NCBI GenBank assembly: GCA_964058845.1
Contig: CAXKVR010000148.1
Span: 79,636 to 143,635 of the forward strand
Direction: 5' to 3'
Origin: Carex sylvatica
Lineage: Eukaryota; Streptophyta; Magnoliopsida; Poales; Cyperaceae
Length of the DNA: 64,000 nucleotides
Below are positions 1-64,000 of the stretch, piece by piece (position 1 is the stretch's first letter; every line of letters begins with the position of its first letter). The position numbers and the translations under genes are program-made. The notes below the pieces were generated by a model. That model did no database searches. It saw nothing but the letters and a program-made list of their open reading frames with translations, and was not told the origin of the DNA.

Positions 1-3000
1 TAGTTCTAAGCATGCAAACCTCTATTAAATAACAATTAAACTACTACTTCGAAACAATTAAACTACTAGTTCTAAGCATGCAAACCTCTGTTAAATAACA
101 ATTTCTAAGCATAAAAACCTTTATTAAATAACAATTAAACTACTACTTCGAAACAATCATTCTTAACAGACTCATCAATTATTTTATATTGTCAAAATTT
201 GTACCAATACCCGAGCGCGTCCCCCACCAGAATGATTACATATTTAAATTTTATGTTAGTCAAAACTACTAGTTCTAAGCATGCAAACCTCTATTAAATA
301 ACAATTAAACTACTACTTCGAAACAATTAAACTACTAGTTCTAAGCATGCAAACCTCTGTTAAATAACAATTTCTAAGCATAAAAACCTTTATTAAATAA
401 CAATTAAACTACTACTTCGAAACAATCATTCTTAATAGACTCATCAATTATTTTATGTTGTCAAAATTTGTACCAATACCCGAGCGCGTCCCCCACCAGA
501 ATGATTACATATTTGAATTTTATGTTAGTCAAAACTACTAGTTCTAAGCATGCAAACCTCTATTAAATAACAATTAAACTACTACTTCGAAACAATTAAA
601 CTACTAGTTCTAAGCATGCAAACCTCTGTTAAATAACAATTTCTAAGCATAAAAACTTTTATTAAATACCAATTAAACTACTACTTCGAAACAATCATTC
701 TTAACAGACTCATCAATTATTTTATATTGTCAAAATTTGTACCAATATCCGAGCGCGTCCCCCACCAGAATGATTACATATTTAAATTTTATGTTAGTCA
801 AAACTACTAGTTCTAAGCATGCAAACCTCTATTAAATAACAATTAAACTACTACTTTGAAACAATCATTCTTAGCAGACTCATCAATTATTTTATGTTGT
901 CAAAATTTGTACCAATATCCAAGCGCGTCCCCCACCAGAATGATTACAGCTCTGAATTTTATGTTAGTCAAAACTACTGGTTCTAAGCATGCAAACCTCT
1001 ATTAAATAACAATTAAACTACTACTTTGAAATAATTAAACTACTAGTTCTAAGCATGCAAACCTCTATTAAATAATAATTTCTAAGCATGAAAACCCTTT
1101 ATTAAATAACAATTAAACTACTACTTCGAAACAATCATTCTTAACAGACTCATCAATTATTTTATGTTGTCAAAATTTGTACCAATACCCGAGCGCGTCC
1201 CCCACCAGAATGATTACATATTTAAATTTTATGTTAGTCAAAACTACTAGTTCTAAGCATGCAAACCTCTATTAAATAACAATTAAACTACTACTTCGAA
1301 ACAATTAAACTACTAGTTCTAAGCATGCAAACCTCTGTTAAATAACAATTTCTAAGCATAAAAACCTTTATTAAATAACAATTAAACTACTACTTCGAAA
1401 CAATCATTCTTAACAGACTCATCAATTATTTTATGTTGTCAAAATTTGTACCAATACCCGAGCGCGTCCCCCACCAGAATGATTACATATTTGAATTTTA
1501 TGTTAGTCAAAACTACTAGTTCTAAGCATGCAAACCTCTATTAAATAACAATTAAACTACTACTTCGAAACAATTAAACTACTAGTTCTAAGCATGCAAA
1601 CCTCTGTTAAATAACAATTTCTAAGCATAAAAACTTTTATTAAATAACAATTAAACTACTACTTCGAAACAATCATTCTTAACAGACTCATCAATTATTT
1701 TATATTGTCAAAATTTGTACCAATACCCGAGCGCGTCCCCCACCAGAATGATTACATATTTAAATTTTATGTTAGTCAAAACTACTAGTTCTAAGCATGC
1801 AAACCTCTATTAAATAACAATTAAACTACTACTTTGAAACAATCATTCTTAGCAGACTCATCAATTATTTTATGTTGTCAAAATTTGTACCAATATCCAA
1901 GCGCGTCCCCCACCAGAATGATTACAGCTCTGAATTTTATGTTAGTCAAAACTACTGGTTCTAAGCATGCAAACCTCTATTAAATAACAATTAAACTACT
2001 ACTTTGAAATAATTAAACTACTAGTTCTAAGCATGCAAACCTCTATTAAATAATAATTAAACTACTACTTTGAAACAATCATTCTTAGCAGACTCATCAA
2101 TTATTTTATGTTGTCAAAATTTGTACCAATATCCAAGCGCGTCCCCCACCAGAATGATTACAGCTCTGAATTTTATGTTAGTCAAAACTACTGGTTCTAA
2201 GCATGCAAACCTCTATTAAATAACAATTAAACTACTACTTTGAAATAATTAAACTACTAGTTCTAAGCATGCAAACCTCTATTAAATAATAATTAAACTA
2301 CTACTTTGAAACAATCATTCTTAGCAGACTCATCAATTATTTTATGTTGTCAAAATTTGTACCAATATCCAAGCGCGTCCCCCACCAGAATGATTACAGC
2401 TCTGAATTTTATGTTAGCCAAAACTACTAGTTCTAAGCATGCAAACCTCTATTAAATAATAATTTCTAAGCATGAAAACCCTCTATTAAATAACAATTAA
2501 ACTACTACTTCGAAACAATCATTCTTAACCGACTCATCAATTATTTTATGTTGTCAAAATTTGTACCAATACTCGAGTGCGTCCCCCACCAGAATGATTA
2601 CATATTTGAATTTTATGTTAGTCAAAACTACTAGTTCTAAGCATGCAAACCTCTATTAAATAACAATTAAACTACTACTTCGAAACAATTAAACTACTAG
2701 TTCTAAGCATGCAAACCTCTGTTAAATAACAATTTCTAAGCATAAAAACCTTTATTAAATAACAATTAAACTACTACTTTGAAACAATTAAACTACTAGT
2801 TCTAAGCATGCAAATCTCTGTTAAATAACAATTTCTAAGTATAAAAATCTCTATTAAATAACAATTAAACTGCTACTTCGAAACAATCATTCCTAGCAGA
2901 CTCATCAATTATTTTATGTTGTCAAAATTAAAACTTTTTCCAACAATAACAATTTCTAAGCATGAAAACCTCTATTAAATAACAATTAAACTACTACTTC

Positions 3001-3190
3001 GAAACAATCATTATTAGCAGACTCATCATTTATTTTATGTTGTCAAAACTAGAACAATGACAATTCCTAAGCATGAAAACCTCTATTAAATAACAATTAA
3101 ACTACTACTTCGAAATAATTATTCTTAGCAGACTCATCATTTATTTTATGTTGTCAAAATTATAACTTTTCACAACAATGACAATTTGAA
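1..3190. repeat. Satellite-like tandem array with higher-order structure
   Basis: Near-identical units begin with TAGTTCTAAGCATGCAAACC at 1, 270, 539, 808, 978 (TGG variant), 1248, 1517, 1786, 1956, 2192, 2428 and 2632. Unit lengths are 269, 269, 269, 170, 270, 269, 269, 170, 236, 236 and 204 bp. The series 269+269+170+270 that starts at 270 is repeated from 1248, giving a higher-order period of 978 bp. Each unit carries a GC-richer core, GAGCGCGTCCCCCACCAG. Units decay after about 2850 and stop near 3190. No coding frame was seen. The array reaches the left window edge, so its full size is unknown. Confidence 0.93.
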
Positions 3191-3742
3191 ATAACATCTC
3201 TTAACAATGGAAAGCACAAAGAGGAAGAAAATAGAGAGAGAAGAAACGAAGCAAAACAGAAACAAAATGGATCTTCAAAATGGAGACTGTTTTTTTAGTT
3301 ATTAAATATCAAAAGTTGTTAATTTGCATCATTAAAATTTGTACTTATCATTAAAATTAGAACCAATCCCAAAGCTAGTCCCTGAGCTAATCATTAAAAC
3401 TTGTACTTTAAAGTACTTTAAAGTACTTATAACTAGTTTAACTAGTTAAAGTACTTAAATAGTTAGCTATTGATTAGAGAACCGTTAATAAGCTGGGGGA
3501 CTAGCTCGGAGATTAGTGATTACAACTGCTCCTAACAAACTGTCCACGAAATTAAAACGCAGGACAAAACCGTGCAAAGCTAACGTTTAAAACAATCAAA
3601 TTAAAATTGTGATGCGTTAAAACAGCGATGCGTTAATTAATGGCAAATTAATAAATTTTGGTTATTAATAGACGGTTAAACTCAGTTAAACCAGTTCGAA
3701 GACGCTCTCAAATTTGATGGCTCGGAATACCATAACATTTCT
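3191..3742. other. Non-genic flank of the satellite, palindrome-rich
   Basis: No gene is visible. The stretch 3385-3535 keeps a faint resemblance to the satellite core (the ACCAATCCC...GTCCC...AATCATTA layout). At 3402-3450 there are overlapping short palindromes built from AAGTACTT and AACTAGTT. The rest is AT-rich sequence without a recognisable element. Confidence 0.5.
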
Positions 3743-4669
3743 CTTTTCACAAATGGTGCATTGCTCGTCAAAGGACATGGAGCCGTGTTCAGCTTGAACC
3801 TTTTTTTTAGCAGGGAGGCCTATCTTCACCCAATCCTCAATAAACTCACTGTTTATTTTTTTTTACAAAAACAACATGAAGCAAGAAAATTTTGTCAAAC
3901 TTAAAATACAAATGGGTATAGAAGTATTGCAATCCAAATTTTGGTTTTGCCCATACATAAAAAGAGTAATATATATTAATATTGTCATGTATATATATAC
4001 TCAGCAATCATTTTGATCGATTACCAATTAATTACTAGTTACTTCTGTCTTACGTACTTTAATTACTTCCCCTTGAATAAAATAATTAATCGAGGAAGGA
4101 TTTTCATGTGCTTAAATAGAATCTGATTATATATAGTATGAACTTAATTATATTAATTAATTAGTGACATAAAATATTTGAGGGGCCCTATAATTGGATC
4201 AAAGCATGCGAGGCATTGGTGTACTCACTAAGATAATACAGCTATATATATATATATTGACTAGCTAGTTACTCTTTCCTATATGAAAAATAATAATGGA
4301 AGAATGAAAAATAACTTGAGCGGGGATAATAAAGCAATTAAAAAGAGAAATTTTATTTTCACTGTAATAATTAAGATCATATAACTGATGTCCTTGATCA
4401 GAAATCGATCCAAAATGCATCATACGATGCCGGTACAATAAAATGCCATCACAATTAATTGCAAATGGATGTGTATTTATACTTTTAGCTACTTATCATA
4501 AAATCATATAAATATGTTCCATTGGGCAGCAGAGATAAATTCTTCCAAGATCTCAAATGCACCATTATTGATGAAATCATAGTGAGCGCCAAACAGCTTC
4601 TCAAGTGATAACTCCTTCCATTACAAACGGGTACGTCTTCAGTTTCTCAAGTGATAACTTCACTGATTC
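3743..4669 (-). pseudogene. Scrambled beta-carbonic anhydrase fragment (copy A)
   Basis: Two exons homologous to the last two exons of copy B are present. 3743-3848 matches the exon encoding [11 protein letters not shown]...DEQCTICEK. About 4540-4669 matches the final exon (LFGAHYDF...FEILEE). In a minus-strand gene the final exon should lie at the lower coordinate, but here the order is swapped, so the copy was rearranged. Splice sites are damaged: the donor after the first exon reads AG instead of GT, and the acceptor before the last exon reads AT. The final exon also carries an internal duplicate of TCTCAAGTGATAAC. Flanking intron and 3' sequence match 20555-21210 and 21225-21440. The zinc-ligand exons are absent, so no enzyme can be made. 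Confidence 0.85.
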
Positions 4670-4694
4670 ATGTAATATTTTAATATTTTACTTT

Positions 4695-4698
<4 letters not shown>

Positions 4699-4743
<45 letters not shown>

Positions 4744-4767
4744 CATCATCATCATCATCATCATCAA
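4699..4767. repeat. Compound (TTA)n-(TCA)n microsatellite
   Basis: About 15 TTA repeats run directly into about 8 TCA repeats, in the remnant of the intron before the last beta-CA exon. The other copies also have trinucleotide runs at this intron position: about 20937-20962 in B, 36829-36863 in C and 47280-47310 in D. Confidence 0.9.
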
Positions 4768-4769
4768 AT

Positions 4770-6240
4770 AACCAAAAAATTCTTAATATATAGCATGTTT
4801 TTTCAAATTACAATCGTAATTACACATTCAAATAGTTCTGCTGTAAACAATTTTAAATTATCACTTATCATGCATGCTGTGAAAAAAACTTAAAAGGATA
4901 CATTGGCACATGCAAATCAGAAATACACATCATTTATTTATTTACTTATTTGCTTGGATTGGAGTGACCATATAAAAAGAAAGGAAAAATGTATATATGG
5001 GAGAAAAATGTACAAAAAATCAGGTCTAAAAAATGTTAATCCAGATTATTTGTAGTAGTCTTTTTAATAAATCAAATTATATAGTATTTAATCTATATTT
5101 CTAATATTTAAATACAAAAAATAAATAAATTATAAACATTTTTTTTAATTAAAAAAATAATAAGAAAAACTTAAAACCACAAAAAAAAAACATTGAGGTT
5201 TTCGAATCCCAAGTTTAAAACCTCAATGTTTTTTTGCGATTTTAGAATTCCAAAACACCAAAAAAAAAAATTGTAATTTTGGACTGAATTTTCATCAAAT
5301 TTTTTTTGCAATTTGGACAGATTTCAAAATTTATCAATAATTTTCTACTTTAGATTGTTGAGTTCACAAGAAAAAGGAAAATGATAGATTGGGAATCAAA
5401 GCTTCCTCATAATGTTGATGATAATTGCTGTTATGCGTATTCCAAAAATCTTGATTTGGAGGAAGACAGTAAAGAATTATTGAAGTTGTTGAGTAAGAAC
5501 GTACCTCTAAAAACCGTGTTCGTAACTAGGACTTGAGTAGTACAGCCCAATGAAATCATTTTTCTTTTTACTTTGCTGTTGCTTGTATTGACATGGTTTT
5601 AAGTCAGTCTGCATGTTGTCAATTAAAGTACTACAAATGCTTTTATTTGGGGCTCACTGTTATGTGAAGTTCAGAGTATTCAATTTGTTGATATATATGC
5701 ATGTACTGTGTTCATCTTATTGTTATGTTGGTTCTTGATGACATTTATTTCTTTTAATTAGATAAAATTATAAATCAACTGAGTTATATTTAACTGAAGT
5801 TTCACTTTTAACAGTTTAACAAGTAATTGATACCAAAATGAAAGAGATAACGAAAAAAAGAATGAAATTTTTTTCTATCAAAATTGTGTACGTATCTATG
5901 CTAAAATGTCAATTTATCAATAAAATAAAATAAAAGTTCAAGAATCAGTGAGCTTATATCATAGTTTAGCAAAAGATAATTATATCATCAGTGGAAATTA
6001 ATATGATTTAATAAAATAAAAATCAAGAATCAGTGCACCTTTTAAGGTTTAACAAAAGATAATTAACATCATTCGAAAGTTTGACTAACTCGTTTAACTG
6101 AATTATGAATTTGATTGGTTCTACGATGTTATTATTTGAGAAGGACATATTTAATTTTGCGTGAAGTACATTTTTTTTAAATATATTTGAATATTAACTT
6201 GTCCACTTCATCACTAACTACAAATCTACCCACAATGATA
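4770..6240. other. AT-rich stretch without a recognised gene
   Basis: To about 5010 this continues the homology to the copy B intron (21000-21210). Beyond that it is AT-rich. One clear hairpin sits at about 5180-5232, where ACATTGAGGTTTT and its complement flank a short loop. 5380-5540 has a short, less AT-rich stretch that could be a decayed exon, but I could not assign it. Confidence 0.4.
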
Positions 6241-6259
6241 ATGGTCGAAGCAGAGAATT

Positions 6260-6470
6260 CACATCCCCTCATGTTACCTGACTGAGTACAATTGAATCGG
6301 ACAGTTCACAATTGGAATTTTTAACTTGGCACGAATCTCAAAGCTCAAATAATACTGCCCTTGCGCTATCCCGAGAAGACACCAGCTGAGATTAAATCTG
6401 GACCATCCGTTTCAACTATGTTGACTCAAATACCTGGGAGGATACGGATCCTGAAGCAGAGACCCCGCCT
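6260..6470. repeat. Diverged copy of the sequence upstream of fusion gene D
   Basis: This stretch and 52380-52560 share several blocks in the same order, including TTACCTGAC, TGGCACGAATCTCAAA, TACCTGGGA and ATACGGATCC. At 52.4 kb the block lies just upstream of the lectin-carbonic anhydrase promoter. Here it lies upstream of the beta-CA fragment of copy A, so it may mark the far end of a decayed duplicate module. A 73-codon ORF covers it but resembles nothing I know. Confidence 0.55.
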
Positions 6471-7050
6471 CCCCATTTACTTCATAAGTTTTCTAATGTA
6501 TCCTCTCTCCTTCATTGGTTTTCTCAGAATTATGAGGAACAGAGGGGTAATTGTAAATTGTAATCGAACATCATGTTTTTAGTGGCAGTTATTTTTTTTA
6601 GTATTATATATTGTTTATGAATTAAGGAATGAGTTGTTGAGGAAAAGTTTTGCTCATATTTATTTTTGGTAAATATGAGGATCCATTTGAATACAGTCAG
6701 AAACAAGTCCATAAAATTTTTATGGGCCGAGTACAGAAGGGCTCCTAATGGGCCTTTAAAAGAGGTGTAACAAGTCCATTAAATCTTTAAGCCCTTCTAC
6801 ATATGCAGTTGGCTGCTCCAACAAGTCCACTTTCTACAATTGACTTGAAGTCAGCGTCAATTCCAACCCAAGTTTTATTTTTATTTTTTTTATTTTTTGT
6901 GAATGCCATGCAGTAACAATGTAACATGCAGTAGCTACACAGCTCCAACCCAAGTCTACTAAAATAAAGAAAGAAGAAAAGTTTTTAAAAAAAAATAATA
7001 ATAAAGAAAGAAAAAAAAGAAACCCCTTCACAAAAAATGACACGCAGAAA

Positions 7051-8193
7051 TAGGGCTGCTAATGAATTGAGCTGATTCGCGAATCGATGAGTTGAGCAGC
7101 TCAATATTTCATAACGAATCAGACTCAAAACTTAAAAAAAAACTCAAACTCGGCTCGACTCGGCTCATGTAAACACTTGGCTCGACTTGCGAGCCGGCTC
7201 ATATTTTTACTTATTTACACTTTCCATTAAACAAGCATTTGTTATAAGCAATCGAGTAATTGTTTTGACTTTTGAGAGATTAATACCAGCCTATTGCTCA
7301 ATTTTTTTTTATGTGGATAAATTTCAAATTTCAATTTTAAAGTTCAAAGTTCAATTTTTTTTTATGTAAATAAATTTCAATTTTTTTTTAAAATTTTAAA
7401 GTTTTGTCAAATTCCAAATTTTTTTCAAAAATTTTCAAATTTCATTTTTTTTTTTCAAATTTCAAAGTATACTGAAAAAAGCTTCCTTAGCCCACAAATT
7501 GTCCTCCCTCCGGAACATGGAAAAATGAGGAACGATTGGCGTCAATCGTTACTAGTGGGTCCCAAGATAGCTCCTTCAAATTTGGCTCTAACTTGAATTT
7601 AATATCCCTTCTCGATTCCTTGTTTCAAATTTTAAAAATTTAAAATTTGAAAAAAACTTTCAAAATTTGATAAAAAATCGAAATTTGAAATTTTTTGAAA
7701 TATGAAAAAAATTTGAAATTTGAAAAAAAAAATTGAAATTTAAAAACAATTTCAAATTTGAAAAAACTTTGAAATTTAAAAAAGAATTAAAATTTGAAAT
7801 TTATACACATAAAAAAAATTGAAATTGAACTTTGAAATTGAAATTTGAAATTTATCGGTATAAAAAAAATTGAGCAATAAGTTGATAATAACTCCTCAAA
7901 AGTCAAAACAATTGTTAGATTACTCATAAGTCATAATAAATGCTTGCTTAATGAAAAGTGCAAATAAATAAAAATATGAGCCAACTCGTGAGTTCACGAA
8001 CCGAGTGTTTACATAAGTCGAACCAAACTGAGTTTTTTCTTTTTAAAAACAAGTCAAATTTGAGTCAAATTATTTTACTTCTCTCGTTAAACTGAATTAT
8101 TTTGCTTCTCCCGTTAAACTGAATTATTTTGCTTCTCTCACATCGAGTAGAGTCGAGTTTGAGTTTGAGCCGACTTAATCAGTAGTTGCCCTA
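7051..8193. mobile_element. hAT-type foldback element (non-autonomous)
   Basis: An 8-bp direct duplication, CGCAGAAA, flanks the element at 7043-7050 and 8194-8201. The ends are inverted, TAGGGCTGCTAATGA on the left against TAGGGCAACTACTGA on the right. Homology of the arms runs roughly 250-350 bp inward (CGACTCGGCTCA, ACACTTGGCTCG and similar blocks). The centre (7300-7850) is A/T-run sequence of AAATTTGAAATTT type. An 8-bp duplication with TAGGG-type ends fits the hAT superfamily. There is no transposase. The right end is 195 bp from the NLR start codon. Confidence 0.88.
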
Positions 8194-8201
8194 CGCAGAA
8201 A

Positions 8202-8388
8202 AGAAGTGTAACAAAAAATAGATAAGCTTTTCTGTATGCCGTAAAAGAGGGGTAGTCGTAATCTCCCATCCAATTGGGTGGAGAGAGAGCTCTGAGTCCA
8301 CTGTGCATACAGACAAGCTTATCTGCTTACTACACGCAGAAGGAACCTTGGCAAGATTTTTGAAAAGAGAGAGAGAGAGAGAGTAGAG
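8202..8388 (+). promoter_or_regulatory. Proximal promoter / 5' leader of the NLR gene
   Basis: This is the only unique sequence between the hAT element and the NLR start codon. It contains an inverted repeat, AGATAAGCTTTTCTGTATGC at about 8220-8239 with its near-complement at about 8307-8326, which would fold into a hairpin of about 107 nt. A (GA)n run ends just before the ATG. I see no convincing TATA box, so the start of transcription may lie inside the transposon. Confidence 0.45.
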
Positions 8389-11300
8389 ATGGGTGTGGAG
8401 TTTATTTTTTCTATGATTTCAACCTTGAGCGGTCTGTTGAGCACCCTCCGGAGCTCGGGAGCCACCTCGACTGAGGGAGGAAATGACATTGAAAGAGATC
8501 TGAATCGGTTGGAAAGGTTGCTCAAGAGGATTCAGGCCACACTTTATGATGCCGGGGAGAGGGAGATCCGGGATGCATCTGTGAAGCTCTGGCTCAAAGA
8601 GATCAAAACTGTTGCCTACGAAGCGGATGATATCCTTGATGAGTGTCAGTACGAGTTATTGCGTCGCCAGATTGAAGAATCAGAAGATGAGCTGACATAT
8701 TCTTCATCAGCAGATGGTAGAAGGATGAAAAAGATGAAGCGCTCAGAGGGTGTTATTTCAGGTAAAATGGCCGAAAAAATTAAGGGGGTTATAGATCGGT
8801 TTGATGAAATCTCAAGAGATAGGGAGGCCTTGTGTTTGAGAGAGGATGATGGAGAAAGGCGGGATTGTGTTTGGACAGGCTTGCCACCAACAAGCCACAT
8901 GGTGAATGAGACAGCTGTCTTTGGTCGGGATGAAGATAAGAGGCAGATCTTAGATTTTGTATTGTTGGGGAATAGAGAGGAAACAAATCACATTTCAGTT
9001 ATCTCAATTGTTGGGATGGGGGGTGTCGGCAAGACAACACTTGCCCAACTAGTTTATAATGATCTCCTGATTAGTTTTAATTTTGATATGACTGCATGGG
9101 TATATGTCTCTCCTCAATTTGATGTCACAAGGATATCAAAAGAGGTCCTTGAGTCTATCTCGGAGAAGGTGTATAGTGGCTTAACGGGAAAAAGTGCAAT
9201 TCAGCGCGCTCTCGTAAAAAAGACTAAAAAGAAAAAACTATTTTTAGTGCTTGATGATGTCTGGAATGAATTACCCAGTAAATGGGAACAATTTGTAGAA
9301 CCACTTCGAGTCGCCGAGTCAGTTAGAATTGTAGTAACCACAAGAAGCAAAGCTGTAGCTCAGATTGTTCAAACCACATGTATATATGATCTAAGTTGCT
9401 TGCCACAAGATCAGTGTAAATTGTTGTTTGAGCACTATGCATTTGGGGGTCAAAACATAGATGGTTCCTCGAGGTTTTGGGCGATTGGTGCACTAATCAT
9501 AAAAAAATGTGCTGGTCTCCCACTAGCAATCAAGTCTATCGCTAGAGCTCTATCTTGCAACATGCATGAAGATAGCTGGAGAGATGTCTTGGAATCAGAA
9601 CTATGGGAATCTGATGGTAAAGATGAGATATTCCCTGCTCTCAAGGTAAGCTATTACAGTTTGCCTCCAGAATTGAAACCTTGCCTTTTGTTCTGCTCTT
9701 TATTTCCAAAAGGTTATCGATTTGTTAAAGATGAAATAATCTATATGTGGATTGCGCATGGTTATATTCAATCTAGAGGTAGCAAAAGTGAAGAAGGCAT
9801 TGGGGATAAATATATCCAAGAGTTGGATAGGAGGTCTTTCTTAACACTAGATAAACAAAGGTGGGAAGAAACCTTTACCTTGCATGATTTAATTCATGAT
9901 TTAGCAAGATCTATTTCAATGGGTGAATTTTGTACCAACACAACCGAGAGTATAAATGGTGTTATATCTAGTGATGTGCTTCATGTCTATACGGAGAATT
10001 GTAGTATGATCGACAGGTTATGTGGCAGTAGTTTATTCATCAGAACATTAGTTAACTGCTGCAAATCTGATTTAGACTACAATTTCCATATGGATATGGT
10101 GATGCATAGTAATCAGAAATTATGTACTAATGCAAACCTCCGGGTGTTGAAATGTGAAGGTGCCTATGCATGTACCTTGGAGCATATGTCCAACCTAAAG
10201 CACCTCCGCTACTTTGAACTCAGTCATAGTAACCTTGGGAGGCTTCCTAAATCAACAACACTACTCTTTAACCTAATGGCCTTAAGAGTAAGCTTTCGTG
10301 GACACCTAAAAGAATTGCCTGTCCACATTGGAAAATTGGTCAACTTAAGGTTTCTTACAATAACTGCTGTTGGGATTAAAGAGTTACCTGAATCACTTTG
10401 TCAACTTTCGAACCTACAAATGTTGTACTTGTGGTCATGCACTCAAATATATAAATTGCCAATTTGCATTGGAAACCTGACCAACCTAAAGAAACTGCAC
10501 ATTTCAGATGCAAAATTTAGAAACTTGCCTGATTCACTTTGCATGCTTCACAAATTGCAAACACTAGTATTGGAAAGGTGCTGGAATGTCAGGCAATTAC
10601 CTGATAACATCGGGAATCTCATCAATCTTCAGTGCCTATATATCCTTGATGGTTTCTTTATGAGTTTGCCAAAATCAATAAACCAGCTTTGTAACTTGGA
10701 CATCCTTGAGTTGAGTACCTGGGCCCCTCTTGTTGGGTTGTTGTGCAGACTCAAAAGCATTTTAAACAGAAGTTCAATAAATATCTCAATTGAAAAGAAG
10801 CAAGAAGAATTTGAGTTTATTGATGAGTGGGCCAAGAACTACTTGGAATATGAGTCGAGCAGTGTCTGGATAAAGCAGTTTTCGCTAAATGAGAACCTTG
10901 ATATATACAAATACAGGAAATCTGAAAGCTTACTAGAGTGTCTGAAGCCACTCAATGACCTAGTTGAGTTGAAAGTAAATGGAATTGAAGGAATTGGATA
11001 TCCGAAGTGGATTGGGACTAATTACAATAGTGGAGTAGCTCTTTTCATGCAATGTCATCTTAATAGTTGCAAGTTCTTTAGGGATCTTGGAGAGTTATCA
11101 TTACTCAAGTCACTAGCTCTAATTGGCCAGACTCTAGCTCACGACTTTTTCCAAACCTTGACCACTCAAGATGTCAAGATGATCTTCCCATCCCTAGAGG
11201 AGTTAGAATTAAAAGATATGATCGAGTGGAACATTCTAGTTGGAGAACAACATTGGGGTTGTCCAGTATTGCAGACTCTTAGAATTAACAATTGTCCAAA

Positions 11301-12416
11301 TCTTAGTTCAGTCCCAAAGTTTGATTCTCTTAAAAGTCTAGAAATAATCAAATGTTCATTTTCAAAGCTTGAGTTCAACAGGATGCATTTGCAACTACTT
11401 GAGAGCCTCCACATTGAAGAATGCATCCTACTCGCATCACTCCAGGGATTGCAAAGCCTTTATTCTCTCCGAACTCTTTATGTTGTGCAGTGCCCTCAGC
11501 TCAAGGAATTTCCCTATCCAAGCAGACTAAATATTCCTCTCTCCATAGAAATTGTTGAGTGTCCTTCCCTGAAAAGCTGGTGTCAACGTCAACAACTGAA
11601 CTATATAGAGGTACTCAATTATTGTACTCAGCATGATTTTCTTATATTTGAATCAACAATGTTCTCGAAAGAAAAGTTTTTTCTTTGTATCAATAAAAAG
11701 TCCTTATCTTGTTATATGTTCTCTTATCATACCAGGATTTCTCTTGCAAAATGCTAGTGACCTCTGGGATTCAGCAAATAATGCAGAAAAGGGATCAGGA
11801 GTTCTTGCTTGAACATATTGTGATAAAAAACTGTATAGAACAAAAGCTGGAGTTCCATAATGGCCTCTATAATCTTGTAAAGCTAGAGATAAAAGGTTGC
11901 TGGAAGCTAGAGACCCTGAAGGGGCTAAGTAAACTCAGGTTGCTTAGAAGATTAGTTTTATGGGATTGCCCACTGCTCCAACTGGAAGAAGTACCCCCAT
12001 TTCTCACATCATTGGTTGTTCATTGCTGCCATAATATGCTTTCTCTGGATCTACTACAACTACGAAATCCGTCGTCCTTAACAGAGCTGGAGATTGTGAA
12101 TTGTAAGCATCTAATGCACATTTCAGGGCTCCGGAATCTAATCGAATTAGAGACCTTGGCAATTATCCAATGCCCCCAACTTCTACTCGAGTTGTTGTTC
12201 ACTGTGCCTGACTGTGTGGTTATTTCTGGATGCCCTAGGCTAAAGGCTTGGTGTGGAATGCATTCTATTGAACCCCTTGGTAAATGATATTGTAGACACT
12301 TTCTTTTCTTTGAACAAATTAACAATTACAATTATCTTCATGTTTCAAAGATATATAAATTTATAAATTTGTCACTGCGGTTCTTGTGAAATTATGCAGA
12401 TGATGAAATGGAGTAA
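8389..12416 (+). CDS. CC-NBS-LRR (NLR) disease resistance protein
   Basis: Predicted intracellular immune receptor that detects pathogen effectors and triggers defence. Exon 1 is 8389-11610 and encodes 1074 residues. It opens with an Rx-type coiled-coil domain (about 1-170). The NB-ARC ATPase follows, with P-loop GMGGVGKTT at 209-217, kinase-2 LVLDDVW ending at W292, GLPL at 376-379 and an RNBS-D segment CLLFCSLFPKG. The MHD position reads LHD (498-500). Leucine-rich repeats run from about 600 to the end. An intron (11611-11735, GT..AG) leads in phase to exon 2 (11736-12279, more LRRs). A second intron (12280-12399) leads to a 17-nt exon ending DDEME and TAA at 12414. The total is 3783 nt, 1260 aa. 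If the first intron is retained the protein ends at 11757. If the second is retained it ends at 12287. The start is the first ATG after the GA run. Exons 2 and 3 rest on splice signals and frame only. Confidence 0.9.
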
Positions 12417-12439
12417 GCTACCCAATGAATGTCATGCTG

Positions 12440-13042
12440 GCACCTATTTGGGCATCACAATGAAAACTGGTCTTATAACCGGAATCATATAAAAAACCGT
12501 AAGCAATTGACCAGTCTTGATTTTATTTTAAATAAGGAGAATATTATTGCAAGCCTAGTTAATTTGATTGAAATGGAAATAACATAAATTTTTGAAAATT
12601 TTCAGGAAGGAGTGGTTGTGAGGAGAACATTTGCTTCTATCAAAGACTATCAAGTGGATAAAAACAAGGAAATGACGGCCATTGGATTGATGAACATTGT
12701 TGGTTCTTGCACTTCATGCTATGTAACAACAGGTACATCTATTCCTTTTTCCTTCTGATCTTAATGGGTAGCTCTTTTCTTCGTCAAGTATTAAATTAAT
12801 TTTGGGAACATTATTCTGTCAATTGTATGTAGTATATAACCAATCTGACAAATTTCTTATATTTATTTTTAAATTTCTTGAAAATAACTATAGAGGAGCC
12901 TTCTCACGCTCTGCCGTGAACCACAATGCCGGTTGCAAGACGGCATTGTCAAACGTAGTTATGGCAATGACGGTCATGGTGATGCTCCTCTTCCTCATGC
13001 CTTTGTTTGCATACACACCAAACGTTGTTCTCGTGGCTATGT
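12440..13042 (+). pseudogene. Sulfate transporter (SULTR-type) gene fragment
   Basis: Three short exon pieces match the membrane part of plant SLC26/SULTR sulfate transporters. About 12446-12491 reads ITMKTGLITGII. 12606-12732 reads EGVVVRRTFASIKDY...GSCTSCYVTT and has clean AG and GT borders. 12896-13042 reads FSRSAVNHNAGCKTALSN, then a hydrophobic span ending YTPNVVLVAM. Homology stops abruptly at about 13042, where it meets MITE-like sequence. The N-terminal half and the C-terminal STAS domain are missing, so it cannot be functional. It lies in the same orientation, 30 bp after the NLR stop, and may be carried in NLR read-through transcripts. Confidence 0.85.
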
Positions 13043-16000
13043 CCGTACTATGGATCAACATCTTCTTTTTCAAAGTTCAAATAGTCAATCTAAACCGATC
13101 AACATGATCTCCATATGAAAATGTACTTTAAGGCTAAATTTACAAAAAATTTAGATTTTTTTTACTATTTTTTTAGATAAAAAATAGTAAAAACTCACTA
13201 TTTTACATGGCATGAACTTGGATCCATATATTTAAGAGTGGAACTAGGGTGTTCATAAGCTCACCAAGTCTCTGGCATCTCATATGTTCCACTGTCCAAA
13301 TTTTTATCTTTTACATGCATGTGTAGATTTTTACCTTCTAACTTGTTTAATTAACTAGTGCCTATGCCCTTTCCTCAACTAATAAATAATGCAATTTAAA
13401 AATATGAATAAACAAGAACAAACTAATAACCGAATAAATACAAAGGTCAAAGTGAACTAATCTTATTCTTTTCTCATGAGTTGGCAACAGTGAACAGTTT
13501 AACACCTTTGGAAGCAGTTGATGGCTACATATTATTATGGTGTAAACTTCAACAATTTGGATGGAATCTCATAGCTGCTTGTTATATGTGTCTGCACATT
13601 CAAGGTGAGGAAAACAATTTCAAGTTTTCTTTTTGAATTATTTGATATAACATCTGTATTGCTTTTGTTTCTAAAAACTTGGAAGGGAAGTGAGTGTGAA
13701 TTTGTTTTCTTGGTCATACATAAGTTGGAGCGTAAAAAAAAATTAACTTGATTAATTAGTTTGGAAATTTCAAAAGTTCATATTGGAATAATTGATCTAC
13801 TTCTACAATTAATGATCGCACATTTATGCAGAGCATGGCGAACCCAAGCTCTTCCAGTTGTCTGTTGGAGGGTTTTATTTTCTGTGATCATCTCCAGTCA
13901 TCTTGTTTTCTTCCTTTAAATGGAAGAAAAAGAACTTCAAGGTTATTTATGACAACATTTTCATTAATACTTTATTCCTTTGTCATTTTGTTTTTCTTCT
14001 TATTTTTTTAAATGATGGATCAAACATTTTCATGGAAATGTTGCTAGTTGGTTTAACTTTCTTTCCTTTATTCTTTTAAATAATTTTTGTTTACCTATAT
14101 AGCATGACACTTTTGTAGACTATCCTACTGACATGTGTACCAAGTATCTCCTGATAGGATACAAGATGCTATACAAAGATACCTGTCTGAACACCAAAAT
14201 GATTAAGTATACCAAAACATAACTGTCATGGTAATTTATGTAAAGTAATTCATTGTTGGTTAGTTTACTTTTTCTAAAAATAATAAAGTTCGATGAATTT
14301 TGACACTTAGCAAGATAGGATTTTTATTATTCAAAATTAATTTTGCAGACAAACACTCTGTTTGGAAACCCTAAAAAATTACAGAACGAGGAAAGGAAAT
14401 GCAAATGCGCAGTGCTGACCTGATCGGAACGAAATAGCGGAGAAGAAAATATAGGATTTGCCACAATTCTGAAGGGTCAAAATCCTCCAGTGAAATCCCG
14501 CATGGATGGTTGGAATTTGGAGAGAAATGATTTCGTACAGATGAAAAAACTCGACCGTGACCTCTTGTATTTGTTGCTTCAGTCACCAAACAATACAGCC
14601 TTCAAGTAGTGCGAAGATCTAATACAGCTCCTGACGAAGTAAGTTTTTGTTGCTGTTATTAAAACCTTTTTTAGGCTTTAATGGAATGTCAGGTAAATAA
14701 GAAGAAAAGCAGGAATAATTCTTTTCGGTATACAAATGAATTATTAGTGCATACTGTTGTTTTCATCATAGAAATTCAATTTCAAATCAACTGTATTGAA
14801 TTCTTTTCTATTGAAATCATTTCTATTTTTGTACAAGTTAAGTTCTGATCACAGCCAAAATGATTTGTAATCACATCATTTTGTTGGCTTTGGTCCAGGA
14901 GGAAAATCTCTCCACAAGGAACTGATGGTCACTGGAACGAGAATATTGTGGATTCTTGTACTTGGTTCCATTCAACAATGGATACTCTAAATCTAGCCTT
15001 GTTTCTTTTGATGAAATGTGTTTCCAGCCGCAAGACTCTCTATTGGGAATTTTTTATTTTGAGGAAATATCCATTGGGAAGTTGCTATTTTTCAGATGAC
15101 CGCTTTGTTTTTCTGCTTTCCTGCCAATCAATGACAAAAGCAATTTTTGCATTGAAGGGCATGCATTTTTTCAGTTTATGGAGTAGTCTCAGCAAGCAAA
15201 TAAAGTTCATATTTTAGAATGTGTTTGTTAATCATTTTTCATATTGATGATTGATTATTCCAGATTTGCCTGGTACTTGTTTTGTGTTTTGTGTTTCGTG
15301 TAATGCTCAATCCAACAATTTGGAGTAACAGATTCGGACTGGTACTCCAAATGCTTTAAGAAATGCATCTAACATTTGTACCTTCAGCAAAAAAGATGCA
15401 TAACAGGATAATTTCATATCATGTTATTTTTACCCTGCATCCTGACACTTGAATTATTGCCACTAAACTTGCCATGTGAAAAATGATAAAAACGCACCTT
15501 TCTTTTTGAAACCTGAAATACCAAGTCAAACACCTCATCCTCTGAGAGTAACGAAAATAAGCAATTCTCATGCAATATATGACTAGATTTATTTTGACTA
15601 TTTTACCCACAACTAGCAAAAGAAGGTGATGAATTTAGTTATAAGATACTCTGTAAAACAAATCCATTCCTCTCAATCACACAAAATTGTGGTCAAACTT
15701 ATGAGGTGAATAAACCACGTTCAACCCTTGCTTAAACGATGCCCAACACCACATGAAATGAAGCTTTATTATGATATGCTTAAATCAGCATGATATATCT
15801 TTCAACTAATATTGAACAAAAAAGTAAATCCATGATTTTTGATGACCCTAGACTGTGCCGAGCCTCCTCTCTCCATTACAATCCCCTCCATCACCAGGTC
15901 CTTCAGTAGAGATTCTTTCTCATGAACATGTTATCATGTCAGCTAAATTTAGCAGTCACAATTTATCACACAAACTGAAGCCAGAAAAATGTGACAGCAA

Positions 16001-16918
16001 ATTAAGGAATCGTATTTGAGAATAAACAAACCCGCAACATAAGAATTTTTATCTGTAAAACAACCCAAAATGACACCATACACAGCTGAAATTTTGACAT
16101 TATCTACCAGAATCCCTAAACTTAAAATTTTGACAAGTGAAATGGCCTGAACATTACCTGTCCGTAGGATATAGAGAGTGAAACAGCCAAAACACGATCT
16201 GAACACAACCTAATCCCACAACAAATAAATTCAAACCCACAATACCTGGACCTGATTTCAGCCAGAGGTTTAGGCTTCCCTTGTTTGCTTGATCCCAATC
16301 CCACAATGGCTGTGAACCTAATTAATCCCTTGTTTCACGACCTGACCCAACCCCACCCCACCTGACAAGCCATTGTTTGCCAACCCGTGTCAATTTGGAA
16401 CATTGCATGATTATGTCTCAAATTTCATAACCAATAAAACTGAAAGCACCAAACAGAGGTACCACTTTGCAACCAGAAGCTACCATATTGCAATTGGAAG
16501 CATTTGTTTAAAGAAATAGGCATAACTTACCAAGTATTTTTGTTAATCAGATTTTTTTTTTTCAACAGCATTCTTTGGAATGAACAAACCATTCGCATTC
16601 ACAGACAACCATATCATTTTCTTCGTACATTAGTGCAAAAGAAAAATTGTGAGAATTTTTAACCAAAGAAAAATCAGAGAAACTAAAATCTTAGCAATTT
16701 TCTATTTCTCGTACCCAGAAACTATCATGAGGACCAATTTAGTGCCCTGATCAAGCCTTTATTAACTGCTGATATTTTATTGAAGCCAAATTACGAAAAA
16801 GGATAAATTAATAGACCAAATAACCAAAGAAACGAGAACAAGTATAACTTGGAACACTGCAATACAAGAAAAATCACAACTAATGTACTTCAAGAGATGA
16901 CCAAGCTTGCCTTGCTTT
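13043..16918. other. Gene-poor stretch with MITE remnants
   Basis: About 13060-13200 is one arm of the MULE-type MITE family seen complete at 43087 and 52867 (it shares AGTCAATCTAAACCG and ATCTCCATATGAAAATGTAC). About 13238-13275 resembles one terminus of the MITE at 45659. 14360-14640 is less AT-rich and looks like old exon or UTR sequence. The open frames of up to 89 codons here lack family resemblance and I do not call them genes. Confidence 0.45.
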
Positions 16919-16919
16919 T

Positions 16920-17757
16920 TAATTACGATGACAGTCATCGGACTGACTGAGGCTGATACATCTACTGGCACTCTCATATTTAGCATTGCTTTTACCAGAT
17001 AACTGAGAATCACAGTTTTTATCTAAATCTAATAGACTTTCTATTTCAGGAGAAGATGCAACAGCCTCTTTGTCAATTCCCCCACAACTTACTCTATCTG
17101 ATTCATCATCACTTTCTACAAGTATCAGTCCAGATATCCCTATATAAATATACAAAATGGCTGATTTAGTTCACTTCATGTATTTTATTCATGGTAATTT
17201 CATTAACAAGACAGAAAAGTAGATTTCTTTGGCATATTATACCAAAGTTTTACCCCAATTGCAAATTGCACGAAGATTTCTAGTTTGGCAACAAGTATAA
17301 TAAAAATGTTTTAATTATTTGGAAATTAAATATATTACAAAGATCAAATCATGCAAAAACTGATTATACTACCTCTCTATTTTTCTAATTATCTGAATAG
17401 AACTCTTTACCAGTTAATATAATAACAAAACTTAAAAACAAAGCACTTTCCACTATTAGACTGCCATTTGAGTATCCCAAGAAGCAGAAGCGCTACTGTT
17501 ACTAACCAGCGAACTTACCAGAGGAGGCACGGGGCATGGGGCGAGTGAGAGAAGAAGGCAAAATGGTGACATCCGGGCTGGATCCAAGAGGAGACAGTGT
17601 GACGAGAGACGACGGGGTGGTTTTGGTGGGTCCGGGCTTGGTCGGAGTCTAGAAGGCGGCGCAGCGCTTCTTCTCTGTGGCGCTGGTGCCGATGGGGGTT
17701 TTGGGTGGAAACGAATCGCTGTCGGAGTAACCTGAGGGGGCTAAATTTAGGAAACAT
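16920..17757 (-). pseudogene. Two-exon fragment of a nuclear protein, possibly EME1-like
   Basis: A GC-rich exon (about 17735-17519) reads SDSDSFPPKTPIGTSATEKK..., then an in-frame TAG, then TKPGPTKTTPSSLVTLSPLG and RPMPRASS. It ends at a consensus donor (CTG|GTAAGT). The next exon begins after TATATAG at 17139 and continues in phase as GISGLILVESDDESD, then a serine- and acid-rich stretch to a stop at about 16920. A proline-rich N terminus followed by GISGLI-LESD-type sequence recalls plant EME1, the partner of MUS81 nuclease. That identification is from memory and weak. The internal stop and missing start mark it as a relic. Confidence 0.4.
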
Positions 17758-17759
17758 TT

Positions 17760-18594
17760 CTAGTGTAACCTCGTAAACTTTTAAAATAGCTAAAACATTT
17801 TAATATTCAGTATATATCCTAGTAAAACTTTAACATTTTTTTTTCTTTAATTTATTAAATTTTTTACTTAGACAAATATACTCTTTATTTTAAATGAAGA
17901 TGTTATTTAAATTAACAACATGATTAAATAGTATCTCTTGCTTGTTAGCAGTTATTGTATGTTACCGGTATCAATTGGTGATGTTGATGTGTTTATTTAT
18001 TGTCAGAAGGAAGCGCGATATGCCTCTCCAATCATCTTCAAGATTTTAATTAGTTGCTTATTTCTTGGAATACTTGTAACCATTCCAAATTATGTTTAAC
18101 GTGAATTTAATAAATCCAATTAATTAAAAATGAAGTTATGTATTGTTATATCTATTTGAAATCTATTTCAAATAATATATACAGCAATAATGTTTAATTA
18201 ATTATAAATTTTTCCTATTCTTAAAAACATCGATTAAAAAATTCTAAAAATCTAACAAAAAAAGTTTATAGGAGATATTAATCCATGCATAACACAAACC
18301 GTTTCGCACTTTGCACGGTACTGCAACCTCAGTCTAATATTTTAACACTAATTATATAAACTTGTGATTAGTAGTTTTTTTAAGGTTAATTTGTGGTTAG
18401 TTGGATTATTTAGTTTTTAATTATCAAAATAGAACTTCAAATCAAAAATTGAATCATCTTAATGAAATTTTGAATTAAATGAAATCAAACAACAAACTGT
18501 TTTATTCAAAAAATAACACAAAGTTAACTTAACCAGTTTGAAAACCAACACTCAGAATCACAAACTTATAATAAAATAAAAAATAAAAAACTGC
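17760..18594. other. AT-rich stretch, nothing recognised
   Basis: No coding potential, terminal inverted repeats or tandem structure could be recognised on either strand. Confidence 0.4.
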
Positions 18595-19323
18595 ATGCAT
18601 CGAGAATTATGTAATTTCTCTTTAGTGATCTCATCTAATTTAATAGCCATCTCTGACATCATGTGGTTTTGCCAATCACCCACAACAGCTTTTCTGAAGA
18701 AAATATCATTTTGTACATTACTAATTCCTCCATTTTTGTTAACATCTAGATCTTTCAGTTTATTAAAGCTACAAAACTCAACAATCTCTTCTACTAGACC
18801 ATTTTATATCTCCTCCTCTGAGAAGGGGCATCCGATGAAATTTGCTAGCTTCATCACACCATTGACTGGATCCTTCATCATTTCCTCAGACTTACGGAAC
18901 AAAATTTTATTGAAGAACGTGATCCCAGACCAGACCGAAAGGCATTCGACCCTCACAAAATGATTTGTTGAACCATTCAAATCTTGTGATCATGTGCCAA
19001 AGGGAGACTAGGATATATTTTGGCTCCCTACAGATATAAACGATTCAACATCTTGATTTCTTGATGCTTTCGGGGAGTATTGAGTATGGCAAATGAGTTC
19101 CGAGAATTCTAGGAGAAGGAAGGGTCTCAAGATACTGTTCATCTCGCGTAGCGTAATGATGTTCGGTGAATGGAACACAATCATGAGGATTGAGTTTAAG
19201 AGAAGGGTGGGACGAGAAAGCATGCTTGTTTCGGTGCATTACAGTGAAAGTGAGAGCTTTGAGCCAAGTGGTACCGGACTTCACAAAACTAACCACGATT
19301 ACATCAAGTAAATTAAGGATCAA
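18595..19323 (-). pseudogene. Cytosolic sulfotransferase (SOT) pseudogene
   Basis: Read on the minus strand, an intronless copy of most of a plant sulfotransferase (PAPS-dependent sulfation of small molecules) is recognisable across several frames. Near the 5' end are VSFVKSGTTWLKAL (the PAPS-binding loop) and LPSPRILGTHLPYSILPESI. Around 18960-19020 the CRDPK-type motif survives as CREPKYILVSLWH, followed by FCEGRMPFGLVWDHV. After that come KSEEMMKDPVNGVMKLA, GCPFSEEEI, and VGDWQNHMMSEMA near the 3' end. There are several frameshifts and stop codons, for example after PESIKKSRC and after EEEI, and the first part of the gene is missing. Confidence 0.88.
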
Positions 19324-19552
19324 GTCCTTATTTTATATTTTATTGTTATCTTTGTAGGTGGGTCAGGTTTTGAACTAAAACGCGATATACATGCGGGAAA
19401 AAAAATATATAACAGAATCACAAGAAACTAGGAAAATAAATGACCAAGAAAACAAAAGAAAACAAAGAAACGAAGAAGACGACTCAAAAGACATTGATTC
19501 ATCGAAAATTTTAAGTTAACTAAATAAAGCCCAAACCAAATACAACATAACC

Positions 19553-19962
19553 CAAATGCACACAAATTTTTGTGCACCCAAATGCACCCTATCTTTCATA
19601 TCTTTTATCTCTGTTTTCAAAGTCAAAACAGCAATCCGAACTGTTAGATGTGATCTATATATTAAGATGTACTTGAAGTCCAAATTTTATATTTTTTGAA
19701 ATTTTTTTACTATTTATTAAGCCACTTTAAAAATCGCTGATCCAATGGTCAAAAAAATATAATCAGTGATTTTCAAAGTGGCTTAATAAATAATAAACAA
19801 ATTTCAAAAAATATAAAATTTGGTCTCCAAGTACATCTTAATATATAAATCGTATCTAACAGTTCGGATTGACTATTCGGACTATGAAAACGGAGAAAAA
19901 AAAGATTTGAAAGATAAGGTGCATTTTGGGTGCACAAAAATTTGAGTACATTTGAACCCTCC
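19553..19962. mobile_element. Foldback MITE (MULE-type family)
   Basis: A long imperfect palindrome. The left arm contains TTTTTGTGCACCCAAATGCA, TGTACTTGAAGTCCAAATTT and TTTATTAAGCCACTTT. The right arm repeats these in inverse order up to TTTGAACCCT at about 19962. There is no coding capacity. The arm sequence belongs to the same family as 43087-43486 and 52867-53260, which have clear 9-bp duplications. A flanking duplication was not resolved here. Confidence 0.75.
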
Positions 19963-20225
19963 TCATATAGATATAAGAGAGGGATCCACTTACAACATTT
20001 GAAAGGTACAACATCTTATAACAATTTATTTTTATAATTTTCAATATCTAAACAGTCAATTCAAACCGTTCAACATGATATCTATATGAAATATACTTGG
20101 AGATCTAATTTTCCCAAACTGTTATTTTTTAGTGATCATAACTATATATTTAAACTTACAATTAATGTTAAATTTTATGTAAATTTTTTGTTTAAACTAG
20201 TGTGGCTTAATTTTAAATTCATTAA

Positions 20226-20361
20226 GGGCGTGTTCGGCGTTCCCATTGGAAATAGGAATAGGAATAAGAACTGAAAAATTACTGTTCATGTAGGAAAAAA
20301 AAAATTTAGTCTGAATGAATTTTTTTTTTTCCACGTGAATAATATCACGCCGAACAAGCCC
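20226..20361. mobile_element. Tourist-like MITE (PIF/Harbinger type)
   Basis: A 136-bp element with inverted ends GGGCGTGTTCGGCG and CGCCGAACAAGCCC, flanked on both sides by TAA (20223-20225 and 20362-20364). A 3-bp TAA/TTA duplication with GGGC-type ends is the hallmark of Tourist/Harbinger MITEs. Confidence 0.85.
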
Positions 20362-20773
20362 TAAATGTTTCTATAACCATAATATATATGTTATGTGGTT
20401 GATATATATGATGATGATACTATAATTTGTAGAGTAGTATGTACGAGAAACGATGTTTAACGAGATATTTTGAAAATACTTACAATATTACAATTATCTT
20501 CAAAATCAAATTTAGTAATATTTACAGAGGCGCTTCTCTTAGTGTGAAACAATAAATCAATTAAAAAGAGAAAATTTATTTTCACTGTAATAATTAAGAT
20601 CATATAACTGATGTCCTTGATCAGAAATTGATCCAAAATGCATCATACAATGCCAGTACAATAAATTAAATACCACCACAATTACATATGGATGTATATT
20701 AATCAATACACTTAGCTACTTATGATCATAAAATCATATAAATATGCTCCATATATGGGGCAGTGGAGAGAAA

Positions 20774-21697
20774 TTATTCCAAGATCTCAAATGCACCATT
20801 GATGAAATCATAGTGGGCGCCAAACAGCTTGAGGGTTCCCTTCTCCACTCCTTCCATTACAAACGGGTATGTCTTCAGGTTCTCAAGTGATACCTTCACT
20901 GATTCCTGAAATATTTTAATATTTTAATTTTTTAGTATTGTTGTTGTTGTTGTTGTTGTTGTCATAAATAACATAAGTTTTTCTTTTCAATTGCACGTTC
21001 GATCAAATAGTCCCACGACAATAAATTTTGAAAATTTCACTTATATATGATGGATGCTGTGAAATAACTTAAAATGACACATTAGCACATGCAAATCACA
21101 AATGCACATCATTTATGTATTTACCATATTTCTTTTAAAGGGATTGGAGTGACCATTTAAAAAGGAAAAAAAAAAAAAAAAAAAAAGGTATATATGGGAG
21201 AAAAATAGAGCACTACAAATTAACCTTTTCACAAATGGTGCATTGCTCGTCAAAGGACATGGAGCCGTGTTCAGCTTGAACCTTTTTTTTAGCAGGGAGG
21301 CCTATCTTCACCCAATCCTCAATAAACTCACTGTTTATTTTTCACAAAAAGAACATTACGCAAGAGAATTTTGTCAAACTAAAAATAGTACATTACTTAA
21401 TTTACTCATGCATGTGCATTATGTTAAGCTTAAGAATCTGGCCCAAAATGGTGGGTCCGGCCCACGTTATCACTTCATCATTGGCCCAAAATGTGTTTGA
21501 AGCCTGGAACTCCAATCACATTGTAAATCTAATTAGTAGGAATTTTTGGGCCTAAAATAAGTTCGGAATGCCCAATTTATCTACAACTTGTAACATTGTT
21601 TTTTCACAGTTGTAAATTAATAGTGTCCCTGATCAATGGAATATATTTCAATGGATCCAATCCAACCATGAACAATGGCACAATGCATATGGAAGCA

Positions 21698-21736
<39 letters not shown>

Positions 21737-23864
21737 TTGGGCTAAAATGAGCTATGGCTTATTTTGCGTTGGTGAGCCATGGCTCATTTTAGCCATTTTC
21801 AAAATTCAAACAACCGATCCGAACCGTTCATCTTGTTCTCCATATTGAAATGTGCTTGGAGATCAAATTTTATATTTTTTGAAATTTATTTACTATTTAT
21901 TAAGTATTTTTTAAAATTGCTGATCCGATGGTTCAGAAAATTTTACTGTTTTTTACTGTTCACAGCAAAACAGCAATTTTTAAAAATGCTTAATAAATAG
22001 TAAAAAAATTCCAAAAAATGTAAAATTTGGTTTCCAAGCATATTTCAATATAGAGATCACATCTAATGGTTCGGATCGGTCGTTTGAACTTTCAAAATGA
22101 AAATACGACGTGGAGTACAAACGCTTGGTGAGCCATGGCTCACCCAAGTCCATCTCTATATATATATATATATATTGTGAAAATAACAACATTTATGTAA
22201 TTTGCTTGAAGACTTACGTGCTGTTGTTTCCATCAAATTTGAAGGTCATGAGCCCCTTAATTCCACCACACTTGCTATGTCCAACAACCACTATGTTCTC
22301 CACCTAAACAATTCAATAGTGTTTAGCTAGAAACCTTCATACTAGAATTAGCTTTGCCAATTCAATATATATATGAGTTCTTCCTACAAATATTTGCATG
22401 ATAGTTATGTTACATTTACACCCCATAACAATGAAAATTATTGATTTGGTTTACCCATGCATGGAAAAATCTAACTAGATTTGGACCATCTAGAAGTTCT
22501 ATCTTATCTCTTTACCAGTCTGATTCTAGTGAAGCACTGATTAAGTTATCATGTCAAATTATTAACTTCTTTCAAAGCGAAAACCTAGCTTTTTCCTTAT
22601 TCCATCTGATTGATTACTGCCTAGCTAGCAACCCTAATTGATGGTGTTACCTTGAGGTGCAGAACAGCGTACTCAATCGCCGCCCCTTGATCAGTATATT
22701 TGGTCTACATACATAAGCAGAAGGGATATGTTAAATCAGTAAAAATAAAAGATCAAATAACTAATTAATTGAAATTTATTGAAATGAAACCTTCCATATA
22801 TAATTTCCTCTGGCTTTTAAAGAACTACCTTGTCAAATGGAGGGACCATATTGGCAATGTTGCGTGCCATGAAGGCCTCACCGGGCTGGAACCCAAGTGT
22901 GATTGAGGGACAAACACGTGAATCACAACAGGCAAACAGCATAAACTGCAACACAAAAACCAGACATATTGCACCATTATTATAGATTATTATTTGGATA
23001 AATTAAGGCGAGACACAAATATATATTAGTGTCATGTTTTCTTTCCTATTTTCCATTGAGAAAATATGGCAAATTATTAAGTCCCGCACACGTATTATAT
23101 ATTTGCAAAAGAAAGCATGAAACATTTACGACAGACATTGGACTGCATGAAATGAGATGCAATTGAAAAAATTAGCAGTTAATCTATACGCAAAACAAGA
23201 GCAAATTCAAGCCCAATTCAATAGATATGGCAATTGAAGCAAATTATGCGAATTGCAAAAGACATCTTTTATTTTATGTAATTTGTTCTTTGAAGAACCC
23301 CATAAAAATAACAGGTTATAGGCTCATCCCTCCATAACTATTTGAATCCCAATATATAATGAGTAATATTTATTTTAAATATGCAAGTTGATGCTTTATT
23401 TCATGATGTAAAACGAAGCAAGACCTATATATGTAAAAGATAATTGTCTAATATAACTTGATAAACAAACAAGTAAATTTAATAGGAGTTATATGACTAA
23501 GAGTGTTATATGTAGATGTTTTTTTGGTGGTGAAAAGGGTCACATCACAAATGGGAATAAAGCAAAGAAAAATGCATGTTAAAGAAAATCTAATAAAGAA
23601 CTTAAAAAAGAAATACATAAATTATACCTTTGGCCATTGTCCTTCCTTCAGGGGACCGAACACCTCTGGCTTCTTGCTACAAAATTTCAGAAATTAAAAA
23701 GATAATAAACTTTACATAAAAATAGCTCTAAAGAATTAAAAAAGAGAAATAATACAAAATCAGCTTCGCAACAAAAATAAACCTATTTTATGCAGATATA
23801 CTTACTCATACACCTCGGTCTTGAACTGTTTGAATCCGTTGTTTAATATCTCCACAGGATCCAT
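20774..23864 (-). CDS. Beta-carbonic anhydrase, stand-alone copy B
   Basis: Zinc enzyme interconverting CO2 and bicarbonate. Seven exons, all in phase: 23864-23806, 23676-23628, 22945-22829, 22704-22651, 22303-22218, 21330-21225 and 20905-20774. They total 603 nt, 200 aa. Zinc ligands are Cys42 (in CCDSR), His102 and Cys105 (GHSKCGG). The Asp44-Arg46 dyad is present. [16 protein letters not shown] and [10 protein letters not shown] are typical of plant beta-CA. No transit peptide is visible, so a cytosolic site is likely. The start is the MDPVE methionine. In copies C and D this Met follows a spliced Glu, but here the acceptor has changed from CAG to CTG, so B cannot be joined to a lectin exon. 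The lectin half lies more than 11 kb away as a pseudogene. B must use a new promoter from old intron or transposon sequence, so expression is uncertain. Confidence 0.88.
21734..22156. mobile_element. Foldback MITE in intron 5 of copy B
   Basis: A palindromic element. GAGTTGGGCTAAAATGAGC on the left faces GCTCACCCAAGTCCATCTC on the right, and internal arms (TTTACTATTTATTAAG and complement) meet at about 21955. It sits in an (AT)n run, so the target duplication is ambiguous. GAGCCATGGCTC palindromes occur in both arms. Confidence 0.78.
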
Positions 23865-24327
23865 CTCCAGTCAAGTTTCACAAAATTAAAATTAAAAATA
23901 ATCAAATTCAACAAAGATAATTGAAATTTGAAGAAGATGAAATCTAAAAAGTTGATTGCAATGGATCACAGGGAGAGGAGAGAAGAGGAAGAGGAAGAAT
24001 AGATGCAAAGATAAATTGAAGTATTGATGGACAAAATTGTTTTTTGAGATGAGACTGAATTAAAAGATGATGCTATTTTACCCGACATTTTTAAAAATAC
24101 CCAAAAATAAAAATAAATTATTAAGAATAATCAGGGTTTGGACAGAATTTTAAAAATGCCCAAACCGTGGAATAAATTCACGGTTTTGATTAAAAATTCA
24201 AAACCGTGGATTTTTTCCACGGTTTTGAATAAAAATTCAGAACCGTGGATTTATTCCACGGTTCTGAATTTTTATTCTTTTTTTTTTCTTTTTTTTTGTG
24301 TCATGGTTTATTTTTTTTATGTATATA

Positions 24328-26642
24328 TGTCACACCCCGGAACCAGGGGGCGCAACAGTTACGCCGTGAATATATATTTTCTATATACTCACGAGGCAAG
24401 AACGATGAGATGATTCATATTCATCCCAATTTTATCGGATAATTTAAATCTTTCAGACAAGCAGTTAATGAAAATCAGATAATTAAAACACATCCTACTT
24501 ACAACACCTCCTACTTACAACACCTCCTACTTAACGAATTAAACATTTACACTACATAATTAAAATAAGTTTTACAAAGGTCTGGTTCAAAGGTTATACA
24601 CAACAAAATATGATCTGAGTACTTAACTAGTACAAAACGATCATTAATTAAGGCATATCTATACCTCTCCTTTCTTATCCTCGCCGCACGATCTCGAAAT
24701 CCTATTCCTTCTTTCCTGAAAAACCCACGAGGGGGAAGAGGGGTGAGAAACTTATTCGCAGTTTCTCAGTGCAGAATTTAAATAGGGCTACTGGATTTGT
24801 AAGAAATCCAAAATCAGAATTAAATCAATTCGTTAGTATATTAATCAGTTAAATCATGAAATGCAATTACTTTAAAAGGGAATTCAAGTGAACTTCTACT
24901 ATTATCACATTCGGAAAAAAAATCAAAACGGAATTATTCAGGATGTTTGGACCTAAATGCAAACTCTCTAAGTCAGGTTGGAAAGATAGAAATCAGTTAT
25001 CTATCTTTGTCGGCTTAACCGTTCTATTGGTTCTGGTTTATAATTAAACATGCATATCAATCAGAATTTCACGGATAGCAATAAAGTAACTCGATCAGAA
25101 ACAAAGATTATCAATACAGTAACAGTTTCACATCAATCACTATACCGCAGTTCAGTATTCCAACAATCACAATAATATATGTAATAACAGTATCCCCTAC
25201 CCAACCGGTACTGGGTTCAGTGGGGTCATTCCCCAAATGCGCATATGGTTCCTGAGGCAAAGTCTAGCGTCGACTCTAGACTTTGCAATAACTATGATAT
25301 AATATAACAATATCAATTCAGTACTGTGGTTTCATTCCATTATCAGAATCAAAGGAACAGTAAAATCGATAAAACCATACCAATATGCTAGATCATCCTA
25401 AATATAGCAATTCCGATATATCATTTACTTAACTATGCAATAATGCTATGATGCATGCAATTAGAAATTCAACATGCCATTATACGTAACTATTTAATTC
25501 TTAAAAATAAATCCCAAAACAGATCCCGTGAACCCCCGCACCTGATCACGTAAGATGCGTAGAGAATCAGCTATCACTAGATTCTGAACTTCCGACGATT
25601 TCGCTGAATCGTACTCGATAGGGTCTATGCCTATGTTAATAAAGCATAGATGAATTAATAAAAGACATTCAATCGATTTAAATACAAGTCAAGTCGATTA
25701 TCGAGTCATAATGTTTCAAATCAAATTCGAATTCGAAATTTCATCAAAAATCTAACAAATCACTTGAATTAGGGTTTCCAAGAGAAAAGGAAGACAAATC
25801 ATATCAATTATCACAAATTAACAACTAATCGAGCTAGAACTCGATTACTGAAACCCTAATTCGAATTTCAACCGAAATCACGACAAATCGAATAATTTAG
25901 GATTTTCAAGGAATTGCAAAAGAGAAAGAAATACCAAATTGAAGCTTTAGAATCGATCAAGGATCGTCAATTCAGCTCGAATCTCGATTTCCCGATCAGT
26001 TCGATCAGTTTCCGCGCTTAAATTTTCTCTCTCTCTCTCTTTCTCTTTTTCCTTTCGGCTAAACCTAGCTCTCTCTCTTTTTATTTCCGTGGAAAATGAA
26101 AGAAGAAGAAAGAGATTTAAGTATTAATTGAAATTTTGCAAATAAACCCCTCAAAAATAACAAAATTACATATCAGTGCGGATCATTCATCCGCACTGCG
26201 GATCCTCTCCATCCGCACTGCGGTCTCTCCATCCGCACTGCGGATCACCCAGCCGCATTCACTGCGCAGAAGAAAAAGTCCGAGCCTAGTGCGGACGCAC
26301 TGAGGCCAGTGCGGATGCTCCCATCCGCATTCAGTACTTAGCGAAATTTTCAGAAGAGTACAGAACTCACCCGCAGTGCGTGTGCCCATCCGCACCACCA
26401 TCCGCACCCAGAGATTTTTCAGCCGTTTATTAAGGAACTTGTCCCAGTGCGGGTGAAGCCACCCGCAGTGCGGGTCATCCATCCGCACTGGACCATTTTT
26501 CTATATTATAATTCAATTTTCGACGTCTTAACTCAATCAGTTAGTATAAAAATATTTCCAAGCATTAGACCTTTAACTTTTAAAACTATATTTAATTTAA
26601 TCTTTTGAAATCTTATTATTTTAAAAGTTCCACTACGTTACA
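24328..26642 (-). repeat. 3' LTR of the retrotransposon
   Basis: This 2315-bp direct repeat matches 31403-33717. On the element's strand the U3 end is at 26642. About 26170-26500 is a GC-rich block packed with copies of GTGCGGATG and its complement, and about 26025-26080 is pyrimidine-rich (plus strand). An identical 101-codon ORF in both LTRs is made of these repeats and is not judged to be a gene. Confidence 0.96.
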
Positions 26643-26655
26643 TTTCTCCCTCACT
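26643..26655 (-). other. Polypurine tract of the retrotransposon
   Basis: AGTGAGGGAGAAA on the minus strand directly abuts the 3' LTR, at the position where plus-strand DNA synthesis starts in LTR retroelements. Confidence 0.75.
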
Positions 26656-26685
26656 TAAAAATAAAGTTCAATCCTTTGAACTTAA

Positions 26686-29600
26686 CTACGTACCTGAACT
26701 GTCGAATAACTCAGGATATTGCTCGCGAATTTTCGTTTCGAGTTCCCATGTTGCCTCTTTTTCCGAGTGTCTTCCCCATTGTACTAAAACAAGTCTAATC
26801 GTTCGATTTCTTAACCTTTGCTCTTTTCTATCAAGTATTCGCATTGGTTCTTCTTTATAGGCCAAATTCTCATTAAGGTATAAGTCAGAATGGTCGATGC
26901 AGTGAGATGGATCTCGTACATATTTTCGAAGTTGTGACACATGAAACACCGGGTGTACCCGGTCCAAGACTGGAGGCAATGCAAGCTCGTAAGCTACAAG
27001 TCCTACTCGATTCAGAATCTGAAAGGGACCGATATACCGTGGACTTAGCTTACCCGATACTCCAAACCGATGTACTCCTCTAACCGGAGATACTCGGAGC
27101 CACACATGATCACCTTCTTGAAACTCTAAAGGTCTTCGATGTACATCAGCATATCTCTTTTGTCGATCTTGAGCTGATTTGAGTCGGCTCAAGATAACCT
27201 GTGTCTTCTCTGCCGCTTCTTGTATCAATTCTGGTCCTGTGGACGGATGAGTACCCGCCGGACCCCACCACAACGGTGTACGACAAATCTCTCCAGTAAG
27301 CGCTTCTAATGGTGGCATCCCGATACTTGAGTGATAACTGTTGTTGTATGCAAATTCAACCAAATGCAAATGGTCGAGCCAAGATCCTCGAAAGCTCAAA
27401 GCACACGCTCGAAGCATGTCTTCCAATGTCTGGATTGTTCTTTCTGACTGTCCATCAGTCTGCGGATGATGTGCGGTGCTGAATCTCAGCTTCGTACCCA
27501 TATTCTCTTGAAAACTTTTCCAAAAATGCGAAGTGAACCTGGTATCTCGATCAGATATAATTTCTCTTGGACATCCATGATATTTAACGAAAAATTTCAG
27601 AAACAAGTTGGCTAACGTTCGACCCGATGTATCAGGTCCGAGTGGAATAAAATGTGCCACCTTCGTCAATGTATCCACAATAACCCATATGGTATCGTGT
27701 CGACCCACTGTCCTCGGAAAACCAGATACGAAATCCATTGCAATAACTTCAAACTTACCTCTCTTCTTATTCAGCGGTTGAAGTAACCCAGCTGCCTTTC
27801 GTCGATCAGCCTTCACTTGCTGACAGACTTGACATTTCTCAACGTACCTTGTCACATCCCTTTTCATGTTCGGCCACCAGAAATATCGCTTCAGAGTTTG
27901 ATACATTTTAACTTCGCCGGGATGGATCGTGTATCCCGAATCATGTGCTTCGGATAGAACTAGGGTCTTCAAGTCGGAATCTTCAGGAATGCATATGCGG
28001 TTGCCAAACCGCAAGATACCCTCGTCATCAAGTCTAAATGGAGTGTCTCGGTCCGATTCTACATGTTCTCGAAATTTCTGACATTTCTGATCTTCGTGCT
28101 GCGCTACCCGTATACGGTCATGTAACTCCGGTCTCACCTCAATAGCAGCAGAAATAATGGACATACCAGCCGATTTATTCATACCCGCTTCTTCCTCGAG
28201 TAAGCGAGTTGCAACTGACTTTGCCAATTCGTGCGATGCTCCAACATGTAAATTCATCCTTCTCATTTCTTCAATCAACTGCACTTCACTTGAAATCACG
28301 CTTGCCAGGTTAACCTGATTCTTCCTACTCAACGCATCTGCTACCGCATTAGCTTTGCCTGCATGATACTGAATATCGAGATCGTAATCCTTCATTAACT
28401 CCAGCCACCTTCGTTGTCTCAAGTTCAGTTCCTTCTGAGTAAAGACATACTTTAAGCTTTTATGATCCGTGAAAATCTGGCACTTCACACCATACAAGTA
28501 ATGCCGCCAAATTTTGAGCGCAAAGATCACCGCTGCTAGCTCCAAGTCATGAGTCGGATAGTTCTGTTCATGTGGCCGTAACTGTCGAGAAGCGTAGGCA
28601 ATAACTTGCTCACCTTGCATCAAAACGCAACCCAAACCCGTACGGGATGCATCTGTAAACACCGTGTAGTCCTTTCCAGTTATTGGCATTGTAAGAATCG
28701 GAGCTGACACTAGCCGACTCTTTAACTCCTCAAAACTTCTTTCTTGTTTTTCACCCCAATCGAACTTAACACCTTTATGTAGCAACTCCGTAAGAGGGCG
28801 GGCTAATTGTGAGAATCCAGCTACAAACCTTCGATAGTACCCAGCTAAGCCGAGAAAGCTACGAATCTCTGTAACAGTTGTTGGTCTCTTCCATTCAGTT
28901 ACCGCTCGAATCTTCTCAGGATCTACCGCCAAGCCTTCACCCGAAACTATATGGCCCAAAAATGCCACCTTGTCCATCCAGAATTCGCACTTCGAAAGTT
29001 TGGCATAAAGCCGATGATCTCGTAGTCTTTGTAACACCACTTTAAGATGTGCCGCATGCTCCTCATATGAACGCGAATAGATCAATATATCGTCGATGAA
29101 GACCACCACACTGGAATCCAACAAATCTCTAAACACACGCTGCATGAGATCCATAAAAGCTGCTGGTGCATTTGTCAATCCGAATGGCATGACTAGGTAT
29201 TCATAGTGCCCGTACCTAGTACGGAAAGCCGTCTTCTCCACTTCACTTGGACATATACGCAACTGGTGGTAACCCGTTCTTAAATCGATCTTGGAATAGA
29301 CCGATGATCCTTGTAGCTGATCAAAAAGATCATCAATCCTAGGCAATGGATACTTGTTCTTCACGGTCACCTTATTCAACTCCCGATAATCTATGCACAA
29401 CCGCAGAGTTCCATCCTTCTTCCTTACAAACAGCACTGGTGCGCCCCATGGAGAAGTACTTGGTCGAATAAAGCCTTTCTCCAACATTTCTTCTAATTGC
29501 ACCTTCAATTCTTTTAGCTCAGCCGGAGCCATCCGATAAGGAGCCTTCGAAATCGGAATTGTGCCAGGTATCAAATTAATGTTAAACTCAATTTCTCGCT

Positions 29601-31269
29601 CCGGGGGTAATCCTGAAATCTCATCAGGAAAGACATCAACGTATTCCGAAACAATCGGAATGTTAGATATTTCTGGAATTTCAGTAGCAGTACTCATAAC
29701 CCTCACTAAATATGCTGTACACCCCGACTCAATTAAGTGCCTTGTCTCTATTGCTGAAATATACGGTACCACCTCTTTTAATCCTCTACACTTTAATGCA
29801 CATGTAGCACCACTTGACAATGCGAACTGAACGGTACGGCTCAAACAATCAATCGTAGCTAGGTGTTGAGTTAACCAATCCAAACCCAACAATGCATCAT
29901 ACTCAGAAATGTCCATGACCAACATTTCGGCTAGAAAATCCCTTCCATCTACTCTCACTTTCAGGTTTCGGCATGTCCTCGCAATTTGGGTAGTTGAACC
30001 GAGAGGGGTATGAACATCCAATACTCTCCCACTCGACTCCGTTAACCATCCACACTTCTCCACTAACGTACTAGATATGATCGAATTGCTACAACCCGTA
30101 TCAATCAACACATATGCAAGATGTCCCGAAATAGAAATAGTACCTGCTAGCAAATCAGTCTGAGTAGAAATAGGAATCAACTCGTCTCCTGCATTCGGTA
30201 GCTCTATTGCCTCTACCGCGTGAACACTGGCTCGTCCTCCTGCCCGGCCTTCCCTCAACTGTGGTGTAGGGCCCCGACCTCGTAGCGAAGGTATGCCTCC
30301 ACGTCCTCGCCCCTGGGGACCTCTATAACCACCACTGCCACTGCTCCCGGGTGTACCCGAAAAATTATTTGGGCAATCCTTGATCCAATGATTCTTGCTG
30401 CCACAACGGAGACAAGTCTGATTGAGGCGGCGACACTCAGATTCAGTATGTGGCTTCATGCAAATACGGCACCAAGGTCCAGTAGCTCCCGGGGTAAACT
30501 GAGGTACCGCTATCTGTCCTGTAGGGTATCTAGGGGCTTGAGGTCTAACCCCCGATCCACTCGCTTGCCTCCTTTGATCAAATTTAGGCTTCACATTTCT
30601 GGAGAGGGTTTGTTGCGCACTTCTCTTGAGATATACCTCTGTCTGCTCCGCACATCTCATAAGAGCTGGAACCCCTGCAGCTGTGGAATGATGTATGGCT
30701 AGTGCAATATTCGGGTCCAACCCGTCCAAATACTGCCTCCGGTATCTATCAAGATCCCTTTTCACATCTGGAGCATAGCGGGACAGGTCAAAGAACAAAC
30801 GGTTGTACTCCTCTACCGACCTTTCATTCTGTCTTAGGTTCAGGAATTGGCTTCTCAAAGCCTCCCGATGTAAATCACTCAAGAACTGCTCCCCAAACTT
30901 CTGTTCAAACCATTCCCAGGTAATCTCTCCTTCGCCCCCTTCAAACTCCATTTTAACTCCCTCCCACCAATGCCTACCAGACTTTTCAAGCAATTGTACG
31001 GCCAACTCCACTTTGTTCACCTCTGGCACTCGGCATAGGGTGAACTTTGCTTTCAGACTCACCATCCATTCTTCCGCAGCAGGATATCCCCCCGACCCAT
31101 CAAACCGAGGGGGTGCCAAACGCATAAATGCTTCATATAATTGTCGGAATTCCTCCCCATTTGCTCCAGCCACAGGAGCTGGTCCGCGTTCCAGATTTTC
31201 CGCTCTACGACCTCTTTCATAGGCCGCAATTAACATTTCTCCGAGATCTCTCTCCATTTGACTATTCAA
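26686..31269 (-). CDS. Gag-pol polyprotein, Tekay-like chromovirus
   Basis: A single 1527-aa frame without stops. The gag domain (about 40-230, including [11 protein letters not shown]) is followed by a CCHC zinc knuckle (C286, C289, H294, C299). The aspartic protease motif is IDTGCS, with D390. Reverse transcriptase carries FIDD at 724-727, then RNase H ([14 protein letters not shown]). The integrase has an HHCC-type zinc region ([13 protein letters not shown]) and a core triad D1179, D1240, E1276 with the expected 35-residue spacing. The C terminus (about 1465-1520: [13 protein letters not shown]...EATWELE) is a chromodomain-like module, which places it among Tekay/Del chromoviruses. All catalytic residues I can check are present, so the element may be autonomous. 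Confidence 0.97.
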
Positions 31270-31381
31270 TAATCAATAAGTTAATATTTCAATTCACGCA
31301 GTTTAACGTTACCAACCTAACTCTAGACTTACCCCACTCGCTTATCCTATCATGTCTGGTTAGGGTTTAAAAACAAACCTT

Positions 31382-31393
31382 GCTCTGATACCA
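31382..31393 (-). other. Primer binding site (initiator tRNA-Met type)
   Basis: TGGTATCAGAGC on the minus strand, nine bases inside the 5' LTR border, is the standard plant primer-binding sequence complementary to the initiator tRNA-Met 3' end. Confidence 0.9.
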
Positions 31394-31402
31394 ACAATTA
31401 AC

Positions 31403-33717
31403 TGTCACACCCCGGAACCAGGGGGCGCAACAGTTACGCCGTGAATATATATTTTCTATATACTCACGAGGCAAGAACGATGAGATGATTCATATTCATC
31501 CCAATTTTATCGGATAATTTAAATCTTTCAGACAAGCAGTTAATGAAAATCAGATAATTAAAACACATCCTACTTACAACACCTCCTACTTACAACACCT
31601 CCTACTTAACGAATTAAACATTTACACTACATAATTAAAATAAGTTTTACAAAGGTCTGGTTCAAAGGTTATACACAACAAAATATGATCTGAGTACTTA
31701 ACTAGTACAAAACGATCATTAATTAAGGCATATCTATACCTCTCCTTTCTTATCCTCGCCGCACGATCTCGAAATCCTATTCCTTCTTTCCTGAAAAACC
31801 CACGAGGGGGAAGAGGGGTGAGAAACTTATTCGCAGTTTCTCAGTGCAGAATTTAAATAGGGCTACTGGATTTGTAAGAAATCCAAAATCAGAATTAAAT
31901 CAATTCGTTAGTATATTAATCAGTTAAATCATGAAATGCAATTACTTTAAAAGGGAATTCAAGTGAACTTCTACTATTATCACATTCGGAAAAAAAATCA
32001 AAACGGAATTATTCAGGATGTTTGGACCTAAATGCAAACTCTCTAAGTCAGGTTGGAAAGATAGAAATCAGTTATCTATCTTTGTCGGCTTAACCGTTCT
32101 ATTGGTTCTGGTTTATAATTAAACATGCATATCAATCAGAATTTCACGGATAGCAATAAAGTAACTCGATCAGAAACAAAGATTATCAATACAGTAACAG
32201 TTTCACATCAATCACTATACCGCAGTTCAGTATTCCAACAATCACAATAATATATGTAATAACAGTATCCCCTACCCAACCGGTACTGGGTTCAGTGGGG
32301 TCATTCCCCAAATGCGCATATGGTTCCTGAGGCAAAGTCTAGCGTCGACTCTAGACTTTGCAATAACTATGATATAATATAACAATATCAATTCAGTACT
32401 GTGGTTTCATTCCATTATCAGAATCAAAGGAACAGTAAAATCGATAAAACCATACCAATATGCTAGATCATCCTAAATATAGCAATTCCGATATATCATT
32501 TACTTAACTATGCAATAATGCTATGATGCATGCAATTAGAAATTCAACATGCCATTATACGTAACTATTTAATTCTTAAAAATAAATCCCAAAACAGATC
32601 CCGTGAACCCCCGCACCTGATCACGTAAGATGCGTAGAGAATCAGCTATCACTAGATTCTGAACTTCCGACGATTTCGCTGAATCGTACTCGATAGGGTC
32701 TATGCCTATGTTAATAAAGCATAGATGAATTAATAAAAGACATTCAATCGATTTAAATACAAGTCAAGTCGATTATCGAGTCATAATGTTTCAAATCAAA
32801 TTCGAATTCGAAATTTCATCAAAAATCTAACAAATCACTTGAATTAGGGTTTCCAAGAGAAAAGGAAGACAAATCATATCAATTATCACAAATTAACAAC
32901 TAATCGAGCTAGAACTCGATTACTGAAACCCTAATTCGAATTTCAACCGAAATCACGACAAATCGAATAATTTAGGATTTTCAAGGAATTGCAAAAGAGA
33001 AAGAAATACCAAATTGAAGCTTTAGAATCGATCAAGGATCGTCAATTCAGCTCGAATCTCGATTTCCCGATCAGTTCGATCAGTTTCCGCGCTTAAATTT
33101 TCTCTCTCTCTCTCTTTCTCTTTTTCCTTTCGGCTAAACCTAGCTCTCTCTCTTTTTATTTCCGTGGAAAATGAAAGAAGAAGAAAGAGATTTAAGTATT
33201 AATTGAAATTTTGCAAATAAACCCCTCAAAAATAACAAAATTACATATCAGTGCGGATCATTCATCCGCACTGCGGATCCTCTCCATCCGCACTGCGGTC
33301 TCTCCATCCGCACTGCGGATCACCCAGCCGCATTCACTGCGCAGAAGAAAAAGTCCGAGCCTAGTGCGGACGCACTGAGGCCAGTGCGGATGCTCCCATC
33401 CGCATTCAGTACTTAGCGAAATTTTCAGAAGAGTACAGAACTCACCCGCAGTGCGTGTGCCCATCCGCACCACCATCCGCACCCAGAGATTTTTCAGCCG
33501 TTTATTAAGGAACTTGTCCCAGTGCGGGTGAAGCCACCCGCAGTGCGGGTCATCCATCCGCACTGGACCATTTTTCTATATTATAATTCAATTTTCGACG
33601 TCTTAACTCAATCAGTTAGTATAAAAATATTTCCAAGCATTAGACCTTTAACTTTTAAAACTATATTTAATTTAATCTTTTGAAATCTTATTATTTTAAA
33701 AGTTCCACTACGTTACA
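31403..33717 (-). repeat. 5' LTR of the retrotransposon
   Basis: The second 2315-bp LTR, with the same termini and internal GC-rich block (about 33245-33575) as the other copy. On the element's strand it precedes the primer site and the gag-pol frame. Confidence 0.96.
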
Positions 33718-34505
33718 ATATATGTATATGATGTATATGTATATAATATATGTATATATGTATATGATGTATATGTATATAATATATGTATATATGTATA
33801 TGATGTATATGTATATGTATATGTATAATATGTATATGTATATAAATGTTCTATTTTTAGTTCATTTCGAATAATGAATTATGTACATAATTAATAAAAT
33901 TTATAACCAAAATATACATTTATTTTTATTCAATTTTTATAAATTCACGGTTCTAAATTTTTTTTTTTTTTTTGCACTATTAAGGTTTGAATAAATAAAA
34001 TATCCACGGTTTATTTTTATATATATATATATATATATAATATAATATAATATAATATATGTATAGTATATATAATATAAATGTTCAACATAATAGATAT
34101 GTTAAAAATTTGAGTTCAACATAATGATGTATATATAATATAATATAAATGTTCTATTTTTAGTCCATTTCAAATAATGAATTATGTACATAATTAATAA
34201 AAATTTATAACCAAAATATAGCACATATACATTTTTATTCAATTTTTATAAATTCACGGTCCTGAATTTTTATTAATTTTTTTTTTTTGCTTTTTTTTTT
34301 TGCACTATTAAGGTTTGAATAAATAAAAGATCCACAGTTTATTTTTTTTATGTATATATATAATATAATATAATATATGTATATGTATATATAATATAAA
34401 AATATTTTACATATACATATACATATACATATTATACATATACACCATATATGTATATACATATATTATATACATATACATATACACCATATACATATAC
34501 ATAAA
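33718..34505. repeat. TA-rich loop of the Mutator-type element with an internal duplication
   Basis: 33718-33845 is a TATGTATATGATGTATATG-type microsatellite. A block of about 200 bp (from TTCTATTTTTAGT... to ...CACTATTAAGGTTTGAATAA) at about 33850-34005 recurs at about 34153-34325, separated by TA repeats. 34370-34505 is another TATACATA run. No gene is present. Confidence 0.8.
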
Positions 34506-34952
34506 AAAAATAAACCATGATTTATTCAAACCAGTAAATAAAATAAAATAAAATAAAATAAAAAATTCAGAACCGTGGAATAAATCCACGGTTCTAAATT
34601 TTTATTCAAAACCGTGGAAAAAATCCACGGTTTTGAATTTTTAATCAAAACCGTGAATTTATTCCACGGTTTAGGCATTTTTAAAATTCTGTCCAAACCC
34701 TGGTTATTCTTAATAATTTTTTTTTATTTTTGAGTATTTTTAAAAATGTCGGCTATTTTACAATTGTTCTAGAGCAAAAGTTCATAGAGGTGTTTTATAT
34801 AGTAAGTTATCTGACCTGTTTTACTAATTAACATTCAATGCAGGTAATGCTTTTACTCTTAATTTTTAACTAACAAAACTAATTTTATGGGTCAAAGGGA
34901 TTGTCCAGACAGCTGTCCACAGAAAAAAAAAAAAAAAATTTTACTATTAAGA

Positions 34953-35859
34953 GGTGGAAGTTCAAAAGGAATTCCATCCTCCTAAGTCCTAACTGTATGG
35001 CCTGTAAGCTCCCAAATTTGTCTTGAATTTGATTGATCTAAAAAGAAATGCTCCCTCAAAGGGACCAATGTGTCCTTTTTTACAGAGATAATGTACTCAA
35101 ATGGCTGAAGAGTGAATTACAAAAACCATATATAGAATGAAACAAAATCATGCACTACGTACTTCTGTTGATAAGTTCCACCATTTCTCAAATTAAAAAA
35201 ATAAAAATAAATAATATGCAGCTTCTATATATTTTCAGATATGATATATGCGTTAGTTTCAAATATCACAATTAATATTAGACATTTTAGGACTACAAAC
35301 ATTGAAGAAGAAAATTCAATTAAATTTTAATATACATAATTAAAAAAATTAGAATCATGGGTGGCATGATAAATAATTGTGTTGTTATTATAAAATTGAA
35401 GAAGAAAATTCAATTAAATTTTAATATACATAAAAAAAAAAATAAGAATCCGCCCCTGACTGCAACCAATATTGTTTTTCTTTCATTTTATTAATCACAA
35501 TAAAATTTGACATGATAAATAATTTGACATGGTCAACAACTCTTAAATTCATAAATGATTCGAAAAAAACTTATATCCTTCTGCCAACTGATTAATCTAT
35601 CTCTTTTTGAAGGCTCTGATTAATCCATCTCTAAGGTGCAAATTAATTAATTAAGAATATTGTTGTACCTCTGTCAAATTTCCTCCTTTCCATTATGTAG
35701 AAAACCCACTATAGATGCATCAACAGGCCAGCCATGATGAACACTGACCTTAACAATGCGAGTTATGCCGGAGACATCTATATCTTGCGCTGATCAACCA
35801 ACACCGTCACATGGCCCTACCTTCTTTGAGACAATTACTTTTCTGCTTGAAGCCTTCAT
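34953..35859 (-). pseudogene. Lectin half of copy B, decayed jacalin domain
   Basis: Exon 1 (35859-35669) begins [19 protein letters not shown] like copies C and D, but meets a TGA at codon 22. Exon 2 (about 35116-34953) has lost its acceptor (AG to AA) and stops after about 160 bp, without the C-terminal half of the jacalin domain or the donor used by C and D. About 190 bp further on is the right border of the Mutator-type insertion. Counting the pieces on both sides (217 and about 191 bp), the former intron to the carbonic anhydrase was about 410 bp, close to the 432 and 475 bp in C and D. Confidence 0.85.
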
Positions 35860-36191
35860 TCAAAGGTAAGTGATAGCAGATTTCACTGCAGATTTTACAA
35901 ACAAGAGCACTATTTGGGAGGAATGGTGGGGTTTAATCATCGTATCAATCTAGCTAAATGAGCTATAGTCAATGGAACAAGTTTGGAATTTGAGGTTTAG
36001 GGTTTTAATTTGCTTTGAACAATTGGTTACTCGGATTTCTGGTTCGAAATTTCCAAATTGTATTTTAAAGTTATGTTATTTCTCATAGAAGTTGTCTTGT
36101 CAGAAAATTAATGAAGTGCAGAAAACAATTCCTGGCTTGAGTATAAATAATAAAAAGAATAACACAATTATTGTCTTGTAATAGAGGACCA

Positions 36192-36412
36192 CAGTGTTGA
36201 CCAAGTCAACAGCAGCAAACAAGATTTAACCAAGTCAAACTGATGCAAGCAAGAGTAATTAGGACTCTTCACAATAGTATTATATATAGTTAGATTAGTT
36301 AGTTTGTTATAGAGTTGTTATACTTGTAAACCATGACTATAAATACATGTATATGTACAAAATATTTACATAATTAAAGCACGGATCAAATCCTCTGTAA
36401 GCTTTCTCAAAA
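36192..36412. repeat. Insertion in the 3' flank of copy C, possible solo LTR
   Basis: The 3' flanks of C (from 36140) and D (from 46770) are homologous on both sides, but C carries about 220 extra bp beginning TGTTGACCAAGTCAACAG and ending CTGTAAGCTTTCTCA plus an A run. TGTTG at the start and an internal TATAAATA-like box suggest a short LTR remnant. No target duplication was resolved. Confidence 0.35.
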
Positions 36413-36672
36413 AAAAAAAAAACACATATAAAAATATAGGATCATGTATATCATTTACTTCGGAATAATCTAAGAAAAATAATACCAAAATATTTCTAGC
36501 AAAACTGATTTTAAGAAATAGTGCTGGCCAGTTTATGTTCAAAGCTAGACTACTAAAATGGGAACAAGAAATAGATCAAAATGCATCATACAATACCGGA
36601 ACAAGAAAAAGCCACCAAAGTTACATATGCACTACTTATCACAAGTTGAAACAAATGTACAGTTTCATTATA

Positions 36673-39600
36673 TTATTCCATGATCTCAAATGTGCCATTG
36701 CCGATGTCGTAATGGGCGCCAAACAACTTGAGGGTTCCTTTCTTCCACTTTTCCATTACAAATGGGTACGTCTTGAGGTTCTCTATTGATACATTCACAG
36801 CTTCCTGAAAATTTTTAACACTTTAGTATAATTGTTGTTATCATTATTGTCATTATTATTATTACAAAATATGTAAGTTTTTCTTTTCTTTCATGTAGGA
36901 TTTTTTTTAATCTAATATGGTTTTGCTCTAGCTAACCAATGTTTAAGTAGTATCAGTTATCATCCAAGCTGTGAAAATAACTTAAAATGGGACATCTGCT
37001 AATGCAAGTCACAATGCCACTTCATTTATGTACTTAATAATTTATTTATTTAACATATTTCCTTTCAGGTGGGACTGGATTAATCAACCAAGAAAAAAGA
37101 AAGTGGAAAAGGTTTAAAAGAACAATATTTTAGTACAAACTTCAACCTTTTCACAAATTGTGCATTGGTCATCCAAGGACTTGGTGCCGTGTTCAGCTTT
37201 AACCTTCATTCTTGCAGGGGAGCCTATCTTCACCCAATAAAGAATCTCACTGTTTATTTTAATTAAAAATCATGACGGAGAAGTTTGTCATAACTAAAAT
37301 ATAACATTGGTATATAGTACAAACAGTGCATCAGTCAAGACGGACAAACATTTTCATAGACATTAAGTTAAGGAGGAATTAGTTCGCTAATTGGCTATAA
37401 ATTATTAATTAACTAATTGCTCCGTTTTCCTTTAAAATTCCTCTGAATTAAATAACTTTTATTACATATTAATATATACCACTATTCCTTAAAGAAATTA
37501 TCTTTATTATATTAAGATAAGATGTTCTATATAGTTATATGTATATATTAAATCTAACAAAATAATAGCAAATATGTAATTTGCATACAGACTTACTGGC
37601 TGTTGTTTCCATCATATGTGACAGTCATGAGCTTCTTAATCCCATCACATTTTGAATGTCCAATCACTACTATGTTCTCCACCTAAACAACTCAATGATG
37701 TTTAAAACTCATACTAAAAGAGGAGCTTGACAAATCAATATATGTGTTGTGTTCAACAGTAATTATTGCATTATAGATATTTTACTTTACATCCATTACA
37801 ATCAAGAACATTGATTTGGTTTATCCATTGATTGAACCTTCTAATTAAATTTGGACAAATTCAAAAGTTTTCAATAACTCTTAAAAGGTCTGTTACCAGT
37901 GAGGCATATATGTTTTACTTCGACTCTCTTATCAAGTTATTATACTCTAAATAATGTCTCAAATTATTTCCAACTATCAAATTAATTAATGTATCAAATT
38001 ATTTGTACTTATTCCATCTGATTGATAACAGCATGGAGATCCAACATCAAGATCTTACCTTGAGGTGTAAAACAGCGTACTCAATCGCAGACCCTTCCCC
38101 AGTATATTTGTTCTGCATTCATACACAGAGGGGATTTTAAAGAATTAAAAAAAAAATCAAATAACTATAACAAACTTTATTGGAAGGAAATCACTACATC
38201 ACTAAATCAAATAAAATCATCAAATTTACTTTGTCAAAGGGAGGGACCATGTTGGCAATGTTGCGGACAGTGAAGGCCTCACCAGGATGGAATCTGAGAA
38301 TGATTGAGGGGCAAACTCTCGAGTCTGAGCAAGCAAACAACATAAACTACCACACAAAAACCAAAATCAATATACCAGAATTATTGATTTCACCATTAAT
38401 ATAAATATTTACAAGGGGTACACACATACACTCGTGTCATTTTTTATTTTCTTATTTTCAATCGAGGAACCTGTGGAATTTTGTGGGTCATGTAATTGTT
38501 ACTCTATTAGCAAAAGAAAAAACAATTACGAGAACATTTCCGGTGTGGGTTCGAAGAACGTAAAACAGTGACAAAAATCATATATACCTTGGGCCATTGT
38601 CCATTCCTGAGTGAATCAAACACCATTGGCTTCTTGCTGTAAAATTTCATAAATTAAAAAGATATACAAATTATATACAAATATCTCAAAAGAATTAAAG
38701 AGAGAATACAAAATCAGCCTAAAAATTAATTATGAATGGAATATGCAGTTATGCAGATATACTGACTCATAAACCTCGGTCTTGAACTGCTTAAATCCAG
38801 TGATTAATCTCTCCACCGGATCCATCTCCTGACAAATTTCACAAAATCAAAATCAAACTAATCAAATTCAACAATCCAACGAGATAAGATCAAAGAAGTT
38901 AATTGCAATATTTAACAGGGAGAAAGAAGTAGAATAAAAACAAAATAAATTGAACTATTTTTTTATATGAGGCTCAATTGAGGGAGGATATTATTCTCTG
39001 ACAATTATTGTTTTAGAGGAGAAGTTACATAAAAAGGTTTTAAAGCCTAACATTTAGTAAAATCCAATTATAATTGTGAAAATGAAGGAAATTAGATTCA
39101 AAACAGAGTTCCAATTTCTATCAACCTTTATGTGCACACACATGTCGATGAGGCAAACATGGCTACGCAAGTAAGCTTAATTGCAGATAAAAAGAAAAAA
39201 GTAATAAATTTTGCAACTGCTGTTTCCACTTCTAAATTCAACAATAATAATTTTACGTACCATGTTGTTTATCACATAAACTCCAAGTGCGTCTAGCAGT
39301 GATTCAGACCGTCCATAAAAACCAATAATTTGACCATTAATGGCTGAGAGTTCAAAAGGAATTCCTCCCTTTCGACCGTATGGCCCATAAGATCCCAAAT
39401 TTGTCTCAAATTTGAGTGACTGAACAACAAAAAATCCGTCAAAGGAACCCGTGTGGCCTTTTACGGAGGTAATGTACTCCGATGGCTGAAGAGTGAACTA
39501 CAAAAATCACATCATGAAACAAAATTATGCACTACCCTTTCGTCAGTTTCGCCATTTATTGAAGTAAAATTTAAAATATATATATATGCTGCCTTTCTTT

Positions 39601-40026
39601 CAAATAATCAAATAACAAGATAAACCAAAAATAAAGGATCATAATATTACCTATAGTAATCATATTATACCTTGACAAGATTTGACATGATAAATCCCAT
39701 TAATACTGCACGATCAATATGAGGATTCTCAAATCAAGTACTTAATTACTGCTATGACAGGTAGTATCTATAAAATTGCAAATGAATAAAGAAGCTAGTT
39801 GTACCTCTCTCAATTTTCCTCCTTTTCCGCCCCACCGGCCGGTGCTTTCCTCCCGACCATTGCGTAGAAAACGCACTGTAAGCGAATCAATAGCCCCGCC
39901 ATAACGAACACTGACAGAAACAATGCGAGTAATGCCAGTGATGTCCATATCTTTTGCTGAGCCACCAGCACCACCACATGGTCCTACCTTCTTTGAGACA
40001 ATTGCTTTCATACCTGAAGCCTTCAT
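36673..40026 (-). CDS. Jacalin-lectin / beta-carbonic anhydrase fusion protein, copy C
   Basis: Nine exons: 40026-39805, 39497-39261, 38828-38767, 38636-38588, 38346-38230, 38112-38059, 37682-37597, 37249-37147 and 36804-36673. They sum to 1062 nt, 353 aa, all junctions in phase with GT..AG borders. Exons 1-2 (1-153) are a full jacalin-type lectin domain ([31 protein letters not shown]). Exon 2 ends at a strong donor (ATG|GTACGT). The next exon starts after TTTGTCAG with GAG-ATG, giving [12 protein letters not shown]. Residues 155-353 are beta-CA: Cys196, His256 and Cys259 for zinc, Asp198-Arg200 dyad. The start ATG has an in-frame TGA just before it. No targeting peptide is seen, so a cytosolic protein that binds glycans and hydrates CO2 is inferred. 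If the lectin donor is not used, the locus would instead be two adjacent genes 432 bp apart. Confidence 0.82.
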
Positions 40027-40199
40027 TCAAGTCAATAAAATGCACTAATAATTAGAAGATTATATTAGTGAATTAGATAAGTTTTGACCTTTGTATTAAG
40101 AAGAAGGTTGATCCATACCATATATATTTTTGGCGAAATTAGGCACAAAGGACTAGTGATAATGATATTATATCCGCTGTGTTTGTTGATTCTTTGGAG

Positions 40200-40474
40200 G
40201 AAAGGTAGACTAGCTAGTGTTTGCTGGATGGTTGTTTATATACTATAGAGATGTTTCTAAAGTTTCACATTTGTCAGTGTGAAAATTATAATTTGGCAAG
40301 TATCCTAGAATATGGTCAAACTTAATACTGGATTAAATCTATTCTAAAATATAATGATGATCACAGGGGAGATGAAACTCCTGACGTTGCTCAATTTTTG
40401 AGGTACTGGTGGTGGAACTTCCAACACAATGCATGATATCGTTTCGGGAAATGAAGCGCAATAGAAAAGCAGAT
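40200..40474 (-). promoter_or_regulatory. Promoter of fusion gene C
   Basis: TATATAAA lies on the minus strand at 40235-40242, about 210 nt before the start codon. The block is conserved as an inverted copy upstream of the MATH gene (43528-43765). Diverged copies lie upstream of the lectin pseudogene (46500-46690) and fusion gene D (52170-52330). Confidence 0.7.
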
Positions 40475-40479
40475 TTGAT

Positions 40480-43086
40480 TAATTATTTAACCTTTAATAG
40501 AGACTAGAATAGGTCACTACCGACTCATGGTAGATCGTGCCATAAAAGAAAAGTTGTATGCTCTAGACCTTTCACGAAATTAAAAAGAATAGAACTAGGT
40601 CTTTTTACAAATATTAATACGCTTTTTATTGGAAAAATGATAATATTTTAACATAATCTATGTAAAATTTGTTAATGGGCACAATGTATGCTCTTTTTGA
40701 AACTAAAACTTTGGCAAAATTTTAATTTATATAAAGCTTCATATTAGTTGAAAATATACTATAGTAAATACAAAAAATATAATGGCAAATAAGTTATACA
40801 AAAATTAATGTGAGGCTATATGGTACTATGCATAACATGGATTGATTTGTATAGTATGAATTAATATTTTCATTTTCAAAGTCTAAGCAATTGATTTGAA
40901 CCGCTCAAGATGACCTCCATAAGTAGGGGCGTAGCCACTAACATTCAATGTAAGTTAATTGATCTTCATCTTTATTTATTTTCCAAAAATTTGTGTATAT
41001 ATATGATTTTTTAGATAGTTTTTTTTTTTTTTTTTTTTTTTTTTGCTTTGAAGGCCCGTAGGCAAAAGCATTATAAATATTGTAAAATTGATTCCTCATT
41101 CGTAGTATAAAAAATTTATATAATTGAGCCGTATTTATGTTTGATTTTCATAGTTTGAAAATTTACCTCCTCCCTGAGTATATGCCTCACTTTCTTCAAG
41201 AGAAAAATATATATATACATTTTTTAAATTAAATAAATAGAGATAATATGAGAAAATGAGGTTTGTTATTATAACAAAATAATAATATAAGAAGAAGCTA
41301 TATTTAAATGAATGAAATGTTAATATAGTAAAGTATATAGAGTGAGGTTGTGGTACTTTGTAATGTGAGGATTGTTTCATGTATTGGGTTCATATCTTTG
41401 TTTTCAAAGTCTAAATAATCGGTCCGAACAGCTTAACATGATTATCATATGAAAATATACTTGGAAATCAAATTTTATAATTTTTGGAATTTTTTTACTA
41501 TATTTTTTTTTTGGTAGGTAGAAAATCATCACTTGTGGATGGTCTAGAATTTTTAGATCAAATAATTTTTTAATTGTTCCAAAAAATAGTAAAGATATTT
41601 CAAAAATATAAAATTTGATCTTCAAGTATATTTTCATATAATAAAAATAATGAGACGTTTAGATCGACTATTTAGACTTTAAAAATAGAAATAGAAATTC
41701 AATGCACGGAACAATCTGCGCATTGCAAAGTACCATATGTAAAAATATATAGAGTATGGTTAAATTGCACTATTGGTTTTGTAATATTTGTTTAGATAGA
41801 TACAAAATCGCTTCTTCTGTATCATTTAAAAACAGTGATATTGTATCTATCTAAATAAATAATATTTTAAAAAATATATATATAATGTTAATGAACTGTG
41901 TACAAATAAAGTTAACTTTTACATGGTTCGAAATTTTCAAACTGTATGTGTATGTTGAAGTTATTTTAGCACAGCGCGCGTCTGATCTCAACTCATTAGA
42001 CACTGTTAATGTGGAATTTTATGCTACGATAACGTTTTTTGTACTAGTTGACAGCGTACATACGATTATGGGACATGTGTGGTTAATTCATGCTTGCATC
42101 ATGCATCTGCCTGATTAATTGGCATGCAATTAATATCTAGGTCCAAGGCTTAATTGTGTACGTATTCGAGGTTTTCACATTCTTTCTAAATGGCATAAAT
42201 AGTAGTTGCCTCACTTAATTGTCTGAATCTGCGTGCAGTGTTAGAGAAATTAAGAATGTTAAGCATTTTCATAAATTCAAAACTAATAATTTTATCTATT
42301 TAATTTATTGAGATCATTTAACTTTTGTGTAAAATGAAATTATAATATATTTGATTTTTTAGCTTTCTCGATTTGTATTTTGTAATTCCATCCCTGTCCG
42401 CATGTAATGTGATAATTATTTAATTAATATAATTGACAGTGCATTATATTATATTCCATTTCTGTTCCAATAAACTTCCCACAGATTCATAATTTTTTAA
42501 AACATACGGCAACTCATAATTTATTAAACGGGAACGCTCATTATATTATGTTAGAATATTATCATTTTTCTAATAAAAAGTGTATTAATATTTGTAAAAA
42601 GACCTAGTTCTATGAATTTTTTACTAACAATAAATAAAAATAAAAAATTAACAAACCAACTTGATTGATTTGTTTTTACAAAAATCATAAGTATCGAGAT
42701 GCCTATTCATAACGGATTTTTTTTTTTTTTTTTTGCTATGTCGAATTGATATTTCGGTTCATATAGTTTTCATAATTTTTCAATCCATTTGTTTAGTTAT
42801 CGGTGTAGCCACGTGTTTGTTTTTTAATTTCCACCCTGTGCCGAATAACTAAATGGTGTTTTTTTCTTCCGCTCATATAACTAAAAAAATCAGTTATGTA
42901 TGTATTCAACAGCATTTTCTAAAAATATCTAATTGACAAATCAACATCACATGTGATGTTCTTAGATAATAAAAATAGATTATTTTTTCTAAAATCGATC
43001 AATCAATATTAAATAGATGGAAATATAATTTTTAAAGAATATTTGATCTAGTTCACATAATAATTACACAAAGATCTAATAAAAAT
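40480..43086. other. Intergenic region with degenerate MITEs
   Basis: No gene is visible. About 40870-40930 is a single MITE arm. About 41341-41750 is a foldback MITE: GTGGTACTTTGTAATG faces its complement near 41740, and both arms contain the ATACTTGGAAATC / AAATTTTAT block. About 41753-41880 is a short deletion derivative of the 43087 family (GAGTATGGTTAAATTGCACT at its left end). The remainder is AT-rich. Confidence 0.6.
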
Positions 43087-43486
43087 GAGAAGGGTTAAAA
43101 TGCACTATTGGTTTTGTGCCTTAACCATACTCTACGTCTCTATCTCCGATTACAATGCTCAAACAGTCAATTCAAACCGTTCATTTTGTTCTACAAATTA
43201 AAATGTGCTTAGAGACCAAATTTTATATTTTTTTGGAATTCGTTTACTATTTTTTTTTAGATAGGTACAAAATCACTGTTTTTGGATGATCTAGATGCAG
43301 TGATTTTGTATCTATCTAAAAAAATAGTAAACGAATTCCAAAAAATATAAAATTTGGTCTCTAAACACATTTTAATATATAGAACAAAATGAACAGTTTG
43401 GATTGACTGTTTGAACTTTGTAAACAGAGATAGAGACGTAGGACATAGTTGAAGTACAAAATCAATAGTGAATTTTAACCATACTC
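43087..43486. mobile_element. MULE-type MITE (400 bp)
   Basis: A nearly perfect foldback with 9-bp duplications AATAAAAAT at 43078-43086 and 43487-43495. The ends are GAGAAGGGTTAAAATGC and, inverted, GAGTATGGTTAAAATTC. The arms meet near 43290 (ACAAAATCACTG...CAGTGATTTTGT). This is the type copy for the family also seen at 19553, 21734, 41341 and 52867. Confidence 0.92.
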
Positions 43487-43527
43487 AATAAAAATTTACA
43501 TAATTTTTATTGGTAGTGGGACCGAAA

Positions 43528-43765
43528 TGCTATTGCGCTTCATCTCCCGAAACGACACGTATTTTAGTTGCATAAGTACCTCAAAAGTTGAGCTACACAA
43601 TTGATGAGCAACCACTATACCAGTATTAACTTTGACTATATTCTAGAATACTTGCAAAATTATAATTTTCACATGGACAAATGTGAAACTTTAGAAACAT
43701 CTCTATATATAGTATATAAACAACTATGCAGCAAACACTAGTCTAACCTCGTCCAAAGCTATCAA
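43528..43765 (+). promoter_or_regulatory. Promoter and leader of the MATH gene, inverted copy of a fusion-gene promoter
   Basis: TATATAAA lies at 43713-43720, about 55 nt before the start codon. The whole block is the reverse complement of about 40200-40474 with small indels. Shared stretches include GATGTTTCTAAAGTTTCACA, AATTATAATTT and CGTTTCGGG-ATGAAGCGCAA. Homology runs to within about 15 bp of the MATH start codon. Confidence 0.8.
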
Positions 43766-43775
43766 CTGAATAGTC

Positions 43776-44267
43776 ATGTTGCTTCTAATCACCTTATTCT
43801 TCACTTTTCTAATGACCACCCCTCATGTAGTAGCAGCCACCGGGTTCCTTGCCGGATCAAAAACCCTCGAAATCACAGACTATTCTGTCATGAAGAAAGT
43901 AATCAAGACAGGGGACTACGTTCAATCTGACATATTTACTGTCAGTGGCTATCAATGGGCGATCGAATTCTATCCACAAGGATGTGTTTCTACTGCCTCT
44001 GATTTTATATCAATAGGAGTCAGGCTGATAAATCCAACAAACTACGTACTGGCAACATCCACCCACCGTTTCCATGACTGGAACACATCAACATGGTCAA
44101 CCGATACCCTTGTGATACCCAATGGGGTTACCTTTTCATCAACGCATACCAGATGGGTTTATTACTGCTTCATCAAACGGTCCGACTTTGAGACCTCGAG
44201 CTATCTGAGAAGTGACACACTTGTGATCAAGACTAATCTCTGGGTTGCAAAAGAGATCTCTAGGTGA
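43776..44267 (+). CDS. Small MATH-domain protein with signal-peptide-like N terminus
   Basis: An intronless frame of 163 aa. Residues 1-21 (MLLLITLFFTFLMTTPHVVA then ATG) are hydrophobic and end in small residues, like a cleavable signal peptide. Residues about 24-160 form one MATH (TRAF-like) domain: YVQSDIFTVSGYQWAIEFYPQG near the start, then WVYYCFIKRSDFETSSYLRSD and LVIKTNLWVA, the end typical of plant BPM proteins. BPM proteins use MATH to capture substrates for CUL3 ubiquitin ligases through a BTB domain. No BTB follows here. A secreted or membrane-entering substrate-binding module, or a decoy derived from a BPM gene, is inferred. The frame is clean and has a good promoter, so I regard it as a gene. 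Confidence 0.8.
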   Translation: MLLLITLFFTFLMTTPHVVAATGFLAGSKTLEITDYSVMKKVIKTGDYVQSDIFTVSGYQWAIEFYPQGCVSTASDFISIGVRLINPTNYVLATSTHRFHDWNTSTWSTDTLVIPNGVTFSSTHTRWVYYCFIKRSDFETSSYLRSDTLVIKTNLWVAKEISR

Positions 44268-44740
44268 TAACAAGCAATCAATGGATTTTGCTACTGCCGA
44301 TGTTTCTCTTGAGAACAGCAAATCAGCTGATGTTTTATTTTTTTTTGTTTTTTAATTATTAAGTATGTTTAATGAAGTACCAGTTTGTGTTACCTTGATG
44401 TTTGAATTGGATAATTTAATTACATTTTTTTTTTTACCAGAAATATTATTTTTTTGGAGAATGCCTTCTTCCTTACCGTACATATATAAGCGCCCAAATT
44501 TGTCTCAAATTTGAGTGATCTAACAACAAATTATCCACAAAGTCACCAATGTGGCCATTTACTGATTTACAGAGGTGATGTACTCGAATGGTTGAAGAGT
44601 GAACTACAAAAATTATGCATTTACTGATGAAAAAATATATATTATGTAGTTTTTTTGTATTTTTGGTAAACCAAGAATAAACTAAAATGAAATATCATTG
44701 TATTACATATATTAAAAGCTGCAACCAATAATATTTTTTT

Positions 44741-45620
44741 AGGGTTAATTTCTTATTTGCCCTTGAAGATAACTAGACAAATCCAATTTCTTATTAACCC
44801 CTTAAAACTTGAATATATCTTATTTACCTATCAACTTAAACAACTCTTTCTTATTTACCCATCATACAATAACTCTTGATCTAACTCTATTTTAAGTTAT
44901 AATTTATCCTTAATTTACTTCTAATTAAGAAATAAAAGACATAATTACTCTTACTTTCTCTTCTTGAGTTCTTTCTCTCGTTGTTCTTGCTCCATGTTGC
45001 TATTTTCTCTGCAATTATTTATCATATATTTTGTTGAATGCTTTGTGACATTGCAGGAGTGACTTAGACCTAGAGCTCGTAACTAATAGTCATTCATTCT
45101 ATTGATTTGACTAATTTTCTAATATTTTGGATCCAGAACAAAAGGTCCAATAGGGACCATAAAGCAATTGCTAGTTGCTAGTTGCTAGTTTCTATCATAA
45201 AATAACCCATTTTACTTTGATAAAACCACGTCGGTCACAAAATATAGAGGTGCCAAACTATAACCTAAAACTGATCTCATGTGAATTGCTAGAAAAATCA
45301 TTGTAATTGTTCTCTTGTATCTAAGAGAGGAAGATGAGCAAGAAGAGGAAAGAACTATATATTGTGTAGAGGATTGAAATGTTTATTATCTTATCACACC
45401 CAAAAAAGGAATTGACCGGTTGAGGGAAGGAGAAAGAGCAATATTGGAAGAAGAGAACACAAGGATATAATGGGAAATTAAGTAAAATATTAATGACTGA
45501 AATTAATTTGATGGGGTAAATAAGAAAGATATGTAAAAGTTGAGGGATACTCAAGATAAATCAAAGTCTGTAGGGAGAAATAAGAAACTTGATAAGAGTT
45601 GAGGGATATATAAAAAATTA
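44741..45620. mobile_element. Non-autonomous inverted-repeat element of about 880 bp
   Basis: The left end AGGGTTAATTTCTTATTTG and the right end, inverted AAGGTTAATTTTTTATATA, define terminal repeats. Inside them, blocks such as TTTCTTATTTACCC and GGGTAAATAAGAAAG face each other. No transposase frame is present and the flanking duplication was not clear. Confidence 0.65.
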
Positions 45621-45658
45621 ACCTTACTTTTATTACCACTATATAATATTATATATTG

Positions 45659-46062
45659 GAGTAGAACTAGGTTGTTCTTAAGTTCACCAAGCTCTTTGGT
45701 GAACTTAAGTCTAAAATCCGTCAAAACGGTTTCAAATGACGAATTCGAACCGTTAAAACCCGCCTACCTTATGAATGATGCGTCGATTTTGAACATTCGA
45801 ATCAATTTTGTATAAAGTCAATTGGTCAAAATTAGAAGGTTAATAAATTAATTTTAATGCATTCATTTTTTTAAATGTTTTTTTTACCGCTTAACTTTAT
45901 ATTAAATTAATTCGAATATTTAAAATTTTCACATGTAGATGCATTACTCGTAAGGTAGGCAGATTTCAACAGTCGAATTCAATATTTAAAGCTAATTTGA
46001 CAAATTTTAGACTTGAGTTCACCAAAGAGCTTAATGAACTTAAGAACACCCGAGTTCTACTC
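45659..46062. mobile_element. MULE-type MITE (404 bp) inside the lectin pseudogene
   Basis: 9-bp duplications TATATATTG flank it (45650-45658 and 46063-46071). Terminal repeats start GAGTAGAACT and contain GTTCTTAAGTTCA and CTCTTTGGTGAACT in both arms. There is no coding sequence. Confidence 0.92.
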
Positions 46063-46499
46063 TATATATTGCACGATATGATGATTGTTGTTGTACCTCT
46101 GTCAAAACTCCTGCTTGTCCGCTCCACTGGTCGGTGCTTTCCTCCCGACCATTACGTAGAAAATGCACTGTGACTCTGTGAGTGCATGAATAGTCCATCC
46201 ATGACAAACACTGATCTTCTCAATTCGGATAATGCCGGTGATATCCATGTCTTTCTTTGTCCCGCCATTACCACCACATGGCCCTGCCTGAAAACAATTA
46301 AATTTCCACTTGAAGCCTTCATTCAAGTCAACACAATCCACAATAATAATTATTTATAAGATTATTAGTGAATTAGATACATTTGTCTCTAATTATGTTA
46401 CATATGGACATTCATTTCCTAACAAAAGCAAAGTTTAGACCTTTGTACTAAGTAAAATGTTAATCCATACCATATATTTCTGGGGAAAATGAAAGCAAC

Positions 46500-46690
46500 T
46501 AATGACTAGTGAATAGTAATGATGATATTATTGCTTTGCTTTGGTGAAGTGTCACCTGGTGGTTTCAGCATGCTTGTTTATATACTACAGATGTTTATAA
46601 TGGTTCTTAATTATTTGTCCATGTGAAACTTTTAATTTTGAAAGCATCCTAATTAAATATGGTCAAAGTGAATAGGGGAATGTATATAGT
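46500..46690 (-). promoter_or_regulatory. Diverged fusion-gene promoter upstream of the lectin pseudogene
   Basis: This matches the copy C promoter in order: TTGTTTATATACTA, AGATGTTT, CATGTGAAA and ATATGGTCAA. It shows that the pseudogene was duplicated together with its promoter. Confidence 0.6.
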
Positions 46691-47119
46691 AGTTGCTTTG
46701 GAATGGGATTCGGTGCTCTTCAAATCCCTGCCATTCTCTCTCTCTCTCTCCTCTTTCTTTCTCTCCCACGTGAGTATAAATAAGAAAAAGAATAACACAA
46801 TTATTGTCTTGTCTTGTCACAAAACGAACATATCTAAATATAGGATTATGTATATCATTTACGTCGGAATAATCTATGAAAAAGATTAACAAATATTTGT
46901 AGCAAAACTGATTTCATGAAATAGTGCTGGCCGGTTTATCTCATTATAAATTATCTGCATGCAACATAGTGGTTCAATGCTATAGAATACTAAGATGAAA
47001 ACAAGAAATAGATCAAAATGCATCATACAATGCTGGAACAAGTAAATGCCACCACAATTACATATCACAAGATCAAAATGCATCATACAATGATGTCTCA
47101 ATGCAGCAGTGTCATTAAA

Positions 47120-50100
47120 TTATTCTATGATCTCAAATGTGCCGTTGACGAAGTCATAAAGGGCACCAAACAGCTTGAGTCTTCCCTTCTTCCACTGTTC
47201 CATCACAAACGGGTACGTCTTCAGGTTTTTTACTGATACTTTCACAGCTTCCTGAAATTTGTTGGCACTTCAGTATAATTGTTGTTATTATTACCATCAT
47301 TATTATTATTACAAAATGATGTAAGTGTTTCTTTTCACTCTTGTAGCAATTTTTTTAATACCAAATCACACAGATTATACACTCATATGGTTTTGCTCTA
47401 GCTAACCAATGTTTAAGTAGTATCAGTTGTCATCCATGATGCGAAAATAACATAAAATGGGTCATCTGCTAATGCAAGTCACAATTCCACTTCATTTATG
47501 TACTTAATAATTTATTTATTTAACATATTTCTTTTCGGGTGGGACTGGATTAATCAACCAAGAAAAAAGAAAGTGGGAAAGGTTTGAAAGACAAATATGT
47601 TAGTACAATCTTGAACCTTTTCACAAATGGCGCATTGGTCATCCAAGGGCTTGGTGCCGTGTTCATCTATAGCCTTTTTTCTTGCAGGCCAGCCCATCTT
47701 CGCCCAATAACGAATCTCACTGTTTAGTTTAAAAATCATAAGACGGAGAAGTTTGTCAAAATTAAAATGACAACATTAGTATAAAGTACAAACAGTGCAT
47801 CACTCAAGATGGACAAACATTTTCATAGATATTCAGTTAAGATGGAATTAGTTTGCTGAGTGGCTATATTATATAATGGATGAATTAACTATATCTATGC
47901 ACAATGTTTTTCAGTTGAAAATAAATTACTGAAGTTGTGAACAGATATTAAATCTAACAAAATAATGAGTTTGGCTAGTATAACATCAGTGTCATTTCAG
48001 CCTATATAACACCAACTCTAAAACCTATCAAATCGACTTCGAACGACTAATTCAAACCGTTCAAACCAATTTACATTGTGTGTGATGCATTTACATACAA
48101 AATTTTTATATTTTCGAGTTATTTTAGTATCAAATCAACTGGTAAAAATATTAAAAAATTAATGTATTAAAATTAACTTAAAAACTCACATATTTGACTG
48201 TTTGACTTAATACTAAATAAATTCGAAAAGTTATAAATTTTGTATGTAAACGCACAACTAATGAAGTAGATCAGTTTGAACGGTTTGGATTTATCGTTTG
48301 AAGTCGATTTGATAGATTTTAGAGTTTGTGTTATATAGATTGAAATGACACTGATGTTATACTAGCCAAACTCCAAAATAATAGCAAATATGTAATTTGC
48401 ATACAGACTTACGGGCTGTTGTTTCCATCATATTTGATGGTCATGAGCTTCTTAATTCCATCACACTTGGAATGTCCAATCACCACTATGTTATCCACCT
48501 AAACAATTCAATGATGTTTAGAACCCTCATAGTAAAAAAATAGCTTGACAAATCAATATATGAGTTGTGTCCACAGGTAATTATTACATTATAGATAATT
48601 AGATATTTTACTTTTACATTCATTACAATCAAGAACATTGATTTTGTTTATCCGTTGATTGGACCTTCTAATTAAATTTGGACCAATTAAAAGTTCTACC
48701 ATTATTATTAAAAAGTCTGTTACCAGGGAGGCATATTTGTTTTTATTGGACTCTCTTATCAAGTTTTGATGCACTAATTAATGTATCAAATTATTTACTA
48801 CTGTCAAATTAATTAATGTATCAAATTATTTTTACTTATTCCTTCTTCTTGATAAAAGCTAGCGTGGTGATCCAACTTGAAAGTCTTACCTTGAGGTGCA
48901 AAACAGCATACTCAATCGCAGACCCTTCACTGGTGTATATGTGCTGCATTCATACACAGAAATGACTAAATCAAATTTTACTGAAAGGAAACATACAATA
49001 ATTTCATCATATTTATATTTATTAAAATTTACTTTCTCAAAGGAAGGGACCATGTTGGCAACGCTGCGAAAAGTAAAGGCTTCACCAGGTTTGAACCCAA
49101 GCATGATTGTTGGGCAAGCACGCGAGTCCGAGCAGGCAAACAGCATAAACTGTCACACAAAAACGAAACAAATTGCATTGTTATTAAATAATTATTCAGT
49201 TGAGCGAGACATAAATTAGTGGTGCCATGTTTCATTCTCCTATTTTCCGTTGAGGAAACTATGGCAAGTTAAGTCTCCTGCACATAATTCTTTTCGCAAA
49301 AGAAAGAAAAATTATGACAGATATTCGGTCGAAGAAGTGAGAGGCCAGTTAAAAAAATACAGTTATTCTTGACACAAAACAAGAGCAAATTTAATCCCAA
49401 CTCAGCAGAAATATTTGGCAATTAGAGCTAGTTATGGGAATTGTGAAAGACAGCTGTTTTTAATATAAATTTTTTTCATTGAAAATAATACAAATAGATA
49501 CTATCAAGAAGTAAGAATTTTATATTGCTTCCTATTTCCTAAACGAGGGTCTAATTTGTAAAGGGAATTTTTTTTCTCCATCACAGTTTCAAAAAGGAAA
49601 CAGGGAAATATATTTTGAGAAAAGGGACTGGTTGGCTAAAGTATCTATAATTATCTTGTGGAGTAATACAATGATGTTAAGGTGTGAAAACAATCGAAGA
49701 TGGGGGCATGCTGTCAGTTTGGTAGCATTGTTTCACTGGGATTTCAAAATTTGATTAGGAACAGAGAGAAAAGTTGTGTTTACAATCAATTACATCATAT
49801 AATTGTAAGTTCGATAGATCTATGTATGTTGATTTATTTTCATTAGCTTCCGTAAGTTGTGCATTTAGAAATATATTTGGTTCATTTTGAAACCTAGTTA
49901 TAGTAATGATGTTCATTTTACTGCCCATAAATATTTATTCTATCCATCCTGCATAATGCAGCAGTACAATATGAAACTGCTTGACTTTACCCTATATTTT
50001 TGTTCACTTTAAAAAATAATATTATAGTGTGCATTCAATAAAACATGTATTATGCAATACTTAAATGTGTAATATGATCCATTGTGCAATACTCAAATCC

Positions 50101-52018
50101 TTCAGTATGATGCAAAAGCAGTCCGGTTTGTATTTTAAGAGCAATTCAAACAAGTTCCAAAATTTAAATTATTCCAATCTTCAAATATGCATTATCATGC
50201 AAATGGAGTCATGTTTGTGGTTTAGAGCAATTCAAATAATGAGTTCCACAGTTCAAAACAACAAGTATACATTTAAAAACTAGTTTGTCCTCTGTTGATA
50301 AATGTGTATTTTGAATATTTCAAATGATGAGTAAAGAAATGAATTCAAGATATTTATGCTACTGTATTAATCAAACGGAAATTAGTGTATATTTTGTAAA
50401 ATGACGAATTATTCTGTGGTAGCCAAATACAGAGTTTCAGGGGTGTAAAAAGATTTAATCATGAAAAAATTTCAGGTGTGAGTTCAAAGAACTTGAAAAA
50501 CAAACTACATAAATCATACCTTGGGCCATTCTCCATTCTTGAGGGGACCGAACACATTTGGCTTCTTGCTGAAAAAATTCAGAAATTAGAAAGATCATAA
50601 ACAAGTCATATAAAAATCTCAAAAGTATTACAGATAGAAAGAATACAAAATCAGCCTCCAAAAAGAAAGTATTTCATAAATGGAATATGTCAGTTATGCA
50701 TATATACTCACTCATACACCTCGGTCTTGAAATGCTTAAATCCGGTGATTAATCTCTCCACCGGATCCATCTCCTGACAGATTTCACAAAATTAAAATTC
50801 AAACTAATCAAATTCAACAATCCAACGAGATAAGATCAAAGAAAGTTAATTGCAATCTTTAAAAGGGAGAAAAAAAGTAGAATAAAAACAAAATATATTG
50901 AAGTATTTAAGGAGATAACTATTTGAGTGAGGATATATATTATTCTCTGACAATTGCTGTTCTAGAGGAGAAGTTACATAAAAGGGTTTTAAAGAGTTAT
51001 CTGGGCCTTTTTACTAACAATTAGTACCCACAATTGTTAAAAAGGAAATCCAATTATAATTGTGAAAATGAAGGAAATTAGATTGAAATCAGAGATTCCA
51101 ATTTCTAATCTACCTTTATTCGCACACGCATGTCGATGAGGCAAATATGGCTAAGCTAGTAAGCTTAATTGCAGATTAATAGAAAAAAACAATAGATTTT
51201 GCGACTGCTGTTTACACTTTTCAGTTCAACAATAATAATTTTACATACCGTATCGTTGATCACATAAACTCCAAGTGCGTCAAGCAGTGATGCAGACCAT
51301 CCATAAAAACCAATAATTTTACCATTAATGGCTGAGAGTTCAAAAGGAATTCCTTCCTTTCGACCGTATGGCCCATAAGCTCCCAAATTTGTCTCAAATT
51401 CGAGTGATCGAACAACCAAAAATTCATCAAAGGGACCCATGTGGCCTTTTACCGAGGTAATGTACTCCGATGGATGAAGAGTGAACTACAAAAATAACAT
51501 CATGAAACAAAATCATCCACTACCCTTTCGTCAGTTTCACCATTTATTGATGTAAAATTAAAAAAAAAAAATGTTGCATTTCTTTCAAATAGCAAGATAA
51601 ACCAAAAATAATGGATCATAAATTTATAATATTACCTATAGTAATCATATTATAAATTGACAAGATAAATGATTTGGCATGGTAATTAAATACTATTAAT
51701 ACTGCACCATATGAGGATTCTCAAATCAACTGCTTATATACTGCTATGGCAGGTATTATCTATAGAAGTGCAAATGAACAATGAAATTTGTTGTACCTCT
51801 GTCAAAGTTCCTCCATTTCCGCCCCACCGGCCGGTGCTTTCCTCCCGACCATTGCGTAGAAAACGCACTGTAAGTGCATCAATGGCCCAACCGTGTCGAA
51901 CACTGACTGCAACAATGCGAGTAATGCCAGTGATGTCCATATCTTTTGCTGAGCCACCAGCACCACCACATGGTCCTACCTTCTTTGAGACAATTGTTTT
52001 TCCTCTGGAAGCCTTCAT
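47120..52018 (-). CDS. Jacalin-lectin / beta-carbonic anhydrase fusion protein, copy D
   Basis: Nine exons: 52018-51797, 51485-51249, 50773-50712, 50568-50520, 49149-49033, 48943-48890, 48498-48413, 47719-47617 and 47251-47120. They again total 1062 nt, 353 aa, with every exon the same length and phase as in copy C. Residues 1-153 form the jacalin domain ([26 protein letters not shown]). Exon 2 ends ACG|GTATGT and exon 3 starts after CTGTCAG, giving [12 protein letters not shown]. The carbonic anhydrase half keeps Cys196 (CSDSR), His256 and Cys259 (GHSKCDG). Intron 4 is about 1.37 kb against 0.24 kb in C, and intron 7 holds a MITE. Product and location are as for C. Conservation of the junction in two diverged copies is the main argument that the fusion is real and selected. 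Confidence 0.82.
47967..48373. mobile_element. MULE-type MITE (407 bp) in intron 7 of fusion gene D
   Basis: 9-bp duplications CAAAATAAT lie at 47958-47966 and 48374-48382. Terminal repeats begin GAGTTTGGCTAGTATAACAT and extend about 80 bp. Copy C preserves the empty site (CTAACAAAATAATAGC at about 37555-37570), so insertion followed the duplication that separated C and D. Confidence 0.95.
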
Positions 52019-52169
52019 TCAAGTCAATAACAATTTGGAAGATTATTAGTGAACTAGATATTATTTCTCTCTAATTGTTTTATATATGGACATTCATTTC
52101 CTAACAAAACCAAAGTTGAGATCTTTGTATTAAGAAAAAGGTAAATCCATAAATACCATATATTTCTGA

Positions 52170-52560
52170 GGAAGATGATATTATACGCTGTGCTTCAGTG
52201 TTTGTTAATTGCTTGGGAGGAGGGTAGCCTAGTGGTTTCTGGATGATATATGCTAAAGATGTTTCAAATGTTTCAAAAGATAGAATATGGTCAAATTTAA
52301 AACTGGAATGTATATAGTGGTTCCTCTTCAAATTGTGCTCTATAATTAATAATTTCCAAGAAGTATCTAATAAGATCTGTGTGAACTCACATCGCCTCAG
52401 GTTACCTGACAGAGGACAATTACTATCGGATGGTTCTTTTAACCTGGCACGAATCTCAAAACGAACTCCCTATAGTTAGTTTCAATTTGCTCGAGTCAGG
52501 TACCTGGGAAGCTAGATACGGATCCCTAAATATAATGATGATCGAGTGTTGTACCAGTGA
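52170..52560 (-). promoter_or_regulatory. Promoter and upstream block of fusion gene D
   Basis: 52170-52330 is a shortened copy of the gene C promoter (GTTTGTTAATTG, GATGTTTCAAA, AGAATATGGTCAAA). The TATA position reads GCATATATCA, weaker than in C. 52380-52560 is the dispersed block also found at 6260-6470. Confidence 0.55.
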
Positions 52561-52866
52561 AGTGCTTGTGGTTCCAATGAAAAGCTTTTCGTATCCGGAG
52601 ATGAACCAGCCACAAATTGTTCCAATTAATACGAGACATGGCAATGATGAGATTTGTTCCAATATGTGACACTGCGAACTCGTGACTGTCCCAATTTTTA
52701 AAATTGACACGTTGCATTCACATCACAACCACTGTGAAGATTTAAAAATAAAAAATGAGACAAGTTTTGTAGATCTATTGACTTAGATATATGCATTTAA
52801 TCTTTTATTAGAAAACAAATGTAGTATATGTAAAAAAATATTATTTATTATAACTAATTAGTTTTT

Positions 52867-53260
52867 GAGGATGGTTCAAATGCATCATAATTTTTGTGCT
52901 CTAATATGATTCACATCTTTTATTTTCGTTTTTAAAGTTTAAACAGTCGGTTCGAACCGCTCAACATAATCTTCATAATAAAATATACTCGGAGATCAAA
53001 TTTTACATTTTTTTAGAATTTATGTACTATTTTTTAGATAGATACAAAATCACTGTTTTAAAGAGATTCTGGACCATCCGATAAAGTAATATTGTACCTA
53101 TGTAGAAAAAATCTCAAAAATATAACATTTGGTCTCCAATAATATCTTATTATGAAGATTATGTTAAACAGTTCGGATCAACTGTTCAGACTTTCAAAAC
53201 GAAAATAAAAAATATGAAACATATTAGAGCACAAAATTATAATGCATTTCAACCCTCTTC
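52867..53260. mobile_element. MULE-type MITE (394 bp)
   Basis: 9-bp duplications TTAGTTTTT flank it (52858-52866 and 53261-53269). The ends are GAGGATGGTTCAAATGC and, inverted, GAAGAGGGTTGAAATGC. It is the same family as 43087-43486. Confidence 0.9.
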
Positions 53261-53269
53261 TTAGTTTTT

Positions 53270-54318
53270 ATGCACAAATGGCTCATTTCTATACTTGAGA
53301 TGCTTGATATAAAATATTGAACCTGATATTAAAAAAATTGAGGTATTTTCAGCACATACAGGAGTACATGAAGTAACGGTTTAAAAATAGCTCAACTTAG
53401 AAACCTGGATAATTAATTAATTAAATATGAAGCCCTGGTTCTATAAAAATAGTATAACAAATGAGAATTGCATTGATCGTTAGCGAACAAAATAATTTGA
53501 TAATCTTAAAAAATTTCAAATTAAATGATAAAATAATAAAACTGTAAAAACGCTCTGTTGCCTATATGGATTGACAAGTACAAAACTTCATGGAATAATT
53601 AAATTGTCATTTGAAGTTTCATGAATATCGGCTAAATTAATAAATTATTATAATATAGTGAAACTTTTAATTAAGAAAGCATCTTAATGAAGTACGGTCA
53701 AAGTGAATAGGAGAATGTAATGGTTAAGGGCTTGAATTTTTTTTATAAATCATAATTAGAAAAAAAAAAATTTATGAAATCAATATGATTATTATTTTTT
53801 TACAAAAGTCATAAGAACCGAACTGTCATTTTGGTTGTTGGTTTTTTTGACCGAAATATTATTTCGGTCCCAATTATTTTTACAGATTTTGAGAAAAAAA
53901 TACATTGTAAAATTGTAAAAAATACTTGGACTGAATTGTTATTTTGGTCCAATAAAAAAAAAATTCGGAACCGAATTGATAGTTTAATTCTTATAATTTT
54001 TGTTAAAAAAAATAAAAAATCATGTTGATTGGGAGTTCAAACATAGTGAATGTATTGAATACATTGGCTTCTTTTCAGTGGAAAAACTCACTGATAAATA
54101 CAATGATGATTAATTGGGAGTTGTTCCAATAAAGCGTTTGTGGTTCCAATGACAGGGAGATGAAGTGCAACGCAATTAGATTTGATGTCAGTTTCACCAT
54201 TTGTCTTTCGTCACCTGACACCTGTCACCATTATTCAACCATCTTCTTGAACTTCAACAGCCATAACATTTTTCTTCAACAGATATTGAAGCTCAAGAAG
54301 TATATATCATAGACTCAC
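53270..54318. other. Intergenic stretch with a promoter relic
   Basis: About 53650-53725 matches the fusion-gene promoter block (GTGAAACTTTTAATT, AAAGCATCTTAAT, GTCAAAGTGAATAGG-GAATGTA) as it occurs at 46620-46685. No lectin exon follows on the minus strand side. About 54120-54180 repeats part of 52550-52590. Nothing else was recognised. Confidence 0.5.
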
Positions 54319-54788
54319 TAGAGTTTTGCAAAAATTCGGGTCGAGCGGCCCGTACCCGATCCTCCCGTATCCGGTATCCGAGGTACTCGTGTCCGAGTCC
54401 GGGTATGGATCGGGTAAACGAGTACACGGGTATGGATATAAAACGGGTAGGGTACGGTTATTTGGTTCAAAATCCGAGCAAATCCGGCACGAATTACGCC
54501 CGATCCGACCTGACCCGACCGATCCAACCCGTACCCGTACCCGACCTGTAACCGTTAAAAAATTCAAAAAAATTCAAAAAAATTCAAATTTTTTTGAAAT
54601 TTCGAATTTGCCGCCAAAAAAAAAACGGACCGGGTATTCTATCCAGACCGCCCTACCCGTCAAGGGTACCACGGGTACGGGTATAAGACGGGTAGGGTAC
54701 GGGTTTTGAAAAAAATACCCGTGATACCCGTACCCGACCCATACTCGTACCCGACCCCGGGTATACCCTACCCGTTAGCAAACCCCTA
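54319..54788. mobile_element. GC-rich hAT-type MITE, copy 1 (470 bp)
   Basis: The ends TAGAGTTTTGC and GCAAACCCCTA are inverted. Flanking AGACTCAC and AGGACTCA are an 8-bp duplication that has slipped by one base. The interior is full of CGGGTACGGGTA / TACCCGTACCCG blocks in opposite orientations around a GAATTTTTTT run, the layout common in plant hAT MITEs. The ORFs here are by-products of this repeat. Confidence 0.8.
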
Positions 54789-56659
54789 AGGACTCATACG
54801 TTTGAATCGAGCAAATATTAGTACAAGAATAGTGATTTTTTAATTAGTGGTTGAGAATAGTGCTAATTCGAATGATTTGAAAATAGAACTAACTTTGAAC
54901 TATTTAGATTAGTAAATATGTCGTTTGAATTGTATGTTTGAAATAGCGATGGAGAGAATAAATAAAATAGTGATCAACTTAATCTAATATTTCAACTAAT
55001 ATTTTATTTCATTTAATATTTACACTAATATTATATTACAATTAAACTAATATTTTTAATAGTAATCGAATAATTTATTTAATACTAATCTATTTAAATC
55101 TGATATTATATTTATTTAATGCTAATTTAATATTTTATTTAATACTAACATAATATTTGAACTAATATTATATTACATTTAATATTTAAATTAATATTAT
55201 AATATATTAATATTTAAAGTAATACGATATTTTATATTTTATTTATATTAATATTTAAACTAATATTATATTTTATATTGTATTTTATATTTTATTTAAT
55301 ACTAATTTAATATTTAAACTAATATTATATAACATTAAATATTTAAATTAATATTATATTATATTTAATATAATATTTTATTTAATATTAATTTAATTTT
55401 AGATTATAGTGATTTAGTACTAATTTATTATTTAAATTAATATTATAATACATTTATTATTTAAATTAATATTATATTACATTTATTATTTAAATTAATA
55501 TTATATTACATTTAACATTTAAACTAATATTAATATTACATTTAATCTAACATTTTATTTAATATTAATCTAATTTAATATTATATTTATTTAATATTAA
55601 TCTACATTTTAAAATAATATTTAATTTAATTTAATATTTAAACTAATAATTTATTTAATACTAATCTAATCTAATATTATATTATATTTAATACTAATTA
55701 GATATTTTATTTAATACTAATTTAATATTTAAACTAACTCTAATTGAGAGGAATCAAATATTTTATTAATATCACTAACTCCACAAGGTCTATTCTTGCT
55801 AACCCATCATTTCTATGGGTTAGTAGAATAGAGCTATTCTTGAGCTAACTCAAATTACTAATTTATGTTTGAATCAACAAGAATTGAAAATAGTGGAGCT
55901 AATTCAAAATTAGCTCTATTCTTGATTGATCCAAACACAACCATAGTCATTGACAACGTAAATAAGATTATTTATAGGACAGGTGTAGTTAATTCAAATT
56001 CATGTTAATCAATTGAACAGTTGTGATAATCCATAATTTTAAAATGGGAAATTAGTGATGGATAATAATTAATTAGACATAATTAATGAAAAATAGGTTT
56101 ACGAATGAGTAATTTTTTTAAAATTTATCTAATATAATTAAATTCAACGTCCTAGCATCAATAATTAGACAAGAATTATAAAAATTCAAATCTAGCAGAT
56201 TAAAAACTTAATTTGTAGAACAACTAATATCAAACTCATTGAGAATTATAAGTTTAAATATTAATTAATTAAAAATAATAATTAACCATGAATAAGTAGT
56301 CAAGAAACATGATGATTAAAATTAATTAGAAATTCAACTATATTAAAATCAAACAATAATAAATAATCAATAACAAATAAATAAAATTGGATCCAAAGAA
56401 AGGAGTAATGCGACAACCTGCCGCATGAATGACAGCGCATGCATCACCTCTTCTTGTCTCTCTTTTCTTCTATTTTCTTTTACAAGTGGACCCCACCTCA
56501 TTAAGTACCTTCTCTCTTTCATTTCTCTCCTTCTCGGAGAAAACATTGACTTCCAAACCACAAATCAAATTTAATGGTGTCTGTTCAGGAGATAGAGTAC
56601 CACGCATGCAATTAGATTTGATGTCAGGAAAATTTATCTCTGCCTCTGGTCAACATATA
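54789..56659. repeat. AT-rich quasi-tandem TAATATTTAA block and flanks
   Basis: 54940-55740 is about 800 bp of irregular repetition of TAATATTTAAACTAATATTATATT-like words with almost no G or C. Its flanks may be one larger foldback: TTTGAATCGAGCAA near 54800 and TTGATTGATCCAAACAC near 55920 are roughly inverted, as are AAGAATAG and CTATTCTT. No gene was seen. 55950-56650 is plain AT-rich sequence. Confidence 0.6.
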
Positions 56660-57224
56660 TAGGGGTTTGCTAACCGGGCGGGTAGGGGCCGGTAGGGTAT
56701 ACCCGGGGTCGGGTACGGGTATGGGTCGAGTACGGATATCTCGGGACGGGTATCACGGGTATTTTTTTCAAAATTCGTACTCTACCCGACTTATACCCGT
56801 GCCCGTGGTACTCGGCACGGGTAGGGCGGTCCGGGTAGGGTACCCGTTTTTTTTTTTCTGTTTTTTTTCGGCTGCAAATTCGAAATTTCAAAAAAAATTG
56901 AATTTTTTTTGAATTTTTTTGAATTTTTTTGAATTTTTTGAATTTTTTTTTGAATTTTTTTGAATTTTTTCGAATTTTTTTGAATTTTTCTGAATTTTTT
57001 TGAAATTTTTTGAATTTTTTAACGGGTACGGGTTGGGTACATGTCGGGTACGGATCGGATCGGATCGGATCGGGCATTATTCAGGCCAGATTTGCTCGAG
57101 TTTTGATCAAAATAACCGTACCCTACCCGTTTTATACCCGTACCCGTTTATCCGATCCATACCCGAGCTCGTGCACGGGCGAGTCGGGTACGGGTCCGCC
57201 CGACCCGATATAAGCAAAACACTA
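56660..57224. mobile_element. GC-rich hAT-type MITE, copy 2 (565 bp, inverted to copy 1)
   Basis: Exact 8-bp duplications AACATATA lie at 56652-56659 and 57225-57232. The ends are TAGGGGTTTGCT and, inverted, TAGTGTTTTGCT. Same content as copy 1 but in reverse orientation, with an expanded GAATTTTTTT tract at 56885-57020. Confidence 0.93.
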
Positions 57225-57232
57225 AACATATA

Positions 57233-58410
57233 TATCAAAACATGGCCTTATGACTGTTGATTATTTAGTTCACCATATTAATTAATAGATAATCACTGCC
57301 AACTTATGACTGTCCCACGTTATTATAACAATACTAATAACAACAATAATAATAATATAATAATAATAAAAGAACAAAAAGAACAAAGCGATACTATGCA
57401 TGAATAGCACCCAGGGGTGGACCAGATCTATATTTTCTGCATTAACGCAACTATTGAGTTCATTTTTTCGACCGTGTGATCAGAATTCGGATCAATCCGG
57501 TCCATACCTATAGCGCACGGGGCCATTAAATATTAGTGTGGATTTGAATCAGATGGTCTAGATCTTAACTCAAATTTTGAGTTAACTCAGAGGATACGAA
57601 TTCAGGGTGAACCCATGTGGAGTCAGGGGGCAGCCGTCTTCCCTGGATTTTGAGTTTTAGTAGTGATTTATCGGTTCTGATCGACTTTGTTCTCTTTTGG
57701 AAAAAAAAGTTGTCACATCTGAATGTTTAATTTGTAATTCGTGTTAAATTTAAGGTTAAGATCAAAAAAAAAATTTGAATTATTATTAGTAATTAGAATT
57801 ATTATTTAGAGAATCAAAAATTATAAGTCAGAGTATTGCAAAATATAAATCAAATAATTATTTTTTTATCAAATATCTAATTAATTAGTTAATAAATTTA
57901 AATTCAGTTAGTTATATAAACTCAATTTGATATTAGAATCCTGGGTCCGCCTCAAATAGCACCAATGGACTCCTGAATCCTGATATCCATATATCATTCT
58001 GTTAATCTAATTCGAACAACAAAAAGACAATTAAAAAAAAATTATAGCATAAAATAAGTTTTACATATGTTAGCCTCATTTGACTCAAATTCTACGCTTT
58101 TCTGTTTCCGAGATGCTGAAGAATATATCATATATAGTAGTTGAATAACCATATCTCGAAAATGTTACCTCCATAATTATAGAAGGAAAAACCGAAATCA
58201 AAATCAAAATTGAGTGAATTGGTAGAAATTGGGTGAACGAAAAATCAGATTTTTTTTTTGTCACAAGATTGTTTGGTACTTAAAAAAAATAAGAAAAAAT
58301 AATTTAATTTATATTTAAACTAATAATTACACTCAAATAATTTACTAATACAATATAATACAAGTATTCAACTAAAAACTATACCGAGATGGCTGGATCA
58401 TTTCGTCATC
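57233..58410. other. AT-rich stretch, nothing recognised
   Basis: Apart from a short (AAT)n run near 57340-57370 I see no gene, inverted-repeat element or tandem structure. Confidence 0.4.
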
Positions 58411-58418
58411 GTTTGTAT

Positions 58419-58612
58419 CAGTGTTGAAAAAATGTCCGTTTAGGCCAATTAATCGGCCGATTAGTCGTTGACGGTGATCAAACCGTCATGGATTTTTTCG
58501 ATTAATCGACTGATTATTCTCTATTATGAGCGATTATTCCTGATTATTCTCAATTAATCACTGAGCGATACCCTATCCGTCCAACAACCGCATACTGTTA
58601 TTTACAACACTG
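58419..58612. mobile_element. Small hAT-type MITE (194 bp)
   Basis: 8-bp duplications GTTTGTAT flank it at 58411-58418 and 58613-58620. The inverted ends are CAGTGTTG and CAACACTG. The interior has AATTAATCGGCCGATTAGTCG and related ATTAATCG words. Confidence 0.92.
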
Positions 58613-59276
58613 GTTTGTATTAATAAAATTCTCAAAAATAGATACAACTTTTTATAAATTAAATGTACTAGAAGGATCACAATAATTTCTATATTACCTA
58701 GAAGTGACTTTTGAACCGGGATCAATAACTCAGAATTCATGCATTTTTATTTTTTTACAAGAACACATAATGAAATATATTAATTTTTCTTACAGCCGCG
58801 AAAAATCCGGCCTGAAAAATATTGATCGGATTATTTGTTACAATCTTTCTAATAAATCAAATTGTATTGTATTCCATCTATTTTCAAAAAAATATATCCA
58901 ACATTTCTAATATTTTCATAAAAAAATAAAAAGTAAATATAAATTTCTGTTTTTGTAAAAAAAAAAAAAAAAAAAATCTGGCCCGTGGAAAAATTCCACG
59001 GGTTGGAATTAAAATTTTGGCCCGTGGAAAATTTCCACGGGTTGGGTATTTTTAAAATTATTTTTAAATCTTGGTTATTTTTTATAAAATAATTTTTTTT
59101 TTGGGTAAAAATAAAAATGTCGGGAAAAGTTACCTTCCAGCTGTCTCATTTTGACAGATATTTTTTGAAGTAAATGAGTAAGAAGAATAATCATACTTAC
59201 ATTCAGATCACCAGCTGTATGCAAGCCGCAGACTTTAATTCAGACTGCTTCTCATTGGGCGTTTATCCAGCCCCTT

Positions 59277-59418
59277 CCGACATTTTTATTTTTACCCAAA
59301 AAAAAAATTATTTTATTAAAAATAACCAAGATTTAAAAATAATTTTAAAAATACCCAACCCGTGGAAATTTTCCACAGGCCAGAATTTTAATTCCAACCC
59401 GTGGAATTTTTCCACGGG

Positions 59419-59456
<38 letters not shown>

Positions 59457-60686
59457 AACAGAAATTTATATTTACTTTTTATTTTTTTATGAAAATATTA
59501 GAAATGTTGGATATATTTTTTTGAAAATAGATGGAATACAATACAATTTGATTTATTAGAAAGATTGTAACAAATAATCCGATCAATATTTTTCAGGCCG
59601 GATTTTTCGCGGCTGTAAGAAAAATTAATATATTTCATTATGTGTTCTTGTAAAAAAATAAAAATGCATGAATTCTGAGTTATTGATACCGGTTCAAAAG
59701 TCACTTCTAGGTAATATAGAAATTATTGTGATCCTTCTAGTACATTTAATTTATAAAAAGTTGTATCTATTTTGAGAATTTTTTTTGAATAATAATCATT
59801 AAATAACTTTAAGTTTTTTTTTTTTTTTTTTTTTTTTTACAAAAACAGAAATTTATATTTACTTTTTATTTTTTTATGAAAATATTAGAAATCTTGGATT
59901 TTTTTTTTGAAAATAGATGGAATACAATACAATTTGATTTATTAGAAAGATTGTAACAAATAATCCGATCAATATTTTTCAGGCCGGATTTTTCGCGGCT
60001 GTAAGAAAAATTAATATATTTCATTATGTGTTCTTGTAAAAAAATAAAAATGTATGAATTCTGAGTTATTGATCTCGGTTCAAAAGTCACTTCTAGGTAA
60101 TGTAGAAATTATTGTGATCCTTCTAGTACATTTAATTTATAAAAAGTTGTATCTATTTTTTTAAAAAAAAAACTTAAAGTTATTTAATGATTATTATTCA
60201 AAAAAAATTCTCAAAATAGATACAACTTTTTATAAATTAAATGTACTAGAAGAATCACAATAATTTCTATATTACCTAGAAGTGACTTTTGAACCGGGAT
60301 CAATAACTCAGAATTCATGCATTTTTATTTTTTTACAAGAACACATAATGAAATATATTAATTTTTCTTACAGCCGCGAAAAATCCGGCCTGAAAAATAT
60401 TGATCGGATTATTTGTTACAATCTTTCTAATAAATCATATTGTATTGTATTACATCTATTTTCAAAAAAATATATCCAACATTTCTAATATTTTCATAAA
60501 AAAATAAAAAGTAAATATAAATTTCTGTTTTTGTAAAAAAAAAAAAAAAAAAAAAAAAATCAGGCCCGTGGAAAAATTCCAACAGTGTGGAAAATTTCCA
60601 CGGGTTGGGTATTTTTAAAATTATTTTTAAATCTTGGTTATTTTTTATAAAATAATTTTTTTTTTGGGTAAAAATAAAAATGTCGG
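59277..60686. mobile_element. Foldback element, array unit 1 (1410 bp)
   Basis: Starts CCGACATTTTTATTTTTACCC and ends with its complement. Each arm of about 500 bp contains CCGTGGAA-TTCCACGG hairpins, a poly-T/A run and the conserved GGCCGGATTTTTCGCGGCTG block. Between the arms is a third, partial arm copy (about 59830-60160) in left-arm orientation, so the element holds three copies of the arm core. Confidence 0.9.
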
Positions 60687-60839
60687 GAAAAGTTACCTTC
60701 CAGCTGTCTCATTTTGACAGATATTTTTTGAAGTAAATGAGTAAGAAGAATAATCATACTTACATTCAGATAACCAGCTGTATGCAAGCCGTAGACTTTA
60801 ATTCAGACTGCTTCTCATTGGGCGTTTATCCAGCCCCTT

Positions 60840-60981
60840 CCGACATTTTTATTTTTACCCAAAAAAAAAATTATTTTATTAAAAATAACCAAGATTTAAA
60901 AATAATTTTAAAAATACCCAACCCGTGGAAATTTTCCACAGGCCAGAATTTTAATTCCAACCCGTGGAATTTTTCCACGGG

Positions 60982-61014
<33 letters not shown>

Positions 61015-62262
61015 TACAAAAACAGAAATTTATATTTACTTTTTATTTTTTTTATGAAAATATTAGAAATGTTGGATATATTTTTTTGAAAATAGATGTA
61101 ATACAATACAATTTGATTTATTAGAAAGATTGTAACAAATAATCCGATCAATATTTTTCAGGCCGGATTTTTCGCGGCTGTAAGAAAAATTAATATATTT
61201 CATTATGTGTTCTTGTAAAAAAAATAAAAATGCATGAATTCTGAGTTATTGATCCCGGTTCAAAAGTCACTTCTAGGTAATATAGAAAAATTATTGTGAT
61301 CCTTCTAGTACATTTAATTTATAAAAAGTTGTATCTATTTTGAGAATTTTTTTTGAATAATAATCATTAAATAACTTTAAGTTTTTTTTTTTTTTTTACA
61401 AAAACAGAAATTTATATTTACTTTATATTTTTTTATGAAAATATTAGAAATGTTGGATTTTTTTTTTGAAAATAGATGGAATACAATACAATTTGATTTA
61501 TTAGAAAGATTGTAACAAATAATCCGATCAATATTTTTCAGGCCGGATTTTTCGTGGCTGTAAGAAAAATTAATATATTTCATTATGTGTTCTTGTAAAA
61601 AAATAAAAATGCATGAATTCTGAGTTATTGATCTCGGTTCAAAAGTCACTTCTAGGTAATATAGAAATTATTGTGATCCTTCTAGTACATTTAATTTATA
61701 AAAAGTTGTATCTATTTTTTTTTTTTAAAACTTAAAGTTATTTAATGATTATTATTCAAAAAAAATTATCAAAATAGATACAACTTTTTATAAATTAAAT
61801 GTACTAGAAGGATCACAATAATTTCTATATTACCTAGAAGTGACTTTTGAACCGGGATCAATAACTCAGAATTCATGCATTTTTATTTTTTTACAAGAAC
61901 ACATAATGAAATATATTAATTTTTCTTACAGCCGCGAAAAATCCGGCCTGAAAAATATTGATCGGATTATTTGTTACAATCTTTCTAATAAATCATATTG
62001 TATTGTATTACATCTATTTTCAAAAAAATATATCCAACATTTCTAATATTTTCATAAAAAAATAAAAAGTAAATATAAATTTCTGTTTTTGTAAAAAAAA
62101 AAAAAAAAAAAAAAATCTGGCCCGTGGAAAAATTCCACGGGTTGGAATTAAAATTTTGGCCCGTGGAAAATTTCCACGGGTTGGGTATTTTTAAAATTAT
62201 TTTTAAATCTTGGTTATTTTTAATAAAATAATTTTTTTTTTGGGTAAAAATAAAAATGTCGG
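60840..62262. mobile_element. Foldback element, array unit 2 (1423 bp)
   Basis: Same termini, arms and internal third arm copy (about 61395-61715) as unit 1. Differences are mostly in homopolymer lengths and scattered single bases (for example CGCGGCTG to CGTGGCTG in the third copy). Confidence 0.9.
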
Positions 62263-62415
62263 GAAAAGTTACCTTCCAGCTGTCTCATTTTGACAGATAT
62301 TTTTTGAAGTAAATGAGTAAGAAGAATAATCATACTTACATTCAGATCACCAGCTGTATGCAAGCCGTAGACTTTAATTCAGACTGCTTCTCATTGGGCG
62401 TTTATCCAGCCCCTT

Positions 62416-62557
62416 CCGACATTTTTATTTTTACCCAAAAAAAAAATTATTTTATTAAAAATAACCAAGATTTAAAAATAATTTTAAAAATACCCAACCC
62501 GTGGAAATTTTCCACAGGCCAGAATTTTAATTCCAACCCGTGGAATTTTTCCACGGG

Positions 62558-62596
<39 letters not shown>

Positions 62597-63835
62597 AACA
62601 GAAATTTATATTTACTTTTTATTTTTTTTATGAAAATATTAGAAATGTTGGATATATTTTTTTGAAAATAGATGTAATACAATACAATTTGATTTATTAG
62701 AAAGATTGTAACAAATAATCCGATCAATATTTTTCAGGCCGGATTTTTCGCGGATGTAAGAAAAATTAATATATTTCATTATGTGTTCTTGTAAAAAAAT
62801 AAAAATGCATGAATTCTGAGTTATTGATCCCGGTTCAAAAGTCACTTCTAGGTAATATAGAAATTATTGTGATCCTTCTAGTACATTTAATTTATAAAAA
62901 GTTGTATCTATTTTGAGAATTTTTTTTGAATAATAATCAGTAAATAACTTTAAGTTTTTTTTTTTTTTTTACAAAAACAGAAATTTATATTTACTTTTTA
63001 TTTTTTTATGAAAATATTAGAAATGTTGGATTTTTTTTTTGAAAATAGATGGAATACAATACAATTTGATTTATTAGAAAGATTGTAACAAATAATCCGA
63101 TCAATATTTTTCAGGCCGGATTTTTCGTGGCTGTAAGAAAAATTAATATATTTCATTATGTGTTCTTGTAAAAAAATAAAAATGCATGAATTCTGAGTTA
63201 TTGATCTCGGTTCAAAAGTCACTTCTAGGTAATATAGAAATTATTGTGATCCTTCTAGTACATTTAATTTATAAAAAGTTGTATCTATTTTTTTTTTTAA
63301 AAACTTAAAGTTATTTAATGATTATTATTCAAAAAAAATTCTCAAAATAGATACAACTTTTTATAAATTAAATGTACTAGAAGGATCACAATAATTTCTA
63401 TATTACCTAGAAGTGACTTTTGAACCGGGATCAATAACTCAGAATTCATGCATTTTTATTTTTTTACAAGAACACATAATGAAATATATTAATTTTTCTT
63501 ACAGCCGCGAAAAATCCGGCCTGAAAAATATTGATCGTATTATTTGTTACAATCTTTCTAATAAATCAAATTGTATTGTATTACATCTATTTTCAAAAAA
63601 ATATATCCAACATTTCTAATATTTTCATAAAAAAATAAAAAGTAAATATAAATTTCTGTTTATCTAAAAAAAAAAAAAAAAAAAAAAATCTGGCTTGTGG
63701 AAAAATTCCACGGGTTGGAATTAAAATTTTGGCCCGTGGAAAATTTCCACGGGTTGGGTATTTTTAAAATTATTTTTAAATCTTGGTTATTTTTAATAAA
63801 ATAATTTTTTTTTTGGGTAAAAATAAAAATGTCGG
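62416..63835. mobile_element. Foldback element, array unit 3 (1420 bp)
   Basis: Same structure again, third arm copy at about 62970-63290. The CGTGGCTG variant is shared with unit 2 and absent from unit 1, so units 2 and 3 are the most recently duplicated pair. Confidence 0.9.
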
Positions 63836-64000
63836 GAAAAGTTACCTTCCAGCTGTCTCATTTTGACAGATATTTTTTGAAGTAAATGAGTAAGAAGAAT
63901 AATCATACTTACATTCAGATCACCAGCTGTATGCAAGCCGCAGACTTTAATTCAGACTGCTTCTCATTGGGCGTTTTTTTTTAATAATAAAAAGTTGTAT

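Follow-up and report, generated by a model that had tools for sequence, protein, structure and literature searches.

Judged from the DNA, two paralogous loci in Carex sylvatica, copies C and D, have a slightly better than even chance of being genes with two domains that yield a fused jacalin lectin-β-carbonic anhydrase (CA) product. Both lie in the window, the 64,000 nt stretch of DNA that we analyzed (GenBank assembly GCA_964058845.1, contig CAXKVR010000148.1, positions 79,636-143,635, forward strand). To form the fusion, transcription would start upstream of the jacalin ATG in C and D, and the phase-0 jacalin donor would be spliced to the sole strong acceptor of intron 2, directly before the CA exon. 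The predicted 353-aa product would consist of a jacalin lectin, a linker of ∼5 residues, and a β-CA core, and would lack an evident targeting peptide. Lectin chimeras are already known; what appears to differ here is the β-CA as partner.

When the gene models were rebuilt from the DNA, the exon lengths were the same in C and D (222, 237, 62, 49, 117, 54, 86, 103, and 132), as were the intron phases, and each model gave 353 aa plus a stop codon. All 16 introns of the two genes have GT-AG borders, and in both the jacalin start ATG is directly preceded by an in-frame TGA. These models bear out the initial annotation, which had described nine exons of equal length and phase giving 353 aa in each copy, with an exon 2 donor and a CA-exon acceptor lying 432 bp apart in C and 475 bp apart in D. 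The mass of the 353-aa fusion protein is estimated at about 39 kDa. The coordinates of the features are collected in Table 1.

Table 1. Jacalin and CA features of the window, with positions counted from its first nucleotide.
Feature	Position	Strand	Detail
Copy C gene	36673-40026	-	nine exons
Copy C exon 1	39805-40026	-	jacalin N-terminal half with start ATG
Copy C exon 2	39261-39497	-	jacalin C-terminal half; donor ATG/GTACGT at end
Copy C intron 2	38829-39260	-	junction intron, 432 bp; final ∼200 nt leader-like, without ATG
Copy C exon 3	38767-38828	-	first CA exon (E-M-D-P-V-E); strong acceptor TTGTCAG/GAG
Copy C exons 4-9	36673-38636	-	remaining β-CA
Copy C exons 4-6	38636-38588, 38346-38230, 38112-38059	-	
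Copy C exons 7-9	37682-37597, 37249-37147, 36804-36673	-	
Copy D gene	47120-52018	-	nine exons
Copy D exon 1	51797-52018	-	jacalin
Copy D exon 2	51249-51485	-	jacalin; donor ACG/GTATGT at end
Copy D intron 2	50774-51248	-	475 bp
Copy D exon 3	50712-50773	-	first CA exon; acceptor CTGTCAG/GAG
Copy D exons 4-9	47120-50568	-	remaining CA
Copy D exons 4-6	50568-50520, 49149-49033, 48943-48890	-	
Copy D exons 7-9	48498-48413, 47719-47617, 47251-47120	-	
Copy B jacalin pseudogene	34925-35859	-	exon 1 from 35859, exon 2 35116-34925
Copy B CA	20774-23867	-	seven intact exons starting with the MDPVE exon
Ty3/Gypsy LTR retrotransposon	24328-33717	-	within copy B jacalin-CA interval; LTRs 2315 bp, identical
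Fourth jacalin copy, decayed	44380-46322	-	exon 1 from 46322, exon 2 near 44611
Further CA copy, fragment	3728-4951	-	last two coding exons recognizable

The best support for the fusion is the strong in-frame acceptor of exon 3. We scored the AGs of intron 2, skipping those <40 nt from the donor, with a matrix made from 20 training acceptors of the same gene family from which the exon 3 sites of C and D were excluded. The exon 3 acceptor came out on top in both introns, with 16.5 bits in C and 13.0 bits in D, and the next best AG reached 4.6 bits in each. It beat all 20 training acceptors in C and 17 of the 20 in D (leave-one-out scores of 0.4 to 14.9). Among the 4172 AG sites of the window that lie outside the family loci, three score ≥13.0 and none reaches 16.5, and none of the 1464 ATGs outside these loci has a phase-0 acceptor of ≥13.0 within 30 nt upstream. 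This acceptor may have been left over from a 5′ intron of the CA gene. The donor following the jacalin exon is family-wide and not specific to the fusion, since each of the 18 further copies read in the genome carries one. The fusion that the initial annotation had proposed is partly supported, the acceptor of C and D speaking for it and this donor, copy B, and the leader-like stretch described below against it.

We also searched intron 2 of C and D for a short exon that would close the jacalin, modeled on LP..stop exons suspected in the other jacalin genes L010 and L021 and on a putative WDQ-stop exon in L009. No convincing copy was found, as the candidates scored ≤1.2 bits with the exception of one AG at 4.6 bits, 29-30 nt upstream of the CA exon. 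When intron 2 of C was locally aligned with the terminal intron of L021, one weak match emerged (0 of 100 shuffles); the other seven comparisons of this kind were near background (5 to 67 of 100 shuffles). When exon 2 is read on into intron 2, a 27-codon tail followed by a stop is found in C and D. Since the differences between C and D in this tail (3, 3, and 5 by codon position, no indel) resemble those in exon 2 (6, 6, and 8), a jacalin that ends in the tail stays a reading of the locus.

Both halves of the predicted protein match known domains. In copy C, the Pfam domain Jacalin (PF01419) is complete, covering residues 14-148 and profile positions 1-136 of 136 (E 2.8e-37), and Pro_CA (PF00484) covers residues 192-348 and profile positions 2-155 of 156 (E 2.9e-42). 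The best solved relative of the jacalin half is the mannose/glucose-specific lectin 1zgr (E 8.3e-42). The loops GPCGGAGG (N-terminal) and GRSESLLD (C-terminal, aligned to GRGGDFID of 1x1v) are present in C, and the latter reads GWSASLLD in D; we take the GG loop and the Asp of the C-terminal loop to be the jacalin sugar-site motifs, and sugar binding by C and D is predicted. In the CA half of C, alignment to 1EKJ places Cys196, His256, and Cys259 as zinc ligands and Asp198-Arg200 as the Asp-Arg pair, roles that we assume for these residues, and D and B carry the same motifs. The position after the third zinc ligand is Asp260 in C, Asp in D, and Gly in B, and each of the six CA domains aligned among the matches listed (5 of 32 PDB chains) has Gly there. 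C and D therefore depart at this Gly from the conserved zinc-site neighbors expected of an active β-CA, a standard that is stricter than, and does not define, the β-CA family. With this Gly exchanged for Asp, CO2 hydration by the CA part of C and D is uncertain. The Gln of the GQ.P motif is kept in C and B and is Glu in D, and near its active site D combines Gln→Glu, Asn→Ser, and Gly→Asp, all at positions invariant in the six CA domains listed.

The coding frame of C and D is more intact than expected by chance. Across 1572 aligned bases, five comparable introns of C and D differ by 23 gap events, from which ∼6.7 indels would be expected in the 459 coding bases of the jacalin half and 8.8 in the CA half, and there are none in the 1059 coding bases (P about 1e-3 and about 1e-4, respectively). 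The jacalin half is under weaker constraint than the CA half, with dN/dS of 0.57 (bootstrap 0.34-1.05; exon 2 alone 0.73, 0.31-2.83) versus 0.29 (0.18-0.47).

Rather than one fused gene, each of C and D may be two adjacent genes that were duplicated together and make no fused mRNA: a small jacalin that ends inside “intron 2” and a short β-CA that starts at MDPVE. We regard this as a possibility to be taken seriously, albeit one with less than an even chance. The CA promoter and leader would lie within the same 430-475 bp, and the jacalin stop could lie, for example, 27 codons past the donor, where the read-on tail has no gaps between C and D. That the CA can exist apart from the jacalin is suggested by sister copy B, in which six or more changes disable the jacalin and none the CA (six versus zero, P about 0.006 by length alone). 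In addition, copy B has CTG where C and D carry the acceptor AG before the MDPVE exon, and an in-frame stop lies 9 nt before MDPVE. In all three copies, the stretch upstream of MDPVE also resembles a 5′ leader. It is free of ATG for 202, 206, and 221 nt in the three copies as a set, compared with 0.023 ATG per base in other introns; it contains pyrimidine-rich tracts ∼100-130 nt upstream of MDPVE in all three; and in B it is 75% identical to that of C (123/163) and 74% identical to that of D (128/173), near the top of the 52-76% spanned by the B-C and B-D introns. Furthermore, the solved β-CAs 4wam, 2a8c, 3qy1, and 1i6o, presumably bacterial, align from residues 1-6, approximately the same start point. 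However, two separate genes would require a jacalin 3′ end, a 3′ UTR, a promoter, and a 5′ leader to be squeezed into 432 bp, a TATA-like box seen in C is not preserved in D, and the in-frame acceptor of C and D, whose strength is exceptional, is left unaccounted for.

It is improbable that a fused transcript is made and the fusion itself is a by-product, with a single functional half (a constrained CA beside a drifting jacalin) or as a decaying relic. Such an origin would fit the upper bound on jacalin dN/dS, the three changes near the active site of D, and the loss of two of the four jacalin copies, but 353 codons without a frameshift or stop in both C and D and the absence of indels from the jacalin half speak against it. 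Least credible is that the jacalin-CA adjacency is an artifact of assembly or duplication. The locus is tandem and rich in repeats, and the window's end is the contig's end; we nevertheless disfavor an assembly artifact because three diverged copies (CA dS 0.36-0.60) share the adjacency, and the window contains no N bases and sequence homologous to the C/D jacalin-CA interval adjoins the CA of copy B.

In the 64-Mb genome set, which is possibly incomplete and in which the best candidates alone were scored, at least seven PF00484 matches and at least 27 CA-protein matches are confined to C148, C465, and C458. Two of these were considered as stand-alone CA comparators and rejected. C465 holds a different CA type, which we take to be βCA5-like, and a jacalin match is absent in L028; C458 is decayed, with just the last four CA exons present. 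Consequently, the ancestral CA 5′ end is seen in neither. Within the window, no CA match was found after the fourth jacalin copy up to copy C.

If made, the jacalin-β-CA fusion would link sugar recognition to a β-CA. As β-CAs form dimers or larger oligomers, the lectin could become multivalent through the CA part. Since a leader-like stretch is kept before the CA ATG, a CA-only product from this internal start, to which copy B is now restricted, may be made alongside the fusion. More doubtful is a dual-output locus that makes both a jacalin-β-CA chimerolectin and CA alone, the altered CA perhaps acting as an oligomerizing or salicylate/CO2-sensing scaffold; it could have arisen when the jacalin's standing phase-0 donor was spliced into an adjacent CA gene that retained its own start. 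PMC5226100 describes alternative first exons that swap the N-termini of plant β-CAs; in Arabidopsis βCA2 and βCA4, N-termini are exchanged via different transcription starts, βCA4 having a unique first exon. These isoforms could serve as a model for a CA-only product of the C/D locus; their N-termini govern cell location and, unlike C and D, include no lectin domain. According to PMC5533460 and PMC10341916, Arabidopsis βCA1 and βCA2 were isolated through their interaction with NRB4, a protein of the salicylic-acid response, and βCA1 of tomato has been studied in immunity; PMC5536079 links jacalin chimeras to plant defense. The locus offers a testable route to gene fusion, in which lectin exons that end in a phase-0 donor adjoin a gene whose in-frame acceptor is strong and a sister copy without the join is present for comparison.

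Monocot chimeric jacalins (dirigent-jacalin, e.g., OsJAC1) likewise pair jacalin with an unrelated domain within a single predicted protein and form a tandem family. Their partners are different, however: in C and D the partner is a β-CA and the lectin is N-terminal, an order that differs from the one we assume for OsJAC1. Plant jacalin partners given in the accessible text of PMC5536079 are dirigent, kelch, F-box/FBA, kinase, Rx-CC, and ricin, with 172 co-occurring superfamilies overall, and the word “anhydrase” is absent from the accessible text of PMC5536079 and of PMC5485960. Literature searches aimed at the combination of jacalin and β-CA returned no report of it.

Among plant β-CAs (pea 1EKJ; Arabidopsis βCA1-4), the closest solved relative among the matches listed is 1ekj (E 2.3e-73), which we take to be the pea enzyme. 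C and D likewise keep the Cys-His-Cys zinc ligands and the Asp-Arg pair, whereas the Gly adjacent to the third ligand is Asp in both. Plant β-CAs carry an N-terminal extension; it is missing in C and D, where the jacalin would take its place in a fused product.

Rebuilding the models of copies C and D, paralogous genes in which the initial annotation had seen a jacalin lectin fused to a beta-carbonic anhydrase (CA), reproduced its numbers: each nine-exon model yields a product of 353 aa, and the jacalin and CA parts lie 432 bp apart in C and 475 bp apart in D. All 16 introns are GT-AG, and the C product contains complete jacalin and beta-CA domains, with D as its close paralogue. Literature searches for the pair found no report of a jacalin-carbonic anhydrase fusion within the paper collection covered, though some papers mention both words. 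An unremarked database entry may exist, since a review (PMC5536079) has jacalin domains co-occurring with 172 superfamilies and puts 7.3% in eudicots into an 'other' class.

Features of the window in and around the jacalin-CA loci
Feature	Coordinates	Strand	Details
Copy C	36673-40026	minus	model from DNA; exons 1-9 of 222, 237, 62, 49, 117, 54, 86, 103 and 132
Copy D	47120-52018	minus	model from DNA; exon lengths as in C
Copy B	jacalin from 35859; CA 23867-20774	minus	jacalin, then CA, in the order of C/D (sequence comparison)
Ty3/Gypsy element	24328-33717	minus	in the copy B jacalin-CA interval; 1528-aa open frame; weak chromodomain match
MATH-domain gene	43620-44264; ORF 43776-44264	plus	PF22486, E 1.1e-16
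CC-NB-ARC-LRR resistance-type gene, large	8389-12284	plus	

To be spliced to the CA, the jacalin exon requires a donor, and the one claimed at its end is indeed present in both copies but is not specific to the fusion. Among 20 jacalin loci examined of 47 matches in the genome set, C and D included, all 18 others have a GT donor directly behind the last jacalin strand, a count that includes identical or near-identical duplicates (contigs C15/C105 and C41/C299). The donor is thus a rule of the family and by itself no evidence of fusion. Elsewhere, loci L009, L010 and L021 seem to carry a tiny, stop-bearing last exon, and in L011 another jacalin domain, lacking its own Met, lies ~155 bases further downstream. 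Read-through of exon 2 into intron 2 gives a 27-codon tail that ends at one and the same position in C and D and has no indels between them; C/D differences by codon position (3, 3 and 5 in the tail; 6, 6 and 8 in exon 2) are compatible with either intron or coding tail. The jacalin loci on C15 (900-1863, 16295-17258) and C105 (292097-293060, 307468-308431) match one another perfectly in the 1500 downstream bases compared, which suggests a single block repeated ~15 kb apart on both contigs.

If the donor is used, it needs a splice partner, for which the acceptor of CA exon 3 is the best candidate. With a matrix of 20 acceptors from C, D and copy B, a small training set of the same family from which the tested site was left out, this acceptor scored 16.5 in C and 13.0 in D, against at most 4.6 for rival AGs in intron 2 (sites >40 nt from the donor). 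Outside the family loci (84,940 positions, both strands), 3 of 4172 AG sites reached at least 13.0, and none of 1464 ATGs had a phase-0 acceptor of at least 13.0 within 30 nt upstream.

We weighed a fused product against two separate genes. Upstream of the candidate CA start codon at MDPVE, 202 (C), 206 (D) and 221 (B) bases are free of ATG, while other introns hold one ATG per 43 bases. The chance of such a stretch, per copy and with B, C and D not independent, is 0.02-0.05 when modelled as a first-order chain on its own sequence and 0.006-0.009 when taken from intron density; ATG-free runs of 191-208 also occur in 3 of 20 other introns. Leader identity is 75% (B versus C) and 74% (B versus D), and introns range from 52 to 76%. 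The ATG-free stretch and these identities mildly favor a 5' leader belonging to the CA itself, at present or formerly.

The sister locus B bears on the same question. In its jacalin part there are a stop, a 31-nt deletion and insertions of 2 nt and 7 nt, and both the exon-2 acceptor and the 3' end are lost; its seven CA exons are intact. That all six disabling changes fell in the jacalin part has P ~0.006 if they were evenly spread (459 versus 606 coding bases), and the CA seems to have been retained without the lectin. Because B has TG in place of the AG preceding the first CA exon in C/D, and an in-frame stop 9 nt upstream of MDPVE, translation of a full-length CA from B would begin at that codon. 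B still has the T-rich context of the acceptor, which scores 8.9 bits with the AG discounted, so the acceptor may be either an ancestral site that B has lost or a one-base gain in C/D. From these sequence features, we lean slightly toward a fused jacalin-CA product in C and D, possibly alongside a CA-only product; separate jacalin and CA genes are a serious, if somewhat doubtful, possibility. Plant beta-CAs are known to swap N-termini through alternative first exons (PMC5226100), which would be a precedent for a locus with two products.

The Ty3/Gypsy element of copy B has two identical LTRs (2315 bp); being young, it is probably not the cause of the jacalin decay. Repeat-like sequence flanks it in inverted orientation (34755-34495 and 24079-24326).

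Between C and D, 23 gap events fell in 1572 aligned bases of introns 1, 2, 3, 6 and 8 (introns 4, 5 and 7 aligned poorly through divergence and were left out), and none in coding exons. Their dN/dS was 0.29 (0.18-0.47) over 200 CA codons and 0.57 (0.34-1.05) over 153 jacalin codons, with 0.73 (0.31-2.83) for jacalin exon 2 alone; by these values, constraint is clear on the CA half and weaker on the jacalin half. Divergence is uneven along the gene: dS is 0.14 in the jacalin part and 0.36 in the CA part, and identity is 89-95% across exons 1-3 and introns 1-2 and 91% in intron 8, with introns 4, 5 and 7 much more diverged than exons 1-3 and introns 1-2. Gene conversion is a possible source of this pattern.

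In alignments, the CA part keeps the Asp-Arg pair as well as the zinc ligands. Directly behind the third zinc ligand, C, D and a decayed copy on contig C458 have Asp; B has Gly there, as do the six CA domains in the five PDB chains aligned among 32 matched. In D, moreover, Glu replaces Gln and Ser replaces Asn, at positions uniform in those six domains. The CA part of C/D is thus a putative enzyme, with ligands kept and Asp beside the third. Of the decayed relative (L052, G000:C458:11195-13220), the last four exons are present, and the frame is broken in the fourth of them.

Upstream of the MATH-domain gene, 43620-43766 matches the sequence in front of copy C (40331-40185) at 85.5% identity; the jacalin-CA promoter region thus appears to have been copied in front of an unrelated gene. 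For the CC-NB-ARC-LRR gene, an additional LRR-like stretch continues in a different frame from 11697 (match below the curated cut-off).
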